This document shows positions 1 through 64,000 of a stretch of DNA of 64,000 nucleotides, in pieces. The notes under the pieces are model-generated. The model was not told the origin of the DNA, did no database searches, and worked only from the letters and a program-made list of their open reading frames with translations. This stretch comes from Actinomycetospora sp. TBRC 11914 (GTDB taxonomy: Bacteria; Actinomycetota; Actinomycetes; Mycobacteriales; Pseudonocardiaceae). Position 1 is the first letter of the stretch. Every line of letters starts with the position of its first letter. The translations under genes were made by a program, and so were the position numbers. The DNA lies in NCBI RefSeq assembly GCF_012933465.1, contig NZ_JABBND010000017.1, positions 106,887 to 170,886 of the forward strand. The letters are read 5' to 3'.

Positions 1-441
1 GGGCTCGCCGCCGGGGCGATCTGCGCGAGTGCGGTCCGGCTCAAGTTCCGCTACGGGTTCGACGACTCCCTCGACGTCGTCGCGGTCCACGGCGTCGGCG
101 GCCTCGTCGGGATGCTGCTGCTGGGCCTGCTGGCCTCGGTCGCGACCAACCCGGCCGGCGCCGACGGCCTGTTCTACGGCGGCGGGTTCGGCCAGCTCGG
201 GCGGCAGGCGGTGGCCGTGGTCGCGGTGCTGGCCTGGTCGTTCGTCGTCACGGCGCTGATCGCGTGGGTGATCAACCGGACGATCGGGCTGCGGGTGGAC
301 CGGGAGGTCGAGGCCGAGGGCGTCGACGAGGGCGAGCACGCCGAGAGCGGCTACGACTTCTCGACGGTGGTCGTCGGTCACGGCTCGCAGCGCACCGGCT
401 CCCTGCCCGGCAGCACCACGGGGGCGCGGCCCCGCTCCTGA
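1..441 (+). CDS. amt: Ammonium transporter (Amt/MEP/Rh), C-terminal part
   Basis: The gene is cut by the left window edge; 146 codons of its 3' end are present. The protein would carry ammonium across the cytoplasmic membrane as a homotrimer. What is visible is the start GLAAGAICASAVRLKFRYGF followed by the characteristic Amt stretch DDSLDVVAVHGVGGLVGMLL, a further hydrophobic segment (VVAVLAWSFVVTALIAWVIN) and a short hydrophilic cytosolic tail (RTIGLRVDREVEAEGVDEGE). The family's last two membrane helices and C-terminal regulatory tail match in order. A glnK gene often follows amt, but here the next gene downstream is a Fur-type regulator read on the same strand, so no PII gene is adjacent on this side. 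Confident family call; the start is outside the window. Confidence 0.93.
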   Translation, partial: GLAAGAICASAVRLKFRYGFDDSLDVVAVHGVGGLVGMLLLGLLASVATNPAGADGLFYGGGFGQLGRQAVAVVAVLAWSFVVTALIAWVINRTIGLRVDREVEAEGVDEGEHAESGYDFSTVVVGHGSQRTGSLPGSTTGARPRS

Positions 442-470
442 GCGGTGCGCAATCTGCCGATGCCGCTGGA

Positions 471-502
471 TTCTTGATTCATTCCAGTTTGTCGGCCAGA
501 CT
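471..502 (+). promoter_or_regulatory. furA-katG promoter with AT-rich Fur-type box
   Basis: In a very GC-rich surrounding, 471-490 reads TTCTTGATTCATTCCAGTTT. A -35 like TTGATT (474-479), a 17-bp spacer and a -10 like CAGACT (497-502) lie only 7 bp before the GTG at 510, so the transcript is probably leaderless. Mycobacterial furA genes are known to carry an AT-rich FurA box at this place and to be leaderless. I infer that this is the equivalent autoregulatory operator. Confidence 0.6.
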
Positions 503-509
503 CGCGGCC

Positions 510-3180
<2,671 letters not shown>

Positions 3181-3181
3181 T

Positions 3182-3254
3182 AGGTGGCCTGCGGCCTCGT
3201 GAGCAGTAAGTGTCGGTATACCGACACTTACTGCTCACGAGCGCTCGCGCACCT
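3182..3254. repeat. Dispersed palindromic element, copy 1
   Basis: 3196-3241 is a perfect 46-bp palindrome centred at 3218/3219 (left arm CTCGTGAGCAGTAAGTGTCG). It is flanked by AGGTG (3182-3186) and CACCT (3250-3254). Each shoulder holds a small GC palindrome (GGCCTGCGGCC on the left, AGCGCTCGCGC on the right). It starts directly after the katG stop and supplies the stop codon of the convergent MOSC gene (3235-3237). A second copy lies at 27855-27928 in the opposite orientation. It has no T-run, but its place between convergent genes suggests a bidirectional terminator, or a REP-like mobile element that settled there. Confidence 0.85.
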
Positions 3255-4032
3255 CGTCGCCCCGGCGGATCACGCCGGGGCGCACCACCTCGGCGTAGGC
3301 CCCGGCGCAGGGCAGGACGCCGAACCCCGGCACCTCGACCCGGTTCCCGGTCAGCAGCGGCCGGAGCGCGTCGGGGTTGCGGGGCAGGTCACCGTGCTCG
3401 AGCGTCGGCACCGAGCACCGCGGGGTCGGCAGCGTCAGCCGCAGCACGACCTCGCCGACGTGCAGCTCCCGCCCGAGCCAGTCGTTCTCGGCGAACGGCG
3501 CCACGTCCGCGGCGATCACCAGGTTCGGCCGGTAGCGCCGGGCCTCGACGCCCAGGTGCTCCAGGGTCGCCGTCGTGATCAGGTGCACCGGCGAGTGGTC
3601 GACGAACGTGTCGCCCGCCGTCCCCTGTGAGATCTCCAGCGTCGGCGCCTCGACCTCGGCCTCGACGCCCTGCGCGAGGACCTCCTCGGGGTCCGGGCGC
3701 TCCACCGACGACGACGGCGGGCGCCGGTCGTGGATCTCGACGGGCCGGCCGAGGTCGGCAGTGAGGGTCTCGACGAGGCGCGGGTCGTCCGCGTCGAGCG
3801 TCTCGCCGCCCGGCGTCGTCACCAGCACGTGGTCGTCCCGGGCGGCCGCCGAGTACTGCAGCAGCCGGCGCCACAGCCGCGGGTGCTTGGCGGTGCACAC
3901 GTACCCCGTCGCCGGATCCATGAGCGCCCGCCACCGGTCCCGCTCCAGCCCGGTCGTCCCGACGACGGCCTCCTCGACCTGCTGGCCGAGCATCGACTTC
4001 ACGGGGTAGCGCGTCAGCGTCGACACCTGCAC
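3235..4032 (-). CDS. MOSC domain-containing protein
   Basis: A 265-aa protein with an N-terminal beta-barrel (MQVSTLTRYPVKSMLGQQVE, the usual YPVKS motif) and a C-terminal MOSC domain with the conserved cysteine in LPTPRCSVPTLEHGD. MOSC proteins are related to the molybdenum-cofactor sulfurase C-terminus and bind a persulfide sulfur. This size class resembles YcbX/mARC-like proteins, which reduce N-hydroxylated compounds with Moco, though no electron-transfer domain is present here. The start ATG at 4032 gives the canonical N-terminus. The last residues (EVRERS) and the stop are encoded by the palindromic element, so the native C-terminus may have been altered by its insertion. Substrate unknown. 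Confidence 0.85.
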   Translation of the reverse strand: MQVSTLTRYPVKSMLGQQVEEAVVGTTGLERDRWRALMDPATGYVCTAKHPRLWRRLLQYSAAARDDHVLVTTPGGETLDADDPRLVETLTADLGRPVEIHDRRPPSSSVERPDPEEVLAQGVEAEVEAPTLEISQGTAGDTFVDHSPVHLITTATLEHLGVEARRYRPNLVIAADVAPFAENDWLGRELHVGEVVLRLTLPTPRCSVPTLEHGDLPRNPDALRPLLTGNRVEVPGFGVLPCAGAYAEVVRPGVIRRGDEVRERS

Positions 4033-4070
4033 GGCTCCACCATAGGCACGTCCTCCAGCACGTCCCCGGC

Positions 4071-4192
4071 GCCGAGTGGACTCCTGTGGCTGGTGCGGGA
4101 GCCCTGACGGTCCACTCGGCCAGCGTCCGGCCGGCCGCCGACGCCGAGTGGACTCCCACGGTCGCCGCGGCAGCCCTGACGCTCCACTCGGC
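4071..4192. repeat. Tandem pair of 50-bp hairpin elements
   Basis: Two 50-bp units, 4071-4120 and 4143-4192, each begin with GCCGAGTGGA and end with its exact complement TCCACTCGGC. They share the inner pieces CTCC and GCCCTGACG but differ in the loops. Their period is 72 bp. They fill the gap between the TrmO stop and the MOSC start, both read leftward. They could be terminators, RNA-processing hairpins or members of a dispersed repeat family; no further copy was seen in this window. Confidence 0.8.
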
Positions 4193-4203
4193 GCGCAGGG
4201 TCC

Positions 4204-4605
4204 CTACCGGCGCGCGGTCAGCACGGGCTTGAGGTCGACGACGGGCGTGCCGTCGAACGCCTCGAGGGCGTCGACGTGCACCCGCGTGCCGTGGACGGCG
4301 AGCACCCGGACCGTGTGCAGCCCCAGCGGGTTGGGCCGCGCCGGGGAGCGGGTGCTGAACACACCGGTCGGTGGCCGCGTGGGGTCGCTGCGCGGGTGCA
4401 CGACCTGGGTCGATCGGTCGGCCTCGTGCAACCACGTCACGACGACGAGCTCGTCCCCGGCGGCGAGGTCGGCGCACGCGGCGGCGAGCGCGGGGTCGAG
4501 CGCCAGCCACGCGTCGGGCGCGCCCTCGTCGGCCTGCTTCGGGACGTCCTCCCCGGCCCGCAGCACCGACTCGACGTGCCCGATCGCCCGCAGCTCGAAG
4601 GTCAC
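4204..4605 (-). CDS. trmO: TrmO/TsaA family tRNA m6t6A37 methyltransferase-like protein
   Basis: A 133-aa protein matching the compact TsaA/UPF0066 fold. It begins FELRAIGHVES and has the signature RPNPLGLHTVRVLAVHGTRV preceded by FSTRSPA, and ends VVDLKPVL, all typical of the family. E. coli TrmO N6-methylates t6A37 of certain tRNAs using S-adenosylmethionine; that protein carries an extra C-terminal domain absent here, so the substrate is not certain. GTG at 4605 overlaps the stop of the upstream flavoprotein by four bases (GTGA), indicating translational coupling in the P450-flavoprotein-trmO operon. A function linking it to those redox enzymes is not evident. Confidence 0.85.
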   Translation of the reverse strand: MTFELRAIGHVESVLRAGEDVPKQADEGAPDAWLALDPALAAACADLAAGDELVVVTWLHEADRSTQVVHPRSDPTRPPTGVFSTRSPARPNPLGLHTVRVLAVHGTRVHVDALEAFDGTPVVDLKPVLTARR

Positions 4606-5708
4606 CCCCGCCCCCCGATCCTCGCGACGACGTCCTCGACACGGCGCAGCAGGTCGAACGACACGGTGCCGCCCCCGGGCGGGGCCACGACGACGTGCAG
4701 GCCGGGAGCGTCCGTGGTGACCCCGTCGATGCCCCAGAAGGCGGGCGGCCCGGCGTCGAACTCGTCGGGGACCACGAGCACGTCGAGGTCGCACCGACCG
4801 CCGTCGGCCAGCTCCAGACCGGTCGGCCCCACCCGCGCCAGGTCGCCGCGGGGCACGACCGCCACGTCCGGGCGGCCGAACAGCTCGAGCCAGCCGTCGT
4901 CCATCGTCACCCGCCCCGCCTCGCCGTCGGGAACCAGCAGCGGCGCGAGGCGCGGGTCGGCGAGCCGGGCCCGCATCGCGTCGCGGTCGGGCACGAGCGG
5001 CGCGTCCTCCGGCGCCGAGTCCCGCAGCGCCGCGAACCGCTCCCGGTACGCGTCGCGCTCGCGCCACCCGTAGACGGGGTTGGTGCGGGCGACGACGTCG
5101 CGGGGCCCGTCGACGACCAGCACCAGCGCGGCGACGCGCTCGACGATCCACGGCGCGAGCTGGATCGCCGCAGGGGTCGTCCCGAGCACCCCGACCCGCC
5201 GTCCGTCCAGGTCGTGCCCGTCCTCGGGCCACGCCGCGGTCCGCACGACGAGGCCGCCGAAGCCGCCCACGTCGTCGTCGGGCTCGACGGGCAGCCGCCC
5301 GGTGCAGGCGACCAGGTGCCGGGTGCGCACCGTCGCGCCGTCGGAGGTCCGCACCGTCCACCCGGCGTCGTCGGGCCGGGCCTCGACCACCCGCGTCCGC
5401 AGCCGGAGATCGCGCCGCAGGTCGAGCCGGTCGGCCACGAACCGCAGCCACCGCTGCACCTCGTAGCCCGCCGGATGGCGCTCGCTCCAGCCCCAGTCGC
5501 GGTAGAGCTCCTCGGAGAAGAAGTACTGGTACAGGTGGCACTCGGTGTCCAGGTGGGAGCCCGGGTACGCGTGCCACCACCAGGTCCCCCCGACGTTGCC
5601 CGCCTCGTCGTAGGCGCGCACGCGCAACCCCCGCTCGCGGAGCAGGTGCAGCGCGGCGAGCCCCGAGAACCCCGCGCCGACGACGACGACGTCGAGGTCG
5701 GAGGTCAC
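4602..5708 (-). CDS. FAD-dependent monooxygenase, FMO/BVMO-like
   Basis: A 368-aa flavoprotein. The N-terminal FAD fold is clear (VVVVGAGFSGLAALHLLRER), followed by the family hallmark GNVGGTWWWHAYPGSHLDTE and the region near QYFFSEELYRDW seen in Baeyer-Villiger and flavin-containing monooxygenases. It is shorter than classical BVMOs (about 500-600 aa). The second dinucleotide site is weak (RRVGVLGTTPAAIQLAPW, lacking a clean GxGxxG) and the BVMO FxGxxxHxxxWP fingerprint is absent, so NADPH use and the reaction are uncertain. GTG at 5708 is chosen because the Rossmann strand starts seven residues later. It lies 38 bp downstream of the P450 gene and overlaps trmO, so the two oxygenases may act on one substrate. 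Confidence 0.8.
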   Translation of the reverse strand: MTSDLDVVVVGAGFSGLAALHLLRERGLRVRAYDEAGNVGGTWWWHAYPGSHLDTECHLYQYFFSEELYRDWGWSERHPAGYEVQRWLRFVADRLDLRRDLRLRTRVVEARPDDAGWTVRTSDGATVRTRHLVACTGRLPVEPDDDVGGFGGLVVRTAAWPEDGHDLDGRRVGVLGTTPAAIQLAPWIVERVAALVLVVDGPRDVVARTNPVYGWRERDAYRERFAALRDSAPEDAPLVPDRDAMRARLADPRLAPLLVPDGEAGRVTMDDGWLELFGRPDVAVVPRGDLARVGPTGLELADGGRCDLDVLVVPDEFDAGPPAFWGIDGVTTDAPGLHVVVAPPGGGTVSFDLLRRVEDVVARIGGRG

Positions 5709-5746
5709 GCCCGCATCCTGCGCCGTCGGGCCCGGCGACGCACGCG

Positions 5747-6916
5747 TCAGGACACCGTCACCTCGAGCCGCGCCAGTCCGCGCAGCCCGTTGTTGAGCAG
5801 CGGCGCCGAGTCGACGACCTCGAAGCGCTCCACCCGGTCGGCGAGCCGGCCCAGCAGCGTCGACATCTCCAGCCGCGCGAGGTGCATCCCGACGCAGACG
5901 TGCTCGCCTCGACCGAACGCGAGGTGGTCGGAGGGCTTGCGGGTGATGTCGAAGCGGTCCGGGTCGGGGTACTTGCGCTCGTCGCGGTTGGCCGAGCCGT
6001 AGAGCAGCGCGACCCGGCTGCCCGCGGGCAGCGCCACCCCGTCGATCTCGTGGTCCTCGGTGAGCACCCGGGTGAACTGCGGGACCGACGTCTCCACCCG
6101 CAGCGCCTCGTTGATCGCGTGCGGGATCAGCGAGCGGTCGGCGCGCAGCATCGCCCACTGGTCGGGGTGGGCCGCGAACAGCGCGATCGTCGCGGTGATC
6201 CCGAGGATCGTGGTGTCCAGGCTCGGCGTCACGTAGTCGAGCATCATCACCGGGCACTTCTCGCGGGGCATCTCGCCGCGGTCGGCGGCCTGGTAGAGGT
6301 GCGCCGCCCAGCCGTCGGGGTCGATGTTGCCGGGGACGGCCTCGTGCTGGGCGAACCCCAGGAACTCCTCGACCTGCGGCATCGCGGCGTGGAACCGGTC
6401 GTTGGCCGGGCCCTGCACGTCCCAGATGGCCGCGGCCCACTCCAGCATCTTCTGCCGGTGGCCCTCTCCGAGCCCGACCAGCTTCGACACCACGGCCAGC
6501 GGCAGGTGCTCGGCCAGCTCGGTGGCCGCGTCGAACCGGCCCTTCTCCACGAGCGCGGAGACGATCCGGTCGGCCTCCTCCTCGATGGTCGGCGTGATCT
6601 CGCGCATCCGGTCGGGGCGCAGCGGCCGGCCGAGCACCGAGCGCATCATCGTGTGGTCCGGCGGGTCGCTGCACAGCGTGATGCCCTCGAGCTGGGCGTT
6701 CATCGTCGGGTCGACGAACACGCTCTTCGCGGACGAGAAGGTCTTCCAGTCCATGAGCGCGGCCCGCACGTCGGCGTAGCGCGAGAGCGCGTAGTGCCCG
6801 TGGCGGCGCATCTCGACGACGGGGCCGAGGTCACGCAGGGTGCGGTAGATCGGGTACGGGTCGACGCGGGCGTCGTCGGCGAAGAGGTCGACGTCGCTGA
6901 CCGGGATGTCCGGCAC
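5747..6916 (-). CDS. Cytochrome P450
   Basis: A 389-aa soluble bacterial (class I type) P450. The haem-binding loop is FGRGEHVCVGMHLAR with Cys341 as the iron ligand. The ExxR motif is in NEALRVET, and the PDPDRFDITRKP meander precedes the haem loop. The I-helix oxygen-activation motif reads TPSLDTT where most P450s have AGxDTT: the usual Ala/Gly-Gly is replaced by Pro-Ser while the Asp-Thr pair is retained. GTG at 6916 is preferred over the ATG at 6946 because GGAGG lies five bases upstream of it. No ferredoxin or reductase gene is adjacent, so electron partners must be encoded elsewhere. First gene of the operon with the flavin monooxygenase and trmO. Confidence 0.93.
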   Translation of the reverse strand: MPDIPVSDVDLFADDARVDPYPIYRTLRDLGPVVEMRRHGHYALSRYADVRAALMDWKTFSSAKSVFVDPTMNAQLEGITLCSDPPDHTMMRSVLGRPLRPDRMREITPTIEEEADRIVSALVEKGRFDAATELAEHLPLAVVSKLVGLGEGHRQKMLEWAAAIWDVQGPANDRFHAAMPQVEEFLGFAQHEAVPGNIDPDGWAAHLYQAADRGEMPREKCPVMMLDYVTPSLDTTILGITATIALFAAHPDQWAMLRADRSLIPHAINEALRVETSVPQFTRVLTEDHEIDGVALPAGSRVALLYGSANRDERKYPDPDRFDITRKPSDHLAFGRGEHVCVGMHLARLEMSTLLGRLADRVERFEVVDSAPLLNNGLRGLARLEVTVS

Positions 6917-7059
6917 GGGGCCTCCGAAGGTGGTGGGGATCACCATCGTGCGCCGCCCGGCCGCCGGTCGGAACCGCGTTCCCACGCGGCGGAAGCGCGT
7001 CGGGGAGCCGCGCGGCGGGCGGCCGGCGTCGCGGAGCTCGCGCTCCTCGCGGGTGACCG

Positions 7060-7220
7060 GCCTGCGCGGGATGCGGCGCGGGTGGTTGGTGGTGCTGGGA
7101 CCTGCGCGTGGCGCACACACGGGGGCGGCGCGGGTGGTCGGCGGGACCTGCGCGTGGCGCACACACGGGGGCGACGCGGGTGGTTGGTGGTGCTGGGACC
7201 TGCGCGCGGCGCACACATCC
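7060..7220 (+). repeat. 52-bp repeat block, forward orientation (locus 1)
   Basis: The core ACCTGCGCGTGGCGCACACA recurs at 7100, 7146 and (as ACCTGCGCGCGGCGCACACA) 7198, with a decayed copy from 7060. Spacing is 46 then 52 bp; the 46-bp unit has lost 6 bp in its spacer. The spacers are alike (CGCGGGTGGTTGGTGGTGCT), so the true unit is a 52-bp tandem repeat. The core is itself an imperfect dyad (TGCGCG-TGG-CGCACA). It lies just upstream of the P450 gene. Confidence 0.85.
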
Positions 7221-7420
7221 GCGAGCCGTTCACGGTCGCCGGGTCCGCGGGGTGATCGAGGCGGCGTCCCGCGAGGGCAGACCCGCGCGAGGGAGCCGCT
7301 GCGCGTCGAACGGATCTCCGCCCGGCGTGCAGGAGCTCCCTGATCTTCGTCCGGATCCCCGGCCGCCGGCGAGCCCTCGGCGGTCGGCGCCCGGGCGGCG
7401 AGGCGAGCGACCCGTCCGGA

Positions 7421-7545
7421 GTGTGTGCGCGACGCGTCGGTCCCCCGGCGCCGGTGTCGGCCGGCTGGTCGAGAGTGTGCGCAACGCGTCGGTTCCCTGG
7501 CGGCTCTGTTGACCGGCGAGCGGAGTCTGTGCGCGACGCGTCGGT
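7421..7545 (-). repeat. 52-bp repeat block, inverted orientation (locus 1)
   Basis: Three copies of a related core read in the opposite sense (GTGTGCGCGACGCGTCGGT and variants) end at 7441, 7493 and 7545, exactly 52 bp apart. About 200 bp (7221-7420) of sequence with no recognisable gene separates this block from the forward block. The core agrees with the locus 2 inverted core at about 16 of 19 positions. Confidence 0.8.
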
Positions 7546-7569
7546 CTCTCGGCAGCCGGGTCGCAGCTC

Positions 7570-7793
7570 CGTCGACGCGGACCGCGCAGCTCGACCGGGT
7601 GCTCGGCCCGTACCCCGAGCAGATCGCGGTGTGGGCGGTCGGGCTCGGCGTCGGGTCGGTCGCGTCGCGGCTGGGCCGGCTCGCGGCGCTGCGCGGCGAC
7701 GCCGAGGGCGCCCGCCGCCACCGCGCGCAGGCCCTGGAGATCGAGGAGCGGGCGCAGGCCCCGACCTGGCTCGCGCGCACCCGGGCGGGCTGA
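7570..7793 (+). pseudogene. 3' remnant of a TPR-containing AAA/BTAD-type regulator gene
   Basis: An open frame runs out of the repeat block and ends in about 65 residues that look like the extreme C-terminus of a large regulatory ATPase: LDRVLGPYPEQIAVWAVGLG, then LGRLAALRGDAEGARRHRAQ and ALEIEERAQAPTWLARTRAG. This is the final TPR-like repeat seen at the end of SARP/guanylate-cyclase-type AAA regulators. The upstream part of the frame is encoded by the 52-bp repeats and has no protein character, so the rest of the gene has been lost or replaced. Assignment to the exact parent family is an inference. Confidence 0.55.
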
Positions 7794-7869
7794 TCGCGGA
7801 CGGCTGGTGCGTGCCGCGCGGTCGCCTAGGCTGCGACGTCGGCCGGTGTCCGTGCGGGGAGAGGGTCTG

Positions 7870-9450
7870 GTGAACGAATCGCTCGGAGTGCTCCTCGCCG
7901 TCCTCGTCGGGTCACTGGCGGTGACGGTGCTCGCGCGCAAGCTGCGGGTCTCGCCGCCCCTGGTCCTCGTGGTCGTCTTCCTCGGCGTCTCCTTCGTCCC
8001 CGGCATGCCCGAGGTGCGGCTCGACCCCGACCTCGTGCTCCCGCTCGTCCTCGCACCGCTGCTCTACTCGGCGGGCCTGCAGAGCTCGCCGCGCCGGCTG
8101 CGCGAGAACCTGCGCCCCATCGGCCTGCTCGCCGTCGGGCTGGTGCTCTTCACCGCGTTCGCGGTCGGGTTCACCGCCTCGTGGTTCCTGCCCGGGCTGC
8201 CGCTGGCGAGCGGGCTGGTGCTGGGCGCGATCGTGGCCCCGCCCGACGCCGTCGCCGCCGCCTCGATCGGCCGCCGCCTGGGCCTGCAGCGGCGGGTGAT
8301 GGCGATCCTCGAGGGCGAGAGCCTGCTCAACGACGCCTCGGCGCTCACGCTGCTGCGGATCTTCCTCGCCGCCGCGGGAGTCGGGGCGGTGACGCCGAGC
8401 GTGTGGGTCGGGCTGGGGGAGTTCCTGCTCACCGCGGTCGGCGGGATCGCGGTGGGCGCCGCCATCGGCTGGCTCGTGCACCGGGTGCGGCTGCGGCTGA
8501 ACGACGCGATCATGGAGAGCGCCCTCGGCCTGCTGATCCCCTTCGCGACCTACGTGCTCGCCGAGGACTTCACCGGCCCGGTCCACGCGTCGGGTGTCCT
8601 CGCCGTCGTCGTCGCGGGCCTCTACCTCGGGCACAAGTCGAGCGAGAGCACCTTCGCGTCGCGGCTGCAGGACCAGGCGGTGTGGGCCGGTCTCGACACC
8701 GTGCTCGAGGCGTTCGTGTTCGCGCTGATCGGGCTCCAGCTCGCCCCGGTGGTCAACGAACTGCGGGCCGGGCTCGGCACCGTGCTCCTGGCCGCGGTCG
8801 CCGTGCTGGTCGCGACGGTGCTGGCCCGCATCGTCTGGGTGTTCCCGATGACCTACGCCTTCCGGCTCGTGCCCCGGATTCGGGCCCACGAGCCGCGGCG
8901 GCCGCCGTGGCGGGTGCCCGCGATCATCTCGTGGTCGGGCATGCGCGGCGTGGTCACGCTCGCCGCGGCGTTCGCGGTCCCCGACGACGTCCCCGGCCGC
9001 GACGTGATCATCTTCCTGGCCTTCGCGGTCACCGTCGGCACCCTGCTCCTGCACGGGCTGACGCTGCCGTGGCTCATCCGCCGGCTGCGGGTCTACGACA
9101 CCGGCCAGCAGAGCGACGCGCTCGCCGAGGCCGCCGCCAAGCAGGCCGCCGCGGAGGCCGCGATCACCCGGCTCGACGAGGTCGCCGGGGACGGCACCCC
9201 CGACCACATCACCACCCAGCTGCGCTCCTGGGCCGAGCAGCGGGCGAACGGCGCGTGGGAGCGGCTCGGCCGGCCGACCGAGGAGGTCGGGGAGGCGCCG
9301 ACGGCGACCTTCTCCCGCCTGCGCCGGCAGATGCTCGCCGCGGAGCGGGAGACGTTCGTGCGGTTCCGCGACCAGGGCCGGCTCGAGGACGGGGTGTTCG
9401 TGGAGATGCTCCGCGAGATCGACCACGAGGAAGCGATGCTGGACCGGTAG
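7870..9450 (+). CDS. Cation:proton antiporter (CPA1, NhaP/SLC9-like)
   Basis: A 526-aa polytopic membrane protein expected to exchange Na+ (or K+) for H+. About twelve hydrophobic segments span residues 3-420. The transport core is visible as APPDAVAAASIGRRLGL and ILEGESLLNDASALTL, the conserved PDAV and GESLLND motifs of CPA1 antiporters, and WSGMRGVVTLAAAFAVP. A cytosolic C-terminal region (about residues 425-526, rich in Ala, Glu and Arg) follows, probably helical and regulatory. GTG at 7870 is chosen because it begins the first hydrophobic helix and follows GGGGAGAGGG. A -10-like TAGGCT occurs at 7828-7833. It is not obviously in an operon: upstream is a gene remnant and downstream a convergent gene. 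Confidence 0.92.
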   Translation: MNESLGVLLAVLVGSLAVTVLARKLRVSPPLVLVVVFLGVSFVPGMPEVRLDPDLVLPLVLAPLLYSAGLQSSPRRLRENLRPIGLLAVGLVLFTAFAVGFTASWFLPGLPLASGLVLGAIVAPPDAVAAASIGRRLGLQRRVMAILEGESLLNDASALTLLRIFLAAAGVGAVTPSVWVGLGEFLLTAVGGIAVGAAIGWLVHRVRLRLNDAIMESALGLLIPFATYVLAEDFTGPVHASGVLAVVVAGLYLGHKSSESTFASRLQDQAVWAGLDTVLEAFVFALIGLQLAPVVNELRAGLGTVLLAAVAVLVATVLARIVWVFPMTYAFRLVPRIRAHEPRRPPWRVPAIISWSGMRGVVTLAAAFAVPDDVPGRDVIIFLAFAVTVGTLLLHGLTLPWLIRRLRVYDTGQQSDALAEAAAKQAAAEAAITRLDEVAGDGTPDHITTQLRSWAEQRANGAWERLGRPTEEVGEAPTATFSRLRRQMLAAERETFVRFRDQGRLEDGVFVEMLREIDHEEAMLDR

Positions 9451-9470
9451 GTGCGCACCGCGCTCGCGCG

Positions 9471-9743
9471 TCAGCCACCCAGGATCCGGGCCTTCTGCTG
9501 CGCGAACTCCTGGTCGGTCAGCACGCCCTGGGCCTTGAGGTCGGCGAGGTCCTTGAGCTGGCTGATGACGTCGTCACCGGCCGGGGCGGGGGCCGGGGGC
9601 GCGTAGGCCTGTGGGGGGTAGGGCTCGGCCTGGGCCTGCGCGGCCCACCGGCCCTGCTGGCGGCGGCTCACGCGGTTGGACACGGCGGTGGCCGTGCCGG
9701 CGACGACGGCGGTGCGGGCGATCCCGCGGAGGAGGCCGGGCAT
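9471..9743 (-). CDS. SHOCT-domain small protein
   Basis: A 90-aa protein. The C-terminal 30 residues (ISQLKDLADLKAQGVLTDQE followed by FAQQKARILGG) are a clear SHOCT (short C-terminal) domain, a small oligomerisation module. The N-terminal part (LLRGIARTAVVAGTATAVSN) is mildly hydrophobic and could associate with membrane, followed by a Pro/Ala/Tyr-rich linker. Molecular role unknown. The gene follows the DUF6325-like gene at 36 bp. Similar SHOCT and DUF6325 pairs occur in other actinobacteria, so the two products probably work together. Confidence 0.85.
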   Translation of the reverse strand: MPGLLRGIARTAVVAGTATAVSNRVSRRQQGRWAAQAQAEPYPPQAYAPPAPAPAGDDVISQLKDLADLKAQGVLTDQEFAQQKARILGG

Positions 9744-9779
9744 GGTCGAGTCCCTCGGTCGGTGGGGTGGGGGGAGACG

Positions 9780-10223
9780 TCAGGCCGGGGTCTCGACGGC
9801 CTCGGCGGCGGCGACGAGGTCCTCGACGGACACCCGCCCGCCCGCGACGAGGCGGGCCCCGCCACGGCGCAGCGCGGTGGCGAGCGGGGCGGCCCAGAGG
9901 TTCTCGTAGACGATGGCCACGCCGACGGCGCCGGGCTCGAGGACCGAGCCGACCGAGTCGGCGTCGTCGGGTCCGAGCAGGCCCGACGTCGCGCCCTCGA
10001 AGAGCCGAAGGTCGGGGACGCCGTCGCCGTCGACGTCGGCGATCTCGGCCACGGTGACCGTGCCGTCCTGGCCCCGGCGGACGACGATGAAGTCGAGGAT
10101 GCGCACGATCCGGCGGTCGACGAGGTCGAGCAGCAGCGGGAGTCCCTCGCCGGTGCCGCCACCGGCGGGGAACTCGATGACCAGGAAGTCGACCGGGCCG
10201 ACCTCGACGGTGTCCTCGTCCAT
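9780..10223 (-). CDS. DUF6325-like protein
   Basis: A 147-aa soluble, acidic protein beginning with the family-like EVGPVDFLVIEFPAGGGTGE and continuing LLLDLVDRRIVRILDFIVVR. The middle has an Asp-rich segment (ADVDGDGVPDLRLFEG) and the C-terminal part resembles the DUF1269/DUF6325 fold (VGVAIVYENLWAAPLATALR). It looks like a ferredoxin-like membrane-stress protein family of unknown biochemical activity. ATG at 10223 is preceded by AGGAGG. It is the first gene of a pair with the SHOCT protein. A dyad resembling dormancy-regulon boxes lies about 100 bp upstream. Confidence 0.75.
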   Translation of the reverse strand: MDEDTVEVGPVDFLVIEFPAGGGTGEGLPLLLDLVDRRIVRILDFIVVRRGQDGTVTVAEIADVDGDGVPDLRLFEGATSGLLGPDDADSVGSVLEPGAVGVAIVYENLWAAPLATALRRGGARLVAGGRVSVEDLVAAAEAVETPA

Positions 10224-10318
10224 GGGTGTCCTCCTCGGTGCCGGCGCCGGTGTCCGCCGTGGTCCCGATGGTGGCCGGGCGCCGCGCGCCCGCCCACGAC
10301 CGATCGGCCCGCCGCCGC

Positions 10319-10331
10319 GGGACCTTGGTCC
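10319..10331. promoter_or_regulatory. GGACC-TT-GGTCC dyad upstream of the DUF6325-SHOCT pair
   Basis: GGGACCTTGGTCC contains perfect 5-bp arms around a 2-bp centre. It agrees with the core GGGAC-N4-GTCC of DosR/DevR boxes known from mycobacteria and lies about 95 bp before the minus-strand start at 10223. One short match in GC-rich DNA is weak evidence. Confidence 0.25.
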
Positions 10332-10364
10332 GGCGCTCCCCGGGCTCGTGAGCCCTGTCGGGGG

Positions 10365-10880
10365 CTACTCCCAGCGCCGGTGGATGCTCGAGCCCCGCCG
10401 CGAGACGTCGACCCCGTACACGTGCAGCGAGATCGCCGTGTCGTCGCCGGAGTTGGTCACCCGATGGATGTCACCGGGTGGGAGGAGGCCGGTGACGGTG
10501 CCCGGGCCGGCCACCGCGGTGCCGTCGACGACGGGCCGCCCGCCCTCCAGGCGGTAGCGGGTCTCGTGCTCCTCGCCGGTGTGCACGCCGACCACGCACC
10601 ACGACAGGTGGTCGTGGATCGCGGTGCTCTGTCCCGGCAGCCACACCATCGCCACGAGCGAGAAGGCACCGTCGGGCGCGACGTGCAGCAGGTGCGCGCG
10701 GTAGCCGGCCGGGTCACCGTGGCGCTGGTCGTCGGTCAGGAGATCCGGACATCGGACGTGGCGCTCCAGGGCGTCACAGACGGCGTCGACGCGGGGCCGG
10801 CCGTCGCGGGTGCGGCGCACGGCGGCGTCGAGGTCGTCGACGAGGGCGGTCAGGGGGCTGGTGGTCAGGATGGCGGTCAT
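10365..10880 (-). CDS. Cysteine dioxygenase family protein (cupin)
   Basis: A 171-aa non-haem iron cupin of the cysteine dioxygenase type, which oxidises the thiol of cysteine (or a related thiol such as 3-mercaptopropionate) to a sulfinate. The first cupin motif is GQSTAIHDHLSWCVVGVHTG with the HxH iron ligands, and the third His ligand is in PPGDIHRVTNSG. The C-terminal ISLHVYGVDVSRRGSSIHRR is typical of bacterial CDO. ATG at 10880 is the first codon of the recognisable protein. It is 26 bp downstream of the GNAT gene and shares its TGGGC-type promoter (11547-11574). Together with the nearby OsmC protein this points to thiol or organic-peroxide stress. Confidence 0.87.
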   Translation of the reverse strand: MTAILTTSPLTALVDDLDAAVRRTRDGRPRVDAVCDALERHVRCPDLLTDDQRHGDPAGYRAHLLHVAPDGAFSLVAMVWLPGQSTAIHDHLSWCVVGVHTGEEHETRYRLEGGRPVVDGTAVAGPGTVTGLLPPGDIHRVTNSGDDTAISLHVYGVDVSRRGSSIHRRWE

Positions 10881-10906
10881 GGTCGGTCTCCGGTTCTCGG
10901 TGGGTG

Positions 10907-11455
10907 TCACGCGGCGGTGGTGGTCTCCGCGGCGCGGAGCGAGGCGGTCAGGGTGGTCTCGGGGCCGTTCGTGACGACGTCGACGACCGGCAGCACGGAC
11001 GCGAGCAGCACCCGCATCCCGGTGTTCTCGGTCAGCACGTCGGCGACGAGGCGGTCGTAACCGGCGGCCCGTCCGCGCGTGGCGACGGCGAGCAGCAGCC
11101 GCCGCCCGACCCCGCGGCCCTGCCAGGCGTCGACCACCTCGACGGCGAGCTCGGCGTGGTGCGCGTCGAGGCCGACGAGCCGGGCGATGCCGATCGGGGT
11201 GCCGTCCGGCGCGAAGGCCGCGACCGCGAGGTGGGTGTGCCCGTCGACGGCGGCGAGCGCCCGGCGCACCCCCGGCGTCAGCCGGGGCGTCGCGCCGTGG
11301 AAGCGCAGGGCCCGGCTCCGCGGCGACAGCCCCGCGAAGACGGCGTCGAGCACGTCGAGCTCGCCGTCGCCGAGCTCGCGCACGGTGACGTCGGGCGGTC
11401 GGGGACGGCGGCGGCGCCGGGCCGTCGTCGGGAGCGGGATCACGGTGGCGGTCAT
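10907..11455 (-). CDS. GNAT family N-acetyltransferase
   Basis: A 182-aa protein. After a short basic leader it has a complete GNAT fold: VTVRELGDGELDVLDAVFAG, the acetyl-CoA-binding motif A as VVDAWQGRGVGRRLLLAVAT (Q/RxxGxG/A), then AAGYDRLVADVLTENTGMRV. The substrate cannot be told. This shape (LSPRSRALRFHGATPRLT near the N-terminus) is shared with actinobacterial acetyltransferases linked to stress proteins. ATG at 11455 is followed by MTATVIPLPTT. First gene of a two-gene operon with cysteine dioxygenase. It is divergent from the flavin monooxygenase gene, with the shared operator region between. Confidence 0.85.
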   Translation of the reverse strand: MTATVIPLPTTARRRRRPRPPDVTVRELGDGELDVLDAVFAGLSPRSRALRFHGATPRLTPGVRRALAAVDGHTHLAVAAFAPDGTPIGIARLVGLDAHHAELAVEVVDAWQGRGVGRRLLLAVATRGRAAGYDRLVADVLTENTGMRVLLASVLPVVDVVTNGPETTLTASLRAAETTTAA

Positions 11456-11546
11456 GGCGGGTCCTCTCGTCGGGCTCCGGCCGGGCGGTCCGGCCGAGCA
11501 CGACGAGCGTGGGCGCGGCGCACCCGCCGCCGCGTCGGTGGTCGTG

Positions 11547-11685
11547 GCCCATGTCGGGCGGCCACGTCGCCCATGCCGGCCGGGACGCGGCCGGGTCGGT
11601 AGGCAAGCGCCGTCGAGGTGGGCAACGGGGCCGGCGGGATGGGCACGCGTCGCCGATGCCCGGGGTCCGGCGGTCTTCCTAGCGT
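11547..11685. promoter_or_regulatory. Divergent promoter region with TGGGCA operator repeats
   Basis: Toward the + gene: TAGGCA at 11600, TGGGCA at 11619 and TGGGCA at 11640, then -10 TAGCGT at 11680-11685. The last site reads TGGGCACGCGTCGCCGATGC. Toward the - operon: ATGGGC sites at 11574-11569 and 11552-11547, 22 bp apart; the proximal one continues with CACCGACGC at the same offset. Spacing of 19-22 bp places the sites on one face of the helix. The -35 regions are poor, so these look like activator-dependent promoters. The same architecture occurs at 16135-16300 and 18932-18997. Confidence 0.7.
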
Positions 11686-11727
11686 TCGGCGTCATCCACT
11701 CCCGGACCCACGAAGGGGATGACGACG

Positions 11728-12987
11728 ATGACCGAGGGAACGACGATCGTGATCGGCGCCGGCCAGGCCGGCCTCGCGATGAGCCGCTGCCTGACCGCCC
11801 GCGGGATGCACCACGTGGTGCTCGAGAGGGGCCGGATCGGCCAGCGGTGGCGCCACGAACGGTGGGACTCCTTCACCCTGCTCAGCCCGAACTGGCAGAC
11901 CCGGCTCCCCGGCCGGCGCTACACCGGCGCCGACCCGGACGGCTTCATGACCGGCACCGAGGTCGCCGACATGCTCGAGGGGTACGCCGCGGAGTCGGCG
12001 GCGCCGGTGTGCGAGGGCGTCACGGTCCGCTCCGTCGCGCGGATCGGGCGCACCTGGCGGATCCGCACCGACGCGGGGGACCTGTACGCCCCGTCGGTCG
12101 TCGTCGCGACCGGCGACCTCGACCGCCCGGCGATCCCCGCCCTCGCCGACTCCCTGCCCGTCGGGATCACCCAGCTGCACACCAGCGGGTACCGCAACCC
12201 GGAGCAGCCGGCGCCCGGTGCGGTCCTCGTCGTCGGCGCCGGGCCGTCGGGCCAGCAGATCGCCGACGAGCTCGCCCGGGCCGGGCGCACCGTGCACCTG
12301 GCCGTCGGCCGGCACAAGGGCCTGCCGCGGCGCTACCGCGGGCAGGACACCTACTGGTGGATGGACCGCATGGGCACCCTGTCGCGCACCGTCGACTCCC
12401 TGCCCGACCCGACCGCCACCCGCACCCCGAACGCGGTGCTCACTGGCGGCACGCGCGACCTCGACCTGCACCGGCTCGTGGCCGACGGGGTCGAGCCGCA
12501 CGGCCGCCTGGAGTCGGTGCACGGCGGCACGCTGACGTTCGACGACGGGCTCCCGGCGATGCTCGCCGAGGCCGACGACAACGTCGAGCGCTTCCGGACG
12601 AAGGTCGACCGCTGGATCGCCGCCCAGGGGCTCGACGTGCCGGAGGACGCGCCGTGGGTCCGCCGGTCCGCGCCCTGGGCCCAGGCGGCGTCGTCGACGC
12701 TCGACCTGCGGGCGGCCGGCATCACCACCGTCATCTGGGCCACCGGCTTCCGCCGCGACTTCTCGTGGATCCACGCGCCGGTCCTCGACGCGGCCGGGGA
12801 GCCGGTGCACCGGCGCGGTATCACCGACGCCCCGGGCCTGTACTTCCTTGGGCTGAAGTGGCAGTACCGGCGCTCGTCGAGCTTCCTCGACGGCGTGGGT
12901 ACCGACGCCGAGTACCTGGCGCGCCATCTCGTCCAGGAGCGGACGCAGGACCCCGACGGGCTCTCGGAGCTCGCGGTCGCGGCCTGA
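11728..12987 (+). CDS. FAD/NAD(P)-dependent monooxygenase-like oxidoreductase
   Basis: A 419-aa flavoprotein of the CzcO/flavin-containing monooxygenase type. The FAD Rossmann motif is TIVIGAGQAGLAMSRCL, followed by WDSFTLLSPNWQTRLPG and the NAD(P)H site AVLVVGAGPSGQQIADEL. The late ATG motif (VIWATGFRRDFSWI) and the end (DAPGLYFLGLKWQYRRSSSF) are typical. The substrate is unknown; relatives oxidise N, S or carbonyl groups. ATG at 11728 is preferred over 11719 because AAGGGG sits nine bases before it; 11719 would leave no room. The gene is under the TGGGCA-type promoter and divergent from the GNAT/CDO operon. A strong hairpin follows the stop. Confidence 0.87.
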   Translation: MTEGTTIVIGAGQAGLAMSRCLTARGMHHVVLERGRIGQRWRHERWDSFTLLSPNWQTRLPGRRYTGADPDGFMTGTEVADMLEGYAAESAAPVCEGVTVRSVARIGRTWRIRTDAGDLYAPSVVVATGDLDRPAIPALADSLPVGITQLHTSGYRNPEQPAPGAVLVVGAGPSGQQIADELARAGRTVHLAVGRHKGLPRRYRGQDTYWWMDRMGTLSRTVDSLPDPTATRTPNAVLTGGTRDLDLHRLVADGVEPHGRLESVHGGTLTFDDGLPAMLAEADDNVERFRTKVDRWIAAQGLDVPEDAPWVRRSAPWAQAASSTLDLRAAGITTVIWATGFRRDFSWIHAPVLDAAGEPVHRRGITDAPGLYFLGLKWQYRRSSSFLDGVGTDAEYLARHLVQERTQDPDGLSELAVAA

Positions 12988-12997
12988 GCAGCTTCCG

Positions 12998-13030
12998 GAC
13001 GCCGGGCGACGGTCACCGTCGCCCGGCGTC
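12998..13030 (+). terminator. Strong hairpin terminator after the flavin monooxygenase gene
   Basis: A perfect 15-bp stem (GACGCCGGGCGACGG / CCGTCGCCCGGCGTC) with a 3-base TCA loop begins 10 bp after the stop codon. There is no long T-run, which is usual for GC-rich actinobacterial terminators. Confidence 0.75.
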
Positions 13031-13210
13031 GTCGTGCGTGCGGGCGGGGTGCCGTTTCGAGCGGAGGGCACCATCGCGCGGAAGAGCCGGCGGTGGGCGC
13101 CCAGGGCCCGGACCACACGAGCGAGGGAGGCCGTCAGGCGCGGCCGCCGCCCGGTCGTCGTCGCTCCCGACGATGCTCACCGCTGCGCCGCCCCCGGTCG
13201 GGAACGGCGC

Positions 13211-13490
13211 ACCTGCGCGCGGCGCACACACGGCAGCGCTGGACCGGTGGTGGTCCGGCCGCATCTGTGTGCGGCGCACGCACGGCGGTCCTGGCCGGGT
13301 GGTGGTCTGGCCGCACCTGCGCGCGGCGCACACCCGGCGGTCCCGGGCGGGCAGAGGTTCGGCCGTGCCTGCGCGTGGCACACACAGCGGTCCCGGGCCG
13401 GCCGCGTCCGGCCACACCTGCGCGCGGCACACACGTCGGCTCCGGGCCGACAGCGTTTCGTCCGCGCCGACGCGCGCACTCACACCGGCC
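13211..13490 (+). repeat. 52-bp repeat block, forward orientation (locus 2)
   Basis: Copies of the core ACCTGCGCGCGGCGCACACA begin at 13211, 13263, 13315, 13367 and 13416, with a decayed sixth near 13466. Steps are 52, 52, 52 and 49 bp. Spacers are related but diverged. All six frames give only low-complexity Arg/Ala/His peptides, so the block is non-coding. It lies in an 897-bp interval (12988-13884) between convergent genes that holds no gene. Confidence 0.88.
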
Positions 13491-13590
13491 CCGTCGGAGG
13501 GCACCTCGGCCGTTCCGCTCTCCATCGCCGCGCGGTCGAGCGCGGACTCGTCGCCCCGCTGTGGCCGGCGATCCGGCCCGGCGCAGCTCC

Positions 13591-13769
13591 GCGTGTGTGC
13601 GCCACGCGCAGGTCTCCGCACGGGCCACCAGCGCCGCTGGCCGACTGTGTGCGCCGCGCGTAGGTCTCTGCACGGGCGATCGGCGTCGCTGCTCGAGTGT
13701 GTGTGCCACGCGTAGGTCCCCGCGCGAGCGACCGGCGCCGCTGTCCGACGGTGTGCGCCACGCGCAGGT
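13591..13769 (-). repeat. 52-bp repeat block, inverted orientation (locus 2)
   Basis: Four copies of the reversed core (GTGTGCGCCACGCGCAGGT and variants) end at 13613, 13665, 13717 and 13769, exactly 52 bp apart each time. Their spacers resemble one another (for example CGACCGGCGCCGCTGTCCGA). About 100 bp separates this block from the forward block, so the whole locus forms a large interrupted inverted repeat. Confidence 0.88.
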
Positions 13770-13835
13770 CCAGCCGCCGGTCCCTCCAGCGAGCGACCCT
13801 TCGCTCGACACGCCACGCGGGGAACGGGCACGACG

Positions 13836-13869
13836 AACACCCGCCCCGGCGGCGGCCGGAGCGGGTGTT
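13836..13869 (-). terminator. Hairpin terminator of the osmC operon
   Basis: AACACCCGCCCC pairs with GGAGCGGGTGTT (one mismatch in 12) around a GC-rich loop. It begins 15 bp downstream of the minus-strand stop at 13885, as expected for the end of the osmC-FAD-unknown operon. Confidence 0.6.
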
Positions 13870-13884
13870 GCGGTGCGACGAAGG

Positions 13885-14280
13885 TCAGGCGGACGAGTGC
13901 TCCTGGAGACGCAGCAGCGCGAGCGCGGTGGTGATGCGCCGGCCGAGCCGGCCGTGGTCCCGTGGTCCCGGAGCACCGTCATCCGGCCCTGGACCACCCG
14001 GGTCGGCGCGGTCGTGCAGGTCGAGCAGGATCGCGAGGTGCTCCCGCAGCGGCTCGTCGAGCGGCTCGAGGGCCAGGGCCCCGAGGACCTCGCCGGCCGG
14101 CGCGGCCGGGTCGAGGCCGACCGCGCGCCAGTGCAGGCCGCGGGCGACGTCGAGCGCCTCGTCCTGGGAGAAGCCGCGCCAGAGGAACGCGGCGGTGGCG
14201 TAGCGCTGGATGCGGTCGGTCTCGTCGGCGGCGAGGCTGCCGAGACGGACGTCCAGTTCGGGATCGACGATGGTGATCAC
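13885..14280 (-). CDS. Hypothetical protein in the osmC operon
   Basis: A 131-aa soluble protein of unknown function with no motif I recognise. It starts MITIVDPELDVRLGSLAADE, has an amphipathic helical middle (RIQRYATAAFLWRGFSQDEA) and a Pro/Gly/Asp-rich break (RADPGGPGPDDGAPGPRDHG) before a helical end. ATG at 14280 lies 4 bp after the stop of the FAD oxidoreductase gene, so it is almost certainly co-expressed with it and with osmC. Coding character is good: no overlapping better frame, and its stop is followed by a terminator hairpin. It could be a small partner of the flavoprotein, but nothing in the sequence proves that. Confidence 0.7.
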   Translation of the reverse strand: MITIVDPELDVRLGSLAADETDRIQRYATAAFLWRGFSQDEALDVARGLHWRAVGLDPAAPAGEVLGALALEPLDEPLREHLAILLDLHDRADPGGPGPDDGAPGPRDHGRLGRRITTALALLRLQEHSSA

Positions 14281-14284
14281 GGCG

Positions 14285-15454
14285 TCACGCCGCCAGCTCG
14301 ACGGGCCGGTCGAGAGCGCGCAGGGCCTCGACCTCGGGCTGCATCGACCGGCTCAGGGCCGGCAGCAGGTCGCGGAGCTCGGTGAGGTCCCACGCGTACG
14401 ACGCGAGCCGCTCGGTGATCGCCTCGAGCTCGGCCGAGAGCCGGTCCCGGGTCTCCTGGTAGCCGCGCAGGGCGTCGCGCTGGGCCGCACCCGGTGACGG
14501 CGCGGCCAGGACCGCCCGCGCGAGCAGCTCGGCGTCGCGCAGCGCGTCGGTGATGCCGTGGGCGGTCAGCGGGTCCTTGAAGTAGCCGGCGTCGCCGACG
14601 AGCGCCCACCCCGGTCCCGCGGCCGTCCGCCGGTGGCCCGGCACGCCACGGAAGCCGCGCACCGGACCCTCCATCCGTCCGCCGGCCATCTCCCCGGCGA
14701 GCGCGGGGGCGGCCTCGGCCAACAGGTCCCGGTAGCCGGTGTCGAGCTGTCCGCGCAGCGTGTCGAAGCGGTCGGACGGGGCCCCGGCCCACACGCACGC
14801 GCGGCCGTCGTTGGTCGGGACGACGCCGGCGGTGACGCCGGGACCGTAGAACCAGCGGTAGCGGTCGAGCCCGAACCCGGACCAGTAAGCGAGCAGCAGC
14901 GCGCCGGAGGCGTGGCCGCGGTGCTCGTACCCGGCGTCGACGGCCTCGGCGATCGTCGAGCGCCGCCCGTCGGCGCCGATCGTGATCGGGGCGAGCGCGG
15001 TGCCGGTCGTGCCGGTCCCGCGCTCGGCGTACTCGACGCCGCGCACCCGGCCCGAGGCGTCGCGCACGACGTCGGTGACGCGGGTGGCGCACCGGACGTC
15101 GGCGCCGCGGGCCTGGGCCGCGTCGAGCAGGACCGGGTCGAGGACCGTGCGGCGGGGCGCGCGGAGCGGGGTGCTGCCCGGCCGCGCGGCCACGGTGACG
15201 GTGTCCTCGCCGTAGTGGAACTCGGTGGCGCGGATCGCCGGGGTCCCGGCCGCGACGATCTCCTCGAGGAGACCCCACCGGTCGAGCTGGACGACGGCGC
15301 CCCGCATCAGGGCGTGGGTGGAGAGGGTGTCCGTGCCGCGGCGGCCGGACTCGAGCAGCAGGACGTCGAGGCCGGCCTCGGCGAGCAGCAGGGCGGTGGC
15401 GGCGCCGGCACATCGGCCGCCGACCACGACCGCGTCGTGATGGGTCGTACTCAT
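14285..15454 (-). CDS. FAD-dependent oxidoreductase (geranylgeranyl reductase/hydroxylase-like)
   Basis: A 389-aa flavoprotein of the PHBH/geranylgeranyl-reductase superfamily. It has the N-terminal FAD motif HDAVVVGGRCAGAATALLLA, an ARPGSTPLRAPRRTVLDPVL region and the second FAD motif GWALVGDAGYFKDPLTAHGI. The GDAGYFKDP form is common in actinobacterial NAD(P)/FAD-dependent oxidoreductases. The C-terminal helical region (ELEAITERLASYAWDLTELR) is of the usual length. Substrate unknown. ATG at 15454 follows OsmC by about 70 bp, with a stable hairpin in between that may lower its expression relative to osmC. The following gene starts 4 bp after it. Confidence 0.83.
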   Translation of the reverse strand: MSTTHHDAVVVGGRCAGAATALLLAEAGLDVLLLESGRRGTDTLSTHALMRGAVVQLDRWGLLEEIVAAGTPAIRATEFHYGEDTVTVAARPGSTPLRAPRRTVLDPVLLDAAQARGADVRCATRVTDVVRDASGRVRGVEYAERGTGTTGTALAPITIGADGRRSTIAEAVDAGYEHRGHASGALLLAYWSGFGLDRYRWFYGPGVTAGVVPTNDGRACVWAGAPSDRFDTLRGQLDTGYRDLLAEAAPALAGEMAGGRMEGPVRGFRGVPGHRRTAAGPGWALVGDAGYFKDPLTAHGITDALRDAELLARAVLAAPSPGAAQRDALRGYQETRDRLSAELEAITERLASYAWDLTELRDLLPALSRSMQPEVEALRALDRPVELAA

Positions 15455-15483
15455 CGTCGATCGGGTCCTTCCCGTGGGGCCGG

Positions 15484-15516
15484 GGCACCGGCCGGGCTCG
15501 CGGCCCGGCCGGTGCC
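15484..15516 (-). terminator. Intercistronic hairpin between osmC and the FAD oxidoreductase gene
   Basis: A 13-bp perfect stem (GGCACCGGCCGGG / CCCGGCCGGTGCC) around a 7-base loop lies between the osmC stop (15524) and the next start (15454). It may act as a partial terminator or as an mRNA 3'-end stabiliser that raises the osmC:FAD-gene ratio. Confidence 0.55.
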
Positions 15517-15523
15517 GCAGGGG

Positions 15524-16096
15524 TCAGTCGGTGACGACGTCCACCGAGACGGGGACACCGCGGGTGACGCTGTCGAAGACCACCGAGCGGTCCACCCCGC
15601 GCTGCACGACCTCGCGCAGCTTCTCCTCGGGGGCCTCGCCGGTGATGCGGATCGTCATGCCGATCTGCTCGAACCCGTTGCGGACCTCCCGCGAGAGGCC
15701 CATCGCGCCCTGGACGTCGAGGTCGCCCTCGAGCGTCGAGGACACCGAGGTCAGCGGGACCTTGCGGGCGGACGCCGCGTAGACCAGCGACGTCGTCACG
15801 CAGGCCGCGAGCGCGTGGAGCAGGAACTCGGCGGGGTTCGGGCCGTCGTCCTCGCCGATGAGGATCGCGGGCTCGCCGGCGTCGAGGGTGAACGGCACGT
15901 CGCGGGAGGTGTCCTCGCCGCCCGCGGCGTAGAAGTCCTTGATCGTGCTGCGGTTGTGCGAGCCCCGGATCCACTCGTTGGTCGCCCGGAAGCGGAACCG
16001 GGCGAGGTCGGGCTGGGCCTTCAGCGCGTCGAGCGTGGCGAACAGGGTCGTGGTGTCCACGCCGTTGCGGACGGTGTGGGTGACGGTCTCGGTCAT
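15524..16096 (-). CDS. OsmC family protein
   Basis: A 190-aa protein of the OsmC/Ohr superfamily, thiol-dependent peroxidases or related detoxification proteins. Recognisable are FRATNEWIRGSHNRSTIKDF, then ILIGEDDGPNPAEFLLHALA and the cysteine-bearing helix ACVTTSLVYAASARKV. Only this first conserved Cys is evident; the second Cys of canonical Ohr/OsmC peroxidases is not seen. It therefore belongs to the broader YhfA-like branch, whose reaction is less certain. ATG at 16096. It is the first gene of a three-gene operon and reads divergently from the LAL regulator, with two TGGGCA sites in its own promoter, so that regulator is the best candidate to control it. Confidence 0.87.
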   Translation of the reverse strand: MTETVTHTVRNGVDTTTLFATLDALKAQPDLARFRFRATNEWIRGSHNRSTIKDFYAAGGEDTSRDVPFTLDAGEPAILIGEDDGPNPAEFLLHALAACVTTSLVYAASARKVPLTSVSSTLEGDLDVQGAMGLSREVRNGFEQIGMTIRITGEAPEEKLREVVQRGVDRSVVFDSVTRGVPVSVDVVTD

Positions 16097-16134
16097 GGTG
16101 TCTCCTCGGTCGTGTCGGTCTGGCGACGACCGAG

Positions 16135-16300
16135 ACACTCCCGGCGGGGGGTGGTCCCCGACATCGGCAAGCCCTGCCCAACCCGGGCCGCGCCACTGCC
16201 CAGGTCGACCCCGCCGGGCACCGTCACCAGGAGATGGGCAGCCCCACCGGTGATGTGGGCACCGGCATCGGTGTCCCGCCGGCTCGCGCGTTCCTAGCCT
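16135..16300. promoter_or_regulatory. Divergent osmC / LAL regulator promoter with TGGGCA operators
   Basis: Toward the LAL gene: CGGGCA at 16215, TGGGCA at 16235 and TGGGCA at 16256, then -10 TAGCCT at 16295-16300. Spacings of 20 and 21 bp copy the 11600-11640 array. Toward osmC: TGGGCA sites on the minus strand at 16202-16197 and 16180-16175 (22 bp apart). The proximal one reads TGGGCAGGGCTTGCCGATGT, with a -10-like GAGTGT at 16140-16135. Confidence 0.7.
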
Positions 16301-16331
16301 CGTCCCCGCAGGTCGGAGGAGGGGATGCACC

Positions 16332-18929
16332 ATGACGGGGGCACTGCTGGAGCGCGACGCCGAGCTGGCCGCGCTGGGATCGGCCCTCCGGGACGCCGAG
16401 GCCGGCGCCGGCTCGGTGGTGCTGCTCTCGGGCGAGGCGGGGATCGGCAAGACCAGCCTCGTCCGCGCGTTCACCGGCGACGCCGACGACCGCGCCCGCG
16501 TGCTGTCCGGGGCGTGCGACGACCTCCTGACCCCCCGCACGCTGGGGCCGCTGCGCGACGCGGCGCGCTCGGGGGCCACCGCCCTCGCCGAGGCCCTGCA
16601 CGCCGACGACCGCGACGCGATCCTCGCCGCGGCCCGCGCCGAGCTCGCCGGGCCCGGCGGGCCGACGGTGCTCGTCGTGGAGGACCTGCACTGGGCCGAC
16701 GACGCCACCCTCGACGTCGTGCGCTACCTCGGCCGGCGGATCGCCGACCTGCCGGCGGTGCTCCTGCTGACGTTCCGGGACGAGGAGGTGGGTGCCTCCC
16801 TGCGGCGCGTCCTCGGTGCGCTCGGCGGCCCCTCGGTCCACCGGCTGGCCCTCGCGCGGCTCTCCCGCACCGCCGTGGCCCGCTGGTCGGAGGCCACCAC
16901 CGTCACCTCGGCCGCGCTCTACCAGCTCACCCGCGGCAACCCGTTCTACGTCTCCGAGGTGCTCGCGAGCTCCCCGCCCGGCGACCGTGTCGAGGTGCCC
17001 CCGACCGTGGTGGACGCCGTCCTCGCCCGCACCCGCCGCCTCGACGACGACGTCCAGGCCGCGCTCGACCAGCTCTCGGTGGTCCCCGGCGAGGTCGACC
17101 TCCCGCTGGCGCGGGCCCTCGTGGGCGACCTCGCCGTGCTCGGCGCGGCCGAGACGGCGCGGGTGCTGGAGGTCCGCGTGGACGCGGTCGCCTTCCGCCA
17201 CGAGCTGGCCCGCCGGGCCGTGCAGAGCGCGCTCCCGACGACGTCACGGCTGGCGCTGAACGCGCGGGTGCTCGCCGTGCTGGTCGAGCGCCCCGACGTC
17301 GACCCCGGCCGGCTCGTCCACCACGCGGTGGGCTCCGGGGACGACGCGGCCGTGGTCCGGTACGGCCCGCGGGCGGCCCGGGAGGCCGAGCGGGTCGGCG
17401 CCCACGCCCAGGAGATCGCGACCTACGAGCCGGTGCTGGCGCGCGCGTCCCTGCTCGACCCGGACGAGCACGCGGCGATCCTGCAGCGGTGCTGCGCCGC
17501 CCACTTCTCCCTCGACCACCAGGCCGCCGCGCTCGTCGCGGGGGAGGCGGCGGTGCGCCTGCGTGAGGGGCTCGGCGATCCCGCCGCGCTCGGCGGAGCC
17601 CTCATCCCGCTCGGCCCGACCCTCTGGGCGCTGACGCGGCCCCGCGAGGCGCTCGCGACCGCGGCGCGCGCCGTGGCCCTCCTCGAGCCCGCCGGCGACT
17701 CGCCGGCCCTCGCGGTCGCGATGGCCTACGACGGCCTGCTGCGCTCCACGCTCGACCGCCACGCCGAGGCGCTCGCGCTCGCCGCGGCCGCCCTGCCGAT
17801 GGCCCTCCGCCTCGGCATCCCCGAGATCGAGGGCCTGGTCCGGGTGCTGTGCGGCCGCCTCCGCGCGCTCGTCGACGACCCGGAAGGGTTCGACGACCTC
17901 GCGGACGGCCGCCGCCTCGCCGCCGCCGGCGGGCACCACCTGTGGGTCATGTTCGGCTACGTCCTCGCCGTGCAGGACCTGTGGGAGCTCGGCCGCTGGG
18001 CCGAGGCCGTCGAGGTCGGCGACGAGGGCCTGGCGTACGCCTCGGAGCGCGAGCTCGACCTGTTCACCGACCACCTCCTCGCGCACCGGTACCGCTGGCT
18101 GGGCCTGCGCGGGGACCGGGAGGCGGCCGAGGCCGGGCTGCGCGGCCTGGTCGGGCACCGCGACGGCGGGGAGACCGCCGGGACCCGCTACTGCCTGCCC
18201 GGCCTCGCCCGGCTGCTGGTGCGGCGCGGCGCCGAGGACGCGGACGAGGTGCTCGCGTGGGCGCGGGACTACGCCGACCGGGCGGACAGCCGCTACGAAC
18301 TGGCGCCCACCGGCCTCGCCGAGATCGAGCACGCCTGGCTGCGCGACGACCACGAGCGGGCGCACCGCGTGGCCGCCCGGCTCGAGGAGCGGCTCGCCGG
18401 GCCCGGTCCGGCCCGGCAGCGCGCCGAGCTGCGGCGCTGGCGACGGCGGGCCGGGGAGGACGTCGGTCCGTTCGACGGGTGCCCGGAGCCGTGGGCGGCC
18501 GGGCTGCGCGGTGACTGGGAGGCGGCCGCGGCGGCGTGGCGGGAGCAGGGGCTGCGCTACGAGGAGGCCCTGGAGCTCGCCGACTCCGGCGAGGTGGGGC
18601 CCACCGTCGAGGCCCTCGCCCTCCTCGACGACCTCGGCGCCGGCCCGGCCGCGGCCCGCGTCCGGCGCCGGTTGCGCGAGCTGGGGGTGACCTCGGTGCC
18701 GCGCGGCCCGGTGCCGGCGACGCGGGCCAACCCCTGCGGGCTGACCGACCGGCAGATGGCGGTGCTGCGCGAGCTCGCCGACGGGCGGACCAACGCCGAG
18801 ATCGCCTCCGGGATGGTGGTGTCGGTCCGCACGGTCGACCACCACGTCTCGGCCGTCCTGGCGAAGCTCGGCGTGTCCAGCCGCAGGGAGGCCGTCGCCG
18901 CCGCGGCGCGGCTCGGGGTGACCGCCTGA
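16332..18929 (+). CDS. LAL-family LuxR-type transcriptional regulator (copy 1)
   Basis: An 865-aa STAND-type activator. The N-terminal ATPase has Walker A GEAGIGKTS (34-42) and Walker B VLVVEDLHWADDATLDV. The middle (about 380-780) is Leu/Ala-rich and TPR-like. The C-terminal 60 residues are a LuxR helix-turn-helix (LTDRQMAVLRELADGRTNAE followed by VSVRTVDHHVSAVLAKLGVS). Such proteins oligomerise with ATP when an inducer is bound. ATG at 16332 is preceded by GGAGGAGGGG. Its own promoter has three TGGGCA sites, suggesting autoregulation together with the divergent osmC operon. It is a clear paralogue of the regulator at 19948-22536: both begin TGAL.ER.AEL.ALG.AL. Confidence 0.93.
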   Translation: MTGALLERDAELAALGSALRDAEAGAGSVVLLSGEAGIGKTSLVRAFTGDADDRARVLSGACDDLLTPRTLGPLRDAARSGATALAEALHADDRDAILAAARAELAGPGGPTVLVVEDLHWADDATLDVVRYLGRRIADLPAVLLLTFRDEEVGASLRRVLGALGGPSVHRLALARLSRTAVARWSEATTVTSAALYQLTRGNPFYVSEVLASSPPGDRVEVPPTVVDAVLARTRRLDDDVQAALDQLSVVPGEVDLPLARALVGDLAVLGAAETARVLEVRVDAVAFRHELARRAVQSALPTTSRLALNARVLAVLVERPDVDPGRLVHHAVGSGDDAAVVRYGPRAAREAERVGAHAQEIATYEPVLARASLLDPDEHAAILQRCCAAHFSLDHQAAALVAGEAAVRLREGLGDPAALGGALIPLGPTLWALTRPREALATAARAVALLEPAGDSPALAVAMAYDGLLRSTLDRHAEALALAAAALPMALRLGIPEIEGLVRVLCGRLRALVDDPEGFDDLADGRRLAAAGGHHLWVMFGYVLAVQDLWELGRWAEAVEVGDEGLAYASERELDLFTDHLLAHRYRWLGLRGDREAAEAGLRGLVGHRDGGETAGTRYCLPGLARLLVRRGAEDADEVLAWARDYADRADSRYELAPTGLAEIEHAWLRDDHERAHRVAARLEERLAGPGPARQRAELRRWRRRAGEDVGPFDGCPEPWAAGLRGDWEAAAAAWREQGLRYEEALELADSGEVGPTVEALALLDDLGAGPAAARVRRRLRELGVTSVPRGPVPATRANPCGLTDRQMAVLRELADGRTNAEIASGMVVSVRTVDHHVSAVLAKLGVSSRREAVAAAARLGVTA

Positions 18930-18931
18930 TG

Positions 18932-18997
18932 TGGGCAGCGGCGGCGCCGAGATGGGCAGCGCTCGCCGACGCCCCGGCCCCGGCGCGCTCCTAGCGT
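18932..18997 (+). promoter_or_regulatory. TGGGCA promoter of the SnoaL-MaoC pair
   Basis: TGGGCA occurs at 18932 and 18953 (21 bp apart), the first starting two bases after the LAL stop codon. The proximal site reads TGGGCAGCGCTCGCCGACGC, and -10 TAGCGT follows at 18992-18997. The distance from the proximal site to the -10 (33-34 bp) equals that in the other two rightward promoters of this class. Confidence 0.68.
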
Positions 18998-19031
18998 CGG
19001 TGCCCACCACGGACGACGGAGGAGGACCGAC

Positions 19032-19523
19032 GTGAGCAGCACACCCGCGACCACACCCCGAGGGGCAGTTCCCCCCGGGCCCCCCGAGCAGCCCGACCTG
19101 GTGGCGCGGCTGATGGGCCTGTGGTCCACCCCGCTCCCCGACGACGACGCCGAGGCGCTCGCCGCGTTCGCGGAGATCTACACCGACCCGGTCGAGGTCA
19201 ACGGCACGGCGATGGCGCTCGTCGACCTGCTCGCCCGCGGGCGGGCGGTGCAGCGGGCCTACGGCGGGATCGGCCACCGACTGATCGACCGGGTCGACGC
19301 CCCGGGCCGGCTGGTCGTGGCGTTCCACCTGCTCGCGACGCACACCGGCCCGCTGGAGACACCGCTCGGGACCGTGGCGGCGACGGGACGGCCCGTCGAC
19401 GTCCGGGTCGTCGACGTCCTCACCCTCACCGACGGGCGGGTCAGCGCGATCACCATGGTCGCCGACGAGCTGACCGCCCTGCACCGGCTCGGCGTGCTGG
19501 CGCTCGCCGAGCCAGCCGGGTGA
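19032..19523 (+). CDS. SnoaL-like / NTF2-fold ester cyclase family protein
   Basis: A 163-aa protein with a SnoaL-like NTF2 fold after a Pro-rich leader of about 20 residues. Segments LWSTPLPDDDAEALAAFAEI, YTDPVEVNGTAMALVDLLAR, RVDAPGRLVVAFHLLATHTG and DVLTLTDGRVSAITMVADEL follow the order of strands and helices in this family. Members include polyketide cyclases, small-molecule isomerases and many proteins of unknown role; catalytic residues cannot be assigned. GTG at 19032 is preceded by GGAGGA. It shares a promoter class with the redox genes nearby and overlaps the following MaoC-like gene by four bases, so the two products are probably made in equal amounts. Confidence 0.78.
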   Translation: MSSTPATTPRGAVPPGPPEQPDLVARLMGLWSTPLPDDDAEALAAFAEIYTDPVEVNGTAMALVDLLARGRAVQRAYGGIGHRLIDRVDAPGRLVVAFHLLATHTGPLETPLGTVAATGRPVDVRVVDVLTLTDGRVSAITMVADELTALHRLGVLALAEPAG

Positions 19524-19942
19524 CCGACGTGATCACCCGGGCCCCGCGGGTGGGCCAGACCGCGAGCCGCTCCCGGCTGGTGACCCGAGACGACATCGAG
19601 CTCTTCACCGCGATCTCGGGGGACCACAACCCGCTGCACTACGACGAGGCGTTCGCCGCGGCCACCCGCTTCGGCGGCATCGTCGTGCAGGGCGGGGTGA
19701 CCACCGCGGTCCTCAACGCCGTCGTGGCGGAGGACCTCCCGGGGCCGGGCAGCGTCTTCCTGCAGCTCGACCTGCGCTTCCTCGCCCCGGTCCGGCCGGG
19801 AGACGTGATCACCGGGACCGCGGTGGTGACCGCGGCGCGCAGCGACAAGCCGATCACCGAGCTGCGCGTCGACGTGTGCCGGGACGACGGGGTCGTCGCC
19901 GTCGAGGGCTCGGCGGTGTGCTGGACGGCCGGCGCGGCCTGA
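19520..19942 (+). CDS. MaoC-like (R)-specific enoyl-CoA hydratase/dehydratase
   Basis: A 140-aa single hot-dog domain protein. The hydratase-2 motif is ISGDHNPLHYDEAFAAATRF with the catalytic Asp and His (DxxxxH), followed by GGIVVQGGVTTAVLNAVVAE. The sheet strand VFLQLDLRFLAPVRPGDVIT is typical. It would add water to a trans-2-enoyl-CoA or a similar thioester. GTG at 19520 overlaps the previous stop (GTGA). A second GTG at 19529 is possible. It ends five bases before the convergent stop of LAL copy 2. A role with the SnoaL-like partner in processing an acyl-thioester is plausible but not shown. Confidence 0.88.
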   Translation: MTDVITRAPRVGQTASRSRLVTRDDIELFTAISGDHNPLHYDEAFAAATRFGGIVVQGGVTTAVLNAVVAEDLPGPGSVFLQLDLRFLAPVRPGDVITGTAVVTAARSDKPITELRVDVCRDDGVVAVEGSAVCWTAGAA

Positions 19943-19947
19943 GCCCG

Positions 19948-22536
19948 TCAGGTCAGCTCGAGGCGGGCGGCCACCCGCGCTGCCTCCTGCCGTGAGGGGA
20001 CCCCGAGCTTCGCGAGCACCGCGGAGACGTGGTGGTCGACGGTCCGCACCGACAGGACCAGCTCGGCGGCGATCTCGGCGTTGGTGCCGCCCCGGGCGAG
20101 CAGCCGCAGGATGTCGGCCTGCCGGCGGGTGAGTCCCGCGGGGTTCGCCCGGGTCGCGGTCTGCGCGCCCCGCGGCACCGAGTGCGCCCCGAGCTCCCGG
20201 AGACGACGACGGACCAGGGCGGCGGCCGGCGCGCCGAGGCCGTCCAGGATCGCGAGGGCCCGCAGGGTCGGCTCGACCTCGCCGGAGTCGGCCAGCTCGA
20301 GCGCCTCCTCGTAGGGCGCGCCCAGGCGCCGGAAGCCCGCGGCGGCGGCCGCCCAGTCGTCGCGCAGGCCGGCCGCGAACTCCGCCGGCCACCACGGGGA
20401 CACCACCGTCGCCCCGCCCGTCCGGCGCGTCCAGCGGGCGAGCTCGGCGAGGTCGCGCTGGCGGCCGGCCGCCGGGCTCTCCCGGAGCAGCGCGACGGCC
20501 GCGGCGTGGGGCGGGGCGCCGCCGGTGAGCCAGGCGTGTTCCAGCTCGGCGGTCAGCAGAGGCGCGGCCAGGACCACGCACGGGGCGCGGTCGACGAGCG
20601 CGCGGGCGTCGGCGAGCAGCGCCGGGGCGTCCTCGCGCCCGCGCCGCACCGCGAGGGCGGCGAGGTGGGGCAGGGCGAACCAGTCGACCATCCCGCCGCG
20701 GTGGCGGTCGTGGCAGAGCTCGCGCAGACCCTGCTCGGCGGCATCCCAGTCACCGGTGAGGGCGGCCCACCGATGGCGGTTGTCGGCCAGGATGCGCTCG
20801 TAGAACGGGAAGTCGCGCTCACGGGCGTAGCGCTCGGCGCCGTCGAGGACCGCTGCCATCTCCTCGAGCCGCCCCGGCTGCCACAGCGCGGAGGTCATGT
20901 TGACGTCGGCGAGGATGACGCCCTCGTGGTCGGCGGCGTCCCGGGCCGCGTCCCGCGCCGCCCGGATCTCGTCCAGACCACCCGGGTCGCCGAGCATGAG
21001 ACGGGCGCGTCCGCGGAAGATCCGTGCGGCGGGGAGGGCGTCCGGGGCGTCCAGCCGGTCGGCGATGGCCAGGGCGGCGTCCAGCGCGGCCAGCGCCTCC
21101 TGCTCCCGGTCGGTGCTCACCAGCAGCGACCCCACGACGGTGAGCGGGTAGAGGTGGCGGACGTCGTCGTCGGCGCCCTCGAGCAGCGCGACCGCCTCCC
21201 GGGCGGGGGCCAGCCCGCTGTCGGGGTACAGGCTCGACCACTGCCCGAGCGCCAGCGACGCCAGCGCCTGGGCGAGCGCCGCGGTGGCACCGGGGCCGGT
21301 CGCGCGCCGGCGCAGCTCGACGGCCCGCTCCCCGGCCCGGACGGCCTCGTCGTACCGGCCGCAGTGGTATAGGGCCGTCGAGTAGCCCTCGTGGGCGAGG
21401 GCCAGCGCGTCGTCGTCGAGGAGGTCGGGGCGCACCAGCGCGTGGCGGTACAGCTCGAGGACCTGGTTCTGCGCCCCCGCGCGTGCGGCCTGTCGCGCGG
21501 CCTCGGGCGCGTACTCCGCGACGGCGGCGTCGTCGCCCGCGGCGACGGCGTGGTGCACCAGGCGCGCCGGATCCTGGGCGCCGGCCGCGCGCAGGGCGGC
21601 GAGGACCCGGGCGTGCAGCTCGATCTGCGCGGTGCGCGGCATCGCCTCCTCGACCGCCCGCCGGGCGAGCTCGTGGCGGAAGGCCACCGACTGCGGGGTC
21701 ACCTCGACCAGGCCGCGCCGCTCGGCGTCGCCGACCGCCCCGAGGTCGCCGAGCAGCGCGCGGGCCAGCCACAGCTCGACCCGCCCGGGCACGACGGCGA
21801 GCTGGTCGAGCGCGTGCCGGGCGGTCTCGCCGAGCGCGTGCGTGCGCGCCAGGACGGCGTCGACGACGGTGGCGGGCACCTCCGCGCCGGAGGCCGCCAG
21901 GACCTCGGAGACGAAGAACGGGTTGCCGCCGGTGAGGGTGTAGAGCACCGCGGTGGTCGCGTTGGTCCCGCCCGCCCAGGCCGCGACCGCGGCCCGGGAC
22001 AGCGGGGCGAGCGCGAGGCGCCGGACCGGGCCGCCCGCCAGCGGGCCCAGCGTCCGGCGCAGGTCGCGGCGGACGTCGAGCTCGTCGTCCCGGTAGGTCA
22101 GGACGAGGACCGCGGGGAGGTCCGCGATCCGGCGCCCGAGGTGGCGGACGACGTCGAGGGTGGCGTCGTCGGCCCAGTGCAGGTCCTCGACGACGAGCAG
22201 CGTCGGCCGCCCGGGCGCCGACAGCTCGGCGAGCACGGCCGTGTGCACGCCCTCGCGGTCGCCCCCGGCCAGGGCCTCGGACAGCGGCCCGGGGTGACCG
22301 ACGACCGCGTCGCGCAGCGGGCCCAGCGTCCGGGGCGCGACGAGGTCCTCGCAGGCCCCCGTCAGGACCCGGGCCCGATCCGACACGGCGCGCAGGAACG
22401 CCCGGACGACGCTCGTCTTCCCGATCCCCGCCGGGCCCGACAGCAGCACCACCGCACCCGTGCCCGCGGCCGCCGCGTCGAGGGCGGCCCCGAGCGCGTC
22501 GAGCTCGGCCCCCCGCTCGCGCAACGCCCCCGTCAC
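19948..22536 (-). CDS. LAL-family LuxR-type transcriptional regulator (copy 2)
   Basis: An 862-aa paralogue of the regulator at 16332-18929. Walker A is GPAGIGKTSVVRAF (34 onward), Walker B TLLVVEDLHWADDATLDVVR. The long TPR-like middle region is followed by a C-terminal LuxR helix-turn-helix (LTRRQADILRLLARGGTNAE, then LSVRTVDHHVSAVLAKLGVP). GTG at 22536 is chosen because it aligns with the paralogue's start; an ATG at 22578 would add 14 residues. The recognition helices of the two paralogues (SVRTVDHHVSAVLAKLGV) are identical over that stretch, so they may bind the same operators. Its own promoter shows no TGGGCA site, so it could be the upstream controller. Confidence 0.92.
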   Translation of the reverse strand: MTGALRERGAELDALGAALDAAAAGTGAVVLLSGPAGIGKTSVVRAFLRAVSDRARVLTGACEDLVAPRTLGPLRDAVVGHPGPLSEALAGGDREGVHTAVLAELSAPGRPTLLVVEDLHWADDATLDVVRHLGRRIADLPAVLVLTYRDDELDVRRDLRRTLGPLAGGPVRRLALAPLSRAAVAAWAGGTNATTAVLYTLTGGNPFFVSEVLAASGAEVPATVVDAVLARTHALGETARHALDQLAVVPGRVELWLARALLGDLGAVGDAERRGLVEVTPQSVAFRHELARRAVEEAMPRTAQIELHARVLAALRAAGAQDPARLVHHAVAAGDDAAVAEYAPEAARQAARAGAQNQVLELYRHALVRPDLLDDDALALAHEGYSTALYHCGRYDEAVRAGERAVELRRRATGPGATAALAQALASLALGQWSSLYPDSGLAPAREAVALLEGADDDVRHLYPLTVVGSLLVSTDREQEALAALDAALAIADRLDAPDALPAARIFRGRARLMLGDPGGLDEIRAARDAARDAADHEGVILADVNMTSALWQPGRLEEMAAVLDGAERYARERDFPFYERILADNRHRWAALTGDWDAAEQGLRELCHDRHRGGMVDWFALPHLAALAVRRGREDAPALLADARALVDRAPCVVLAAPLLTAELEHAWLTGGAPPHAAAVALLRESPAAGRQRDLAELARWTRRTGGATVVSPWWPAEFAAGLRDDWAAAAAGFRRLGAPYEEALELADSGEVEPTLRALAILDGLGAPAAALVRRRLRELGAHSVPRGAQTATRANPAGLTRRQADILRLLARGGTNAEIAAELVLSVRTVDHHVSAVLAKLGVPSRQEAARVAARLELT

Positions 22537-22655
22537 CCCAGCGATGCTGAACCTCTCAGGCGGTCCTGACCAGCACAAATGCCCCGAGCGGCTCCAGCGG
22601 GACCAATCGGCACCTCAGCACGGAGCAGCGCGGGTGGACGAGACGGCCCTGCCCT

Positions 22656-22677
22656 GATGTGATGGGGCGATCACATC
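22656..22677. promoter_or_regulatory. Perfect dyad operator upstream of the SDR gene
   Basis: GATGTGAT-GGGGCG-ATCACATC: 8-bp arms with a 6-bp centre, ending 14 bp before the SDR start. The TGTGA-N6-8-TCACA form is the classic shape of a CRP/FNR-family site and is also used by some GntR repressors. At this position (over or just after the start of transcription) repression is more likely than activation. It also lies upstream of the divergent LAL gene. Confidence 0.6.
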
Positions 22678-22691
22678 GAGAGGAGACGTCC

Positions 22692-23426
22692 ATGGACCTG
22701 CACGGTGCGGTCGTGGCGATCACCGGGGCGAGTGGCGGGATCGGGGAGGCCACCGCGGTGCTCCTGGGCGGGCGCGGCGCGCGCCTCGTCCTGGGCGCCC
22801 GCCGAGCCGGGCAGCTGGACGCGGTGGCCGGGCGGGTGCGCGCCGCCGGCGGGGACGCGGTGACGGTGGTGACCGACGTGCGCCGCCGGGAGGACCTCGC
22901 GGCCCTCGTGGGGACGGCGCGGGCGCGGTTCGGGCGGCTCGACGCGCTGGTCGCCAACGCCGGCGTCGGGCTGGTGTCCCCGCTCGACGCACTGCGGGTC
23001 GACGACTGGGACGAGATGGTCGACGTCAACGTCCGCGGCGTGCTGCACGGGGTGGCGGCGGCGCTGCCGGTGTTCCGGGAGCAGGGCTCCGGCCACTTCG
23101 TGACGGTGGTGTCGACGGCGGGGCTGCGCATCACGCCCGACCAGGTCGTCTACGCCGCGACGAAGAACGCCGTGCGGACGCTCTCCGAGGGGATGCGGCA
23201 GGAGGCGGCGCCGGCGCTGCGGGTGACGGCGGTGTCGCCCGGCTTCACCGCGACGGAGTTCGTGGGCGGCATCGCCGACGACGCGATCCGCGAGCGGTAC
23301 ACGCGGACCCGCGACGAGATCGCGATGCCGCCCGAGGCCGTCGCGCGGGCGATCGCCTTCGCGCTGGAGCAGCCGGACGGGGTCGACGTCGGCGAGATCG
23401 TCGTCCGCCCGACGGCCCAGGCCTGA
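22692..23426 (+). CDS. Short-chain dehydrogenase/reductase (SDR)
   Basis: A 244-aa classical SDR. The cofactor motif is AITGASGGIGEATAVLLGGR (TGxxxGxG), followed by the NAG motif (DALVANAGVGLVSPL) and the catalytic YAATK (Tyr-x3-Lys) with a preceding Ser/Thr-rich strand (TVVSTAGLRIT). The Arg-rich segment after the first strand (GARRAGQLDAVAGRV) suggests NADP(H). The end ALEQPDGVDVGEIVVRPTAQ is typical of the YdfG/serine-dehydrogenase-like branch. Substrate unknown. ATG at 22692 is preceded by GAGAGGAGA. A perfect dyad operator sits immediately upstream. It is divergent from LAL copy 2. Confidence 0.92.
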   Translation: MDLHGAVVAITGASGGIGEATAVLLGGRGARLVLGARRAGQLDAVAGRVRAAGGDAVTVVTDVRRREDLAALVGTARARFGRLDALVANAGVGLVSPLDALRVDDWDEMVDVNVRGVLHGVAAALPVFREQGSGHFVTVVSTAGLRITPDQVVYAATKNAVRTLSEGMRQEAAPALRVTAVSPGFTATEFVGGIADDAIRERYTRTRDEIAMPPEAVARAIAFALEQPDGVDVGEIVVRPTAQA

Positions 23427-23451
23427 CGGTCCGGAGATCCACGCGAACCTC

Positions 23452-23630
23452 TTGTCCGTGCGCTGAGTCACGTCTACCGTAGGCCATACGGGCGAACGAG
23501 CTAGTCCGACCAGCCAGGTCGTTGACTCTGTGTCGATCTTTCCCGGCATTCCCACCCCCACGGCGGCACTCCCGCCGGTCGCCGGCGCGCGCCCGCGCCG
23601 CCGACACCCCCCGACCGAGAGGGACGGACG
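23452..23630 (+). promoter_or_regulatory. Promoter and about 145-nt leader of the deaminase gene
   Basis: -35 TTGTCC (23452-23457), a 17-bp spacer and -10 TACCGT (23475-23480) form a good housekeeping-type promoter. Transcription from about 23487 would leave a leader of some 145 nt before the ATG at 23631, long for this genome. The first half is less GC-rich and contains short complementary pieces (CCGTAGGCCATACGG near 23477-23491 can fold). I could not match it to a known purine or guanidine riboswitch. Confidence 0.45.
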
Positions 23631-24197
23631 ATGACCCAGGAAGAGCTGATGGCCGAGGCGTGCCGACTCGCGAAGGAGTCGGTCGACAACGGCTGGGGCG
23701 GACCCTTCGGTGCGGTGCTCGCGAAGGACGGCGAGATCGTCGCCCGCGGCCAGAACCGCGTGCTGCTCACCGGCGACGTGACCGCCCACGCCGAGATCGA
23801 GACCCTGCGCAAGGCCGCCGCCGTCCTCAACCCGGAGGCGCCGTCGATCGCCGCGAGCCACCGCGACGCCTCGACGCTCGCCCTGGTGGCGCGCCCCGAG
23901 GGTTCGGCCGACCCCGTCCCGGAGCGCGCCCGGCAGTTCATGGGCCACGAGATCTACATCAGCGGCGCGCCCTGCCCGATGTGCATGAGCGCCATCTACT
24001 GGGCCCGCCTCGACGCCGTCTACTTCGCCAACGACCTCGAGGCCACCCGCGCCATCGGCTTCGACGACGCCTTCCAGTACGAGGACTTCGGCCGCCCGCT
24101 GCACGACCGCCGCATCAAGATCGAGCAGTTCCGGCCCGACCTCGGCGACGTGGCCTACGCGGCGTGGTCGTCGAAGGCCGACCGCCACCCCTACTGA
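23631..24197 (+). CDS. Guanine deaminase-like nucleobase deaminase (CDA fold)
   Basis: A 188-aa zinc deaminase of the cytidine-deaminase superfamily. The zinc site is complete: HAEIE (His ligand and catalytic Glu) and PCPMCMSAIYWA (two Cys ligands). The C-terminal region FDDAFQYEDFGRPLHDRRIK with the following AYAAWSSKADRHPY resembles bacterial guanine deaminases of the B. subtilis GuaD type, in which the swapped C-terminal tail completes the active site. It would convert guanine to xanthine; activity on a related heterocycle is possible. A 15-20-residue insert (SIAASHRDASTLALVARPEG) is unusual. ATG at 23631 follows a long leader. Downstream genes are read in the same direction. Confidence 0.85.
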   Translation: MTQEELMAEACRLAKESVDNGWGGPFGAVLAKDGEIVARGQNRVLLTGDVTAHAEIETLRKAAAVLNPEAPSIAASHRDASTLALVARPEGSADPVPERARQFMGHEIYISGAPCPMCMSAIYWARLDAVYFANDLEATRAIGFDDAFQYEDFGRPLHDRRIKIEQFRPDLGDVAYAAWSSKADRHPY

Positions 24198-24228
24198 TCC
24201 GCCGCCGTCCGGGAGAGGGGGCACGGAG

Positions 24229-25209
24229 ATGGGCGAGACACAGGTGGAGCCGGCGGTCCGGGGCGGTGCGGCCACCGTCGTCGTCGGGCAGCGGATCCGG
24301 CCCGGCCACCACGAGCAGTACCGCCGGTGGCAGGACGGCCTCACCGCCGCGGCCGCGGCGTTCCCCGGGTACCTCGGCACCGACGAGACACCCGCGGACC
24401 GCGACGGCGACGCGACGGTCGTGTACCGGTTCGACGCCGTCGAGCACCTGCGGGGATGGCTGGACAGCCCGGTGCGCCGGCGGCTCGTCGAGCAGGGCGC
24501 GTCCCTGTTCGACGAGCCGCCCACCCAGCAGGTCCTCGTCGCGGACGGGGAGGCGGCGCGGCCGGCCACGGTCGTCGTCTCACACACCGTCGCGCCCCGC
24601 GAGGAGGCGGCGTTCCTGGCGTGGCAGGACCGGATGACCGTGGCCGAGAGCCGGTCGCCGGGGTTCCTCGGCTCGGAGCTCTTCCGGCCGGTGCCGGGGG
24701 TGCAGGACGACTGGACCGCGGTCTACCGGTTCGCCTCGGCGGCGGACCTCGAGGCGTGGCTCGCCTCCGACGAGCGGCGGGCCCTCCTGGACGAGGGCTC
24801 ACGCTTCCGGGACTTCCGGCTCCGGACGGTCGCGGGGGCGTTCGGCAGCTGGATCCCGGGGTCGGGCCGGGGAGGCGCGTCCGACGGCCCGCCGTCGTGG
24901 AAGACCGCCCTGTCGGTGCTCGTCGGCCTCTACCCGACGGTCGTGCTGCTCACCCTCGCGCTCAGCGCGGTGTGGCCGTCCGGGCCGCTGTGGGCCGCCC
25001 TGCTGGTCGGCAACGTCGCGTCGGTCGCGCTGCTCACGTGGGTCGTGATGCCCGTGGTGACCCGCGCGCTCGCGCCGTGGCTCACGCCGCGCCCCGACGC
25101 TCCCCAGCCGCGCACCGACGTCATCGGGACGGTCGCCTCGCTGGCGTTCCTCACCGGGGCGGCGGTCGTCTTCTGGCTCCTCACCGTCCAGATCTGGAGC
25201 CTGCCGTGA
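24229..25209 (+). CDS. Tandem antibiotic biosynthesis monooxygenase (ABM) domains fused to membrane helices
   Basis: A 326-aa protein with two ABM-type ferredoxin-like domains. The first (about 16-95) has VVVGQRIRPGHHEQYRRWQD and FPGYLGTDE. The second (about 110-195) has VVVSHTVAPREEAAFLAWQD and SPGFLGSELFRP. Three hydrophobic helices follow: TALSVLVGLYPTVVLLTLAL, LLVGNVASVALLTWVVMPVV and VASLAFLTGAAVVFWLLTVQ. ABM domains are usually small cofactor-free oxygenases or signal-like domains; membrane-tethered tandem forms are known as unassigned actinobacterial proteins. ATG at 24229 is preceded by GAGAGGGGG. The stop overlaps the GTG of the FAD oxidase, so both are made together, suggesting a membrane-bound oxidation pair. 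Confidence 0.85.
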   Translation: MGETQVEPAVRGGAATVVVGQRIRPGHHEQYRRWQDGLTAAAAAFPGYLGTDETPADRDGDATVVYRFDAVEHLRGWLDSPVRRRLVEQGASLFDEPPTQQVLVADGEAARPATVVVSHTVAPREEAAFLAWQDRMTVAESRSPGFLGSELFRPVPGVQDDWTAVYRFASAADLEAWLASDERRALLDEGSRFRDFRLRTVAGAFGSWIPGSGRGGASDGPPSWKTALSVLVGLYPTVVLLTLALSAVWPSGPLWAALLVGNVASVALLTWVVMPVVTRALAPWLTPRPDAPQPRTDVIGTVASLAFLTGAAVVFWLLTVQIWSLP

Positions 25210-26609
25210 CCGCCGTCGACGTCGCCGACGACCTCGGCGCGGCCTCGGGCGTCCCGGTGCTGACGCCGGGCACGCCCGGCTACGAGGACACGCTGGCGCG
25301 CATCTTCTTCCCGGCCGCCGCGCGCCGGCGGCCCCGCGGCGTCGTCGCCCCCCGGACCGTCGAGGAGGTGGCGGCGGTGCTGGCGGCCGCGACCGCGACG
25401 GGCACCCGGGTCACGGTGCGCGGCGGGGGCCTGAGCTCGAACTGCGTCGCCGACGACGCGGTCGTCCTCGACCTCTCGGCGCACCTCGGCGGGGCCCGTC
25501 CCGACGGCGGGCGCGTCGTCGTCGGCGGCGGGGCGCGGGTCTCGACGATGCTCGACGCGCTCGCGCCCGCCGGGCGCGCGGTGCCCGTCGGCATCGTCGG
25601 GCACGCGGGCTTCGGCCTGGTGACCCGAGGCGGCGTCGGCTACCTCACGCGGTCGCTGGGGCTCACCCTCGACCACCTCGTCGAGGTCGAGCTGGTGCTC
25701 CCGTCCGGCGAGGTCGTGCGCCTCTCCGACGCGAGCACGGGCGAGGCCGCGGAGCTGTGGTGGGCGGTCCGGGGCGCCGCCCCCGCCGTCGGGGTGGTCA
25801 CCTCCGCGGTGCTGCGCACCCACGAGGTCGGTCCGGTGTGGGTCGACCGGGCGGTGGTGGGCCTGGACGCGCTCGCCACCTACGTCCGGGTGGCGCCCGA
25901 GCTCGGGCGCGACACCTCGATGGGCGCGGTCCTCGGGTGGAGCGACCTCATGCCCGACGAGCCCGTCCTGTTCCTGTACACCGCGTGTGCGGGCGGGAGC
26001 GGGATCGCCCGGGCCCGGGCGGCCACCGACGCGGTCGTCGCCGCCGCGGCCTCCCCGCCCCGGTACCGGGCCGAGACGACCGGCCGCTACCTGGCTGGGC
26101 TGCCCGAGTTCGCCCTGCCCGGGGCGGCCGGCGCCGAGCCCGACCCGATCCGGCTTCCCCGCCCCGGGGACGGCCCGCGCGGGTCCTTCTTCGGGAAGTC
26201 GGTGTTCACCGGGCCGACCCTCGACGCGGCACTCGCGGACGCCCTGGCCGACCGCATCCGGGCGGCGCCCACGCGGGCGTGCCGCATCGACCTCCAGCAC
26301 ACCGGCGGTGCCCTGGCCGACGTCGCCGACTCGGCCACCGCCTTCCGCGGCCGCCGCGCGGAGTGGAACATCCCGCTCAACGCGATCTGGACCGACCCCG
26401 CCGACGACGAGGCCTGCCTCGCCTGGGCCCGGTCGACGCTCGCGGTGCTGCGCCCGCACACCCTGGGCGTCTACAGCGTCGAGCTGCGGCCGGGGTTCCC
26501 CGAGACCGACGCCGAGATCGGCGAGGCCTACGGCGGGCACCTGCCGCGATTGCGGGCCCTCCGTCGGCGGCACGACCCCGCGGGCGTGCTCGGGGTCCTC
26601 GATCTCTGA
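25206..26609 (+). CDS. FAD-linked oxidase (PCMH/BBE-like)
   Basis: A 467-aa flavoprotein of the vanillyl-alcohol-oxidase/berberine-bridge superfamily. The FAD-binding PCMH region is RGVVAPRTVEEVAAVLAAAT, TRVTVRGGGLSSNCVADDAV and GFGLVTRGGVGYLTRSLGLT. The residue that usually carries the 8-alpha-histidyl flavin bond (RSGGHS in BBE enzymes) is Leu here (RGGGLSSN), and the second-site Cys is also missing, so FAD is probably non-covalent. The C-terminal substrate domain ends with a short BBE-like segment (EAYGGHLPRLRALRRRHDPA). GTG at 25206 overlaps the previous stop (GTGA). Substrate unknown. Coupling to the ABM membrane protein is the main clue. Confidence 0.85.
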   Translation: MTAVDVADDLGAASGVPVLTPGTPGYEDTLARIFFPAAARRRPRGVVAPRTVEEVAAVLAAATATGTRVTVRGGGLSSNCVADDAVVLDLSAHLGGARPDGGRVVVGGGARVSTMLDALAPAGRAVPVGIVGHAGFGLVTRGGVGYLTRSLGLTLDHLVEVELVLPSGEVVRLSDASTGEAAELWWAVRGAAPAVGVVTSAVLRTHEVGPVWVDRAVVGLDALATYVRVAPELGRDTSMGAVLGWSDLMPDEPVLFLYTACAGGSGIARARAATDAVVAAAASPPRYRAETTGRYLAGLPEFALPGAAGAEPDPIRLPRPGDGPRGSFFGKSVFTGPTLDAALADALADRIRAAPTRACRIDLQHTGGALADVADSATAFRGRRAEWNIPLNAIWTDPADDEACLAWARSTLAVLRPHTLGVYSVELRPGFPETDAEIGEAYGGHLPRLRALRRRHDPAGVLGVLDL

Positions 26610-26650
26610 CGGTCCTGGGTTCCGGGGCTGCGCTGCGCCAGGATCACCGC

Positions 26651-27190
26651 GTGACCATGGGGCGCCTCCTGCGACACCCGATCCACGCCGCCGTCGCGAC
26701 CCGCGACGACCTCGAGCCGCTGCGGGCCGACAACCGCATGTCGGCCTACGTCTACGGCGACATCCTCGTGCTGGCCGCGACGGCGGGGGTCGACGACACC
26801 GCGATCCGCTCCGGCGAGGCGTTGCTGGTGGTGGTCGGCACGATCGTCTCCACCTACGTCGCGCACGTGGTCGCCGACGTCGTCGGGGCGGTGTTCGGCG
26901 GGCGCGAGGTGTGGCCGGCGCTGCGGCACGAGCTGCGCGACTCGGTGCCGATCGTGAGCGCCGGCGTCCCGCCGGTGGTCCTCTTCGGCGCGGCGATGCT
27001 GGGGTGGCCGTCCCCGGAGTGGGCGCAGGCGGTCGCGTCGGGGCTGCTGGTGGCGCGCCTCGCCACGATCGGCGTCGTCTACCACCACCTCAAGGCGCCC
27101 ATCGGGTGGGCCCGCGCGGTCTGGTTCGGCCTGGCCGTCGCGGGAGTCGCGGCGGTCGCCGTCGCGGTCAAGCTCGTGCTGACGCATTGA
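26651..27190 (+). CDS. Small integral membrane protein, VIT-like/unknown
   Basis: A 179-aa hydrophobic protein with about four membrane helices: YVYGDILVLAATAG, VVVGTIVSTYVAHVVADVVG, SVPIVSAGVPPVVLFGAAML and WFGLAVAGVAAVAVAVKLVL. The N-terminal part (HAAVATRDDLEPLRADNRMS) is cytosolic. It resembles small unassigned actinobacterial membrane proteins. No transport or catalytic motif can be named. GTG at 26651 is preferred because AGGA lies eight bases before it; ATG at 26657 is an alternative. It stands alone 41 bp after the FAD oxidase, in the same direction. Confidence 0.7.
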   Translation: MTMGRLLRHPIHAAVATRDDLEPLRADNRMSAYVYGDILVLAATAGVDDTAIRSGEALLVVVGTIVSTYVAHVVADVVGAVFGGREVWPALRHELRDSVPIVSAGVPPVVLFGAAMLGWPSPEWAQAVASGLLVARLATIGVVYHHLKAPIGWARAVWFGLAVAGVAAVAVAVKLVLTH

Positions 27191-27373
27191 GAGCGGTAAA
27201 GAACGCCTGCGCAAAGTTCTGCCCACGGACGATCGTGTCGACCGGTCGGCGATGCTCACCCGTTTCGGGTAACTTCCACAGCCGGCGCTCAGGTACGTAA
27301 CGATGAATCTCGCCCCGACGCTCATGAGGTCACGAACGCGATCTGCGTTCACGGTCTCGAGGGGGAGCTCACC
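27191..27373 (+). promoter_or_regulatory. Upstream region of the Pro/His-rich secreted protein gene
   Basis: A 183-bp interval distinctly less GC-rich than its surroundings, with ACCCGTTTCGGGT (a 5-bp-arm hairpin) near 27257-27271 and AGGTACGTAACGATGA near 27292-27307. It must hold the promoter and a leader. No known riboswitch or regulator box could be identified. GGGGGAG at 27360-27366 is the ribosome site for the ATG at 27374. Confidence 0.4.
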
Positions 27374-27856
27374 ATGGTCCACGCCAATCTCCGACGCGCA
27401 GGTGTCGTCGGCGCCATGACACTCGCGGGGGTCGGTGTCGCGGCGGGTTCGGCATTCGCGGCGCCGTCGATTCCGGGCCTGCCGTCACTGCCCGGCGATC
27501 TGCCGATCCTCGGGGGCAACCAGACGCCGCCGAAGAACCAGGCCCCGCCGAAGAACCAGACGCCGCCCAAGCACCAGACGCCGCCCAAGCACCAGACGCC
27601 GCCCAAGCACCAGACGCCGCCGAAGAACCACGGCCCGTCGGGCACCCACGGGTCGCCGTCGCACTCGGTGCCGCGGACCCCGATCCACGACATCGACTGG
27701 CACCACACCGCGCCGAAGCCCAAGCACTGCCCGCCCCCGCCGCCGAAGCACTGCGCGCCGGTCCACCACCACCACCACCACCGGCACTGCCCGCCGCCGC
27801 CGCCGCCGCACCACCACCACCACAAGCACCACCACCACGGCGAGCAGCACCACTAG
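27374..27856 (+). CDS. Secreted proline/histidine-rich repeat protein
   Basis: A 160-aa exported protein of no recognised family. Residues 1-29 form a Sec signal peptide (basic start, VVGAMTLAGVGVAAG, AFA cleavage site). Residues 50-85 are six tandem hexapeptides QTPPKN/QAPPKN/QTPPKH, encoded by 18-bp DNA repeats. From 86 on it is dominated by His and Pro: runs of 4-6 His, poly-Pro stretches and three Cys each directly after a His (KHC, KHC, RHC). About 30 His in 160 residues strongly suggests binding of Zn, Ni, Cu or haem outside the cell; this is an inference. The stop codon overlaps the palindromic element. No metal transporter is adjacent, but feoABC lies 18 kb away. Confidence 0.8.
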   Translation: MVHANLRRAGVVGAMTLAGVGVAAGSAFAAPSIPGLPSLPGDLPILGGNQTPPKNQAPPKNQTPPKHQTPPKHQTPPKHQTPPKNHGPSGTHGSPSHSVPRTPIHDIDWHHTAPKPKHCPPPPPKHCAPVHHHHHHRHCPPPPPPHHHHHKHHHHGEQHH

Positions 27857-27928
27857 GTGCGCTTCGCGCCCGTGAGCAGAAAGTGTCGGTATACCGACAC
27901 TTTCTGCTCACGAGGCCGCAGGCCACCT
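27855..27928. repeat. Dispersed palindromic element, copy 2
   Basis: 27871-27912 is a perfect 42-bp palindrome (left arm CGTGAGCAGAAAGTGTCGGT). It is framed by AGGTG (27855-27859) and CACCT (27924-27928), with shoulder mini-palindromes GCGCTTCGCGC and GGCCGCAGGCC. Compared with copy 1 at 3182-3254 it is inverted, and one base pair of the stem is changed on both arms (TAAGTG/CACTTA becomes AAAGTG/CACTTT). It overlaps the TAG stop codons of both convergent genes. Confidence 0.85.
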
Positions 27929-29180
27929 AGAGGAAACCGAACAGCTGACCGGCCACCCGGCGGATCTGGATTTCCTCGGTCCCCTCGGTGATGCGGTAGC
28001 GCCGGTGGTGGCGGTAGATGTGCTCGAACGGTTCGTGGCGGCTGTAGCCGAGCCCGCCGTGGATCTGCATCGCGCGGTCGGCCGCGTCGCACACCAATCG
28101 GTTGGCGCGGTAGTTGCACATCGACACGCGGTGCCCGATCGACACCGCGGCCTCGCCCCGGGCGTGGATGTCGTCGAGCTGCGAGGCCGTCTTGTGGATC
28201 AGGGTCCGCAGCATCTCGGCCTCGGTGTGCAGTTCGACCAATGGCCACTGCACGGCCTGGCGTGTCGCCAGCGGCCGCCCGAACGTGGCGTGCTCCCGGG
28301 CGCGGACCGCCGACCGGTCGATGCAGTACTGCGCCGCCCCCACCCCGGAGGCGGCCTGCCGGATGCGGTTCTCGTGGACGAAGGTCTGCGCGACGTCGAG
28401 GGCCTCGCCCTCGGCGCCGAACACCGCGTCGTCGGGGACGCGGACGTCGCGCAGCACGACCTCGGCGTGGTCGGTCGGCATGTTGAACGTCCACCAGTAG
28501 AACGGCACCTCGAAGCCGGGCGCGTCGGTCGGCACGAGGAACGCGGTCAGGCCCTTCGCCGAGCCCGGCTCCCCGGAGGTCCGCGCGAACACCAGGTCGT
28601 GCGAGGCGGTGTGGATCCCGGTGTTCCAGCGCTTCGCCCCGTTGATCACCCACTCGCCGCCGCGGCGCTCCGCCGTCGTCTCGAGCCAGGTCGCGTCGCT
28701 GCCGTGTCCGGGCTCGGACAGGCCGAACCCCAGGCCCCGCTCGCCGGTGATCAGCGGCTCGACGAACTCCTCGCGCTGCGCGGGCGTGCCGAAGCGGTGC
28801 AGGAGCTGCACGAAGACGAGGTTCCCGACGATCGAGTGCTCGTTCTGCAGGTCGTTGTGCAGCCCCAGCCCGCGGTGCGCGAGGTGCTCGCGGACCGCGG
28901 CCATGCCCAGCTCGGAGCCGTCGCGCCCGCCGAGCCCGGCCGGCAGCGACCACCGGTAGAAGCCCGCCGCGTCGGCGCGCCGGCGGGCCTCGGCGAGCAG
29001 CTCCTCCCACTCCGGTCGGGGCAGGCCGCCGCCCTCGAAGTCGGTGCGCGCCCACTCGCGGCGGTGGTCGAAGAAGCGCCGGTTGTCGTCGGCCTCCTCG
29101 AGCGGGGCGATCTCGGCGTCGATGAACCGGTCGAGGTCGGCGAGCAGGGTGACGACGTCGTCGGGCAGGTCGAAGTCCAC
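27927..29180 (-). CDS. Acyl-CoA dehydrogenase
   Basis: A 417-aa flavoenzyme that forms the alpha-beta double bond of an acyl-CoA. The order is typical: N-terminal helices, GERGLGFGLSEPGHGSDATW (middle domain), GGEWVINGAKRWNTG, then AMQIHGGLGYSRHEPFEHIY and the catalytic-base segment RRYRITEGTEEIQIRRVAGQ (Glu in the EGTEE motif). The His-rich YRHHRRYR and longer N-terminus set it apart from short-chain fatty-acid enzymes, so the substrate may be branched or unusual. GTG at 29180 follows GAGGAG. Last gene of the minus-strand CoA cluster, 8 bp after the ligase. Its stop is the edge of the palindromic element. Confidence 0.93.
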   Translation of the reverse strand: MDFDLPDDVVTLLADLDRFIDAEIAPLEEADDNRRFFDHRREWARTDFEGGGLPRPEWEELLAEARRRADAAGFYRWSLPAGLGGRDGSELGMAAVREHLAHRGLGLHNDLQNEHSIVGNLVFVQLLHRFGTPAQREEFVEPLITGERGLGFGLSEPGHGSDATWLETTAERRGGEWVINGAKRWNTGIHTASHDLVFARTSGEPGSAKGLTAFLVPTDAPGFEVPFYWWTFNMPTDHAEVVLRDVRVPDDAVFGAEGEALDVAQTFVHENRIRQAASGVGAAQYCIDRSAVRAREHATFGRPLATRQAVQWPLVELHTEAEMLRTLIHKTASQLDDIHARGEAAVSIGHRVSMCNYRANRLVCDAADRAMQIHGGLGYSRHEPFEHIYRHHRRYRITEGTEEIQIRRVAGQLFGFL

Positions 29181-29188
29181 GGGGCTCC

Positions 29189-30733
29189 TCAGGCGGTCGG
29201 CGCGGTCGGCGCGGTCAGCTCGGCCCGCAGCACGTGCTTCTGGACCTTCCCGACGGCGGTGCGCGGCAGCTCGGTGCGGAAGACCACCTCGCTCGGCGTG
29301 TTGTAGCCCGCGAGCTCGCGGCGCACGAAGGCCCGCAGCTGGTCGCCCAGCTCGGGACCGGTCCCGACGTCGGGCACCGCGACGACGATCGCGACGACCC
29401 GCTCCTCGTACACCGGGTCCGGCAGCCCGATCACCGCGGCGTCGACGACGGCGGGGTGACCGGCGAGGCAGTCCTCGACCTGCTTCGACCACACGTTCTG
29501 GCCGCCGGAACGGATCATGTCCTTGGTGCGGTCGACGATGGTGAGGAAGCCGTCGGCGTCGGCGACGGCCACGTCGCCGGTGTGCAGCCACCCGCCGGCG
29601 AGGGCCCGGGCGCTGGCCTCCTCATCGCGCCAGTAGCCGCTCATCCGGGGCCCGGTCAGACAGATCTCCCCGGGCTCGCCGGGCGCGACCGGCCTGCCCT
29701 CGGGATCGAGCAGGACGACGTCGACACCGGGCATCGGCCGGCCGATCGAGCCCCAGCGCTCGAAGACGTCCTCGGGCGGGCACCAGGTGACGAACGGGCC
29801 GGCCTCGGTGAGCCCGTAGGTGTGCGCCATCTGGATGCGGCCCTCGCGCGCCCCGAACGCGGCGGCGGTGCGGTCCATGATCCCGCTCGGGTCGTAGGCG
29901 CCGTAGTAGAGCAGGCGGACCGACGAGGTGTCGGTGGCGGCGAAGTCGGGGTGGGTGATGAGCGCGTGCAGCATCGTCGGGACCCCGAGCACCACCGACA
30001 CCCGCTCGCGCGCGAGCACCTCCAGGACCCGCCCGGCGTCGAACTCGCGCATGATCACCACGGTCGCCCCCATGAGCAGGAACGGCTTCATGTGGTCCCA
30101 GTTGCCGACGTGGAACGGCGGGAAGTAGTTCGCGAACACGTCCCGCTCGCGGACCCGCATGACGGCGGCCATCGCGACGGCGTCGTCGACGGTCCGGCGG
30201 TGCGCGAGCATCGCGCCCTTCGGCCGGCCCGTGGTGCCCGAGGTGTAGAGGATCATGTGGACGTCGTCCTCGTGCACCGCCGGAGCCGGTCCTGGAACGC
30301 CGTCGTGCAGGAACGCGTCCCACTCCGCCCGGTCGTCCTCCGGGCCGGGCAGCCGCAGCGTCGTCGCCCCGGCCGGCAGGGCCGCGCGGGCCGCGTCGAG
30401 CACCGGCTCGTAGTCGCGCTCGGCGACGAGCAGCGACGGCTCGGCGTCGGTCACCGCGTGGGCGTGCTCGGGCGCGCGGTGCCAGAAGTTGAGCGGGACG
30501 AGGATCGCCCCGAGCGCCGCCGTCGCGAAGTAGAGCTGGACGTACTCGAGGCCGTTCTTGCCCAGCACCGAGACCCGGTCGCCGTGCCCGATGCCGCGGG
30601 CCCGCAGCGCCGCGGCGGTCGCGTCGACCAGGGACTGCAGCTCGGCGTAGGTGATCCGGCGCTCCCCGACGACGAGGGCCGTCGAGTCCGGGCGGGAGCG
30701 GGCGTGGTGGGCGACGAGATCGCTGACCAGCAT
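29189..30733 (-). CDS. Acyl-CoA synthetase (AMP-dependent, FadD-like)
   Basis: A 514-aa ANL-superfamily ligase. The P-loop motif is ILYTSGTTGRPKGAMLAH, followed by HTYGLTEAGPFVTW, the hinge region GGWLHTGDVAVADADGFLTI-VDRTKDMIRSGGQNV and the catalytic lysine in RTAVGKVQKHVLRAEL. It activates a carboxylic acid to the acyl-adenylate and then to acyl-CoA, probably the entry step of the local pathway. ATG at 30733 is preceded by GGGAGG and starts right after the amidohydrolase stop (30736). It resembles the medium-chain/aryl FadD3-like group, but the substrate cannot be read from the sequence. Confidence 0.93.
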   Translation of the reverse strand: MLVSDLVAHHARSRPDSTALVVGERRITYAELQSLVDATAAALRARGIGHGDRVSVLGKNGLEYVQLYFATAALGAILVPLNFWHRAPEHAHAVTDAEPSLLVAERDYEPVLDAARAALPAGATTLRLPGPEDDRAEWDAFLHDGVPGPAPAVHEDDVHMILYTSGTTGRPKGAMLAHRRTVDDAVAMAAVMRVRERDVFANYFPPFHVGNWDHMKPFLLMGATVVIMREFDAGRVLEVLARERVSVVLGVPTMLHALITHPDFAATDTSSVRLLYYGAYDPSGIMDRTAAAFGAREGRIQMAHTYGLTEAGPFVTWCPPEDVFERWGSIGRPMPGVDVVLLDPEGRPVAPGEPGEICLTGPRMSGYWRDEEASARALAGGWLHTGDVAVADADGFLTIVDRTKDMIRSGGQNVWSKQVEDCLAGHPAVVDAAVIGLPDPVYEERVVAIVVAVPDVGTGPELGDQLRAFVRRELAGYNTPSEVVFRTELPRTAVGKVQKHVLRAELTAPTAPTA

Positions 30734-30735
30734 CG

Positions 30736-31659
30736 TCAGTCCCTCCCGAGCAGCCGCAGGGCGTTCTGCCCGAGCCAGCGGTCGGCGACGCCGTCGGGCA
30801 GCGGCAGGTCCCGGACCTCGGCGACGAGGATCGCCGGCGGGATCCCGAGCAGGGTCCAGGTGGACGCGAACAGCACCCGGTCGGCGAGCTGGCGGGCGCC
30901 GAGCGCGAGCAGCGGCTCCCAGCCCGAGCCGGGGCGGGTGAAGGTGCGGGGCCGGTGGGCCGAGAGGTCGACGTAGACGTGCCGGTGGCGCCAGGCGACC
31001 ATCAGCATGTCCTGCACCCAGGGCCAGCCGGCGTGCAGCGCGACCAGCCGCAGGTCCGGGAAGGCCGTGGCGACGGCGTCGACGTGCCGGGGGTGCCCGA
31101 CGTCGTAGGCGGCGTCGAGCGACCAGTTGATCCCGGTGTGCAGCAGCACCGGGACGCCGAGCGCCTCGCAGCGGGCGTAGACGCGCAGCATGCGGGGGTC
31201 GTCGGCGCCGAGGCCCTGCTTGAACGGCGAGACGACGACGCCGTGCAGGCCCAGCCCGGAGACCGCGTGGTCCACCACCCGCGGCGCGTCGGCCTCCCAG
31301 GGGTCGACGCCGGCGAAGCCGAGCACCCGGTCCGGCGCCCGGGCGACGAAGTCGGCGACGACGTCGTTGCCCGCCGTCGGCACCCCGAGCCGCGACCCGA
31401 ACGACTCGGTGTACACCCCGGCCAGCCCGATGCCGCCGTCGTCGAGCATCGCGAAGAACTCGTCCGGCGTCGGAGCACGCTTCTCCGCCGCCTCGCGGGC
31501 CGACTCCCACCGGGCGCCGACCTCGGCGTGCGTGCGGGCGGGCTCCGGACCGCCGCCGAAGTGCTCGGCGTACCCGCGCAGCCGCCCGAGGGTCACCGCC
31601 TCGGACAGGGCGAACGCCTCGGGCTGCGGGACGGCGCCCGCGAGGAGGTCGACGATCAC
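30736..31659 (-). CDS. Amidohydrolase-2-like protein lacking usual metal ligands
   Basis: A 307-aa TIM-barrel protein related to the PF04909 amidohydrolase/decarboxylase family, judged from LGVPVLLHTGINWSLDAAYD, FPDLRLVALHAGWPWVQDML and VYVDLSAHRPRTF. The N-terminal HxH metal motif that normally follows the first strand is absent (VIVDLLAGAVPQPEAF). The late FGSD motif that brings the catalytic Asp reads FASTWTLLGIP. It may therefore be metal-free or use a different site; a hydratase, decarboxylase or non-catalytic role is possible. GTG at 31659 follows GGAGG and overlaps the enoyl-CoA hydratase stop (GTGA). Its place between ligase and hydratase shows it belongs to the CoA pathway. Confidence 0.75.
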   Translation of the reverse strand: MIVDLLAGAVPQPEAFALSEAVTLGRLRGYAEHFGGGPEPARTHAEVGARWESAREAAEKRAPTPDEFFAMLDDGGIGLAGVYTESFGSRLGVPTAGNDVVADFVARAPDRVLGFAGVDPWEADAPRVVDHAVSGLGLHGVVVSPFKQGLGADDPRMLRVYARCEALGVPVLLHTGINWSLDAAYDVGHPRHVDAVATAFPDLRLVALHAGWPWVQDMLMVAWRHRHVYVDLSAHRPRTFTRPGSGWEPLLALGARQLADRVLFASTWTLLGIPPAILVAEVRDLPLPDGVADRWLGQNALRLLGRD

Positions 31660-32459
31660 GGGGTGCCTCCGAGGTCGGTGGTCGCGGGGCGCCGCGAGGT
31701 GAAGGCCGGACGACGGCCGGCGAGGGCGGCGTCGGAGCCCTCGACGAAGTCGGGGCCGCGGAAGGTCGCGAACGCGGCCCGCTGTTCGTGCGCGTCGAAC
31801 GGCCGGGCGCCCACCCCGTCCACGCCGTAGGCGCGGTGGACGCCGGCCTTGGTGAACGGCAGCGCGTACGGGGCGAACGCGGCGTAGCGGGCGGTGGCCC
31901 GCGCGGTCTCGGCCGCGAGGTCCTCGGCGACCGCGGTGACCAGCCCGAGCTCGAGGGCCTCGGCGGCGGGCAGCAGCCGGCCGCCGTAGAGGATCTCCTT
32001 CGCGCGACCCATCCCGACGAGGCGGGCGAGGCGCTGGGCGGGGGAGACGAACCCGACGCGCATCTCGGGCAGCCCGATCCGGGCGGCCGGATCGCAGATC
32101 CGGAAGTCGCAGCACAGCGCCATCTCCGCCCCGTTGCCCACGCACGCCCCGGCGACCACGGCCACCGTCACCAGCGGCAGGTCCTCGAGCTCGGCGAAGA
32201 GGGTGTACTCGGTGGCGAGGTAGTGGCGGTAGGCGTCGTCGTCGAGCGCGGCGAGGTGGGTGAGGTCGGCGCCGCCGGAGAACACGTCGTCGCGGCCGGT
32301 CAGGACGAGCACGCGGACCGCGCGGTCGGCGGCCACCTCGCGGACCCGGTCGAGCAGCGCCTCCAGCGTCTCGGCGTCGAGGACGTTGAGCGGGTGCTCC
32401 CCGACGAAGCGCAGGGTGGCGACGGTGCCGTCGTCGGTCCGTTCCAGGGTCACGCTCAC
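31656..32459 (-). CDS. Enoyl-CoA hydratase/isomerase
   Basis: A 267-aa crotonase-fold enzyme. The oxyanion-hole segment is FSGGADLTHLAALDDD, and both catalytic glutamates of hydratases are present: in CVGNGAEMALCCDFRI and in ARIGLPEMRVGFVSPAQRLA. Most likely it hydrates an enoyl-CoA made by the acyl-CoA dehydrogenase of the same operon. The usual GGTQRL motif is SPAQRL, so a variant activity (isomerase or C-C hydrolase) is possible. GTG at 32459 is preceded by GAGAGGG. It lies 13 bp after the CoA-transferase gene and overlaps the amidohydrolase start by four bases. Confidence 0.9.
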   Translation of the reverse strand: MSVTLERTDDGTVATLRFVGEHPLNVLDAETLEALLDRVREVAADRAVRVLVLTGRDDVFSGGADLTHLAALDDDAYRHYLATEYTLFAELEDLPLVTVAVVAGACVGNGAEMALCCDFRICDPAARIGLPEMRVGFVSPAQRLARLVGMGRAKEILYGGRLLPAAEALELGLVTAVAEDLAAETARATARYAAFAPYALPFTKAGVHRAYGVDGVGARPFDAHEQRAAFATFRGPDFVEGSDAALAGRRPAFTSRRPATTDLGGTP

Positions 32460-32472
32460 CGGCCCTCTCCCG

Positions 32473-33690
32473 TCATGACGAACCTCCGGTCACGGCCTTC
32501 TCCTCGAACAGGGCACGCACGGCCTCGTCGTCGAGGCCGAGCACGTCGGTGAGCACCGTGGCGGTGTCGGCGGCGATCCCGCCGGCCGGACGGCCGGGAC
32601 GGACCTCGGCGTCGCGGAAGCGGAACGGGGCCACCGGCAGCAGCACCTCGCCGTGACCGGGCTGGTCGACCGGCGCGAGGGTGCCGCGGGCGACGAGGTG
32701 CGGATCGTCGAGGTTCTCGCGGACCCCGCGCACCCGCGCCGCCGAGAGCCCGTGGGCGGTGAGGTGCTCGACGAGCGCGTCGGCGGTCGGCCAGCCCGAC
32801 GCCCAGGCCTCGATGCGGTCGTAGAGCGGGCCGGGATCGGCGACGCGCGCGGCCACCGTCGGGTAGGCCTCGAGCAGGTCCGGCGCGTCCATCGCCAGCG
32901 TCAGCCGCTCGAAGAACACGTCCCCGCTCATGCCGTAGGCGAGGTGGCTGCCGTCGGCCGCGGTGGCCACCCCGGAGGGCACGCTGGTGGTGTGGCGGGT
33001 GCCGTAGCGCCCCCGCACCGCCTCGCCGCCGGTGAACGCCCCCGCCGCGGGCTGCTGGTCGATCATCGCGAACAGCGAGTCGAACGCGGAGACGTCGACG
33101 TGCGTGCCGGTGCCGGTGCGCTCGCGGCGGTACAGCGCGGCGCCGATCGCGGCGAGCCCGTGCACCGCGGAGTTGACGTCGGCGAGCGCGGTCCCGAAGT
33201 GCATCGGCCGACCGCCCTCCTCGCCGGTCAGCGACATCAGCCCGGAGTACGCCTCGGCGACCAGGCCGAAGCCGGACAGGTGCGAGTAGGGGCCCTCGGC
33301 GCCGAACGTGGAGAGCGAGCACAGGATCGTCGTGGCGTCCCGCGCGTGGAGCACGTCCCAGCCGAGCCCGAGCCGGTCGAGCGCGCCCGGGGAGAAGTTC
33401 TCGACGACGACGTCGGCCCAGTCCGCGAGCCGCAGCGCGAGCTCGCGGCCGCGCTCGTGCTTGAGGTCCAGGCCGATCGAGCGCTTGCCGGTGTTGTACT
33501 GCACGTAGGCGCTCGAGAGGTGGTCCTCCGGCGGCCCGACCGGCACCGGCAGCGCCCGCATCAGGTCTCCGGACGGCTGCTCGACGCGGACCACGTCGGC
33601 GCCCATGTCGGCGAGCATCCGCGTGCAGAACGGCCCCGCGATGACGTGGCTGAGGTCGAACACCCGCAGCCCGGCGTAGGGACCGGCCAT
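32473..33690 (-). CDS. Family III CoA-transferase (CaiB/BaiF type)
   Basis: A 405-aa enzyme that moves CoA between carboxylic acids. The N-terminal signature is LRVFDLSHVIAGPFCTRMLA and GADVVRVEQPSGD, then NTGKRSIGLDLKHERGREL. The catalytic aspartate is in GTALADVNSAVHGLAAIGAA. The family fold continues to the end (LGLDDEAVRALFEEKAV). ATG at 33690 begins the signature; a GTG six bases upstream is closer to GGAGG and is an alternative. It is the first gene of the five-gene minus-strand operon and lies next to TetR operators, so operon expression should be under TetR control. Confidence 0.92.
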   Translation of the reverse strand: MAGPYAGLRVFDLSHVIAGPFCTRMLADMGADVVRVEQPSGDLMRALPVPVGPPEDHLSSAYVQYNTGKRSIGLDLKHERGRELALRLADWADVVVENFSPGALDRLGLGWDVLHARDATTILCSLSTFGAEGPYSHLSGFGLVAEAYSGLMSLTGEEGGRPMHFGTALADVNSAVHGLAAIGAALYRRERTGTGTHVDVSAFDSLFAMIDQQPAAGAFTGGEAVRGRYGTRHTTSVPSGVATAADGSHLAYGMSGDVFFERLTLAMDAPDLLEAYPTVAARVADPGPLYDRIEAWASGWPTADALVEHLTAHGLSAARVRGVRENLDDPHLVARGTLAPVDQPGHGEVLLPVAPFRFRDAEVRPGRPAGGIAADTATVLTDVLGLDDEAVRALFEEKAVTGGSS

Positions 33691-33717
33691 GGTCACCCCC
33701 ACCTCCGTCGGTGCCGC

Positions 33718-33787
33718 CTGAACGAGCGTTCAGCGCAAGTTATGCCTGTCGAGCTGCGGTGACAACCCCCGCTTGAACAACCGTTCA
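33718..33787. promoter_or_regulatory. Two TetR operators between the CoA operon and tetR
   Basis: CTGAACGAGCGTTCAG (33718-33733) and TGAACAACCGTTCA (33774-33787) share the form TGAAC-N4-GTTCA. The first is 28 bp from the CoA-transferase start; the second is 22 bp before the tetR GTG. Paired sites in a divergent promoter show that the regulator very probably represses both itself and the operon, presumably released by an acyl-CoA. Confidence 0.85.
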
Positions 33788-33809
33788 GCGGCGGGCAGAG
33801 TGTGCTGCC

Positions 33810-34445
33810 GTGACCGGAGCCGTGCGCGGGAGGACCGACCTCCCGCCGACGACGCTCGTCCTGCCCGGGGACGACCCGGTGGCGGCGACGCTGCTCGCCG
33901 CCGCCGTCGAGGTGATGGCGGCGCAGGGCTACCACGGCACGTCCGTCCGCGAGATCGCCGCGGCGGCGGGCACCAGCCCCGGGCTGCTCTACCAGTACTT
34001 CGCCTCGAAGGCGGCGCTGCTCGAGACGATGCTCGACCGCGGGATGGACGTCCTGATCGCCGCCACCGAGGAGGCGCTCGACGCGGCCGGGGACGACCCG
34101 GCGGCCCGGCTGCGCGCGGTGGTCGGGGCACACGTGCGGGTCCACCTCGACTCGCAGCGCGAGAGCCTGCTCGGCAACAGCGAGCTCCGGTCGCTCGCCG
34201 GCGGGGCCCGCTCGGGCGTGGTCGCCAAGCGCGACGTCCAGCAGCGCACCTTCGAGCGGGTGGTGCGCGACGGCGTGCGGCGCGGCGCCTTCGCCACCGA
34301 GCACCCCCGCGAGGCCGCACGGGCCATCACCACCGCGTGCACCGCGGTCGCGGCCTGGTTCCGGCCCGGCGGGGAGCTCGACGCCGAGGAGATCGTCGCG
34401 CGCTACCAGGACGTCGCGCTGGACACCGTGCGGTGGTCCCCGTGA
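33810..34445 (+). CDS. TetR family repressor of the CoA cluster
   Basis: A 211-aa TetR protein. Residues about 24-70 form the DNA-binding domain (LLAAAVEVMAAQGYHGTSVR, EIAAAAGTSPGLLYQYFASK and AALLETMLD). The ligand domain is helical with no close relation I can name. The 20-residue leader before the helix-turn-helix contains no special motif. GTG at 33810 has no clear ribosome site and may be read from a leaderless message. Its promoter carries one TGAAC-N4-GTTCA operator and the divergent operon another. Its stop overlaps the start of the kinase-like gene (GTGA). Its target therefore includes both arms of this locus. Confidence 0.9.
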   Translation: MTGAVRGRTDLPPTTLVLPGDDPVAATLLAAAVEVMAAQGYHGTSVREIAAAAGTSPGLLYQYFASKAALLETMLDRGMDVLIAATEEALDAAGDDPAARLRAVVGAHVRVHLDSQRESLLGNSELRSLAGGARSGVVAKRDVQQRTFERVVRDGVRRGAFATEHPREAARAITTACTAVAAWFRPGGELDAEEIVARYQDVALDTVRWSP

Positions 34446-35773
34446 CGGCGGAGCTGGCCGCCGCCCTCGAGCACGTCCTGCGCGCCGGCCCAGTCACCGG
34501 CCTGCGGCGGCTCACCGCGGGCGCGAGCCGGGAGACGTGGGTGTTCGACGCCGGCGACGTCCCGCTGGTGCTGCGCCGCGACCCGCCGGCGCGTCAGGAC
34601 CCCGCGGTGATGGCCCGCGAGGCGGCGTGCCTGCGCGCCGCGGCCGCGCACGGGGTCCCGGTGCCCGGGCTGCGCGGCGCGGGCGACGGCACCGACGGTG
34701 TCGGCAGCCCCTACCTGGTGATGGACCGCGTCGCGGGGGAGACGCTCGCGCCCCGGCTGCTGCGCGAGGACCGCTACGCCGCGGCCCGGCGCGGGCTGCC
34801 CCGTGAGCTCGGCCGGGTCCTCGCACGGATCCACGCCGTCCCGGTCGCCGCCGTCCCCGGCCTCGTGGCGACCGACCGGCTCGCCGAGCTGCGCGCGACC
34901 CACGACGGCTTCGGCGAGGCGCGGCCCGCCGTCGAGCTGGCGCTGCGGTGGCTCGCCGACCACCGGCCCGACCCGGTCGGGACGACGCTGGTGCACGGCG
35001 ATTTCCGCAACGGCAACCTCGTCGTCGGGACCGACGGGCTGCGGGCGGTGCTCGACTGGGAGCTCGCCCGGGCCGGCGATCCCCGCGAGGACCTCGGCTG
35101 GCTCTGCGCGAAGGTCTGGCGGTTCGGCGCCGCGGCACCCGTCGGCGGGTTCGGGCCCCGCGAGGAGCTGTTCGACGGCTACGCCGAGGTCGCGGGCGCG
35201 CGGCCCGACCCCGTCGCCGTGCACTGGTGGGAGGTGTTCGCCGCCGTGCACTGGGCGGTCATCTGCCGGGTGCAGGCCCAGCGGCACCTGTCCGGCGGCG
35301 AGGAGTCGGTGGAGCTCGCGGTCCTCGGCCGGCGCGCGGCCGAGGCGGAGCACGACGCGCTGCTCGCACTCGGGCTCACCGAGGCGGTCCCCGTGCCCGA
35401 CCCGCTCGCGTCGGACCTCGGGCCGGCGGCCGACGTGCTGGCCGAGCGCCCCACCGCCGACGAGCTGCTCGCCGCCGTGACGACGTTCCTGCGCACCGAG
35501 GCCGGCGGCGACGAGCGCACCCGCTACCTCGCGAGGGTCGCGGCCACGGCGGTGGCCGCGGTCCGCCGCGAGCTGCGCGTGGGGGAGACCGAGCGGGCGG
35601 CGCACGCCGCGCGCCTGGCCGCGCTGGGGTGCCGCGACGACGCCGAGCTCGCCGCGGGCCTGCGCGACGGCACGCTCGACGCCGGGGCGCCCGCCGTCGT
35701 CGAGGCGGTGCGGGCCGCGACGACGGCCCGGGTGACGATGAGCAATCCCCGCTACCTCGCGGCGCCGCCGTGA
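34442..35773 (+). CDS. APH-family phosphotransferase with C-terminal DUF6285-like domain
   Basis: A 443-aa protein. The N-terminal 330 residues are an aminoglycoside-phosphotransferase-type kinase: GASRETWVFDAGDVPLVLRR, the catalytic loop LVHGDFRNGNLVV and the metal-binding VLDWELARAGDPREDLGWL. The C-terminal 110 residues (ADVLAERPTADELLAAVTTF and on) resemble DUF6285. In CoA-dependent catabolism this kinase family phosphorylates hydroxyacyl-CoAs, as in LvaA of levulinate use and the kinase half of human ACAD10/11. Its partner there is an acyl-CoA dehydrogenase-like enzyme, and one lies in the facing operon. So a hydroxyacyl-CoA kinase is a better guess than antibiotic resistance. GTG at 34442 is coupled to tetR. 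Confidence 0.87.
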   Translation: MTAELAAALEHVLRAGPVTGLRRLTAGASRETWVFDAGDVPLVLRRDPPARQDPAVMAREAACLRAAAAHGVPVPGLRGAGDGTDGVGSPYLVMDRVAGETLAPRLLREDRYAAARRGLPRELGRVLARIHAVPVAAVPGLVATDRLAELRATHDGFGEARPAVELALRWLADHRPDPVGTTLVHGDFRNGNLVVGTDGLRAVLDWELARAGDPREDLGWLCAKVWRFGAAAPVGGFGPREELFDGYAEVAGARPDPVAVHWWEVFAAVHWAVICRVQAQRHLSGGEESVELAVLGRRAAEAEHDALLALGLTEAVPVPDPLASDLGPAADVLAERPTADELLAAVTTFLRTEAGGDERTRYLARVAATAVAAVRRELRVGETERAAHAARLAALGCRDDAELAAGLRDGTLDAGAPAVVEAVRAATTARVTMSNPRYLAAPP

Positions 35774-35801
35774 GGACCGACCGGACAGCCAGGAGGACCA
35801 C

Positions 35802-36770
35802 GTGCGTGCGGTACAGGTGACGCGACCGGACGGACCCGGGGCCCTCGAGGTCACCGAGGTCGACGAGCCGGTGCGCGGTGACGACGACGTCCTCGTCGAG
35901 GTGCACGCCGTCGGGATCAACTTCCCCGACGTCCTGCTCACCCGCGGCGCCTACCAGTACAAGCCGGAGATGCCGTTCGTGCTCGGCGGCGAGGTCGGCG
36001 GTGTCGTGCTCTCCGCGCCCGCGGGCTCGTCGTTCTCCCCGGGCGACCGGGTCGCGGCCACCAGCACGATCGGGGGGCTCGCGGAGCGGGTCACCGCGGC
36101 GGAGACGCTCACCTTCCCGCTGCCCGACGCGGTCGACCTCGACGCGGCCGCCTGCCTGCCGATGAACTACCTGACGATGTCGTTCGGCCTCGTCACCCGC
36201 GGCGGGTTGCAGGCCGGGGAGACCGTGCTCGTCCACGGCGCCGCCGGCGGGATCGGCACCGCGACGATCCAGCTCGCGGTCGCGCTCGGCGCGCGGGTCA
36301 TCGCGGTCGCGTCGTCGCCGGACAAGCAGGACCTCGCCCGCCGCGCCGGGGCCCACGAGACCGTGCCCGCCGACGGGTTCAAGGACGCCGTCGCCGAGCT
36401 GACCGGCGGGAAGGGCGTCGACGTCGTCGTCGACCCGGTGGGCGGCGACCGGTTCACCGACTCGCTGCGCAGCCTCGCGCCCCTCGGCCGGCTGCTCGTC
36501 ATCGGCTTCACCGCGGGCGAGATCCCGACGGTGAAGGTGAACCGGCTGCTGCTGAACAACCTCGACGTCCGCGGGGTCGGGTGGGGCGCCTACGCGCTCC
36601 CGCGGCCCGGGTACGCGCGGGCGGAGTGGGACCGGCTGTGGCCGATGCTGTCCTCGGGCGCGCTGGCACCGCCGGTCAGCGCCCGCCGCCCCCTCTCCGA
36701 GGCCGGGGCGGCCGTCGCGCTGCTCGAGGACCGTCAGGTGCTCGGCCGGGTGGTGGTGACGCCGCGCTGA
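35802..36770 (+). CDS. NADPH:quinone oxidoreductase (zinc-independent MDR)
   Basis: A 322-aa medium-chain reductase. It starts MRAVQVTRPDGPGALEVTEV with the GroES-like domain, GINFPDVLLTRGAYQYKPEM and VLGGEVGGVV. The cofactor motif is VLVHGAAGGIGTATIQLAVA (AAGGIG, NADPH type). The zinc-binding Cys residues of alcohol dehydrogenases are absent, placing it with quinone reductases and enoyl reductases (LVIGFTAGEIPTVKVNRLLL). It may reduce an enone or enoyl-CoA in the local pathway. GTG at 35802 follows AGGAGGACC. It lies 28 bp after the kinase gene and is probably the third gene of the tetR operon. Confidence 0.9.
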   Translation: MRAVQVTRPDGPGALEVTEVDEPVRGDDDVLVEVHAVGINFPDVLLTRGAYQYKPEMPFVLGGEVGGVVLSAPAGSSFSPGDRVAATSTIGGLAERVTAAETLTFPLPDAVDLDAAACLPMNYLTMSFGLVTRGGLQAGETVLVHGAAGGIGTATIQLAVALGARVIAVASSPDKQDLARRAGAHETVPADGFKDAVAELTGGKGVDVVVDPVGGDRFTDSLRSLAPLGRLLVIGFTAGEIPTVKVNRLLLNNLDVRGVGWGAYALPRPGYARAEWDRLWPMLSSGALAPPVSARRPLSEAGAAVALLEDRQVLGRVVVTPR

Positions 36771-36809
36771 GCCGGGTTGTCGGTCGCGGCCCGGGGGAAT
36801 CCCCAGGTC

Positions 36810-37949
36810 ATGTCGGTGTCGCGACGGGTCGACCGCTTCCAGCGGGAGCACCGCTGGGCCGGGTTCCCGCTGGCGGTCGTCTACAAGTTCGTGGACGACC
36901 TCGGCAGCTACCAGGCGGCCCTGCTCACCTACTACGCGTTCGTGTCGCTGTTCCCCCTGCTGCTGCTGGCCGTCACGGTCCTCGGGTACCTGCTCGCGGG
37001 TGACCCGGCCGCGCAGCAGGCGGTGCTCGGCTCGGCCCTGCGCAACTTCCCGGTCGTCGGTCAGGAGATCGGCGACAACGTCCACGCGCTGCACGGCAAC
37101 GCGTGGGGCCTGGTGTTCGGCATCGCGGTGAGCGTCTACGGCGGGCTGGGCGTCACGCAGGCCGCCGTCACCACCATGTGCCAGGTGTGGGCGATCCCCG
37201 TCGCGGAGCGCCCGGCGCTGCCGGTCGCCTACGGACGCGGTGCCGCGGTGCTGGTCGTCGTCGGCGGCGGCGTCCTGCTGACGACGGCGCTCTCGGGTCT
37301 CACCACCGCGGTGGGCGCCTCGGTGCCCGGATGGGCCGCGGGCGCGGTCGGGCGGACGGTGCCGGTGCTCGTCGCCGTCGTCATCAACACCGGGCTCTTC
37401 CTCGCCGGCTACCGGCTGCTGACCCCGCGGCGGCTCACCCCGCGCCGGCTCCTGCCCGGTGCCGTCGTCGCGGCCGTGGCGTGGCAGGCGCTGCAGCTCG
37501 TGGGCACGTACCTGATCGGGCACCAGCTGCAGGGGTCGAGCGCGAGCTACGGGCTCTTCGGGATCGTGCTCGGGCTGCTGTTCTGGCTCTACCTCGGCGC
37601 CGTGATCTTCCTCGTGGGGGCGCAGATCAACGCCGTCCGCGTGCTGCGGCTCGCGCCGCGCAGCCTGCTCTCCATCGCCTTCCCCGACGACCGCGCCGTC
37701 ACCCGGGCCGACCGCCGCGCCTATCGCGCCTACGCCGCGAGCCAGCGTCGCAAGACGTTCCAGACGGTGGCCGTCGACTTCCACCCCGACCGGGCGACCG
37801 GGCCCGGCCCCGGGACGGACACCGGCCAGATGTCGTTCGAGGAACTGCTGGGCGAACGGGACGCGGAGCGGCGCCGGACGCGCCGGCACCCGCGGTGGCT
37901 CCCGCACCGTCCGTCAGCGGCGACGCCACCGACGCGCCAGGACTCCTGA
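36810..37949 (+). CDS. YihY/virulence factor BrkB family membrane protein
   Basis: A 379-aa polytopic protein. After a short cytosolic start it has the family's opening YQAALLTYYAFVSLFPLLLL, then VYGGLGVTQAAVTTMCQVWA and the C-terminal SASYGLFGIVLGLLFWLYLG-AVIFLVGAQINAV. Six membrane helices are visible, and a basic cytosolic tail of about 100 residues (RRAYRAYAASQRRKTFQTVA and on). The role is unknown despite the old RNase BN label. ATG at 36810 is preferred over an upstream TTG since it follows GGGGGAAT. Its last 36 bp overlap the 3' end of a convergent gene. Confidence 0.9.
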   Translation: MSVSRRVDRFQREHRWAGFPLAVVYKFVDDLGSYQAALLTYYAFVSLFPLLLLAVTVLGYLLAGDPAAQQAVLGSALRNFPVVGQEIGDNVHALHGNAWGLVFGIAVSVYGGLGVTQAAVTTMCQVWAIPVAERPALPVAYGRGAAVLVVVGGGVLLTTALSGLTTAVGASVPGWAAGAVGRTVPVLVAVVINTGLFLAGYRLLTPRRLTPRRLLPGAVVAAVAWQALQLVGTYLIGHQLQGSSASYGLFGIVLGLLFWLYLGAVIFLVGAQINAVRVLRLAPRSLLSIAFPDDRAVTRADRRAYRAYAASQRRKTFQTVAVDFHPDRATGPGPGTDTGQMSFEELLGERDAERRRTRRHPRWLPHRPSAATPPTRQDS

Positions 37950-38549
37950 CCTGGTGGTGCGGGCGGGCCGGTCCTGCGACCGGCGGACCCACTCGGGCAT
38001 CCGGGCGGCCACGACGCCCTCGACCTCGTCGACCCGCGTCCGCAGCAGCGCCCCGGCCGCGCCGGGCTCGGTGCCGAGCAGGCGGGCGAGCGTGCGCGGC
38101 GGGACCTCGGAGCGCAGCACCGGGACGCCGTAGCGCCGGGACAGGACGGCGCGCTGCTCGGTCGGGATGACCGGTCCGGTGACGAGGAAGCGGGGGTAGC
38201 CGTGCGAGGCCCGCCACCCGCGCGTGCCTTCGACGACCTGCCCCCACAGCGCGACCGCGCCGAGCACCTCGTGGTCGGACGGTCCCCACTCCAGCACCCG
38301 CGGGTCGGCCACCGCGTAGAGGCCGCAGCCGCAGCGGTCGCCGGGCGGTGAGTGGTCCCGCGACCCGCACGAGGCGACCAGGGGACGACGCGCAGGCCAC
38401 GCCGACCCCGCGAGCGGGGCGATCAGCTCGGCACGGCGCTGCGCGCGCCGCCCGATGCGCCAGGTCCGCCAGCCGAGCACCGCGTCGGGGACGTCCGGGA
38501 CGGTCGCGCCCTCACGGCGCGGTGCCGCCGGTGGGAGGGGGAGCGTCAC
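37914..38549 (-). CDS. Hypothetical protein with PPxxxCxCGLYA motif
   Basis: A 211-aa soluble protein of unknown function. It has a widespread actinobacterial pattern: GWRTWRIGRRAQRRAELIAP near the start, then RPLVASCGSRDHSPPGDRCG and CGLYAVADPRVLEW (Cys residues that might hold a metal), GAVALWGQVVEGTRGWRASH, and GYPRFLVTGPV. Proteins of this kind are annotated only as hypothetical. GTG at 38549 overlaps the stop of a 54-aa gene (GTGA). The 3' end overlaps the convergent YihY gene by 36 bp. Confidence 0.75.
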   Translation of the reverse strand: MTLPLPPAAPRREGATVPDVPDAVLGWRTWRIGRRAQRRAELIAPLAGSAWPARRPLVASCGSRDHSPPGDRCGCGLYAVADPRVLEWGPSDHEVLGAVALWGQVVEGTRGWRASHGYPRFLVTGPVIPTEQRAVLSRRYGVPVLRSEVPPRTLARLLGTEPGAAGALLRTRVDEVEGVVAARMPEWVRRSQDRPARTTRSGVLARRWRRR

Positions 38550-38710
38550 GCGTGGTCGGAACGCGCGATCTCGACGGTGTCCCGCTCGGTCGCCGGGGTC
38601 CGCGGGGCCCGCTCGGCGGCCGTGGGCTCGTGCGTCGGGGCGGCGTCGCCCGGTACGGGCGAGGTGGCCGGTTCCGCGGTGAAGCGGCGGCGGACGGGAC
38701 CGATCTGCAT
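38546..38710 (-). CDS. Small hypothetical protein (54 aa)
   Basis: An ATG at 38710 opens a 54-codon frame: MQIGPVRRRFTAEPATSPVP at the start and RDTVEIARSDHA at the end. The composition is hydrophilic and rich in Ala, Pro and Thr, with no motif. It is supported by its four-base overlap (GTGA) with the next gene, the normal coupling seen throughout this window, and by third-position GC. A weak purine stretch lies upstream. It may be a disordered partner of the 211-aa protein. Confidence 0.5.
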   Translation of the reverse strand: MQIGPVRRRFTAEPATSPVPGDAAPTHEPTAAERAPRTPATERDTVEIARSDHA

Positions 38711-38757
38711 GGGAGTCACGCTGCCACCCCAGAGGTCGCGGGACCAGGGTCCGGACG

Positions 38758-38784
38758 GGCCCCGGCGGCGCGGAGCGCCGGGCG
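38758..38784 (-). terminator. Possible terminator hairpin
   Basis: GCCCCGGCG and CGCCGGGC flank a short loop between the small protein gene and the minus-strand gene ending at 38808. It could end that transcript. All sequence here is GC-rich, so chance pairing is easy. Confidence 0.35.
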
Positions 38785-38807
38785 GTCCGGGGGCGCCCGG
38801 CGTCGTC

Positions 38808-39209
38808 TCAGCTGGCGGAATCGGTGACCGAGTCGACGAGGAGCGCGGTCCGGACGGGGACGCCGTCGATCTCGCGGGGCAGGTACCGGGCGTCGGGGTC
38901 CGCGGTCGCGATGACGAGCGCGTCGACGGCCGGGTGGGCGGCGTAGCGGCGCAGCCGCTCGGCGAGCGCGGCGGTGACCCCGCCCGGCGCCAGGACGACC
39001 CCGACCGACGCCTCGACGCGCGGGAACGGCTCGGCGACGAGCAGCGACAGGCGCTCCCCGCCGTCGAGGGAGAAGTTCGTGAGCGTGACCAGCCCCGCGC
39101 CGGCCAGCAGCAGGGCGATCATCCCGAGGACCGAGGCGGAGTCGAGGTGGGTGAATGCCGCGCCCTCGATGAGTTCGACGACCCGCTGGGCCAGTGGTTC
39201 CGCGTACAT
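38808..39209 (-). CDS. Hypothetical protein with one hydrophobic segment
   Basis: A 133-aa protein I do not recognise. It starts MYAEPLAQRVVELIEGAAFT, has one hydrophobic stretch (SVLGMIALLLAGAGLVTLTN) that could be a membrane helix or buried strand, then a Rossmann-like part with VGVVLAPGGVTAALAERLRR and VDALVIATADPDARYLPREI. ATG at 39209 is preferred; a GTG at 39230 would add seven residues. GGAGGGTGG lies about 13 bp before the ATG. The gene stands alone between convergent or spaced neighbours. Codon use matches the neighbours, so it is probably real. Confidence 0.6.
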   Translation of the reverse strand: MYAEPLAQRVVELIEGAAFTHLDSASVLGMIALLLAGAGLVTLTNFSLDGGERLSLLVAEPFPRVEASVGVVLAPGGVTAALAERLRRYAAHPAVDALVIATADPDARYLPREIDGVPVRTALLVDSVTDSAS

Positions 39210-39330
39210 CCGTGCGCCACCACCCTCCACCTGCCGGGACGCGTCCGCCCCGGATCGTCACGCCGTCACTCATTGTGCGTCGAGAAACCCCTGTGGGGGA
39301 CCGCCTGTCGGTGGAACGTGGCCGCCGGAC

Positions 39331-40263
39331 CTACCCGCCGGAGGTGAGCGCGACGGCCACCTCACCGCCGAGCGCGACGTTGCCGCGGTAGACGGCGAGG
39401 TTCACCTCGAGGCTGCGGCCCGCCGTCGAGCGCCGCATCCGTTCGAGGAGGAACGGGGTCGTGGCCTGGCCGGTGACGCCCTCGGTCCCGGCGTCGCCGA
39501 GCGCCTCCTCGAGCACCCGGTCGTGCTCGGCGACGTCGAGCTGTGCGTCGGCGTCGACGGGGTTGGCCAGCAGGACGGCGCTGCGCAGCCCCAGCGCGTC
39601 GCGGGCCCGGACGACGGCGGCGGCCTCGGCGGGGGTCTCGACGCGGGCGGGCACGCCGAAGCCGGAGTCGCGGACGTAGAACCCGGGGAAGGCGTCGGTG
39701 CCGTAGCCGAGCACGGTGACGTTGAGCGTCTCGAGCCGTTCGAGGGTCGCGCCGACGTCGAGGATCGACTTCACGCCGGCGGAGACGACGAGGACCGGCA
39801 GCGCGGAGAGCGCGACGAGGTCGGCGGACTCGTCGAACGTCGTCGCGGCGCCGCGGTGTACCCCGCCGAGGCCGCCCGTGGCGAACACGCCGATGCCGGC
39901 CCGGACGGCGAGGAACGCGGTGGCGGCGACGGTGGTGCCGCCGTGGCCGCCGTGGCCGCCGTGGCCGCCGCGGGCGAGAGCCACCGGGAGGTCGCGGATG
40001 CTGACCTTGGCGACGTCGGGTGTGGTGCTCAGGCGCTCCAGCTCGGGGTCGGTGAGCCCGACCGTGGGGCGGCCGTCGACGACGCCGATCGTGGCGGGGA
40101 CGACGCCCCGGCTCCGCAGCAGCGCCTCGGCCTCGCGGGCCACCTCGAGGTTGCGGGGCCGGGGGAGACCGTGGGTCAGGATCGTCGACTCGAGCGCGAC
40201 GACGGGCCGGCCGTCCGCGACGGCCGCGCGGATCTCCTCGGACACGCTCACGGGCGGTGTCAC
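39331..40263 (-). CDS. psuG: Pseudouridine-5'-phosphate glycosidase
   Basis: A 310-aa enzyme that splits pseudouridine 5'-phosphate to uracil and ribose 5-phosphate. Family motifs are in order: VVALESTILTHGLPRPRNLE, VPATIGVVDGRPTVGLTDPE, GIGVFATGGLGGVHRGAATT, and LPVLVVSAGVKSILDVGATL, with the active-site Lys in AGVKS. The later GFYVRDSGFGVPARVETPAE is also typical. A GGHGGHGGHGG insert (three 9-bp DNA repeats) replaces a short loop before TTVAATAFLAVRAG, an unusual expansion. GTG at 40263 is preceded by GGAGGGGAGG. The kinase psuK and a nucleoside transporter, usual partners, are not next to it. Confidence 0.93.
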   Translation of the reverse strand: MTPPVSVSEEIRAAVADGRPVVALESTILTHGLPRPRNLEVAREAEALLRSRGVVPATIGVVDGRPTVGLTDPELERLSTTPDVAKVSIRDLPVALARGGHGGHGGHGGTTVAATAFLAVRAGIGVFATGGLGGVHRGAATTFDESADLVALSALPVLVVSAGVKSILDVGATLERLETLNVTVLGYGTDAFPGFYVRDSGFGVPARVETPAEAAAVVRARDALGLRSAVLLANPVDADAQLDVAEHDRVLEEALGDAGTEGVTGQATTPFLLERMRRSTAGRSLEVNLAVYRGNVALGGEVAVALTSGG

Positions 40264-40719
40264 GCGTTCCTCCCCTCCACCGGAATCGTCCCGGGAAACG
40301 GCGCGGAAATGCCGGTCGCCGCTCGTCTCCCGATTCCCCCGGAAACGCGTGCGCTCCGCTCGCTCATCGTCGGCAACCTATCTCCTGGTGCGGTCCACCG
40401 TCGGGTCGACCGAGGCCGCCACGATCGTTCTCCGGGAGCGGATCCGAGGTCCCCGCGTCCGCTCACCGGAAGAAGATCGTGGCCGCGGCCTGCACCACGC
40501 ACCGATCGGCCCGGGACGCGGCCGGGGGATCGATCGCGCGGACCGGAGGATGCGCCGCCGACGCCGGGCATCGGGGCGCAGGTGAGACCCGATCCGCCGG
40601 TTTCTCCATCAATCACGAATCGGTAACGCACGCGGGATTCCGTGCGATATACGGAGGGAAGAGCGGGCCGCCCTCGCCAGGGGCATGCCCGTCATCGTCG
40701 ATCTGTTCGGAGGCTCGCG
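40264..40719. other. 456-bp intergenic region without a supported gene
   Basis: Between the start of psuG (minus) and a membrane protein (plus) lies a divergent promoter region. It contains an inverted pair GAGCGGA (40436-40442) and TCCGCTC (40458-40464). A less GC-rich stretch at 40596-40660 holds GTTTCTCC and, 18 bp further, GGTAAC, faintly like a SigB-type promoter. No coding frame with protein character is seen. GGAGG for the next gene is at 40708-40712. Confidence 0.4.
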
Positions 40720-41163
40720 ATGAGCCGGCCAACCCTCGCCGCGCCCGCGCCCGCCGTCCGCGGCGGCGCTCCCGACCCGGGTCGCGCCGTGCGGCGGCTG
40801 GTGATCACCTCGGTCACGCTGGCCGGGGTCGTCTACCTGCTGGGCTGGGTCGGACCCGAGCCGGAGGTCTTCCGCGTCGCCAACGTGCTCGGCCTGGTCA
40901 CCGCGGTGTGCGCGCTCGGGCTGGAGAGCGGGGCGTTCCTCGTGGCGGCGGGGGTGGCGTCGAGCGTGGCGGTGGCCGTGGGCCTGGCCGGCCTGTCCCG
41001 GCTCGACGGACCCGGCATCCTCGCGGTGATGTGCTCGGTGCCCGCGGCCGCGGCGGTGGCCGGGGCGTGGTTCGCGCGCAGCGGACGCACCGGCTGGTTG
41101 CCGCCCACGCTGTTCCCGCCCGCGCGGCGCGCGGCGCCCGCACCCGGCTCGCGCCACCGGTAG
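40720..41163 (+). CDS. Small membrane protein of unknown function
   Basis: A 147-aa protein with three to four hydrophobic segments: LVITSVTLAGVVYLLGWVGP, VANVLGLVTAVCALGLESGA, FLVAAGVASSVAVAVGLAGL and ILAVMCSVPAAAAVAGAWFA. It has a basic Pro-rich tail (PARRAAPAPGSRHR). No family could be named. ATG at 40720 is fixed by GGAGG eight bases upstream. It is 51 bp before a small Cys-rich gene that is coupled to a TetR gene, so the three may form one operon. Confidence 0.72.
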   Translation: MSRPTLAAPAPAVRGGAPDPGRAVRRLVITSVTLAGVVYLLGWVGPEPEVFRVANVLGLVTAVCALGLESGAFLVAAGVASSVAVAVGLAGLSRLDGPGILAVMCSVPAAAAVAGAWFARSGRTGWLPPTLFPPARRAAPAPGSRHR

Positions 41164-41214
41164 ACCGACCTGCCCGCGAGCACTCCGCACGTCACTTTCT
41201 GAGGAACTCCCGAG

Positions 41215-41415
41215 ATGGACCACCCCCCGACCGAGCACGCCACCGAGCCCGCCGTCGAGCCCGACCTGCCGGGGAGCCCGGCCGCCGAGCGGCAGGGCTG
41301 CTGCTGCTCGGTGCTGCTCAACCGCCACACCCGCGACCACGACGGCTTCGTCGACCCGCGCTGCCCGCTGCACGGCTCGGCGGAGCACCGGTCGGAGCTG
41401 CCCTCGACGTCATGA
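41215..41415 (+). CDS. Small Cys-rich protein coupled to a TetR gene
   Basis: A 66-aa protein. After an acidic, Pro-rich start (HPPTEHATEPAVEPDLPGSP) it has AAERQGCCCSVLLNRHTRDH and DGFVDPRCPLHG. The CCC and the RCPLHG part, with nearby His residues, could bind one metal ion; this is inference. ATG at 41215 follows GAGGAACTCC. Its stop overlaps the ATG of the TetR gene (ATGA), so they are translated together. No named family. Confidence 0.6.
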   Translation: MDHPPTEHATEPAVEPDLPGSPAAERQGCCCSVLLNRHTRDHDGFVDPRCPLHGSAEHRSELPSTS

Positions 41416-42065
41416 CGAAGACCGAACCGACCCTGCCCCGGACCTTCCGACCCGCTCCGGCCCCGGCGGTGCCGTCGCTGCGCGACGAGTTCCGCCTCGA
41501 GGTGGAGCAGCGGGCCCTCGACGCCGCCGCCGCAGCCGTGCTCCGGAGTGGCTGGCAGCAGGTGCGCCTGGCCGACCTCGCCCGCGAGACCGGGATCTCC
41601 CGCGCGACCCTGCACCGTCGCTTCGGCGGCAAGGACGGTCTCGCGGCCGCCCTGCTGACCCGCGAGGGGGAACGGGTGCTCCTGCGGATCGACGGGGTCC
41701 TCCACGACGCGCCCAGCTGGGAGTCCGGCCTCAGCGAGGCCCTCGACATCGCCCTGCGCGCCCGGGACGACCACCCCCTCCTGGCGGCCGTGCTCGACGG
41801 CCGGCACGGCGACACCACGCTCCTGCCGTTCCTGATCGCCCACGGCCCGATCGTCGCCGACGCCCGCACCCTGCTCGCGGCGTTCCTGCGGGTGCACCGG
41901 CCGAAGCTCACCGCCCGCTACCTCGAGGACGTCGCCGACACCCTCGTGCGCGCGGCGATGAGCCACCTCGTGGCGCCGGACGCGGACGACGCCGCCCGCG
42001 AGCGGCTGCACCGGCTCGCGGGCCACCTCCTCACCCACCCGCCGAGCGGGGCGATCCGGTCCTAG
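41412..42065 (+). CDS. TetR family transcriptional regulator
   Basis: A 217-aa regulator. The DNA-binding domain is RALDAAAAAVLRSGWQQVRL, ADLARETGISRATLHRRFGG and KDGLAAALL (residues about 36-85). The ligand-binding half is helical (DVADTLVRAAMSHLVAPDAD). ATG at 41412 overlaps the Cys-rich protein gene. No palindrome with TetR character was found directly upstream, so it probably acts on a promoter before 40720 or elsewhere. Ligand unknown. Confidence 0.88.
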   Translation: MTKTEPTLPRTFRPAPAPAVPSLRDEFRLEVEQRALDAAAAAVLRSGWQQVRLADLARETGISRATLHRRFGGKDGLAAALLTREGERVLLRIDGVLHDAPSWESGLSEALDIALRARDDHPLLAAVLDGRHGDTTLLPFLIAHGPIVADARTLLAAFLRVHRPKLTARYLEDVADTLVRAAMSHLVAPDADDAARERLHRLAGHLLTHPPSGAIRS

Positions 42066-42108
42066 TACTCGGTCACCCGCACGAGCAGGGAGCCTGTCCC
42101 GGCGCCGC

Positions 42109-43119
42109 TCACGGTCCACGGGGCGGGCCGGCGCGGACACGGTCCTGCGCCCACGCGGCGATGAGGTCGTGCGTGACACGCAGGCCGGGCGCACCGTCGA
42201 CGGCGTCGAAGGCGTGCCCGACGCCGGGCACCACGACGAGGCTCGCGTCCACCCCGACACCGCGGGCGGCGGTCACGAACCGCGTCAGGCCGTCCCGTGG
42301 CACCAGGCGGTCCGCCCCGGCGGCCACCACCAGCGTCGGCGGCGCGAGCGGGCTCAGCGCGGACACTCCCGACACGGCCCGGTAGCGGTCCGGGACCTGG
42401 GCCGGGCTGCCGCCGGTGTAGAGGGTCTTGAAGGCGCGGGCATCGGCCCGCGGCAGGCCGTGCTCGTAGCCGTCGACGGGGTCGAGGGCGGGGTACTCGG
42501 CCGCGATCGCGCGGGGAACGGGCACCGGGCCACCGCACGCCGAGGGCTGGGTCCCGGTCGCGGCCCGGTACCCGACCGACACCGCCAGCTGCCCTCCCGC
42601 CGAGCCGCCGGCGAGGACGATGCGTCCCGGGTCACCGCCGAGCGCCGGGGCGTCCTCGGCCAGCCGACCCAGGGCACAGGCGACCTGCGGGCCGGCCCGG
42701 TCCCAGGTCGGGTGGCCGGGGCGGGCGAGCCCGTACTCGACGCTGACCACCAGCCAGCCCGCGCGGGCCCAGCGGCGCAGGTCGGCGGGGCGGTCGAGGT
42801 CGCCGCCGGTGATCCACCCGCCGCCGTGGACCCAGACGAGGATCGGTGCGGGGCGCCGCACGTCCCGCGGGAACCACAGCGACGCGTGCAGCGGCCCGTC
42901 GTCGGTGGTGAGGAAGACGGTGCGGATGTCGGGCGCCGCCGTCGGGTCGCGGATCAGCTCGGGAGTGCGCGGCACGGCGACCGACCGCCCGCCGAGGGGC
43001 TCGTCGGGGGCCGAGGCCCCGGCGAGCAGCGCGGTGGCGATCAGGAGCACCGCCACGAGCGGGATCGTCGTGGCGTGGGCCGCGAGCACCCGTCGTCGTC
43101 CCGGACGGGTGCGCACCAC
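42109..43119 (-). CDS. Exported alpha/beta hydrolase (HSL/carboxylesterase type)
   Basis: A 336-aa esterase with an N-terminal membrane or signal segment (TTIPLVAVLLIATALLAGAS). The catalytic parts are the oxyanion motif ILVWVHGGGWITGG, the nucleophile elbow GGSAGGQLAVSVG (Ser), the acid region VVAAGADRLVP and the His in VPGVGHAFDAVDG. It would hydrolyse short acyl esters outside the membrane. GTG at 43119 or 43116 is the likely start, placing the signal at residues 15-40; there is no clear ribosome site. The next gene upstream (DMT permease) ends 29 bp earlier, so the two may be co-transcribed. Confidence 0.87.
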   Translation of the reverse strand: MVRTRPGRRRVLAAHATTIPLVAVLLIATALLAGASAPDEPLGGRSVAVPRTPELIRDPTAAPDIRTVFLTTDDGPLHASLWFPRDVRRPAPILVWVHGGGWITGGDLDRPADLRRWARAGWLVVSVEYGLARPGHPTWDRAGPQVACALGRLAEDAPALGGDPGRIVLAGGSAGGQLAVSVGYRAATGTQPSACGGPVPVPRAIAAEYPALDPVDGYEHGLPRADARAFKTLYTGGSPAQVPDRYRAVSGVSALSPLAPPTLVVAAGADRLVPRDGLTRFVTAARGVGVDASLVVVPGVGHAFDAVDGAPGLRVTHDLIAAWAQDRVRAGPPRGP

Positions 43120-43148
43120 GAGGCCATGATGCCCGGGCCGCCGCGGTA

Positions 43149-44051
43149 CTACGAGGACACGGCGGCCGAGGGGGCGTCGGGATCGGTGAGGTCCTCGCCG
43201 CGGCCCCCGGCCGGTCCCGCGTTGTCCTCGGCGAGGTCGCCGTACCGGGTGAGGAAGAGGGTGCCGCCGATCGCGACGGCGAAGCCGGCCAGCGCCAGGG
43301 GCCCGAGCCCGGGGCGCGTGTGGTCGCCGAGGGCCACGAGTCCGACGACCGCGGGGAAGATCGTCTGCCCGAGGATGGTGCCGGCCGACGCCGCGACGAC
43401 CGACTCCCGCTGCAGCGCCGTGTTGAGGAACAGCAGGGCGCACAGCCCGGCGGCGGGCATCGCCCACAGCGTCGGCTGGCCGACGAGCAGCGCGGGGGTG
43501 AAGCCCGGGAGCACCCGGCTGCACAGGTTGACCAGCCCGAACGCGAAGCCGGCGAGCAGCCCGAGCCCCAGCGCGCTGTAGCGGCCCGGCAGCCGCGCGG
43601 CCCCCACTCCGAGCAGCACGAGCGCGCCGACGGCTCCGAGCAGCCCGAAGTGCAGGGCCGAGGTGCCGCGGTCGGGGCTCTGGGGCGCCGCGGACAGCCC
43701 GAGCGCGGCGAGGCCGAGGCAGACGCCGACGACCGCGCCGATCTCGGTGCGGCGCAGCCGGGTCCCGAGGATCCGCCACGCCACGAGCGCGGTGACGGCG
43801 AGGTTGGCGGCGACCACGGCCTGCACCAGGAACACGGGCAGGACCCGCAGCGCGACCGTGGCGGCCGCGAAGGAGCACAGGTCCAGGCCGATGCCGGCGA
43901 TGAAGCGCCACTGCCGGAACAGGTCGATGACCAGGCCGGGCCGCAGTCCCCGGCCGGTGTCGGGGATCGATCTCGCGGCAAGGGCCTGCAGCACGGCCGC
44001 GCAGCCCGCGCAGACGGACCCGACCAGGACCACCAGCAGGCCCCACCACAT
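43149..44051 (-). CDS. DMT/EamA-like membrane transporter
   Basis: A 300-aa protein with about nine to ten membrane helices in two halves: VLVGSVCAGCAAVLQALAAR, LRVLPVFLVQAVVAANLAVT, IGAVVGVCLGLAALGLSAAP and, in the second half, VVAASAGTILGQTIFPAVVG, with a hydrophilic tail. The pattern of paired Gly-rich helices and LPVFLVQAVVAANLAVTALV resembles the drug/metabolite superfamily branch common in actinobacteria, also seen at 60037-60939. Substrate unknown. ATG at 44051. Confidence 0.85.
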   Translation of the reverse strand: MWWGLLVVLVGSVCAGCAAVLQALAARSIPDTGRGLRPGLVIDLFRQWRFIAGIGLDLCSFAAATVALRVLPVFLVQAVVAANLAVTALVAWRILGTRLRRTEIGAVVGVCLGLAALGLSAAPQSPDRGTSALHFGLLGAVGALVLLGVGAARLPGRYSALGLGLLAGFAFGLVNLCSRVLPGFTPALLVGQPTLWAMPAAGLCALLFLNTALQRESVVAASAGTILGQTIFPAVVGLVALGDHTRPGLGPLALAGFAVAIGGTLFLTRYGDLAEDNAGPAGGRGEDLTDPDAPSAAVSS

Positions 44052-44186
44052 GCGGCATCACTTCCCCGAGGACGCCGGCGCGTCCCGCTGGTGCTTCTCC
44101 TCGGCCGAGCGGCGCCGGACGGCGTCACCACGACGATGAGCCGATTCCGTGGCCCACGCCACCCGGGCCACGAATCTTCTGTCGGT

Positions 44187-45221
44187 TCAGACCGCGACGA
44201 GGGCCTTCCGGACGAGGCTCTCGCCGGCGGCCACGACGGCGTCCTCCGGGCGGCGGGGCTCCCAACCCAGCACCGCGCTCGCCGTCTCGTGGGAGACCTT
44301 CTTGACCTGGCCGAGCTCGGCCGCCACGGACCGGAGCTCCTGCGAGAACAGCGCGCCGGCGCGCACCACGATGTTCGGGATGCGGCGCGTCGGGACCTTG
44401 TCCGCGGCCGCCCCGAGGTTCTCCCGGAGCAGCGCGCCGATGTGCCTCATCGCCATGGCGGGTCCGCTCGCGAGCAGGAACCGCCGGCCGGCCGCGCCGT
44501 CGGTCGACATCGCCAGCACGTGTGCGCTCGCCACGTCGCGGACGTCGACGATCGGGATGGACATGTCCGGGTAGCCGGGGAGCCGGCCCTGCAGGATGCG
44601 TTGCACGAGGTGGTTGGAGCCCGACACGTCGCGGCCCAGCACCGGGCCCATGACGGCCACGGGGAGCATCGTCGTGAGCTCGGTCGAGCCGCCCTCGTCC
44701 CGGACGAAGTCCCAGGCGGCCCGCTCGGCCAGCGTCTTGCTCCGGCCGTAGGCATCCATGCCCGGCCCATCGAGGACGGACCAGTCGTCCTCGGTGAAGA
44801 CGTGGTCGGTGTGTGGGTGCCCGAAGCCGACGGCGTGGAACGCCGAGGTGAGCACCACCCGCCGGACGCCCTCGTCCCGCGCTGCGCGCAGGACGCGCAG
44901 GGTCCCGTCACGGGCGGGGACGACGAGATCGTCGTCGTCCTCGACGTGTCCGGGCCGGACCGGGGAGGCCACGTGGAGGACCACGTCGCAGTCCCGGACG
45001 GCGTCCGGCCACCCGTCGTCGGAGGTGAGGTCGGCGGCGACGAAGGTCAGCGCGTCGCCGTGCACCATGCCCGCGTCGGCGAGCACGGCGCGCACCGCCG
45101 CCTCCTTGTCCAGCGAGCGGAGGGTGGCCCGGACGCGGTGGCCGTCCTCGAGGAGCTGGAGGATGCAGTGGCCGGCGATGAAGCCGGACCCGCCGGTGAC
45201 GAGTACCTGCTGGGTGGTCAC
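44187..45221 (-). CDS. NAD-dependent epimerase/dehydratase (DFR-like extended SDR)
   Basis: A 344-aa extended SDR. The Rossmann motif is VLVTGGSGFIAGHCILQLLE, then VRATLRSLDKEAAVRAVLAD. The catalytic Tyr-x3-Lys is in MDAYGRSKTLAERAAWDFVR, with the Ser in VLTSAFHAVGFG. The order and length match the dihydroflavonol-4-reductase/aldehyde-reductase branch, which reduces carbonyls with NADPH. GTG at 45221 is preceded by GGAAGG. It stands between the transporter and feoC on the same strand without close spacing. Confidence 0.9.
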   Translation of the reverse strand: MTTQQVLVTGGSGFIAGHCILQLLEDGHRVRATLRSLDKEAAVRAVLADAGMVHGDALTFVAADLTSDDGWPDAVRDCDVVLHVASPVRPGHVEDDDDLVVPARDGTLRVLRAARDEGVRRVVLTSAFHAVGFGHPHTDHVFTEDDWSVLDGPGMDAYGRSKTLAERAAWDFVRDEGGSTELTTMLPVAVMGPVLGRDVSGSNHLVQRILQGRLPGYPDMSIPIVDVRDVASAHVLAMSTDGAAGRRFLLASGPAMAMRHIGALLRENLGAAADKVPTRRIPNIVVRAGALFSQELRSVAAELGQVKKVSHETASAVLGWEPRRPEDAVVAAGESLVRKALVAV

Positions 45222-45312
45222 GGAGCCTTCCGATCGGCGTGGGGGCAGGGGGACACCGCCATCGTCGGCGGGCGCCGATCCGGCAGCCAGGGAGCGTCGG
45301 CCCTCCCCTCGG

Positions 45313-45615
45313 TCAGGCGTTGCGTCGGAAGCTGATGGCCAGCAGGGTCGGCCGATCGGCGGGGGAGGAGGCCCCGCAGCCGGGCTGGTCGCCGTGTCCC
45401 GACGAGCACGAGCCGCAGCCGCCGGAGGCGCACGCACCGCCGAGGTCGTCGACGGTGAGCCGGCCCTTGCGCACCCAGTGGTCCACCATCGCCGAGACCT
45501 CGTCGCGGGAGACCCCGACCCGCTCGGCGAGCTGGGTGAGGCTGGCCGCCCGACCCTCCCGGACCTCGGTGAGGACCTGGCGCAGGGGGCTCGGCGCCCG
45601 CTCGGTCCCGGTCAC
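45313..45615 (-). CDS. feoC: FeoC-like regulatory protein
   Basis: A 100-aa protein. The first 60 residues form a winged helix (LRQVLTEVREGRAASLTQLA, ERVGVSRDEVSAMVDHWVRK, GRLTVDD). A Cys-rich stretch follows (ACASGGCGSCSSGHGDQPGC), a likely Fe-S cluster or metal site as in enterobacterial FeoC. The tail is extended (SSPADRPTLLAISFRRNA). FeoC modulates FeoB stability or the transporter's iron response. GTG at 45615 overlaps the feoB stop by four bases (GTGA), giving coupled translation. Third gene of feoABC. Confidence 0.88.
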   Translation of the reverse strand: MTGTERAPSPLRQVLTEVREGRAASLTQLAERVGVSRDEVSAMVDHWVRKGRLTVDDLGGACASGGCGSCSSGHGDQPGCGASSPADRPTLLAISFRRNA

Positions 45616-47858
45616 GTCAGCAGCACCCCGACCTGGAACACCGCGACCGCCAGGACCCACGCGACGAGGAGCTGCATCGCGATGCCGGCGAGCGTCGCGC
45701 GGGTGCCGATCTCGGCGCGCTGGGCCGCGACCGTGGTCATGCACGGGGTGTAGGCCAGGAGGAAGATCATGAACGCGAGCACCGCGGCGACGGTGTGCCC
45801 CCCGGACGTCCGCTCGAAGGTGGCGTGCAGGGCGGTGCCCAGCGCACCCGCCTGGTGCACGTCCGACGGTTCCTCGGCCGAGTAGGTCTGCGCGGTCGTC
45901 GCGACCACGGCCTCCTTGGCGACGAAGCCGGTCACGAGGGCCGCCGAGGCGTGCCAGTCGTCGAAGCCGGCCGGGGCGAACACCGGGGCGACGGCCCGGG
46001 AGACGCCGCCGAACACGCTCTCCGCGGGCGCCACGTGCCCGAACGACGCCGGCTCCGACGGCGCGGCCGCGGCACCCGGCATCGGGATGGAGGAGAGCAG
46101 CCACACCGCGGTCACGGTCGCGACGATGATCCCGCTCGCGGTGCGCAGGAAGGCGCGCAGCTTCTGCCACGTCTGCACGCCCATGACGCGCAGCGTGGGC
46201 CGGCGGTAGGGAGGGAGCTCGAGCAGCAGCGGGTCGTCGGCGAGATCCCGGAACGCGACGCGGCGCAGCACCCAGCCCATGCCGACGACCAGCACGATCG
46301 AGAGCACGTACATCAGGAACACCATCGTGCCGGCCTGGTCGCCGAAGAAGATCCCGGCCAGCAGGACGTACACGGTGAGTCGGGCACTGCAGGAGACGAA
46401 GGGGATGAGCAGTCCGAGCAGGAGGCGCTGCCGGGGGTTGCGGAGGATGCGGGTCCCGGCGAGCGCGGGCACGTTGCACCCGAACCCGACGATGATGGGC
46501 AGGAAGGCCTTGCCGGGGAGGCCGATGACGCGCATCAGCCGGTCCACCACGAATGCGGCCCGCGCCATGTAGCCGGAGTCCTCGAGCACCGCCAGCAGCA
46601 CGAACATGATCGCCATCAAGGGCGCGAAGCTCAGCAGCTGCCCCACCCCGGAGACCAGGCCGTCCTGCACGAGCCCGGAGAGCCACTCCGGGGCGGACAC
46701 GACGCCGAGCACCCATCCGAAGCCGTCGGACACGGGCCCGTCGAACAGGCCCTGCACTGCGTCCTGCAGGGGAGCGGCCACCGTCGTGGTGGCCTCGAAG
46801 ACGCCCCACATGACGGCGAGGAAGATCGGCAGGCCGAACCACCGCGACGTCAGCACCCGGTCGACGCGGTCGGACCACGTGGTGCGGGAGCCGCGCCGGG
46901 TGACGACCTCCCCGAGCACGTCGTGCGCCCAGGCGTAGCGCGCCTCGGCGACCCGCAGCTCGACCTCGTCCGCCGCGTCCTCGTCCGCCCCCGCCTCGTC
47001 CGCCCCCGCCTCGTCGGCCCTCGCCTCGTCGGCCCCCGCCTCGTCGCCCCCGGCCTCGTCGGCGAGGAGGTCGGCGGCGCGCCGGCGGGCGACGGCGACG
47101 GCCTCGTCGGGACCGTCCCCACCGCCCTCGAGCAGCGCGAGCGCCCGCCACCGCGCGGCCGGGTCGTCGGGTCCGGCGGCGACGAGGGCCGCCGAGACCG
47201 CGGACACCGCGTCCTCGAGGTCGGACCCCAGGGCGGCCGGGGTGACCGGCGTCGGCGCGGAGAGGGCGCGGCCCACCACGACGGCGAGCTCGTCGATGCC
47301 CTGACCGCTCCGGGGGACCACGGGCACCACCGGGACGCCGAGCGCGTCGGCGAGGGCCCCGGTGTCGAGGTCGAGGCCCCGCGAGCGGGCGACGTCGACC
47401 ATCGTCAGCGCGACCACCGTGGGGATCCCGGTGTCGGCCAGCTGGGCGGTGAGGTACAGGTTGCGGGTGAGGTTGGAGGCGTCGAGGGCGACGACGACGA
47501 GGTCGGGGCGCTCGCCCGGGGCCGCGTCGACCAGGAGCTCGCGGGTCAGCTCCTCGTCCGGTGAGTCGGGGACGAGGCTGTAGGTCCCCGGCAGGTCGAC
47601 CACCCCGACGTCGGCCTCGCCCGGGCGGCGCCACGTGCCCCGGGCGACCGACACCGTCTTGCCGGGCCAGTTGCCCACGTGCTGGCGGGCCCCGGTGAGG
47701 GCGTTGAACAGCGTCGACTTCCCGACGTTGGGGTTGCCGACGAGGACGACCCGGGCCGCACCCGCCTGCGTGGGCGCGTCGTCGGCGCCGTCGGTGCAGC
47801 ACGGCTTCTCGAGCAGCACCGGAGCGAGGCGGCGGCCGGTGAGGAGACCCTCAGCCAC
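45612..47858 (-). CDS. feoB: Ferrous iron transporter FeoB
   Basis: A 748-aa permease for Fe2+. The N-terminal G domain has the P-loop GNPNVGKST (41-49) and DLPGTYSL (G3). The membrane part includes FGLPIFLAVMWGVFEATTTV, LEDSGYMARAAFVVDRLMRV, IIVGFGCNVPALAGTRILRN and ATTAQTYS, with conserved FeoB Cys (GFGCNVPA). An acidic repetitive spacer, in which DEAG-like units recur (DEAGGDEAGADEARADEAGA), links the G domain to the permease and is unusual. GTG at 47858 follows AGGAGG and overlaps feoA by eight bases. Iron regulation is expected through the IdeR-like box before feoA. Confidence 0.95.
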   Translation of the reverse strand: MAEGLLTGRRLAPVLLEKPCCTDGADDAPTQAGAARVVLVGNPNVGKSTLFNALTGARQHVGNWPGKTVSVARGTWRRPGEADVGVVDLPGTYSLVPDSPDEELTRELLVDAAPGERPDLVVVALDASNLTRNLYLTAQLADTGIPTVVALTMVDVARSRGLDLDTGALADALGVPVVPVVPRSGQGIDELAVVVGRALSAPTPVTPAALGSDLEDAVSAVSAALVAAGPDDPAARWRALALLEGGGDGPDEAVAVARRRAADLLADEAGGDEAGADEARADEAGADEAGADEDAADEVELRVAEARYAWAHDVLGEVVTRRGSRTTWSDRVDRVLTSRWFGLPIFLAVMWGVFEATTTVAAPLQDAVQGLFDGPVSDGFGWVLGVVSAPEWLSGLVQDGLVSGVGQLLSFAPLMAIMFVLLAVLEDSGYMARAAFVVDRLMRVIGLPGKAFLPIIVGFGCNVPALAGTRILRNPRQRLLLGLLIPFVSCSARLTVYVLLAGIFFGDQAGTMVFLMYVLSIVLVVGMGWVLRRVAFRDLADDPLLLELPPYRRPTLRVMGVQTWQKLRAFLRTASGIIVATVTAVWLLSSIPMPGAAAAPSEPASFGHVAPAESVFGGVSRAVAPVFAPAGFDDWHASAALVTGFVAKEAVVATTAQTYSAEEPSDVHQAGALGTALHATFERTSGGHTVAAVLAFMIFLLAYTPCMTTVAAQRAEIGTRATLAGIAMQLLVAWVLAVAVFQVGVLLT

Positions 47859-48117
47859 GTGTCGCCTCCTGCACGCGCAGCTCCCGCGCGCCCGCGGCGT
47901 CCACGGCCACCCGGGTGTCGGCGTTGACCGCCAGCACCAACCCGCCGACGCCGCCGCGTCCGAGCACCTCGATGGTGGCGCCGGGCACGAACCCGAGCTC
48001 GGCGAGCCGCCGCCGGCGCGCGCGGTCGGCCTCGACCCGGCGCAGGACCGACACCGAGCCGACGGGGCGATCACCCAGACTGAGTTCAGCGCCGGCGCTG
48101 ACCGAGGACGTAGACAT
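47851..48117 (-). CDS. feoA: FeoA family protein
   Basis: An 88-aa SH3-like protein that supports FeoB. Visible are LSLGDRPVGSVSVLRRVEAD, then RRRRLAELGFVPGATIEVLG and GLVLAVNADTRVAVDAAGAR, all typical of FeoA. ATG at 48117 is chosen because the SH3 fold begins soon after; the frame stays open further upstream but that part would overlap the iron box and has no FeoA character. First gene of the feoABC operon, with an IdeR-like operator just before the start. Confidence 0.9.
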   Translation of the reverse strand: MSTSSVSAGAELSLGDRPVGSVSVLRRVEADRARRRRLAELGFVPGATIEVLGRGGVGGLVLAVNADTRVAVDAAGARELRVQEATRG

Positions 48118-48124
48118 CGGCGCA

Positions 48125-48143
48125 GAGGTTAGCCTCGCCTTTC
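48125..48143 (-). promoter_or_regulatory. IdeR/DtxR-like iron box before feoA
   Basis: AGAGGTTAGCCTCGCCTTT agrees with the DtxR/IdeR box core AGGTTAGCCT perfectly and with 13 of 19 positions overall. It starts 8 bp before the feoA ATG, a repressing position. Ferrous-iron uptake under IdeR is established in actinobacteria. This assignment rests on the match and position only. Confidence 0.65.
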
Positions 48144-48384
48144 TCGAATGTTCAATGCCGGTCCGGAACATGTGCGGAACGTGTGGACGGGTGTCGCGGA
48201 TTCGTCGACATTCCGGGCAAAGCGGCATCGAAGTGACGAATGCCGCACTGTGGGTTCACTCGCCGGAATGGCGGTCCGCCGAGTGTGCCCCGAGGGTCGG
48301 GACGACAGCCGTGGAGGTCCACCCGGTGCTCGCCGGACCCGTGTTCACCGACCACACATGATCGGGTCCCGACGATGTCCGCCC

Positions 48385-49204
48385 ATGACGCTCCCCTCGC
48401 GAGGTGGTCCGCGGTCCCCGGCGTTGGCTGCTCCCGGACGCCGTGCCGGGCCGGGGACACGGTTCGACGCGACCAAGGTCCCGGAGATCACGCTGTGGTT
48501 CTGGGTCGCGAAGCTGCTCACGACCGGCATGGGCGAGACGACGTGGGACTGGTCGGCGAACACGCTGGGCCCGGTGCCGGCGATCGTCCTGAGCGGCCTC
48601 GGATTCGTGGTGGCGGTGGCACTGCAACTGCGGCAGCGCTCCTACCGCCCGTGGGCCTACTGGTTCGCGGTGCTGATGGTGAGCGTGTTCGGGACGACAT
48701 GCGCGGACGCCGTCCACGTCGTGCTCGGCCGTGCCGTACCCAGTGTCGACCGCGGCGTTCCTCGTGGCCGTGCTGGCCGCGTTCGGGATCTGGTTCCGGG
48801 TCGAGGGGACGCTCTCGATCCACAGCATCGACACCCGGCGTCGTGAGCTCTTCTACTGGACCGCGGTCATCCTGACCTTCGCGCTCGGCACCGCCCTCGG
48901 GGACCTGACCGCCACGACCTGGGGCCTCGGCTACGCCGCCTCGATCCTGCTGTTCGGCGTGCTCTTCCTGCTGCCGTTCCTGGTGCGGTGGGGGACCGGG
49001 GTCGGCGAGGTGGGCACCTTCTGGGTCGCGTACGTGATGACGCGACCGTTCGGGGCGTCGGTGGCCGACTGGGCCGGTGTCCCCCCGAGCCGGGGTGGCC
49101 TCGGGATCGGGACGGGTCCCGTGTCGGTGGTGGCGCTGTTGGCCATCGTCGCGGTCGTGCTCGGCCTGGAACGGGCGGCCCGGCGCCCGGCCGAGCCGTC
49201 GTGA
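48385..49204 (+). pseudogene. COG4705-like membrane protein, frameshifted
   Basis: Two overlapping frames together encode one protein like the intact gene at 52342-53157. The first part has TKVPEITLWFWVAKLLTTGM, GETTWDW and SVFGTTCADAVHVVLG. The second part, beginning in a different frame at 48731, has VPYPVSTAAFLVAVLAAFGI, WFRVEGTLSIHSIDTRRREL and FYWTAVILTFALGTALGDLT. One extra C in GGCC at 48727-48730 breaks the frame: deleting it joins VVLG to VPYPVST, exactly as the intact copy reads DLG-VPYTVST. It may be a true frameshift, a programmed one or a sequencing error. The start is placed at ATG 48385. Confidence 0.8.
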
Positions 49205-49207
49205 CCC

Positions 49208-50083
49208 TCAGTCGGCCGCGGTGGCGGAGACCAGGGCGCCGTTCGGGGTCTGCGGTTCTCCCGTCACGCGGTGGTGGGGGTGCGGGAGGGTGGGCAGCGG
49301 CTCCTTGCGAAGCCGCGCGGACTGCCACGCGACGCCGACGACCAGCAGGACGAGCAGCGTGGTGCTCGCGCCCAGCGTGCCCCACCCGAGGCCGCCCTCG
49401 TCGACGGGCTTGGTGAGGAAGTCGCCGCCCGCCGCACCGAGCGGGCGGGTCAGCACGAAGGCCGGCCAGAACAACAGCGCGGCCGGGAGCGCCGTCGTGT
49501 AGTGCGCACCGAGCAGGATCAGCAGGACCACCGCGACGAGGCACGCGGCGGCGAGGAACCCGAGACCGGTGTCGTCGGCGAGCCAGTCGCCGCTGGCGGT
49601 GCCCAGCGTGTTGGAGACGAGGATGGCGATCCAGTACTGGGCCTCGCCCTGCCGCGTGGCGATGTTCTCCACGTCGTAGGTCTGCCCCGTGCGCCACCAG
49701 ACCAGGAAGACCGCGGCCAGCAGCGCGAGCAGGATCGTCATGCCCCAGCCGTAGCCGATGCCGTCGGCCGACGAGCTGGCGTGGCCGAGGTAGCCGCGGT
49801 CCATGCCGTCGGAGATCTCGGTCCCGACGGCGCTGGTCGAGAGCACCACCGCCCAGAACAGCCAGGGCCGGTACCGGTCCGCGCGCAACTGGGCCGTCAC
49901 CAGGACCCCGAACACCGCCAGCAGCACCAGGGCGGTCACCAGGTAGCCGACACCCAGCGTGATCCCGAACTCGTCGCCCAAGGTCTCGCCGAGGGTCACA
50001 GCAAGGATCTTCAACACCCAGAACAGGGCGGTCACCTGCGGAAGCTTGCGCAGCACCCGCACGGTCACGTCGGCGCGTTCCAT
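49208..50083 (-). CDS. COG4705-like membrane protein (paralogue 2)
   Basis: A 291-aa polytopic protein. Repeated motifs of the family are visible: LPQVTALFWVLKILAVTLGE, TLGDEFG; IATRQGEAQYWIAILVSNTL, GTASGDWLADD; and FVLTRPLGAAGGDFLTKPVD. About seven to eight hydrophobic helices. The repeated GE(T)xGD / GTxxGD acidic pairs inside membrane segments suggest ion binding. Function unknown. ATG at 50083. It is convergent with the frameshifted paralogue and divergent from uppP. Confidence 0.82.
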   Translation of the reverse strand: MERADVTVRVLRKLPQVTALFWVLKILAVTLGETLGDEFGITLGVGYLVTALVLLAVFGVLVTAQLRADRYRPWLFWAVVLSTSAVGTEISDGMDRGYLGHASSSADGIGYGWGMTILLALLAAVFLVWWRTGQTYDVENIATRQGEAQYWIAILVSNTLGTASGDWLADDTGLGFLAAACLVAVVLLILLGAHYTTALPAALLFWPAFVLTRPLGAAGGDFLTKPVDEGGLGWGTLGASTTLLVLLVVGVAWQSARLRKEPLPTLPHPHHRVTGEPQTPNGALVSATAAD

Positions 50084-50101
50084 CGACTCCCCCGAGCCTC
50101 A

Positions 50102-50150
50102 ACATCACGGTCGGCGAGATCGTGACCAGCAGGAGATGTGACCGTGATGT
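50102..50150. promoter_or_regulatory. Inverted repeat in the COG4705/uppP divergent region
   Basis: ACATCACGGTC (50102-50112) is mirrored by GACCGTGATGT (50140-50150), with GTGACC also at 50122-50127 in between. Repeated GTGACC elements of this kind suit an OmpR/PhoB-type response regulator, and one is encoded at 61775-62473, but that link is only a guess. The rest of 50151-50337 shows no distinct element except GGGAG before uppP. Confidence 0.45.
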
Positions 50151-50337
50151 ACCAGGAGGCCCAGGTCGTCACCCGATGCGGTGATCGCGGCGGTGGCGCC
50201 GGACGAACACGGCCACCGCGGTTCTCATCGTCGTCTCACGGGCGCCGAAGACGATTCCCCGGACCATCCACCGCGCACGGGCGGGCGTGCCCCGAGCCGC
50301 CCGCCCGTGCCCGTCCGCTTGTCCGGGAGCTCGTGAC

Positions 50338-51309
50338 GTGCACCAGTTGAGTTGGCTCGAGGCCATCGTGATCGGCGCCCTGCAGGGCGTCTCGGAGCTC
50401 TTCCCGGTCTCGAGCCTGGGGCACAGCGTGCTGTTGCCGGCGGTGATCGGGGGGAGCTGGGCGCAGGACCTGGACGTGGGGGCGCCGGAATCGCCGTACC
50501 TGGCGTTCATCGTCGGCCTGCACGTGGCCACGGCCCTGGCGCTGATCGTGTTCTTCTGGCGCGACTGGGTCCGCATCGTCCGCGGGCTGGTCACCAGCAT
50601 CGTGCGCCGGGAGGTCGTGAACTCCGAGCAGCGGCTGGCGTGGCTGCTCGTGCTGGGCACCATCCCCGTCGGGATCGTCGGGCTGCTGCTCGAGCACACC
50701 TTCCGCACCGTGCTCTCCCGCCCGGTCCCCACCGCGATCTTCCTGGTGGTCAACGGCCTGGTCCTGCTCGGCGCCGAGGCGTTGCGCCGGCGTGCCGTCG
50801 ACGCCGCGCCCGTGGCCCGGGTCGGGGCGTCCACCGGGCACGGCGAGGTCGACCCGGCCGCGCGCACGGTGGTGATGCCGGCCGCGGGGGAGGCGACGTC
50901 CGGTGGGGAGGCCTCGGACCGGCGGCTGGCGGGGATGCCCGTGCTGCGCGCCGTGGGGATCGGGGCGGCGCAGATCGCGGCGCTGTGTCCGGGGATCAGC
51001 CGGTCGGGGGTGACGATGGCGACCGGGCTGCTGCGGGGGCTCTCCCACGAGGACGCCGCGCGGTTCTCGTTCCTGCTCTCGACACCGGTGATCCTGGCCG
51101 CGGGCGTGCTGAAGCTCGGGGACCTGGCGGGACCGCTCGGCGACGGGGTGCGCCCGCAGATCCTGGTGGGCAGCGTGCTCTCGTTCGTCGGCGCGTACCT
51201 CTCGGTCCGCTTCCTGACGCGGTACTTCGAGAACCGCTCGCTGCGCCCGTTCGGGATCTACTGCATCGCGGTCGGGGTCGCCTGCCTCATCTGGTTCGGC
51301 ATCCGGTGA
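50338..51309 (+). CDS. uppP: Undecaprenyl-diphosphatase UppP (BacA)
   Basis: A 323-aa membrane enzyme that recycles undecaprenyl diphosphate to the monophosphate carrier for cell-wall polymers. The active-site motifs are present: ALQGVSELFPVSSLGHSVLL near the N-terminus and LCPGISRSGVTMATGLLRGL later, with EDAARFSFLLSTPVILAAGV. It is about 50 residues longer than E. coli UppP because of a hydrophilic loop near residues 165-205 (VARVGASTGHGEVDPAARTV and on). GTG at 50338 is preceded by GGGAG and matches the family start HQLSWLEAIVIGALQG. It is coupled to the phosphoesterase gene by a four-base overlap. Confidence 0.95.
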   Translation: MHQLSWLEAIVIGALQGVSELFPVSSLGHSVLLPAVIGGSWAQDLDVGAPESPYLAFIVGLHVATALALIVFFWRDWVRIVRGLVTSIVRREVVNSEQRLAWLLVLGTIPVGIVGLLLEHTFRTVLSRPVPTAIFLVVNGLVLLGAEALRRRAVDAAPVARVGASTGHGEVDPAARTVVMPAAGEATSGGEASDRRLAGMPVLRAVGIGAAQIAALCPGISRSGVTMATGLLRGLSHEDAARFSFLLSTPVILAAGVLKLGDLAGPLGDGVRPQILVGSVLSFVGAYLSVRFLTRYFENRSLRPFGIYCIAVGVACLIWFGIR

Positions 51310-52187
51310 TCGCCTCCCGCCACGGGCGTCTCGTCGCGTCGGTGGCGCTGCTCGCCGCCGCGCTCGCGGGCTGCGCCGCTGACCCGGCGGCCGCGTCGGG
51401 ACCGATCGTGCCCTCGGTCCCGGGCGCGCTGCCCCGCCCCGACCACGTCGTGGTGGTCGTCTTCGAGAACAAGGACGACGAGCAGGTCGTCGGCTCGCCG
51501 CACGCGCCCTACCTGACGCAGCTGGCCCGCGAGGGCGCGAACCTCACCGACGCGCACGGCGAGACCCACCCGAGCCAGCCGAACTACCTGGCCCTGCTCT
51601 CCGGGTCCACCCAGGGGGTCGCGGACGACGCCTGCCCGCAGGACCTGGGTGCCTCCCCGACGCTGGCCAGCCAGCTGATCGGCGCCGGCCGGAGCTTCGC
51701 CGGGTACTCGGAGGGGTTGCCGGCCGCGGGCTTCACCGGCTGCCGGAGCCCGGACGGCCGGTACGCCCGCAAGCACGCGCCGTGGGTGGACTTCACCTCG
51801 GCCCCGCCGTCGGTGAACGTGCCGCTGAGCGCCCTCCCCGCCGACGACGCGGCCCTGCCCACCGTGGCCGTGGTCATCCCCGACATGTGCCACGACATGC
51901 ACGACTGCCCGGTCCCGACGGGGGACGCCTGGGCCCGCGACCACCTCCAGGCGTACGTGCAGTGGGCCCGCACCCACGACAGCCTCCTGGTCGTCACCTT
52001 CGACGAGGACGACGGGAGCAGCCAGAACCACATCGCGACGATGCTGGTCGGCCCGATGGTCCGCGCCGGCGACGTACCGGTGCGCGCCGACCACTACACC
52101 CTGCTGCGCACCCTCGAGGACATGTACGGCCTGCCCCCGCTCGGGGCGGCCGCACACACCGCCCCCCTCACCGGCATCTGGCGCTGA
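51306..52187 (+). CDS. Lipoprotein phosphoesterase (PF04185-like acid phosphatase)
   Basis: A 293-aa exported protein with a lipobox (LVASVALLAAALAGC, lipidated Cys at residue 23). The alkaline-phosphatase-superfamily/phospholipase-C-like core has PDHVVVVVFENKDDEQVVGS, NYLALLSGSTQGVADDACPQ, VIPDMCHDMHDCPVPTGDAW, and LLVVTFDEDDGSSQNHIATM. It resembles the bacterial acid phosphatases related to phosphoesterase family PF04185. A phospho-lipid or sugar phosphate at the outer membrane face is the likely substrate. GTG at 51306 overlaps uppP (GTGA), so both handle phosphate removal at the envelope. Confidence 0.88.
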   Translation: MIASRHGRLVASVALLAAALAGCAADPAAASGPIVPSVPGALPRPDHVVVVVFENKDDEQVVGSPHAPYLTQLAREGANLTDAHGETHPSQPNYLALLSGSTQGVADDACPQDLGASPTLASQLIGAGRSFAGYSEGLPAAGFTGCRSPDGRYARKHAPWVDFTSAPPSVNVPLSALPADDAALPTVAVVIPDMCHDMHDCPVPTGDAWARDHLQAYVQWARTHDSLLVVTFDEDDGSSQNHIATMLVGPMVRAGDVPVRADHYTLLRTLEDMYGLPPLGAAAHTAPLTGIWR

Positions 52188-52232
52188 CCCTCTGAATCGT
52201 TCCGAGCAGTATCGCGAGGGGTCGCGGGCGCC

Positions 52233-52284
52233 TTCTTACCGTGTTCCGACCCGCACCACGTCGGCACTTCACCCCACTCGATCA
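52233..52284 (+). promoter_or_regulatory. Conserved 52-bp leader element, copy A
   Basis: 52233-52284 begins TTCTTACCGTGTTCCGACCC and matches 58738-58789 at 40 of 52 positions without gaps (33 of the first 40). It starts 109 bp before the COG4705 gene, almost the same as the distance in copy B (115 bp). TACCGT inside it fits a -10. It may be promoter plus leader. Confidence 0.65.
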
Positions 52285-52341
52285 ACCTCACGTACGGCGC
52301 CGCCGACCGGCGGCGACCACGGACCACGAGGAAGGTGCTCG

Positions 52342-53157
52342 ATGCCCTCGACCGGCACATCCACCCCCGCGCGGGTGTCGACGATGCTGAGCAAGGTCCC
52401 CGAGATCACCCTGATGTTCTGGGTGGCGAAGCTGCTCACCACGGGCATGGGCGAGACCACCTGGGACGCCCTGGACATCGCGTTCGACCAGTACATCGCG
52501 GTCGCGATCACCGGGACGCTGTTCGTGGCGTCGATGGTGATCCAGTTCGTGCGGCGCTCCTACAACGCGTGGGCCTACTGGTTCGCGATCGTCATGGTCA
52601 GCGTCTTCGGCACTACGGTGGCCGACCTGGTGCACAACGACCTCGGGGTGCCCTACACCGTCTCGACCTCGGTGCTGCTCGTGCTGGTCGGGCTCACCTT
52701 CGCGCTCTGGTACCGCGTCGAGGGGACGCTCTCGATCCACTCGATCACCACCCGGCGTCGGGAGGTCTTCTACTGGGCCGCGGTGCTGCTGACCTTCGCG
52801 CTGGGCACGGCGGCCGGTGACTGGACCGCCTCGACGCTGCACCTGGGGTACCTGCCCTCGGGCATCATGTTCGGGGTCCTGTTCCTGCTCCCCGCGATCG
52901 CCTACCGGTTCTTCGGGGCGAACGCGATCGCCTGCTTCTGGCTCTCCTACATCCTCACCCGCCCGTTCGGCGCCTCGTTCGCCGACTGGTTCGGTGGCCC
53001 TCCCGGCCGCGGCGGGCTCGCGCTGGGCATGGACCGGGTAGCCATCGTCATGACCGTGATCATCGTCGGCGTCATCGCCTACTTCGCGATCTCGAAGGTG
53101 GACCGCCCGGGCTCCCCGGACGCCGACACCGTCGGCCTCGGGGCGAGCGCCCGATGA
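52342..53157 (+). CDS. COG4705-like membrane protein (paralogue 3, intact)
   Basis: A 271-aa polytopic protein. The motifs are SKVPEITLMFWVAKLLTTGM-GETTWD, SVFGTTVADLVHND, WYRVEGTLSIHSITTRRREV, FALGTAAGDWTASTLHLGYL and ILTRPFGASFADWFGGPPGR. The same elements occur in the frameshifted copy at 48385. About seven membrane helices. Repeated acidic residues in GE/GTxxAD/GTxxGD positions suggest a conserved channel or ion site; function unknown. ATG at 52342 is preceded by AGGAAGG. Its stop overlaps the ATG of the large acyltransferase fusion (ATGA), tying it to that system. Confidence 0.87.
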   Translation: MPSTGTSTPARVSTMLSKVPEITLMFWVAKLLTTGMGETTWDALDIAFDQYIAVAITGTLFVASMVIQFVRRSYNAWAYWFAIVMVSVFGTTVADLVHNDLGVPYTVSTSVLLVLVGLTFALWYRVEGTLSIHSITTRRREVFYWAAVLLTFALGTAAGDWTASTLHLGYLPSGIMFGVLFLLPAIAYRFFGANAIACFWLSYILTRPFGASFADWFGGPPGRGGLALGMDRVAIVMTVIIVGVIAYFAISKVDRPGSPDADTVGLGASAR

Positions 53158-55730
53158 CGACCGCGGTCCCGACGCGGCCCGCCCCGGCGTTCGTGACGGG
53201 GCTGCGCCACCACGGCGGCCGGACCGCGCTGATCGGCGGCTCCGAGCAGCTCACCTACACGGCGCTGGCCGACCGCGTCGACGACGCCGCGGCCGCGCTG
53301 GCCGGGACCCGCCGGCTGGTCCTCGTCCCGGCCACGGCGACCGTCGCCGGGATGGTCGGCTACCTCGGGGCGCTGGCCGCCGGCCACGTGGTCCTGCTCG
53401 CCCCGGCCGGGGACCCCGACACCGCCGCCGCGCTGCGGCGCAGCTGGGACCCCGACGTCGTCCTCGGTGCGGACGCGACGGTGCTCGAGGCCCGCGACGC
53501 GTCCCGCCACGACCTGCACCCCGACCTCGCCCTGCTGATGGCGACGTCGGGCTCGACCGGCTCGCCGCGGCTGGTCCGGCTCTCGCGGGCCTCGCTGGAG
53601 GCCAACGCGGCGGCCATCGCCGACTCCCTCGACATCGAGGCGACCGACCGCGCGGTCACGACGTTGCCGTGGCACTACTGCTACGGCCTCTCCGTCGTGC
53701 ACTCCAACCTGCTGTCCGGGGCGGCGGTGCTGCTCACCGACGCCTCGGTGACCGACCCGGGCTTCTGGGAGCTGGTCGGCGAGCACCGGGCGACGAGCCT
53801 GCACGGGGTGCCGCACACGTTCGCGCTGCTCGACCGCGTGGGGTTCGACGCGATGGAGCTCCCGCACCTGCGCTACGTCACCCAGGCCGGCGGGCGGCTC
53901 GAGCCGGCGCAGGTCCGGCGGTGGGCGGGCCTCGGCGCCGCGCAGGGCTGGCGGTTCGTGGTGATGTACGGCCAGACCGAGGCCACCGCGCGGATGGCCT
54001 CCCTGCCGCCGGAGCTCGCCGCGGAGGCGCCTGAGGCGATCGGCGTGCCGATCCCGGGCGGCGCGCTGCGCGTCGACGACCCGGACGCCGACGGCGTCGG
54101 CGAGCTGGTCTACGCCGGGCCGAACGTCATGCTCGGCTACGCCCACACCGCGTCCGACCTCGCGCTCGGGCGCACCGTGACCGAGCTGCGCACCGGTGAC
54201 CTGGGCCGGCAGCGCCCGGACGGGCTCTTCCAGGTCACCGGGCGCCGCTCCCGCTTCACCAAGCCCTTCGGGGTCCGCGTCGACCTCGACGCCACCGAGA
54301 CGCTGCTCGCCGGCGAGGGGCTGATGGCGGCGGTCACCGGCGACGACATTCGGCTGGTCGTCGCCGTCGAGCGTCCCGACGACGGGTCGGACCCGACGGC
54401 GGCCGTGCTCGCGCTGCTGACGACGAGGCTGCACCTGCCCGAGGCGGTCGTCGCGGCCGTCGTCGTCGACGCCCTCCCGCGCCGCGCCAACGGCAAGCTC
54501 GACCACCCCGCGGTCGCCGCCCTCGTGCCGTCCGCCCCCCCGCGCGACAGCTGGGTGGCGCGGCTGCGGGCGCGGGCCACGCGCCGGGCGGCACCCCCGA
54601 CGGTGCGCGAGATCTTCGCCCGGACGTTCCCGGGCCAGGTCCTCGACGACGAGGCGTCGTTCGTCGACCTCGGCGGCGACTCGCTGACCTACGTGGGGGT
54701 CTCCGCCGACCTCGAGCGCGCCCTCGGGCAGCTCCCCGAGCGGTGGGACACCGTGCCGCTGGGCGAGCTCGCCTCCCGCGCCCCCGCGCCGCGCTCGCGC
54801 TGGGCGCGGGTCGAGGCGGTCGTCGTGCTCCGCGCCCTCGCGATCGTGCTGGTCGTCGGCGAGCACGACCACCTCTGGAACTGGCTCGGCGGCGCGCACC
54901 TGCTGCTCGCGATGGCCGGCTGGACCTTCTCCCGGTTCGTCCTCGCCGGACCCGACCGGGACGAGGGCGCCGGCCTCCCGCGACGGATCCTCCGCTCGAC
55001 CGCGCTCATCGCCGTGCCCAGCTCCCTGTGGATCCTGCTGCGGTCGATGATGACCAGCTCCGTGCAGCACCAGGACGCCCTGTTGCTCGGGTCGGTGTTC
55101 CACCCGCTGGTGCAGGGCTACTGGTTCGTCGACTCCCTGGTCCAGATCCTCGTCGGCGCGGCCCTGCTGTTCGCGGTCCCCGCGGTGCGCCGGTTCGAGC
55201 GCCGGCACCGCTTCGGGCTCCCCGCGCTCGTGCTGGCCGCCTCCCTCGCGCTGTGGCTGGTGCCCAGCTACGACCGGACCGTCCCCTCCGACCTCTACAG
55301 CACCCACCTCGTGCTCTGGCTGTTCGCGCTCGGCTGGATGCTGCAGCGCGCGGTGACGCCGGCGCAGCGCTGGGCCACCGCCGCGGCGACCCTGGTGCTC
55401 GTGCCCGCCTTCTTCGGGGCCGAGTACGAGCGGGCGGCGATCGTCGCGGGCGGGCTGCTGGTGCTGCTGTGCGTCGCCCGGATCGCGGTGCCCCGTCCGC
55501 TCGTCGCGCCGATCACCGCGATCGCCGGGGCGTCGCTGGGCATCTACCTGACCCACTTCGCGCTGCTGCCCCTCGCCGACGTCGGGGTGCCCCCGGCCGT
55601 GCTCGTCCTGCTCGGGCTCGCGCTGGGCATCGTCGTGTGGCGGCTCGGCACCGCCGCGGTCCGGCAGGTGGTGCGCGCGCTGGCGCGACGCGGCCTGGTC
55701 ACCGCGGCGCCGTCGACCGCGCCGTGCTGA
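53154..55730 (+). CDS. Adenylation-carrier-acyltransferase 3 fusion protein
   Basis: An 858-aa three-part protein. Residues 1 to about 465 are an ANL adenylation domain: P-loop TSGSTGSPR (131-139), YGQTEATARM, LRTGDLGRQRPDGLFQVTGR and the catalytic Lys448 in RRANGKLDH. Residues about 480-550 are a carrier domain with the phosphopantetheine Ser510 in LGGDSLTYV. From about 555 there is an acyltransferase-3 membrane domain of ten or so helices; its first helix has Arg-x10-His (RALAIVLVVGEH), as in OafA-like O-acyltransferases. It should activate a carboxylic or amino acid, load it on the carrier and pass it to an envelope sugar or lipid. This parallels DltA, DltC and an acyltransferase in one chain. 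ATG at 53154 overlaps the COG4705 gene. Confidence 0.88.
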   Translation: MTTAVPTRPAPAFVTGLRHHGGRTALIGGSEQLTYTALADRVDDAAAALAGTRRLVLVPATATVAGMVGYLGALAAGHVVLLAPAGDPDTAAALRRSWDPDVVLGADATVLEARDASRHDLHPDLALLMATSGSTGSPRLVRLSRASLEANAAAIADSLDIEATDRAVTTLPWHYCYGLSVVHSNLLSGAAVLLTDASVTDPGFWELVGEHRATSLHGVPHTFALLDRVGFDAMELPHLRYVTQAGGRLEPAQVRRWAGLGAAQGWRFVVMYGQTEATARMASLPPELAAEAPEAIGVPIPGGALRVDDPDADGVGELVYAGPNVMLGYAHTASDLALGRTVTELRTGDLGRQRPDGLFQVTGRRSRFTKPFGVRVDLDATETLLAGEGLMAAVTGDDIRLVVAVERPDDGSDPTAAVLALLTTRLHLPEAVVAAVVVDALPRRANGKLDHPAVAALVPSAPPRDSWVARLRARATRRAAPPTVREIFARTFPGQVLDDEASFVDLGGDSLTYVGVSADLERALGQLPERWDTVPLGELASRAPAPRSRWARVEAVVVLRALAIVLVVGEHDHLWNWLGGAHLLLAMAGWTFSRFVLAGPDRDEGAGLPRRILRSTALIAVPSSLWILLRSMMTSSVQHQDALLLGSVFHPLVQGYWFVDSLVQILVGAALLFAVPAVRRFERRHRFGLPALVLAASLALWLVPSYDRTVPSDLYSTHLVLWLFALGWMLQRAVTPAQRWATAAATLVLVPAFFGAEYERAAIVAGGLLVLLCVARIAVPRPLVAPITAIAGASLGIYLTHFALLPLADVGVPPAVLVLLGLALGIVVWRLGTAAVRQVVRALARRGLVTAAPSTAPC

Positions 55731-56884
55731 CGGCGCCTCCCCGGGGTCGTCGCAACGCGTGGACGGACCTGCTGCGGGTCGCGTCGCTGCTGATGGTGGT
55801 GCTCTACCACGCGACCTGGATCGGGCCGCTGGTCTACCCGCAGTTCGCCGCCCGGCAGTTCGTCTTCGGCCACCAGATCGGGGCGAGCCTGCTGCTGGTG
55901 CTCTCCGCGTCCCTCGCCGCGGCGTCGCTCGCCGATCCCGCCCGCGCGACCGTGCGGTGGTGGTTCTCGCGGATCGCGCGGCTGCTGCCCGGGTTCGTGG
56001 TCGGCACGCTCGCCGCGACCCTCGCGCTGGACTGGCTCGCCCCCGCGGGCATGTACCGGGCGGGCATCGGCGACCTGCTCGCCAACCTCGCCATGCTCTG
56101 GAACTGGAACGGCTACCACCACTGGGACTACGTCGACGGCTCGTACTGGACGCTGCCGCTGCAGCTCGCGGCGTTCACGCTGGCGCCGTGGGTGCGTCGC
56201 ACGCGCCTCGGACACGGCCGGGGCCTGCGGGTGCTGCTGTGGGCCGCGGTGCTCGTGCCGCTGGCCCAGTGGCCGCTGGCCCAGTCCGCGGGCGGCCTGT
56301 ACGACTCGGTCGTCGACGGGTGCGGCCTCTACCGCTGGCACCTGTTCGCCGCCGGCGTCGCCGCCTACCTGGTCAGCACCGGACGGCTGCGGCGCGGGCA
56401 CGGGCTCGCCCTGCTCGCGTGCTGCGTGGCCGCGCACGCCGTCCAGAACGGGTGGTGGTCGTCGACGGCGGGGCTGGTCACCGACCCCTGGTCGGTGCTC
56501 GGGGTCGGCCTCGGCATCGTCGGGCTCCTCCTCGCCGCCCGGCTGGGGGACCGGGGCGTCGAGCCGCCGCGGATCGTCGCGCGGGTCGCCCGGCGTCTCG
56601 CCGGCATCTCCTTCGGCGTGTACCTCGTGCACCAGACCCTGGGCTACGTCCTCATGCTGCGCCTGCAGGAGTGGTTCGGCGCCGGCCCCGGGGTGCAGAC
56701 GGTCGCGATGGTGGTCCAGGCGGTGCTGCTCGGCGCGGCCATGACCCGGTGGGTGGAACGGCCGGCGCACCGGGCGCTGATGCGGGCCTTCGACACGCGC
56801 CGGCGACCCCGCCGAACGACACTGTCCGTGCCGGAGCCGGCACCCGCTCCCCGCGAGCTGGTGGGCGCGTCGGCGGCGGGCTGA
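55724..56884 (+). CDS. Acyltransferase 3 family membrane protein
   Basis: A 386-aa integral membrane O-acyltransferase. The first helix has the family's Arg-x10-His (LLRVASLLMVVLYHATW). Further segments are GASLLLVLSASLAAASLADP, FSRIARLLPGFVVGTLAATL, WNWNGYHHWDYVDGSYWTLP and FGVYLVHQTLGYVLMLRLQE. It would acylate a sugar or lipid at the membrane. The C-terminal tail is short and Pro-rich. GTG at 55724 overlaps the end of the adenylation-carrier-acyltransferase gene, so the two are coupled. It may receive the same acyl group or finish a second transfer. Confidence 0.9.
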   Translation: MLTAPPRGRRNAWTDLLRVASLLMVVLYHATWIGPLVYPQFAARQFVFGHQIGASLLLVLSASLAAASLADPARATVRWWFSRIARLLPGFVVGTLAATLALDWLAPAGMYRAGIGDLLANLAMLWNWNGYHHWDYVDGSYWTLPLQLAAFTLAPWVRRTRLGHGRGLRVLLWAAVLVPLAQWPLAQSAGGLYDSVVDGCGLYRWHLFAAGVAAYLVSTGRLRRGHGLALLACCVAAHAVQNGWWSSTAGLVTDPWSVLGVGLGIVGLLLAARLGDRGVEPPRIVARVARRLAGISFGVYLVHQTLGYVLMLRLQEWFGAGPGVQTVAMVVQAVLLGAAMTRWVERPAHRALMRAFDTRRRPRRTTLSVPEPAPAPRELVGASAAG

Positions 56885-56933
56885 CCCGCGCTCTCACCGG
56901 CACCACATCGACGACCCCGGAGGCTGTCCCGTC

Positions 56934-57608
56934 GTGTCCCCGCCCGACGTCGTCCTCCCACGCCCGGGCGCCACGGCCGGCGCCGTGCTGCTCGCCGCCG
57001 CGGTGCTCGCGGTCCTCTGGGTCGGGGTGGCCACCGGCTCGCTGCTGGCCGCCCTGGACCCGGCGATCGACGCCTGGATGGTCGCGGTCCGGCCCGCGGG
57101 CGCGGTGACGACGGCGATCGTCGCCAGCGAGGTCGGTCAGCCGGCGGTCGTGATCGGGGTCCTCGTGGTGGTCGCGGGCGCGCTCGGGTGGCGGTCCCGG
57201 TCCTGGGCGCCGGTCGTGATCGCGGCGGGCGGGCTGGTGCTGCTCGGCCTGGCCGACCACGGCGTCAAGGCGATCGTCGCCCGGCCCCGCCCGCCCCTGG
57301 TGTGGCACGCGATGCCGGCCCAGGGGCTGTCGTTCCCGTCCGGCCACTCGCTCTGGTCGGCGGGGACGATGCTGCTGATCGTGGTGCTGGTCGGGCCCGT
57401 CCGGCGGCGCTGGGTCGTGGTGGCGGCCGCCGTGCTCGTCGTCGTGGTCGTCAGCGGGTCGCGCGTCGTGGCCGGCGTGCACTATCCCAGTGACGTCCTC
57501 GCCGGCTGGACCCTCGCCGTCGTCGCGGACGGGCTCGTCCTGCTCGCGGCCGGGGCCGTCACCCGTCGGGTGTCCCGGGTCCGGCCGCGCGAGCAGCCAC
57601 GGTCCTAA
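56934..57608 (+). CDS. PAP2 family lipid phosphatase
   Basis: A 224-aa membrane phosphatase of the PAP2 type. The three signature motifs are KAIVARPRPPL (K-x6-RP), FPSGHSLWSAG (PSGH) and SRVVAGVHYPSDVLAG (SR-x5-H-x3-D). About six helices. It would dephosphorylate a lipid pyrophosphate such as phosphatidylglycerophosphate or undecaprenyl diphosphate. GTG at 56934 begins the predicted cytosolic start. It lies 49 bp after the acyltransferase and belongs to the same rightward run of envelope genes. Confidence 0.93.
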   Translation: MSPPDVVLPRPGATAGAVLLAAAVLAVLWVGVATGSLLAALDPAIDAWMVAVRPAGAVTTAIVASEVGQPAVVIGVLVVVAGALGWRSRSWAPVVIAAGGLVLLGLADHGVKAIVARPRPPLVWHAMPAQGLSFPSGHSLWSAGTMLLIVVLVGPVRRRWVVVAAAVLVVVVVSGSRVVAGVHYPSDVLAGWTLAVVADGLVLLAAGAVTRRVSRVRPREQPRS

Positions 57609-57611
57609 CCT
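57606..57611 (+). promoter_or_regulatory. -10 element of a leaderless promoter for the methyltransferase gene
   Basis: TAACCT at 57606-57611 is followed by six bases and then the ATG at 57618. Transcription would start at or very near the ATG. It overlaps the stop codon of the PAP2 gene. No good -35 is seen. Confidence 0.5.
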
Positions 57612-57617
57612 GACCCC

Positions 57618-58652
57618 ATGTCCTCGGTGATGGAGGGTGGCGGGCACTACAACGCCCACGCGTCGGCCCAGGCGGCCGCCGCCACGTTCGGCCTCGACGT
57701 CGTCGCCGCGGCCGCGGCGACCGCTCCCGTCGGTCCGGGCAGCGCCGTCGTCGTGGCCGACTACGGCGCCTCGGAGGGCCGGAACTCGCTGGCGCCCGTC
57801 GGCGTCGTCGTCGACGCCGTCCGGCGGGTCCACGGCGAGCAGCAGCCGGTGTGGGTGTTCCACACCGACCTGCCGGACAACGACTTCGCGTCGCTCTTCC
57901 GGACCGTCGCGGACGACCCCCACAGCTACCGGCGGCCCGGCGTGTACCCGGCGGCGGTCGGCGGCTCCTTCTACGAGCAGCTGTTCCCGGCCGGGTCGGT
58001 CGGTCTGGGCTGGAGCTCGATCGCCGTGCACTGGCTCAGCGCGGCACCCGGCCCGCTCGACGGGTTCTGGTTCACGACCGCGACCGCGGTCCAGTACGAG
58101 GTCTGGGCCCGGGCGGGCGCGGCCGACTGGTCGGCCTTCCTGACGGCGAGGGCCGCCGAGATGCTGCCCGGCGCCCGGCTCGTGGTCGTCGTGGGCGCCG
58201 CCCACGGCGACGGACCCACCCGCCGGTCCGGCGCCGAACGGTCCATGGACGAGGTCGCCCGCGGCGTGCAGGCCCTCGTCGAGCGCGGCCTCGTCACCGA
58301 CGCCGAACGGGCCGCGATGGTGATACCGGCGTGGTACCGCACCGAGGCCGAGTGGCGAGCCCCGTTCGGCGCCGGGTCCGACCTGGTGCTCGAGCAGCTC
58401 GAGCTCGTCGACATCGGCGACCCGCTGTGGCGCCAGACCCGCGACGACCCCGCCGCCTACCCCGCCACCGTCGCCGCCGCTCTCCGGGTGTCGTTCGGCC
58501 CGTCGCTGCTGGCCGGGCTCGACCCGGACCGGCGCGCGACGGTCGCCGCCGAGCTCTTCGACGGGCACCTCGCCCGGGCGATCGCCGCGCAGCCGCCCGA
58601 GCCCTGGTTCGACTGGCGGCTCGCCGTCCTGGAGATCGCCAAGCCCCGGTGA
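57618..58652 (+). CDS. SABATH-type SAM-dependent carboxyl methyltransferase
   Basis: A 344-aa methyltransferase like plant salicylate/jasmonate/IAA carboxyl methyltransferases (PF03492). The hallmark motifs are in order: MEGGGHYNAHASAQ, VVADYGASEGRNSLAPVGVV, WVFHTDLPDNDFASLF, VYPAAVGGSFYEQLFPAGSV and LGWSSIAVHWLSAAPGPLDG. The SAM and substrate-binding residues lie in these blocks. It would turn a free carboxylate into its methyl ester. Bacterial members exist but are much less studied than those of plants. ATG at 57618 has no ribosome site but sits six bases after a -10, consistent with leaderless translation. No acid-making genes are adjacent apart from the acyl-activating fusion. Confidence 0.9.
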   Translation: MSSVMEGGGHYNAHASAQAAAATFGLDVVAAAAATAPVGPGSAVVVADYGASEGRNSLAPVGVVVDAVRRVHGEQQPVWVFHTDLPDNDFASLFRTVADDPHSYRRPGVYPAAVGGSFYEQLFPAGSVGLGWSSIAVHWLSAAPGPLDGFWFTTATAVQYEVWARAGAADWSAFLTARAAEMLPGARLVVVVGAAHGDGPTRRSGAERSMDEVARGVQALVERGLVTDAERAAMVIPAWYRTEAEWRAPFGAGSDLVLEQLELVDIGDPLWRQTRDDPAAYPATVAAALRVSFGPSLLAGLDPDRRATVAAELFDGHLARAIAAQPPEPWFDWRLAVLEIAKPR

Positions 58653-58737
58653 GGGCGTGGGTGACTCATCGGGCGTACACGCAGCGCTCGTAGCGTCGAT
58701 GTCCGTCGCCGGTCACCGGGCGCGCGGAGGCCCACGG

Positions 58738-58789
58738 TTCTTACCCAGCTCCGACCTGCAGCACGTCGCCGCTTCACCCGTGGAGATCA
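58738..58789 (+). promoter_or_regulatory. Conserved 52-bp leader element, copy B
   Basis: Begins TTCTTACCCAGCTCCGACCT and matches copy A (52233-52284) at 40 of 52 positions. It ends about 63 bp before the glycosyltransferase start. A separate -10-like TAGCGT lies at 58691-58696. The two copies may mark genes switched on by the same factor. Confidence 0.65.
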
Positions 58790-58852
58790 CCGTGGAGTCG
58801 CCCCGGCCGGTGCCCACTCCGTCCACGGCGCCCCACCTCGGAGGTCATCACC

Positions 58853-60040
58853 GTGTCACCGTCGCTCGCGCTCGACGTCCCGCAGCGGCGGCTCGTGCCG
58901 CTCGTCGTGGCAGGGTCGTCGGGAGGCAGCGTGCCGCTCGCCTTGGGCGGACGTGTCCTGGTCGTCAGCGCGACCGTCGGCCAGGGCCACGAAGGGGCGG
59001 CCCGTGAACTGGCAGGTCGGCTGCGCGCTCGCGGCGTCGACGTCACGGTCCGCGATCACCTCGACGCCCTGCCCGGCGTCGCCCGCCGCATCCTGCGTGA
59101 CCTCTATCAGCCGACGGTGCAGTACGCCCCCGCGCTGTTCGACACGCTCTTCCACGGACTCGAGCACGACGGGCCGCTCCGGCGGACCGTCGACGCCGTG
59201 TGCCGGTGGGCCGAACCGGAGGTCGAGCGCTGGGCCGCGGAAGCCGACGTCGTCGTCACCACCTACCCGCTCGCCGGGCAGACCCTCGGCGCCCTGCGCG
59301 AGCAGGGCCGCATCACGGTCCCGACGATGACGTACCTGACCGACCCCGCCGCCCACGCGACCTGGTGCCATCCCGCCGTCGACCACCACCTGACCGTCAC
59401 GCGGGCCACCGCCCTGGACGCCCGGCGCTACGGCGTCCGCTCCCGGGCCGTCGGGCCGCTGTGCTCGCCGGCGTTCACGCATCCCGGCGAGACCCGCGGG
59501 GCGGTGCGCGCCGGGCTCGGCCTGCCCGCGGAAGCGCCGGTCGCGCTGATCAGCGCCGGGTCGCTCGGGATGGGCGCGGTCCCGCAGACGGTGCGCGACC
59601 TCCTCACCCATCCGCGGCTGCGGGTCGTGGTGCTCTGCGGACGCAACGCCGGGCTGCGCCGGCGCCTCGGGCGCGACCCGCGGGTCGTGGCGCTCGGGTG
59701 GCGCGACGACGTGGCCGCCCTGATGGGGGCCGCCGACGTGCTGGTCCACAACGCCGGCGGGCTCTCCCTGACCGAGGCCCTCGCGGCGGGGCTCCCCGCG
59801 ATCACCTACCGGCCCATCGCCGGTCACGGCCGCGCGAACGCCGCGGTGCTCGACCGCGCGGGGATCGCGCCGTGGCCGCACGGGGCGGCCGAGCTCGTCC
59901 ACGCCGTGGACACCGTGATCGGCGAGCCGGGCCGCCGTCGCCGGCGGTGGTGGCCGGCCGGCGCCGACCCGGCGGCCGCCGTCCAGGACGTGCTCGCGGG
60001 GCAGCGCCCCGCGCCCGCCCCGACGGGCGCCGCGTCGTGA
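58853..60040 (+). CDS. GT28-like glycosyltransferase (MGDG synthase/MurG fold)
   Basis: A 395-aa GT-B glycosyltransferase. The N-terminal domain has RVLVVSATVGQGHEGAAREL (the GQGH loop of MGDG synthase-like enzymes), VVTTYPLAGQTLGALREQGR and MTYLTDPAAHATW. The C-terminal donor domain has VALISAGSLGMGAVPQTVRD, LGWRDDVAALMGAADVLVHN and AGGLSLTEALAAGLPAITYR with the donor-binding Glu. It likely transfers a sugar to a lipid acceptor. GTG at 58853 follows GGAGG. It starts a run of three overlapping genes (glycosyltransferase, EamA-like transporter, FetB-like permease). Confidence 0.9.
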   Translation: MSPSLALDVPQRRLVPLVVAGSSGGSVPLALGGRVLVVSATVGQGHEGAARELAGRLRARGVDVTVRDHLDALPGVARRILRDLYQPTVQYAPALFDTLFHGLEHDGPLRRTVDAVCRWAEPEVERWAAEADVVVTTYPLAGQTLGALREQGRITVPTMTYLTDPAAHATWCHPAVDHHLTVTRATALDARRYGVRSRAVGPLCSPAFTHPGETRGAVRAGLGLPAEAPVALISAGSLGMGAVPQTVRDLLTHPRLRVVVLCGRNAGLRRRLGRDPRVVALGWRDDVAALMGAADVLVHNAGGLSLTEALAAGLPAITYRPIAGHGRANAAVLDRAGIAPWPHGAAELVHAVDTVIGEPGRRRRRWWPAGADPAAAVQDVLAGQRPAPAPTGAAS

Positions 60041-60939
60041 GCGGCTCGCTGCCCGCGGCACTGTGCGCCGTCGCGGCCGCGAGCGTGCTCGGGACGGCGA
60101 CGGTCGCGCAGCGGCGGGGGATGGACGGCGACGGGTCGGGCCACCTGGTCGCCGGCCTGGTGCGCAGCCGCTGGTGGTGGGCCGGGACGGCCGCCTCCGT
60201 GGGCGGGCTGGGCCTGCAGTTCCTCGCCCTGGCGATCGGCCCGCTGATCGTGGTGCAGACGGTCATGGCGGTGAGCATCGTGGTCACCGCACTGGCCGAG
60301 GCGGTCCTCCTGCGACGACGGCCCACGCCTCGCCGGTGGGCGGGCATGGCCCTCACCGCCGCGGGCCTGGCCGTCGTCCTGCTCGCCCTGGCCCCGAGCG
60401 CCTCCTCGCTCGTCGTGGTCCCGTCGGCGACGTCGATCATCGCCGTCACCGCGGGCGCGCTCGTCGTCGCGGCGGTCGCGGCATGGCACGCCCGTGTCGC
60501 CGCGGCCGGCGGCCTCGCGCTCGCCGCGGCCACCGGTCTCGGGTACGGCGTCACCGCGATCGCGCAGAAGACCGTCGGTGCCGAGCTCGCGCACGGCCCC
60601 GTCGCCGTGCTCGTCCATCCCGCCCTGTGGGCGGCGCTCACCGTCGGACCGCTCTCGGTCCTGCTGAGCCAGCACGCCCTGCGCCGGGCCCGGTCGGTCG
60701 CCACGGCCGTCTCCGTCATCGTCGTGATCGACCCGCTCGTCGGGCTGCTTGCCGGGACGGTGTGGTTCGGCGAGCACGTGGTCCTGACCCCGTGGTCGGC
60801 GTCCGCCGCGGTCGCGGCCGGCGTTGCGGTCGTCATGGGGATCGTGCTCAGCCACACCGAGGGTCGGCCACCCGAGACGGGCCGGGGCTCCTCCGGTGGG
60901 GTGCCCGCGCCGGGCTGGGCGGCTCGAGCCGTCGCGTGA
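60037..60939 (+). CDS. DMT/EamA-like membrane transporter
   Basis: A 300-aa protein with nine to ten helices: LCAVAAASVLGTATVAQRRG, LQFLALAIGPLIVVQTVMAV, SIVVTALAEAVLLRRRPTPR and, in the second half, SVIVVIDPLVGLLAGTVWFG. It is of the same branch as the protein at 43149-44051. The neighbourhood (glycosyltransferase in front, FetB after) suggests a lipid-linked or small-molecule substrate, but it cannot be named. GTG at 60037 overlaps the previous stop (GTGA) and its own stop overlaps the next start the same way. Confidence 0.85.
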   Translation: MSGSLPAALCAVAAASVLGTATVAQRRGMDGDGSGHLVAGLVRSRWWWAGTAASVGGLGLQFLALAIGPLIVVQTVMAVSIVVTALAEAVLLRRRPTPRRWAGMALTAAGLAVVLLALAPSASSLVVVPSATSIIAVTAGALVVAAVAAWHARVAAAGGLALAAATGLGYGVTAIAQKTVGAELAHGPVAVLVHPALWAALTVGPLSVLLSQHALRRARSVATAVSVIVVIDPLVGLLAGTVWFGEHVVLTPWSASAAVAAGVAVVMGIVLSHTEGRPPETGRGSSGGVPAPGWAARAVA

Positions 60940-61703
60940 GCGGCGCCTCCGTCACCGTCGGGTGGGGCCTGGCCGCCGCCCTGGTCCTGCTCGTCGGCGT
61001 CGCGGTGACGGTCTCGCTCGTCGGACGGTTCGGGATCTCGAGGACCCTCGTGATCGCCGCGGCCCGGGCCGTGGTCCAGCTCGCGCTGGTCGCGAGCGTC
61101 ATCGTGGCCGTCGTGCGGTCGTGGTGGCTCACCGCCGCGTTCGTCCTCGTCATGCTGGCCGTCGCGTCCTGGACGTCGGCCCGGCGGATGACCCCGAGCC
61201 GTAGCGGGGTGCTCGCGGCGGTCGCCATCACGGCGGGGGTGGTCCCCGTGCTCGCGGTGACTCTGCTCAGCGGTGCGGTGCCCCTCACGGGCATCTCGGT
61301 CGTGCCCGTGGCCGGCATCGTCATCGGGGGTGCGATGACCGCGACGTCCCAGGGCGGCCGCCGCGCGCTCGACGACCTCGACGCCCACCGCGACCAGTAC
61401 GAAGCAGGCCTCGCCCTCGGCGGCCGCCGACGCGACGCCGCGATGCTCGTGTGCCGCCCGGCCGCGACCCAGGCCCTGGTGCCGCCGATGGACCAGACCC
61501 GCACCGTCGGGCTGGTCACCCTGCCCGGGGCCTTCGTCGGCGTGCTGATCGGCAGCGGCAACCCGGTGCAGGCCGCGGCGGCGCAGGTGCTCGTCCTCAT
61601 CGGCCTGCTCGCCGCCGAGTCCGTCGCGGTCGCGGTCGTCCTCGAGCTCGTCGCCCGCGGCGCGATCACCCGCGCACCCGCGCGGTCGGCGTCGGCCGGC
61701 TGA
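60936..61703 (+). CDS. FetB-like (UPF0014) ABC transporter permease
   Basis: A 255-aa permease like E. coli FetB (YbbM, 259 aa), which with the ATPase FetA exports iron or a related substrate. Typical are RFGISRTLVIAAARAVVQLA, GAMTATSQGGRRALDDLDAH, and QTRTVGLVTLPGAFVGVLIG-SGNP. About seven helices. No FetA-type ATPase gene is adjacent in this window, so the partner must be elsewhere or the permease acts alone. GTG at 60936 overlaps the transporter gene (GTGA). Last gene of the glycosyltransferase operon, followed by a two-component system. Confidence 0.9.
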   Translation: MSGASVTVGWGLAAALVLLVGVAVTVSLVGRFGISRTLVIAAARAVVQLALVASVIVAVVRSWWLTAAFVLVMLAVASWTSARRMTPSRSGVLAAVAITAGVVPVLAVTLLSGAVPLTGISVVPVAGIVIGGAMTATSQGGRRALDDLDAHRDQYEAGLALGGRRRDAAMLVCRPAATQALVPPMDQTRTVGLVTLPGAFVGVLIGSGNPVQAAAAQVLVLIGLLAAESVAVAVVLELVARGAITRAPARSASAG

Positions 61704-61761
61704 CCCGGTCACGTTCCGGGGACGTCGCGACCGTCCTCATCCCGGCTACACGAACCACACC

Positions 61762-61767
61762 TACCGT
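61762..61767 (+). promoter_or_regulatory. -10 element of a leaderless promoter for the response regulator
   Basis: TACCGT at 61762-61767 lies seven bases before the GTG at 61775, so the message is probably leaderless. The region 61704-61761 holds no other clear element. Confidence 0.5.
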
Positions 61768-61774
61768 CGTCCCC

Positions 61775-62473
61775 GTGCGGGTGCTGGTGGTCGAGGACGA
61801 GGTGCGGATGGCCGCGCTGATCCGTCGCGGGCTCGAGGAGGACGGGTACGCCGTCGATGTCGCGACCAACGGGCCCGACGGCCTGTGGCAGGCCCGGGAG
61901 TTCGGCTACGACGCGATCGTGCTCGACGTGATGCTCCCCGGGGCGGACGGGTTCACGGTGTGCCGGCAGCTGCGGGAGTCGGGCCGGTGGTCGCCGATCC
62001 TCATGCTGACCGCCCGCGACGCCGTCGACGACCGGATCCGGGGACTCGACGCCGGGGCCGACGACTACCTGACCAAGCCGTTCAGCTTCGGCGAGCTCGC
62101 CGCCCGGGTCCGCGCGCTCATCCGCCGGGGCGGGGGCGACCGCCCCACCGTGCTGCGGGTCGGTGCGCTGACGCTCGACCCCGCGAGCCGGCGGGCGTGG
62201 CGGGGCGACGACGAGCTCACGCTCTCGACCAAGGAGTTCTCGCTGCTCGAGCTCTTCCTGCGACACCCGGACCGGGTGCTGTCGCGCACGATGATCCTCG
62301 AGCACGTGTGGGACTTCGCCTACGACGGCGTCTCCAACATCGTCGACCAGTACGTGTCCTACCTCCGCCGCAAGATCGACAAGCCGTACGGCAGCGAGCT
62401 GCTGGAGACGGTGCGCGGGGCGGGGTACCGCCTGCGGGTCGCGGACGCCGACCGCTCCGCGCCCGCCCCCTGA
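61775..62473 (+). CDS. OmpR/PhoB-type response regulator
   Basis: A 232-aa two-component regulator. The receiver has the acidic pair in VVEDEVRM, the phosphoacceptor Asp51 in IVLDVMLPGADG, the Thr in MLTARD and the Lys in YLTKPFSFGEL. The C-terminal winged helix contains LTLSTKEFSLLELFLRHPDR and VLSRTMILEHVWDF, then VDQYVSYLRRKIDKPYG and GAGYRLR. Close in shape to MprA/TcrA-like regulators of actinobacteria. GTG at 61775 has a -10 seven bases in front (leaderless). It pairs with the histidine kinase 18 bp downstream. Confidence 0.95.
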   Translation: MRVLVVEDEVRMAALIRRGLEEDGYAVDVATNGPDGLWQAREFGYDAIVLDVMLPGADGFTVCRQLRESGRWSPILMLTARDAVDDRIRGLDAGADDYLTKPFSFGELAARVRALIRRGGGDRPTVLRVGALTLDPASRRAWRGDDELTLSTKEFSLLELFLRHPDRVLSRTMILEHVWDFAYDGVSNIVDQYVSYLRRKIDKPYGSELLETVRGAGYRLRVADADRSAPAP

Positions 62474-62491
62474 TCCCGGGAGGAGCACCCG

Positions 62492-63934
62492 ATGCCGTTG
62501 CGCGTCCGCCTGGCGCTGGGCTTCGCCCTCGGCACCGGCCTCCTGATCGCGGTCGTCGGGCTGGGGTTCGTGCTCCAGCTGCGGGCCAGCCTCTACGCCA
62601 CGCTCGACGTCGGGCTCTCCAGCCGCGCCTCCACCCTCGCCGAGCAGTACACGGCCGGGGGCCTGCCCGCGCTGCAGACGAACCGCGACGAGGAGCCGAT
62701 GCAGGTCCTGACCGCCGACGGCCGGGTGGTCGCCAGCTCACCCGACCTGGCCGGCACCTCGGTGCTGCGGGCCCGCGAGCTGTCCGCCGTGCTCGCCCGC
62801 CGCGTCGACGGGGCCGGCCCGCTGGGCTTCACGGCCGGGGACGAGGACCAGCGCACCCGGTACCTGGCCACCGTGCTCTCCGACCGCGACGGGCTGGTGC
62901 TCGTCGTGGGGACGGGCACCGAGATCGCCGACACCGCCGACGAGCACGTCGACACCGGGCTGCTCGTGCTCGGGCCCGTCGCGGTCGTCGCCGCCGGTCT
63001 CGGGGCCTGGTGGCTCTCCGGCGCCGCGCTGCGCCCGGTCGAGCGGATGCGGCGGCAGAGCGCCGACCTCGCCCACCACGACGACGGCACCCATCTCGCC
63101 GTGCCACGCACCCGCGACGAGATCGCGTCGCTGGCCGCGACGCTGAACGAGCTGCTCGACCGGCAGCGGCAGGCCCTGGCCCAGGAACGCCAGGCGCTCG
63201 AGCGCGAGCGCGGCTTCGTCGCCGACGCCGGCCACGAGCTCCGGACACCCCTGGCCACCCTGCGCGCGGAGCTCGAGCTCGCCGGACGGCCGGGACGCGA
63301 CCGGGAGGAGCTCGCCGACGCGGTCGCGTCCGCCGCCGGCGAGACCGACCGGGTGATCCGGCTGGCCGACGACCTGCTCACCCTCGCCCGCGCCGACGGC
63401 ACCGAGGGCTTCCTGCGCCGCCGTCCGACCGACCTGTCCGCCGTCGCCGCGGCGGCGGCCCGGGCGGCGTCCGCGGTCGGCGACGTCCGGGACGTCGACG
63501 TCGTCGTCGAGTCCCCGCCCCACCTCGAGGCCGAGGTCGACCCCGACCGGCTGCGGCAGGCGCTGGACAACCTGCTCGCGAACGCGCTCCGCCACAGTCC
63601 CGAGCACGGCGTCGTCACCCTGACGCTCACCCGCACCGGCGGCCGTGCGGTGTTCACCGTCGCCGACGACGGGCCGGGCTTCCCCGAGGACTTCCTGCCC
63701 CACGCCTTCGAGCGGTTCCGGCGTGCCGACACCGCCCGTGCCCGCGCCGACGGGGGGAGCGGGCTCGGGCTGAGCATCGTCGAGACGATCACCCACGCGC
63801 ACCGCGGCCGGGTGCGGGCCGCGAACCGCCCCGAGGGCGGAGCCGTCGTCGAGATCGACCTGCCGGTGCCCGGCGGTGCCGCCGACGTCGGGACGCCCGG
63901 CGCCGTGGTGTCGCGATCGTCGCCCCCGGACTGA
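62492..63934 (+). CDS. Two-component sensor histidine kinase
   Basis: A 480-aa membrane kinase. TM1 is about residues 8-30 (LGFALGTGLLIAVVGLGFVL). An extracytoplasmic sensor of some 120 residues follows, then TM2 about 153-175 (LLVLGPVAVVAAGLGAWWLS), a HAMP linker (RPVERMRRQSADLAHHDDGT), and the dimerisation/phosphoacceptor helix with His248 in DAGHELRTPLATLR. The ATPase has the N box NLLANALRHSPEHG, G1 ADDGPGFPEDF and G2 GGSGLGLSIVE. ATG at 62492 follows GGGAGGAG. It forms a pair with the response regulator in front. The signal is unknown; position suggests an envelope or lipid stress. Confidence 0.95.
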   Translation: MPLRVRLALGFALGTGLLIAVVGLGFVLQLRASLYATLDVGLSSRASTLAEQYTAGGLPALQTNRDEEPMQVLTADGRVVASSPDLAGTSVLRARELSAVLARRVDGAGPLGFTAGDEDQRTRYLATVLSDRDGLVLVVGTGTEIADTADEHVDTGLLVLGPVAVVAAGLGAWWLSGAALRPVERMRRQSADLAHHDDGTHLAVPRTRDEIASLAATLNELLDRQRQALAQERQALERERGFVADAGHELRTPLATLRAELELAGRPGRDREELADAVASAAGETDRVIRLADDLLTLARADGTEGFLRRRPTDLSAVAAAAARAASAVGDVRDVDVVVESPPHLEAEVDPDRLRQALDNLLANALRHSPEHGVVTLTLTRTGGRAVFTVADDGPGFPEDFLPHAFERFRRADTARARADGGSGLGLSIVETITHAHRGRVRAANRPEGGAVVEIDLPVPGGAADVGTPGAVVSRSSPPD

Positions 63935-64000
63935 TCGCCTCGGCCGGGCCCGCCCCACACGTCACCGGGGCGAGGGGCACGTCAGGCGTCCCCGGGGCCG

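What the first reader, a model, noticed from the sequence alone, without database searches (positions are those of the whole stretch)
53154..56884. Single-chain adenylation-carrier-O-acyltransferase next to a second acyltransferase
One protein holds an ANL domain with its catalytic Lys, a carrier with its pantetheine Ser and an AT3 membrane domain with Arg-x10-His. In D-alanylation these steps use separate DltA, DltC and DltB proteins. Here the membrane enzyme is AT3 and not MBOAT. It is translationally coupled to a COG4705 membrane protein and to a second AT3, and lies with uppP, PAP2 and a lipid-type glycosyltransferase. This suggests an acylation system for an envelope glycan or glycolipid that I cannot match to a described one.
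Basis: partly seen in the sequence, partly recalled or inferred. Interest (0 to 1): 0.82.

Follow-up and report, generated by a model that had tools for sequence, protein, structure and literature searches.

The report
Iron-linked one-piece acid-transfer membrane enzyme
One membrane protein that joins an acid-activating part, a carrier part and a transfer part belongs to a family whose genes, in many soil bacteria, lie beside iron-uptake genes and behind DNA sites that look like iron-control sites, so it is predicted to help make an iron-binding molecule, although the copy in this stretch of DNA lacks both of those signs.

Summary
Window 53154-55730 encodes an 858-aa adenylation-carrier-AT3 fusion with catalytic Lys, pantetheine Ser and Arg-x10-His, overlapping a DUF347/COG4705 gene (4 nt) and a second AT3 gene (7 nt). 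The Dlt-like glycan reading is only partly supported. The fusion is a large actinobacterial family: 40 of 246 evenly drawn class genomes carry it; 39 of these 40 also carry a SfuA/FbpA-type ferric-iron-binding protein (25 of 206 other genomes do), within 8 kb of the fusion in 32. An iron-box-like site precedes the fusion or sfuA in 33 of 36 analysable loci (0 of 720 shuffles). The A domain's amino-binding Asp is Cys in 113 of 119 aligned fusions, so D-Ala is unlikely. I propose an iron-starvation enzyme that loads a non-amino acid on its own carrier and passes it through AT3 to an outward acceptor, giving an iron-binding product; acid, acceptor and product are unknown. The window's clade is nested in this family but lacks the box and a neighbouring importer; it is coupled to a metal-associated DUF347 protein, about 5 kb from feoAB. 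My ten paper searches found no description of the architecture.

The parts
53154..55730 (+). Adenylation-carrier-AT3 fusion, 858 aa: A domain about residues 1-460 (K448), carrier about 480-545 (S510), AT3 about 550-845 (R560, H571)
55724..56884 (+). Second, stand-alone AT3 gene (386 aa), overlapping the fusion by 7 nt; also present near the fusion in L095 and L100, with one extra alpha/beta-hydrolase gene in between
52342..53157 (+). DUF347/COG4705 membrane protein (271 aa), 4-nt overlap with the fusion; directly upstream of the fusion in 5 of 5 non-truncated loci of the window's clade; model with 8 helices, pLDDT 90.2
50287..51309 (+). uppP, undecaprenyl-diphosphate phosphatase (start uncertain, 50287 or 50338)
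51306..52187 (+). Phosphoesterase-family protein (PF04185), 4-nt overlap with uppP
56934..57608 (+). PAP2-family phosphatase
58853..60040 (+). MGDG-synthase-like glycosyltransferase; not a conserved family neighbour
49208..50083 (-). Second DUF347 protein, next to uppP
45612..48054 (-). feoA-feoB, ferrous iron transporter, about 5 kb from the fusion; weak iron-box-like site (14 of 19) at 48124

Best explanation
This is a single-chain adenylation-carrier-AT3 membrane enzyme from a family whose genes, across Actinomycetota, sit behind DtxR/IdeR-like iron-box sites and beside SfuABC/FbpABC-type ferric-iron importer genes; it is predicted to activate a carboxylic acid without an amino group, likely load it on its own carrier, and likely pass it through the AT3 domain to an outward-facing acceptor, which would yield an iron-binding product for the importer. 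Shown by sequence: the domains, their catalytic residues, the importer linkage, the box-like sites, and that the window's copy is nested inside this family. Inferred: the order of transfer, the direction across the membrane, and that the product binds iron. Unknown: the acid, the acceptor and the product. The window's copy belongs to a small clade that keeps the catalytic residues but has no iron box and no SfuABC beside it; there the partner is a DUF347 protein, a family tied to metal stress elsewhere. I take its chemistry to be the same, and a link to iron or another metal to be likely but untested.
For: Importer linkage: an iron solute-binding-protein gene within 4 genes of the fusion in 51 of 80 loci; in the class sample SfuA in 39 of 40 fusion genomes against 25 of 206 others, within 8 kb in 32 of 40; PDB relatives are SfuA/YfuA/FbpA ferric-binding proteins; RefSeq names 'iron ABC transporter' genes beside two plasmid fusions. 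Box-like sites of 15 of 19 or better: 46 of 79 fusions and 45 of 51 binding-protein genes against 19 of 1064 other genes; class sample 33 of 36, shuffles 0 of 720; all 7 class-sample fusions without a nearby importer, the window aside, have one at -21 to -108. Chemistry: K448, S510, R560, H571 in 119 of 119; C176 in place of the amino-binding Asp. Window copy: nested inside the family, sister to a same-genus fusion next to SfuABC; feoAB about 5 kb away; EfeUO-like genes divergent from the DUF347-fusion operon in L095; DUF347 with uppP induced by lead in Frankia (PMC4531530, passages).
Against: The window copy has no box and its SfuABC is on another contig; clade members G002, G005, G006 and G013 have no SfuA match. 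24 of 120 loci show neither importer nor box. No acid, acceptor or product is identified. Two unfused A-domain relatives lie in clusters that suit glycan acylation. The two alphaproteobacterial fusions looked at have no iron genes annotated beside them and no such box. Studied AT3 enzymes use acyl-CoA (PMC9558356, passages). The expected iron ligands of the binding proteins are only partly kept: Tyr pair 51 of 51, His 21, Glu 16. The AT3 RxxR motif is exact in only 36 of 119.
Confidence: 0.5

Rival explanations
1. Envelope acylation: the fusion O-acylates a surface glycan or glycolipid, a Dlt-like system with a different acid, and iron starvation only induces it as a surface response.
For: Characterised AT3 enzymes mostly acylate surface sugars (PMC9558356, passages). 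Two unfused A-domain relatives sit beside carrier-like proteins in polysaccharide-type clusters. uppP, PAP2 and a lipid-type glycosyltransferase lie near the window copy.
Against: The conserved neighbour is a ferric importer, not glycan genes; a monocistronic-looking fusion keeps the iron box even without it.
Confidence: 0.25
2. In the window's clade the enzyme has been re-used for metal tolerance: with DUF347 and UppP it would modify the cell surface or a secreted product so that toxic metals are bound outside, with no role in iron uptake.
For: DUF347 directly upstream in 5 of 5 non-truncated clade loci, no iron box and no SfuABC beside them; lead-induced uppP-DUF347 operons in Frankia (PMC4531530, passages).
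Against: Catalytic and pocket residues are the same as in the iron-linked members; feoAB or EfeUO-like genes lie near the fusion in 2 of 5 clade loci.
Confidence: 0.15
3. The AT3 domain does not transfer but exports: the A domain and carrier hand a chelating acid to the membrane domain, which releases it outside as the free acid.
For: A transporter role has been proposed for the AT3 part of VanT-type fusions (PMC9558356, passages); no exporter gene is among the conserved neighbour clusters.
Against: Arg-x10-His, tied to acyl-donor use, is invariant in 119 of 119 (PMC9558356, passages).
Confidence: 0.06

Closest known systems
D-alanylation by DltA-DltC-DltB
   Same: Adenylation, carrier loading, then a membrane acyltransferase
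   Different: One chain instead of three; AT3 instead of MBOAT; no Asp for an amino group; linked to iron genes and not to teichoic acid genes
AT3 acyltransferases (OafA/OafB, OatA)
   Same: PF01757 membrane domain with Arg-x10-His
   Different: N-terminal A domain and carrier instead of a C-terminal SGNH domain; studied members use acyl-CoA (PMC9558356, passages)
NRPS siderophore starter units (DhbE/EntE with an aryl carrier)
   Same: Activation of an acid without amino group onto a carrier; iron-regulated context
   Different: No condensation domain; a membrane AT3 takes its place; C176 instead of the Asn of DhbE; no siderophore genes found as conserved neighbours
SfuABC/FbpABC ferric-iron import
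   Same: It is the conserved partner operon of the family
   Different: Usually described without a biosynthetic enzyme (recalled); here a fourth gene is attached, but not beside the window copy
VinN, PltF, oxalate-CoA ligase and feruloyl-CoA synthetase (A-domain relatives with solved structures)
   Same: Closest solved A-domain relatives by sequence or fold
   Different: About 20-26% identity in the structural alignments; specificity cannot be read across

Membership tests
AT3 acyltransferase (PF01757) | PF01757 match over the curated cut-off | tested here: inconclusive
   Window protein 30.2 bits against 31; PF01757 precomputed for 102 of 120 listed homologues
AT3 acyltransferase (PF01757) | R/K-x10-H in the first membrane helix | tested here: met
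   R560 and H571, 119 of 119 rows
AT3 acyltransferase (PF01757) | AT3 fold | tested here: inconclusive
   The fold search rows span residues 5-459 only; the C-terminal half is predicted helical
Dlt D-alanylation | A domain with an Asp for the amino group of D-Ala | tested here: not met
   C176 at that place; C 113, S 5, V 1 of 119
Dlt D-alanylation | MBOAT membrane enzyme (DltB) | tested here: not met
   The fusion's membrane part matches AT3 and no MBOAT
NRPS siderophore synthetase | Adenylation and carrier domains | tested here: met
   PF00501 and PF00550 over their cut-offs
NRPS siderophore synthetase | Condensation domain | tested here: not met
   No such Pfam match in the protein
NRPS siderophore synthetase | A product that binds Fe(III) | not testable with these tools
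   Needs metabolite analysis
DtxR/IdeR regulon | Iron-box-like site upstream, family level | tested here: met
   33 of 36 class-sample loci; 46 of 79 fusions and 45 of 51 binding-protein genes against 19 of 1064 other genes. Consensus recalled; binding not tested
DtxR/IdeR regulon | Iron-box-like site upstream of the window copy | tested here: not met
   Best 10 of 19; none with up to 3 mismatches in the window
SfuABC/FbpABC-linked cassette | Ferric importer genes next to the fusion, window copy | tested here: not met
   SfuABC is on contig C1, the window on C9

The most novel reading that the evidence does not exclude
A one-enzyme iron-scavenging pathway: the fusion adenylates a polar acid without an amino group, loads its own carrier, and the AT3 domain uses this carrier thioester instead of acyl-CoA to bond the acid to an acceptor on the outer face of the membrane. 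Synthesis and export would be one step, and the ferric-binding lipoprotein would take iron straight from the product. It would be the first carrier-fed AT3, present in about one in six sampled genomes of the class.
Probability: 0.3. Interest if true: 0.88.

Novelty: new variant of a known kind. Interest (0 to 1): 0.7.

Why it matters
The family is in 40 of 246 evenly drawn genomes of the class, annotated only as 'AMP-binding protein' in the five plasmid records I opened, and none of ten full-text searches listed a description of it. If right, it would add a biosynthetic enzyme to an iron-uptake route usually seen as chelator-independent (recalled), show an AT3 enzyme fed by a carrier rather than by CoA, and make a common unexplained gene directly testable with one deletion and one loading assay.

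Tried and rejected

Rows dropped or lost: A-only G178, G148, G097 left out of the 40; L054 not callable; L159, L170, L179 not callable; L096, L123, L073, L100 left out of the tree. L096 repeats L015, so the 120 loci and the 119 rows hold a few duplicates; the tree had 113 different rows among 116. The best-80 set is ranked by score, not random, and overlaps in species with the class sample. Genes in fetched loci come from my own simple codon-usage script. Recalled, from no call: the iron-box consensus, the ferric ligand positions, the FetB idea, the A-domain motif names.

Full report

The fusion is a family. 3731 proteins match at E<=0.001 among 7994 scored. In 246 genomes drawn evenly from the class, 43 match at E<=1e-60; three are A-only, which leaves 40. 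It also occurs on plasmids: 84 records match at E<=1e-60, mostly Rhizobium and Leisingera. The Rhizobium etli and Leisingera aquaemixtae copies (869 and 846 aa) keep K448, S510, R560 and H571 but have Ser at 176, Val at 244 and no His at 582. In 119 aligned actinobacterial rows of at least 700 aa, a few of them duplicates, K448, S510, R560, H571 and R280 are invariant.

The conserved partner is a ferric-iron importer. I called genes in the 80 loci with my own script and clustered them. A solute-binding-protein gene lies within 4 genes of the fusion in 51 of 80 loci, the window counted and L054 not callable; a two-domain permease cluster is in 48. The next cluster outside this cassette is in 15 of 80, at scattered places. 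In several loci the genes form one operon with 4-nt overlaps. The binding protein of L016 is closest to Serratia SfuA and Yersinia YfuA (1xvy, 2.4e-115). A second subtype, from L019, matches 28 PDB sequences; all but SfuA, YfuA and 6g7n carry iron in their names. The iron-binding Tyr pair (recalled) is kept in 51 of 51, the His in 21 and the Glu in 16. RefSeq names 'iron ABC transporter' genes beside the fusion on Rhodococcus opacus B4 and Mycolicibacterium chubuense NBB4 plasmids. In the class sample a SfuA-type protein (E<=1e-40) is in 39 of 40 fusion genomes and in 25 of 206 others, and within 8 kb of the fusion in 32 of 40. The Fisher value of 4e-27 ignores kinship.

The family sits behind iron-box-like sites. 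I used the recalled DtxR/IdeR consensus TWAGGTWAGSCTWACCTWA at 15 of 19 or better, within 300 nt upstream. The fusion has a site in 46 of 79 loci, the binding-protein gene in 45 of 51, and other genes in 19 of 1064; some of those 19 share the intergenic stretch of the cassette. In the class sample 33 of 36 analysable loci have a site before the fusion or before sfuA; L166, L177 and L178 do not; 0 of 720 letter-shuffled upstream sets do. The seven class-sample fusions without an importer nearby, the window aside, all have a site at -21 to -108; one of them, L148, is on a short contig. So the site does not merely follow the importer.

The window's own copy. It has no such site: best 10 of 19 upstream and none with up to 3 mismatches in the whole window. 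Its genome has 8 such places against 0 for the backwards control and a strong iron-dependent-repressor match. Its SfuABC is on another contig, behind a weak 14 of 19 site. In its genus the fusion is in 7 of 18 genomes and a SfuA match in 9 of 18. The clade members G002, G005, G006 and G013 have the fusion but no SfuA match, and all five non-truncated loci of the clade, the window's included, have DUF347 directly upstream. Equal contig lengths suggest that DUF347 also accompanies fusions of 55-60% identity in metagenomes, for seven pairs. A tree of 116 fusions puts this clade (5 rows, SH-aLRT 100) as sister to L099, a same-genus fusion next to SfuABC (100), inside a mostly iron-linked family. 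It is a quick tree, rooted at the midpoint, and does not fix gain against loss; the simplest reading is that this clade lost the box and the importer and took DUF347 as partner. Over 120 loci, 63 have importer and box, 6 the importer only, 27 the box only and 24 neither.

Metal signs around the window copy. feoA and feoB lie at 45612-48054, with a weak 14 of 19 site at 48124. In L095, from the same genus, an FTR1 permease gene and an imelysin/cupredoxin gene are divergent from the DUF347-fusion operon, with a 15 of 19 site in front of FTR1. The other three clade loci show no iron gene among the neighbours I annotated. A Frankia paper reports lead-induced uppP-DUF347 operons and proposes metal export and precipitation (PMC4531530, passages). 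The window has uppP and further DUF347 ORFs next door. These fit a metal role but do not prove one.

How it may work. The Asp that binds the amino group in GrsA and VinN (PMC11253843, passages) aligns with C176, which is C in 113, S in 5 and V in 1 of 119. An acid without an amino group is therefore expected. The A domain should load the fused carrier; the genome has one ACPS/phosphopantetheinyl-transferase match. The AT3 domain has the invariant Arg-x10-His that reviewers link to acyl-donor binding (PMC9558356, passages). They favour acyl-CoA and not a carrier protein as donor of known AT3 enzymes, so a fused carrier would be a new donor route. The last step, transfer to an outward acceptor giving an iron-binding product, rests on the importer and box linkage alone.

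Strongest counter-evidence. Two unfused A-domain relatives (L191 42%, L192 44% identity) sit beside small carrier-like proteins; only that of L192 has a Pfam match, at the cut-off. Around them are a sugar aminotransferase and LuxE/LuxC genes (L192) or dehydratase-like genes (L191), with glycosyltransferases by eye. That suits glycan acylation. I therefore hold the iron-binding product at about even odds, and the family-level iron linkage as close to certain.

Literature. Ten full-text searches listed no paper on this architecture. I read passages or single sections of six papers: PMC9558356, PMC12161575, PMC11253843, PMC11284099, PMC4531530, PMC8464063. In the S. coelicolor DmdR1 regulon paper (PMC12161575; sections 10 and 12 whole, passages of others) what I read mentions no such gene. 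The library lacks most subscription papers.

Noticed in passing
window 45612-48054 (-), site at 48124: feoAB ferrous iron transporter with a weak iron-box-like site (14 of 19) about 70 nt upstream of feoA.
   Followed up: partly
window 48743-49204 (+) and 49208-50083 (-): A short DUF347 ORF end to end with a full DUF347 gene on the other strand; with 52342-53157 there are three DUF347 ORFs within 5 kb.
   Followed up: no
window 57618-58652 (+): SAM-dependent carboxyl methyltransferase (PF03492), 9 nt after PAP2 in the same direction; it could act on a carboxylic acid of this system.
   Followed up: no
window 60037-61703 (+): Membrane protein with a sub-threshold EamA match, followed by a UPF0014 protein (FetB-like, recalled), possibly another metal gene.
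   Followed up: no
L110 9681-13358 and L111-L114: SfuABC of the window's genome and of genus-mates that lack the fusion, with 14-16 of 19 box-like sites in front; the importer exists without the fusion.
   Followed up: partly
L181 7641-10250, L182 7659-10199: Alphaproteobacterial A-carrier-AT3 fusions with Ser at 176 and Val at 244 and no iron genes annotated beside them; perhaps another acid.
   Followed up: partly
L191 7785-9412, L192 6372-8774: Unfused relatives of the A domain beside small carrier-like proteins in polysaccharide-type clusters; possible cousins of the fused form.
   Followed up: partly
[not shown]
   Followed up: partly
L045 6589-7143: A contig-end fragment that by eye looks like an iron solute-binding protein directly after a fusion counted as having no importer.
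   Followed up: no
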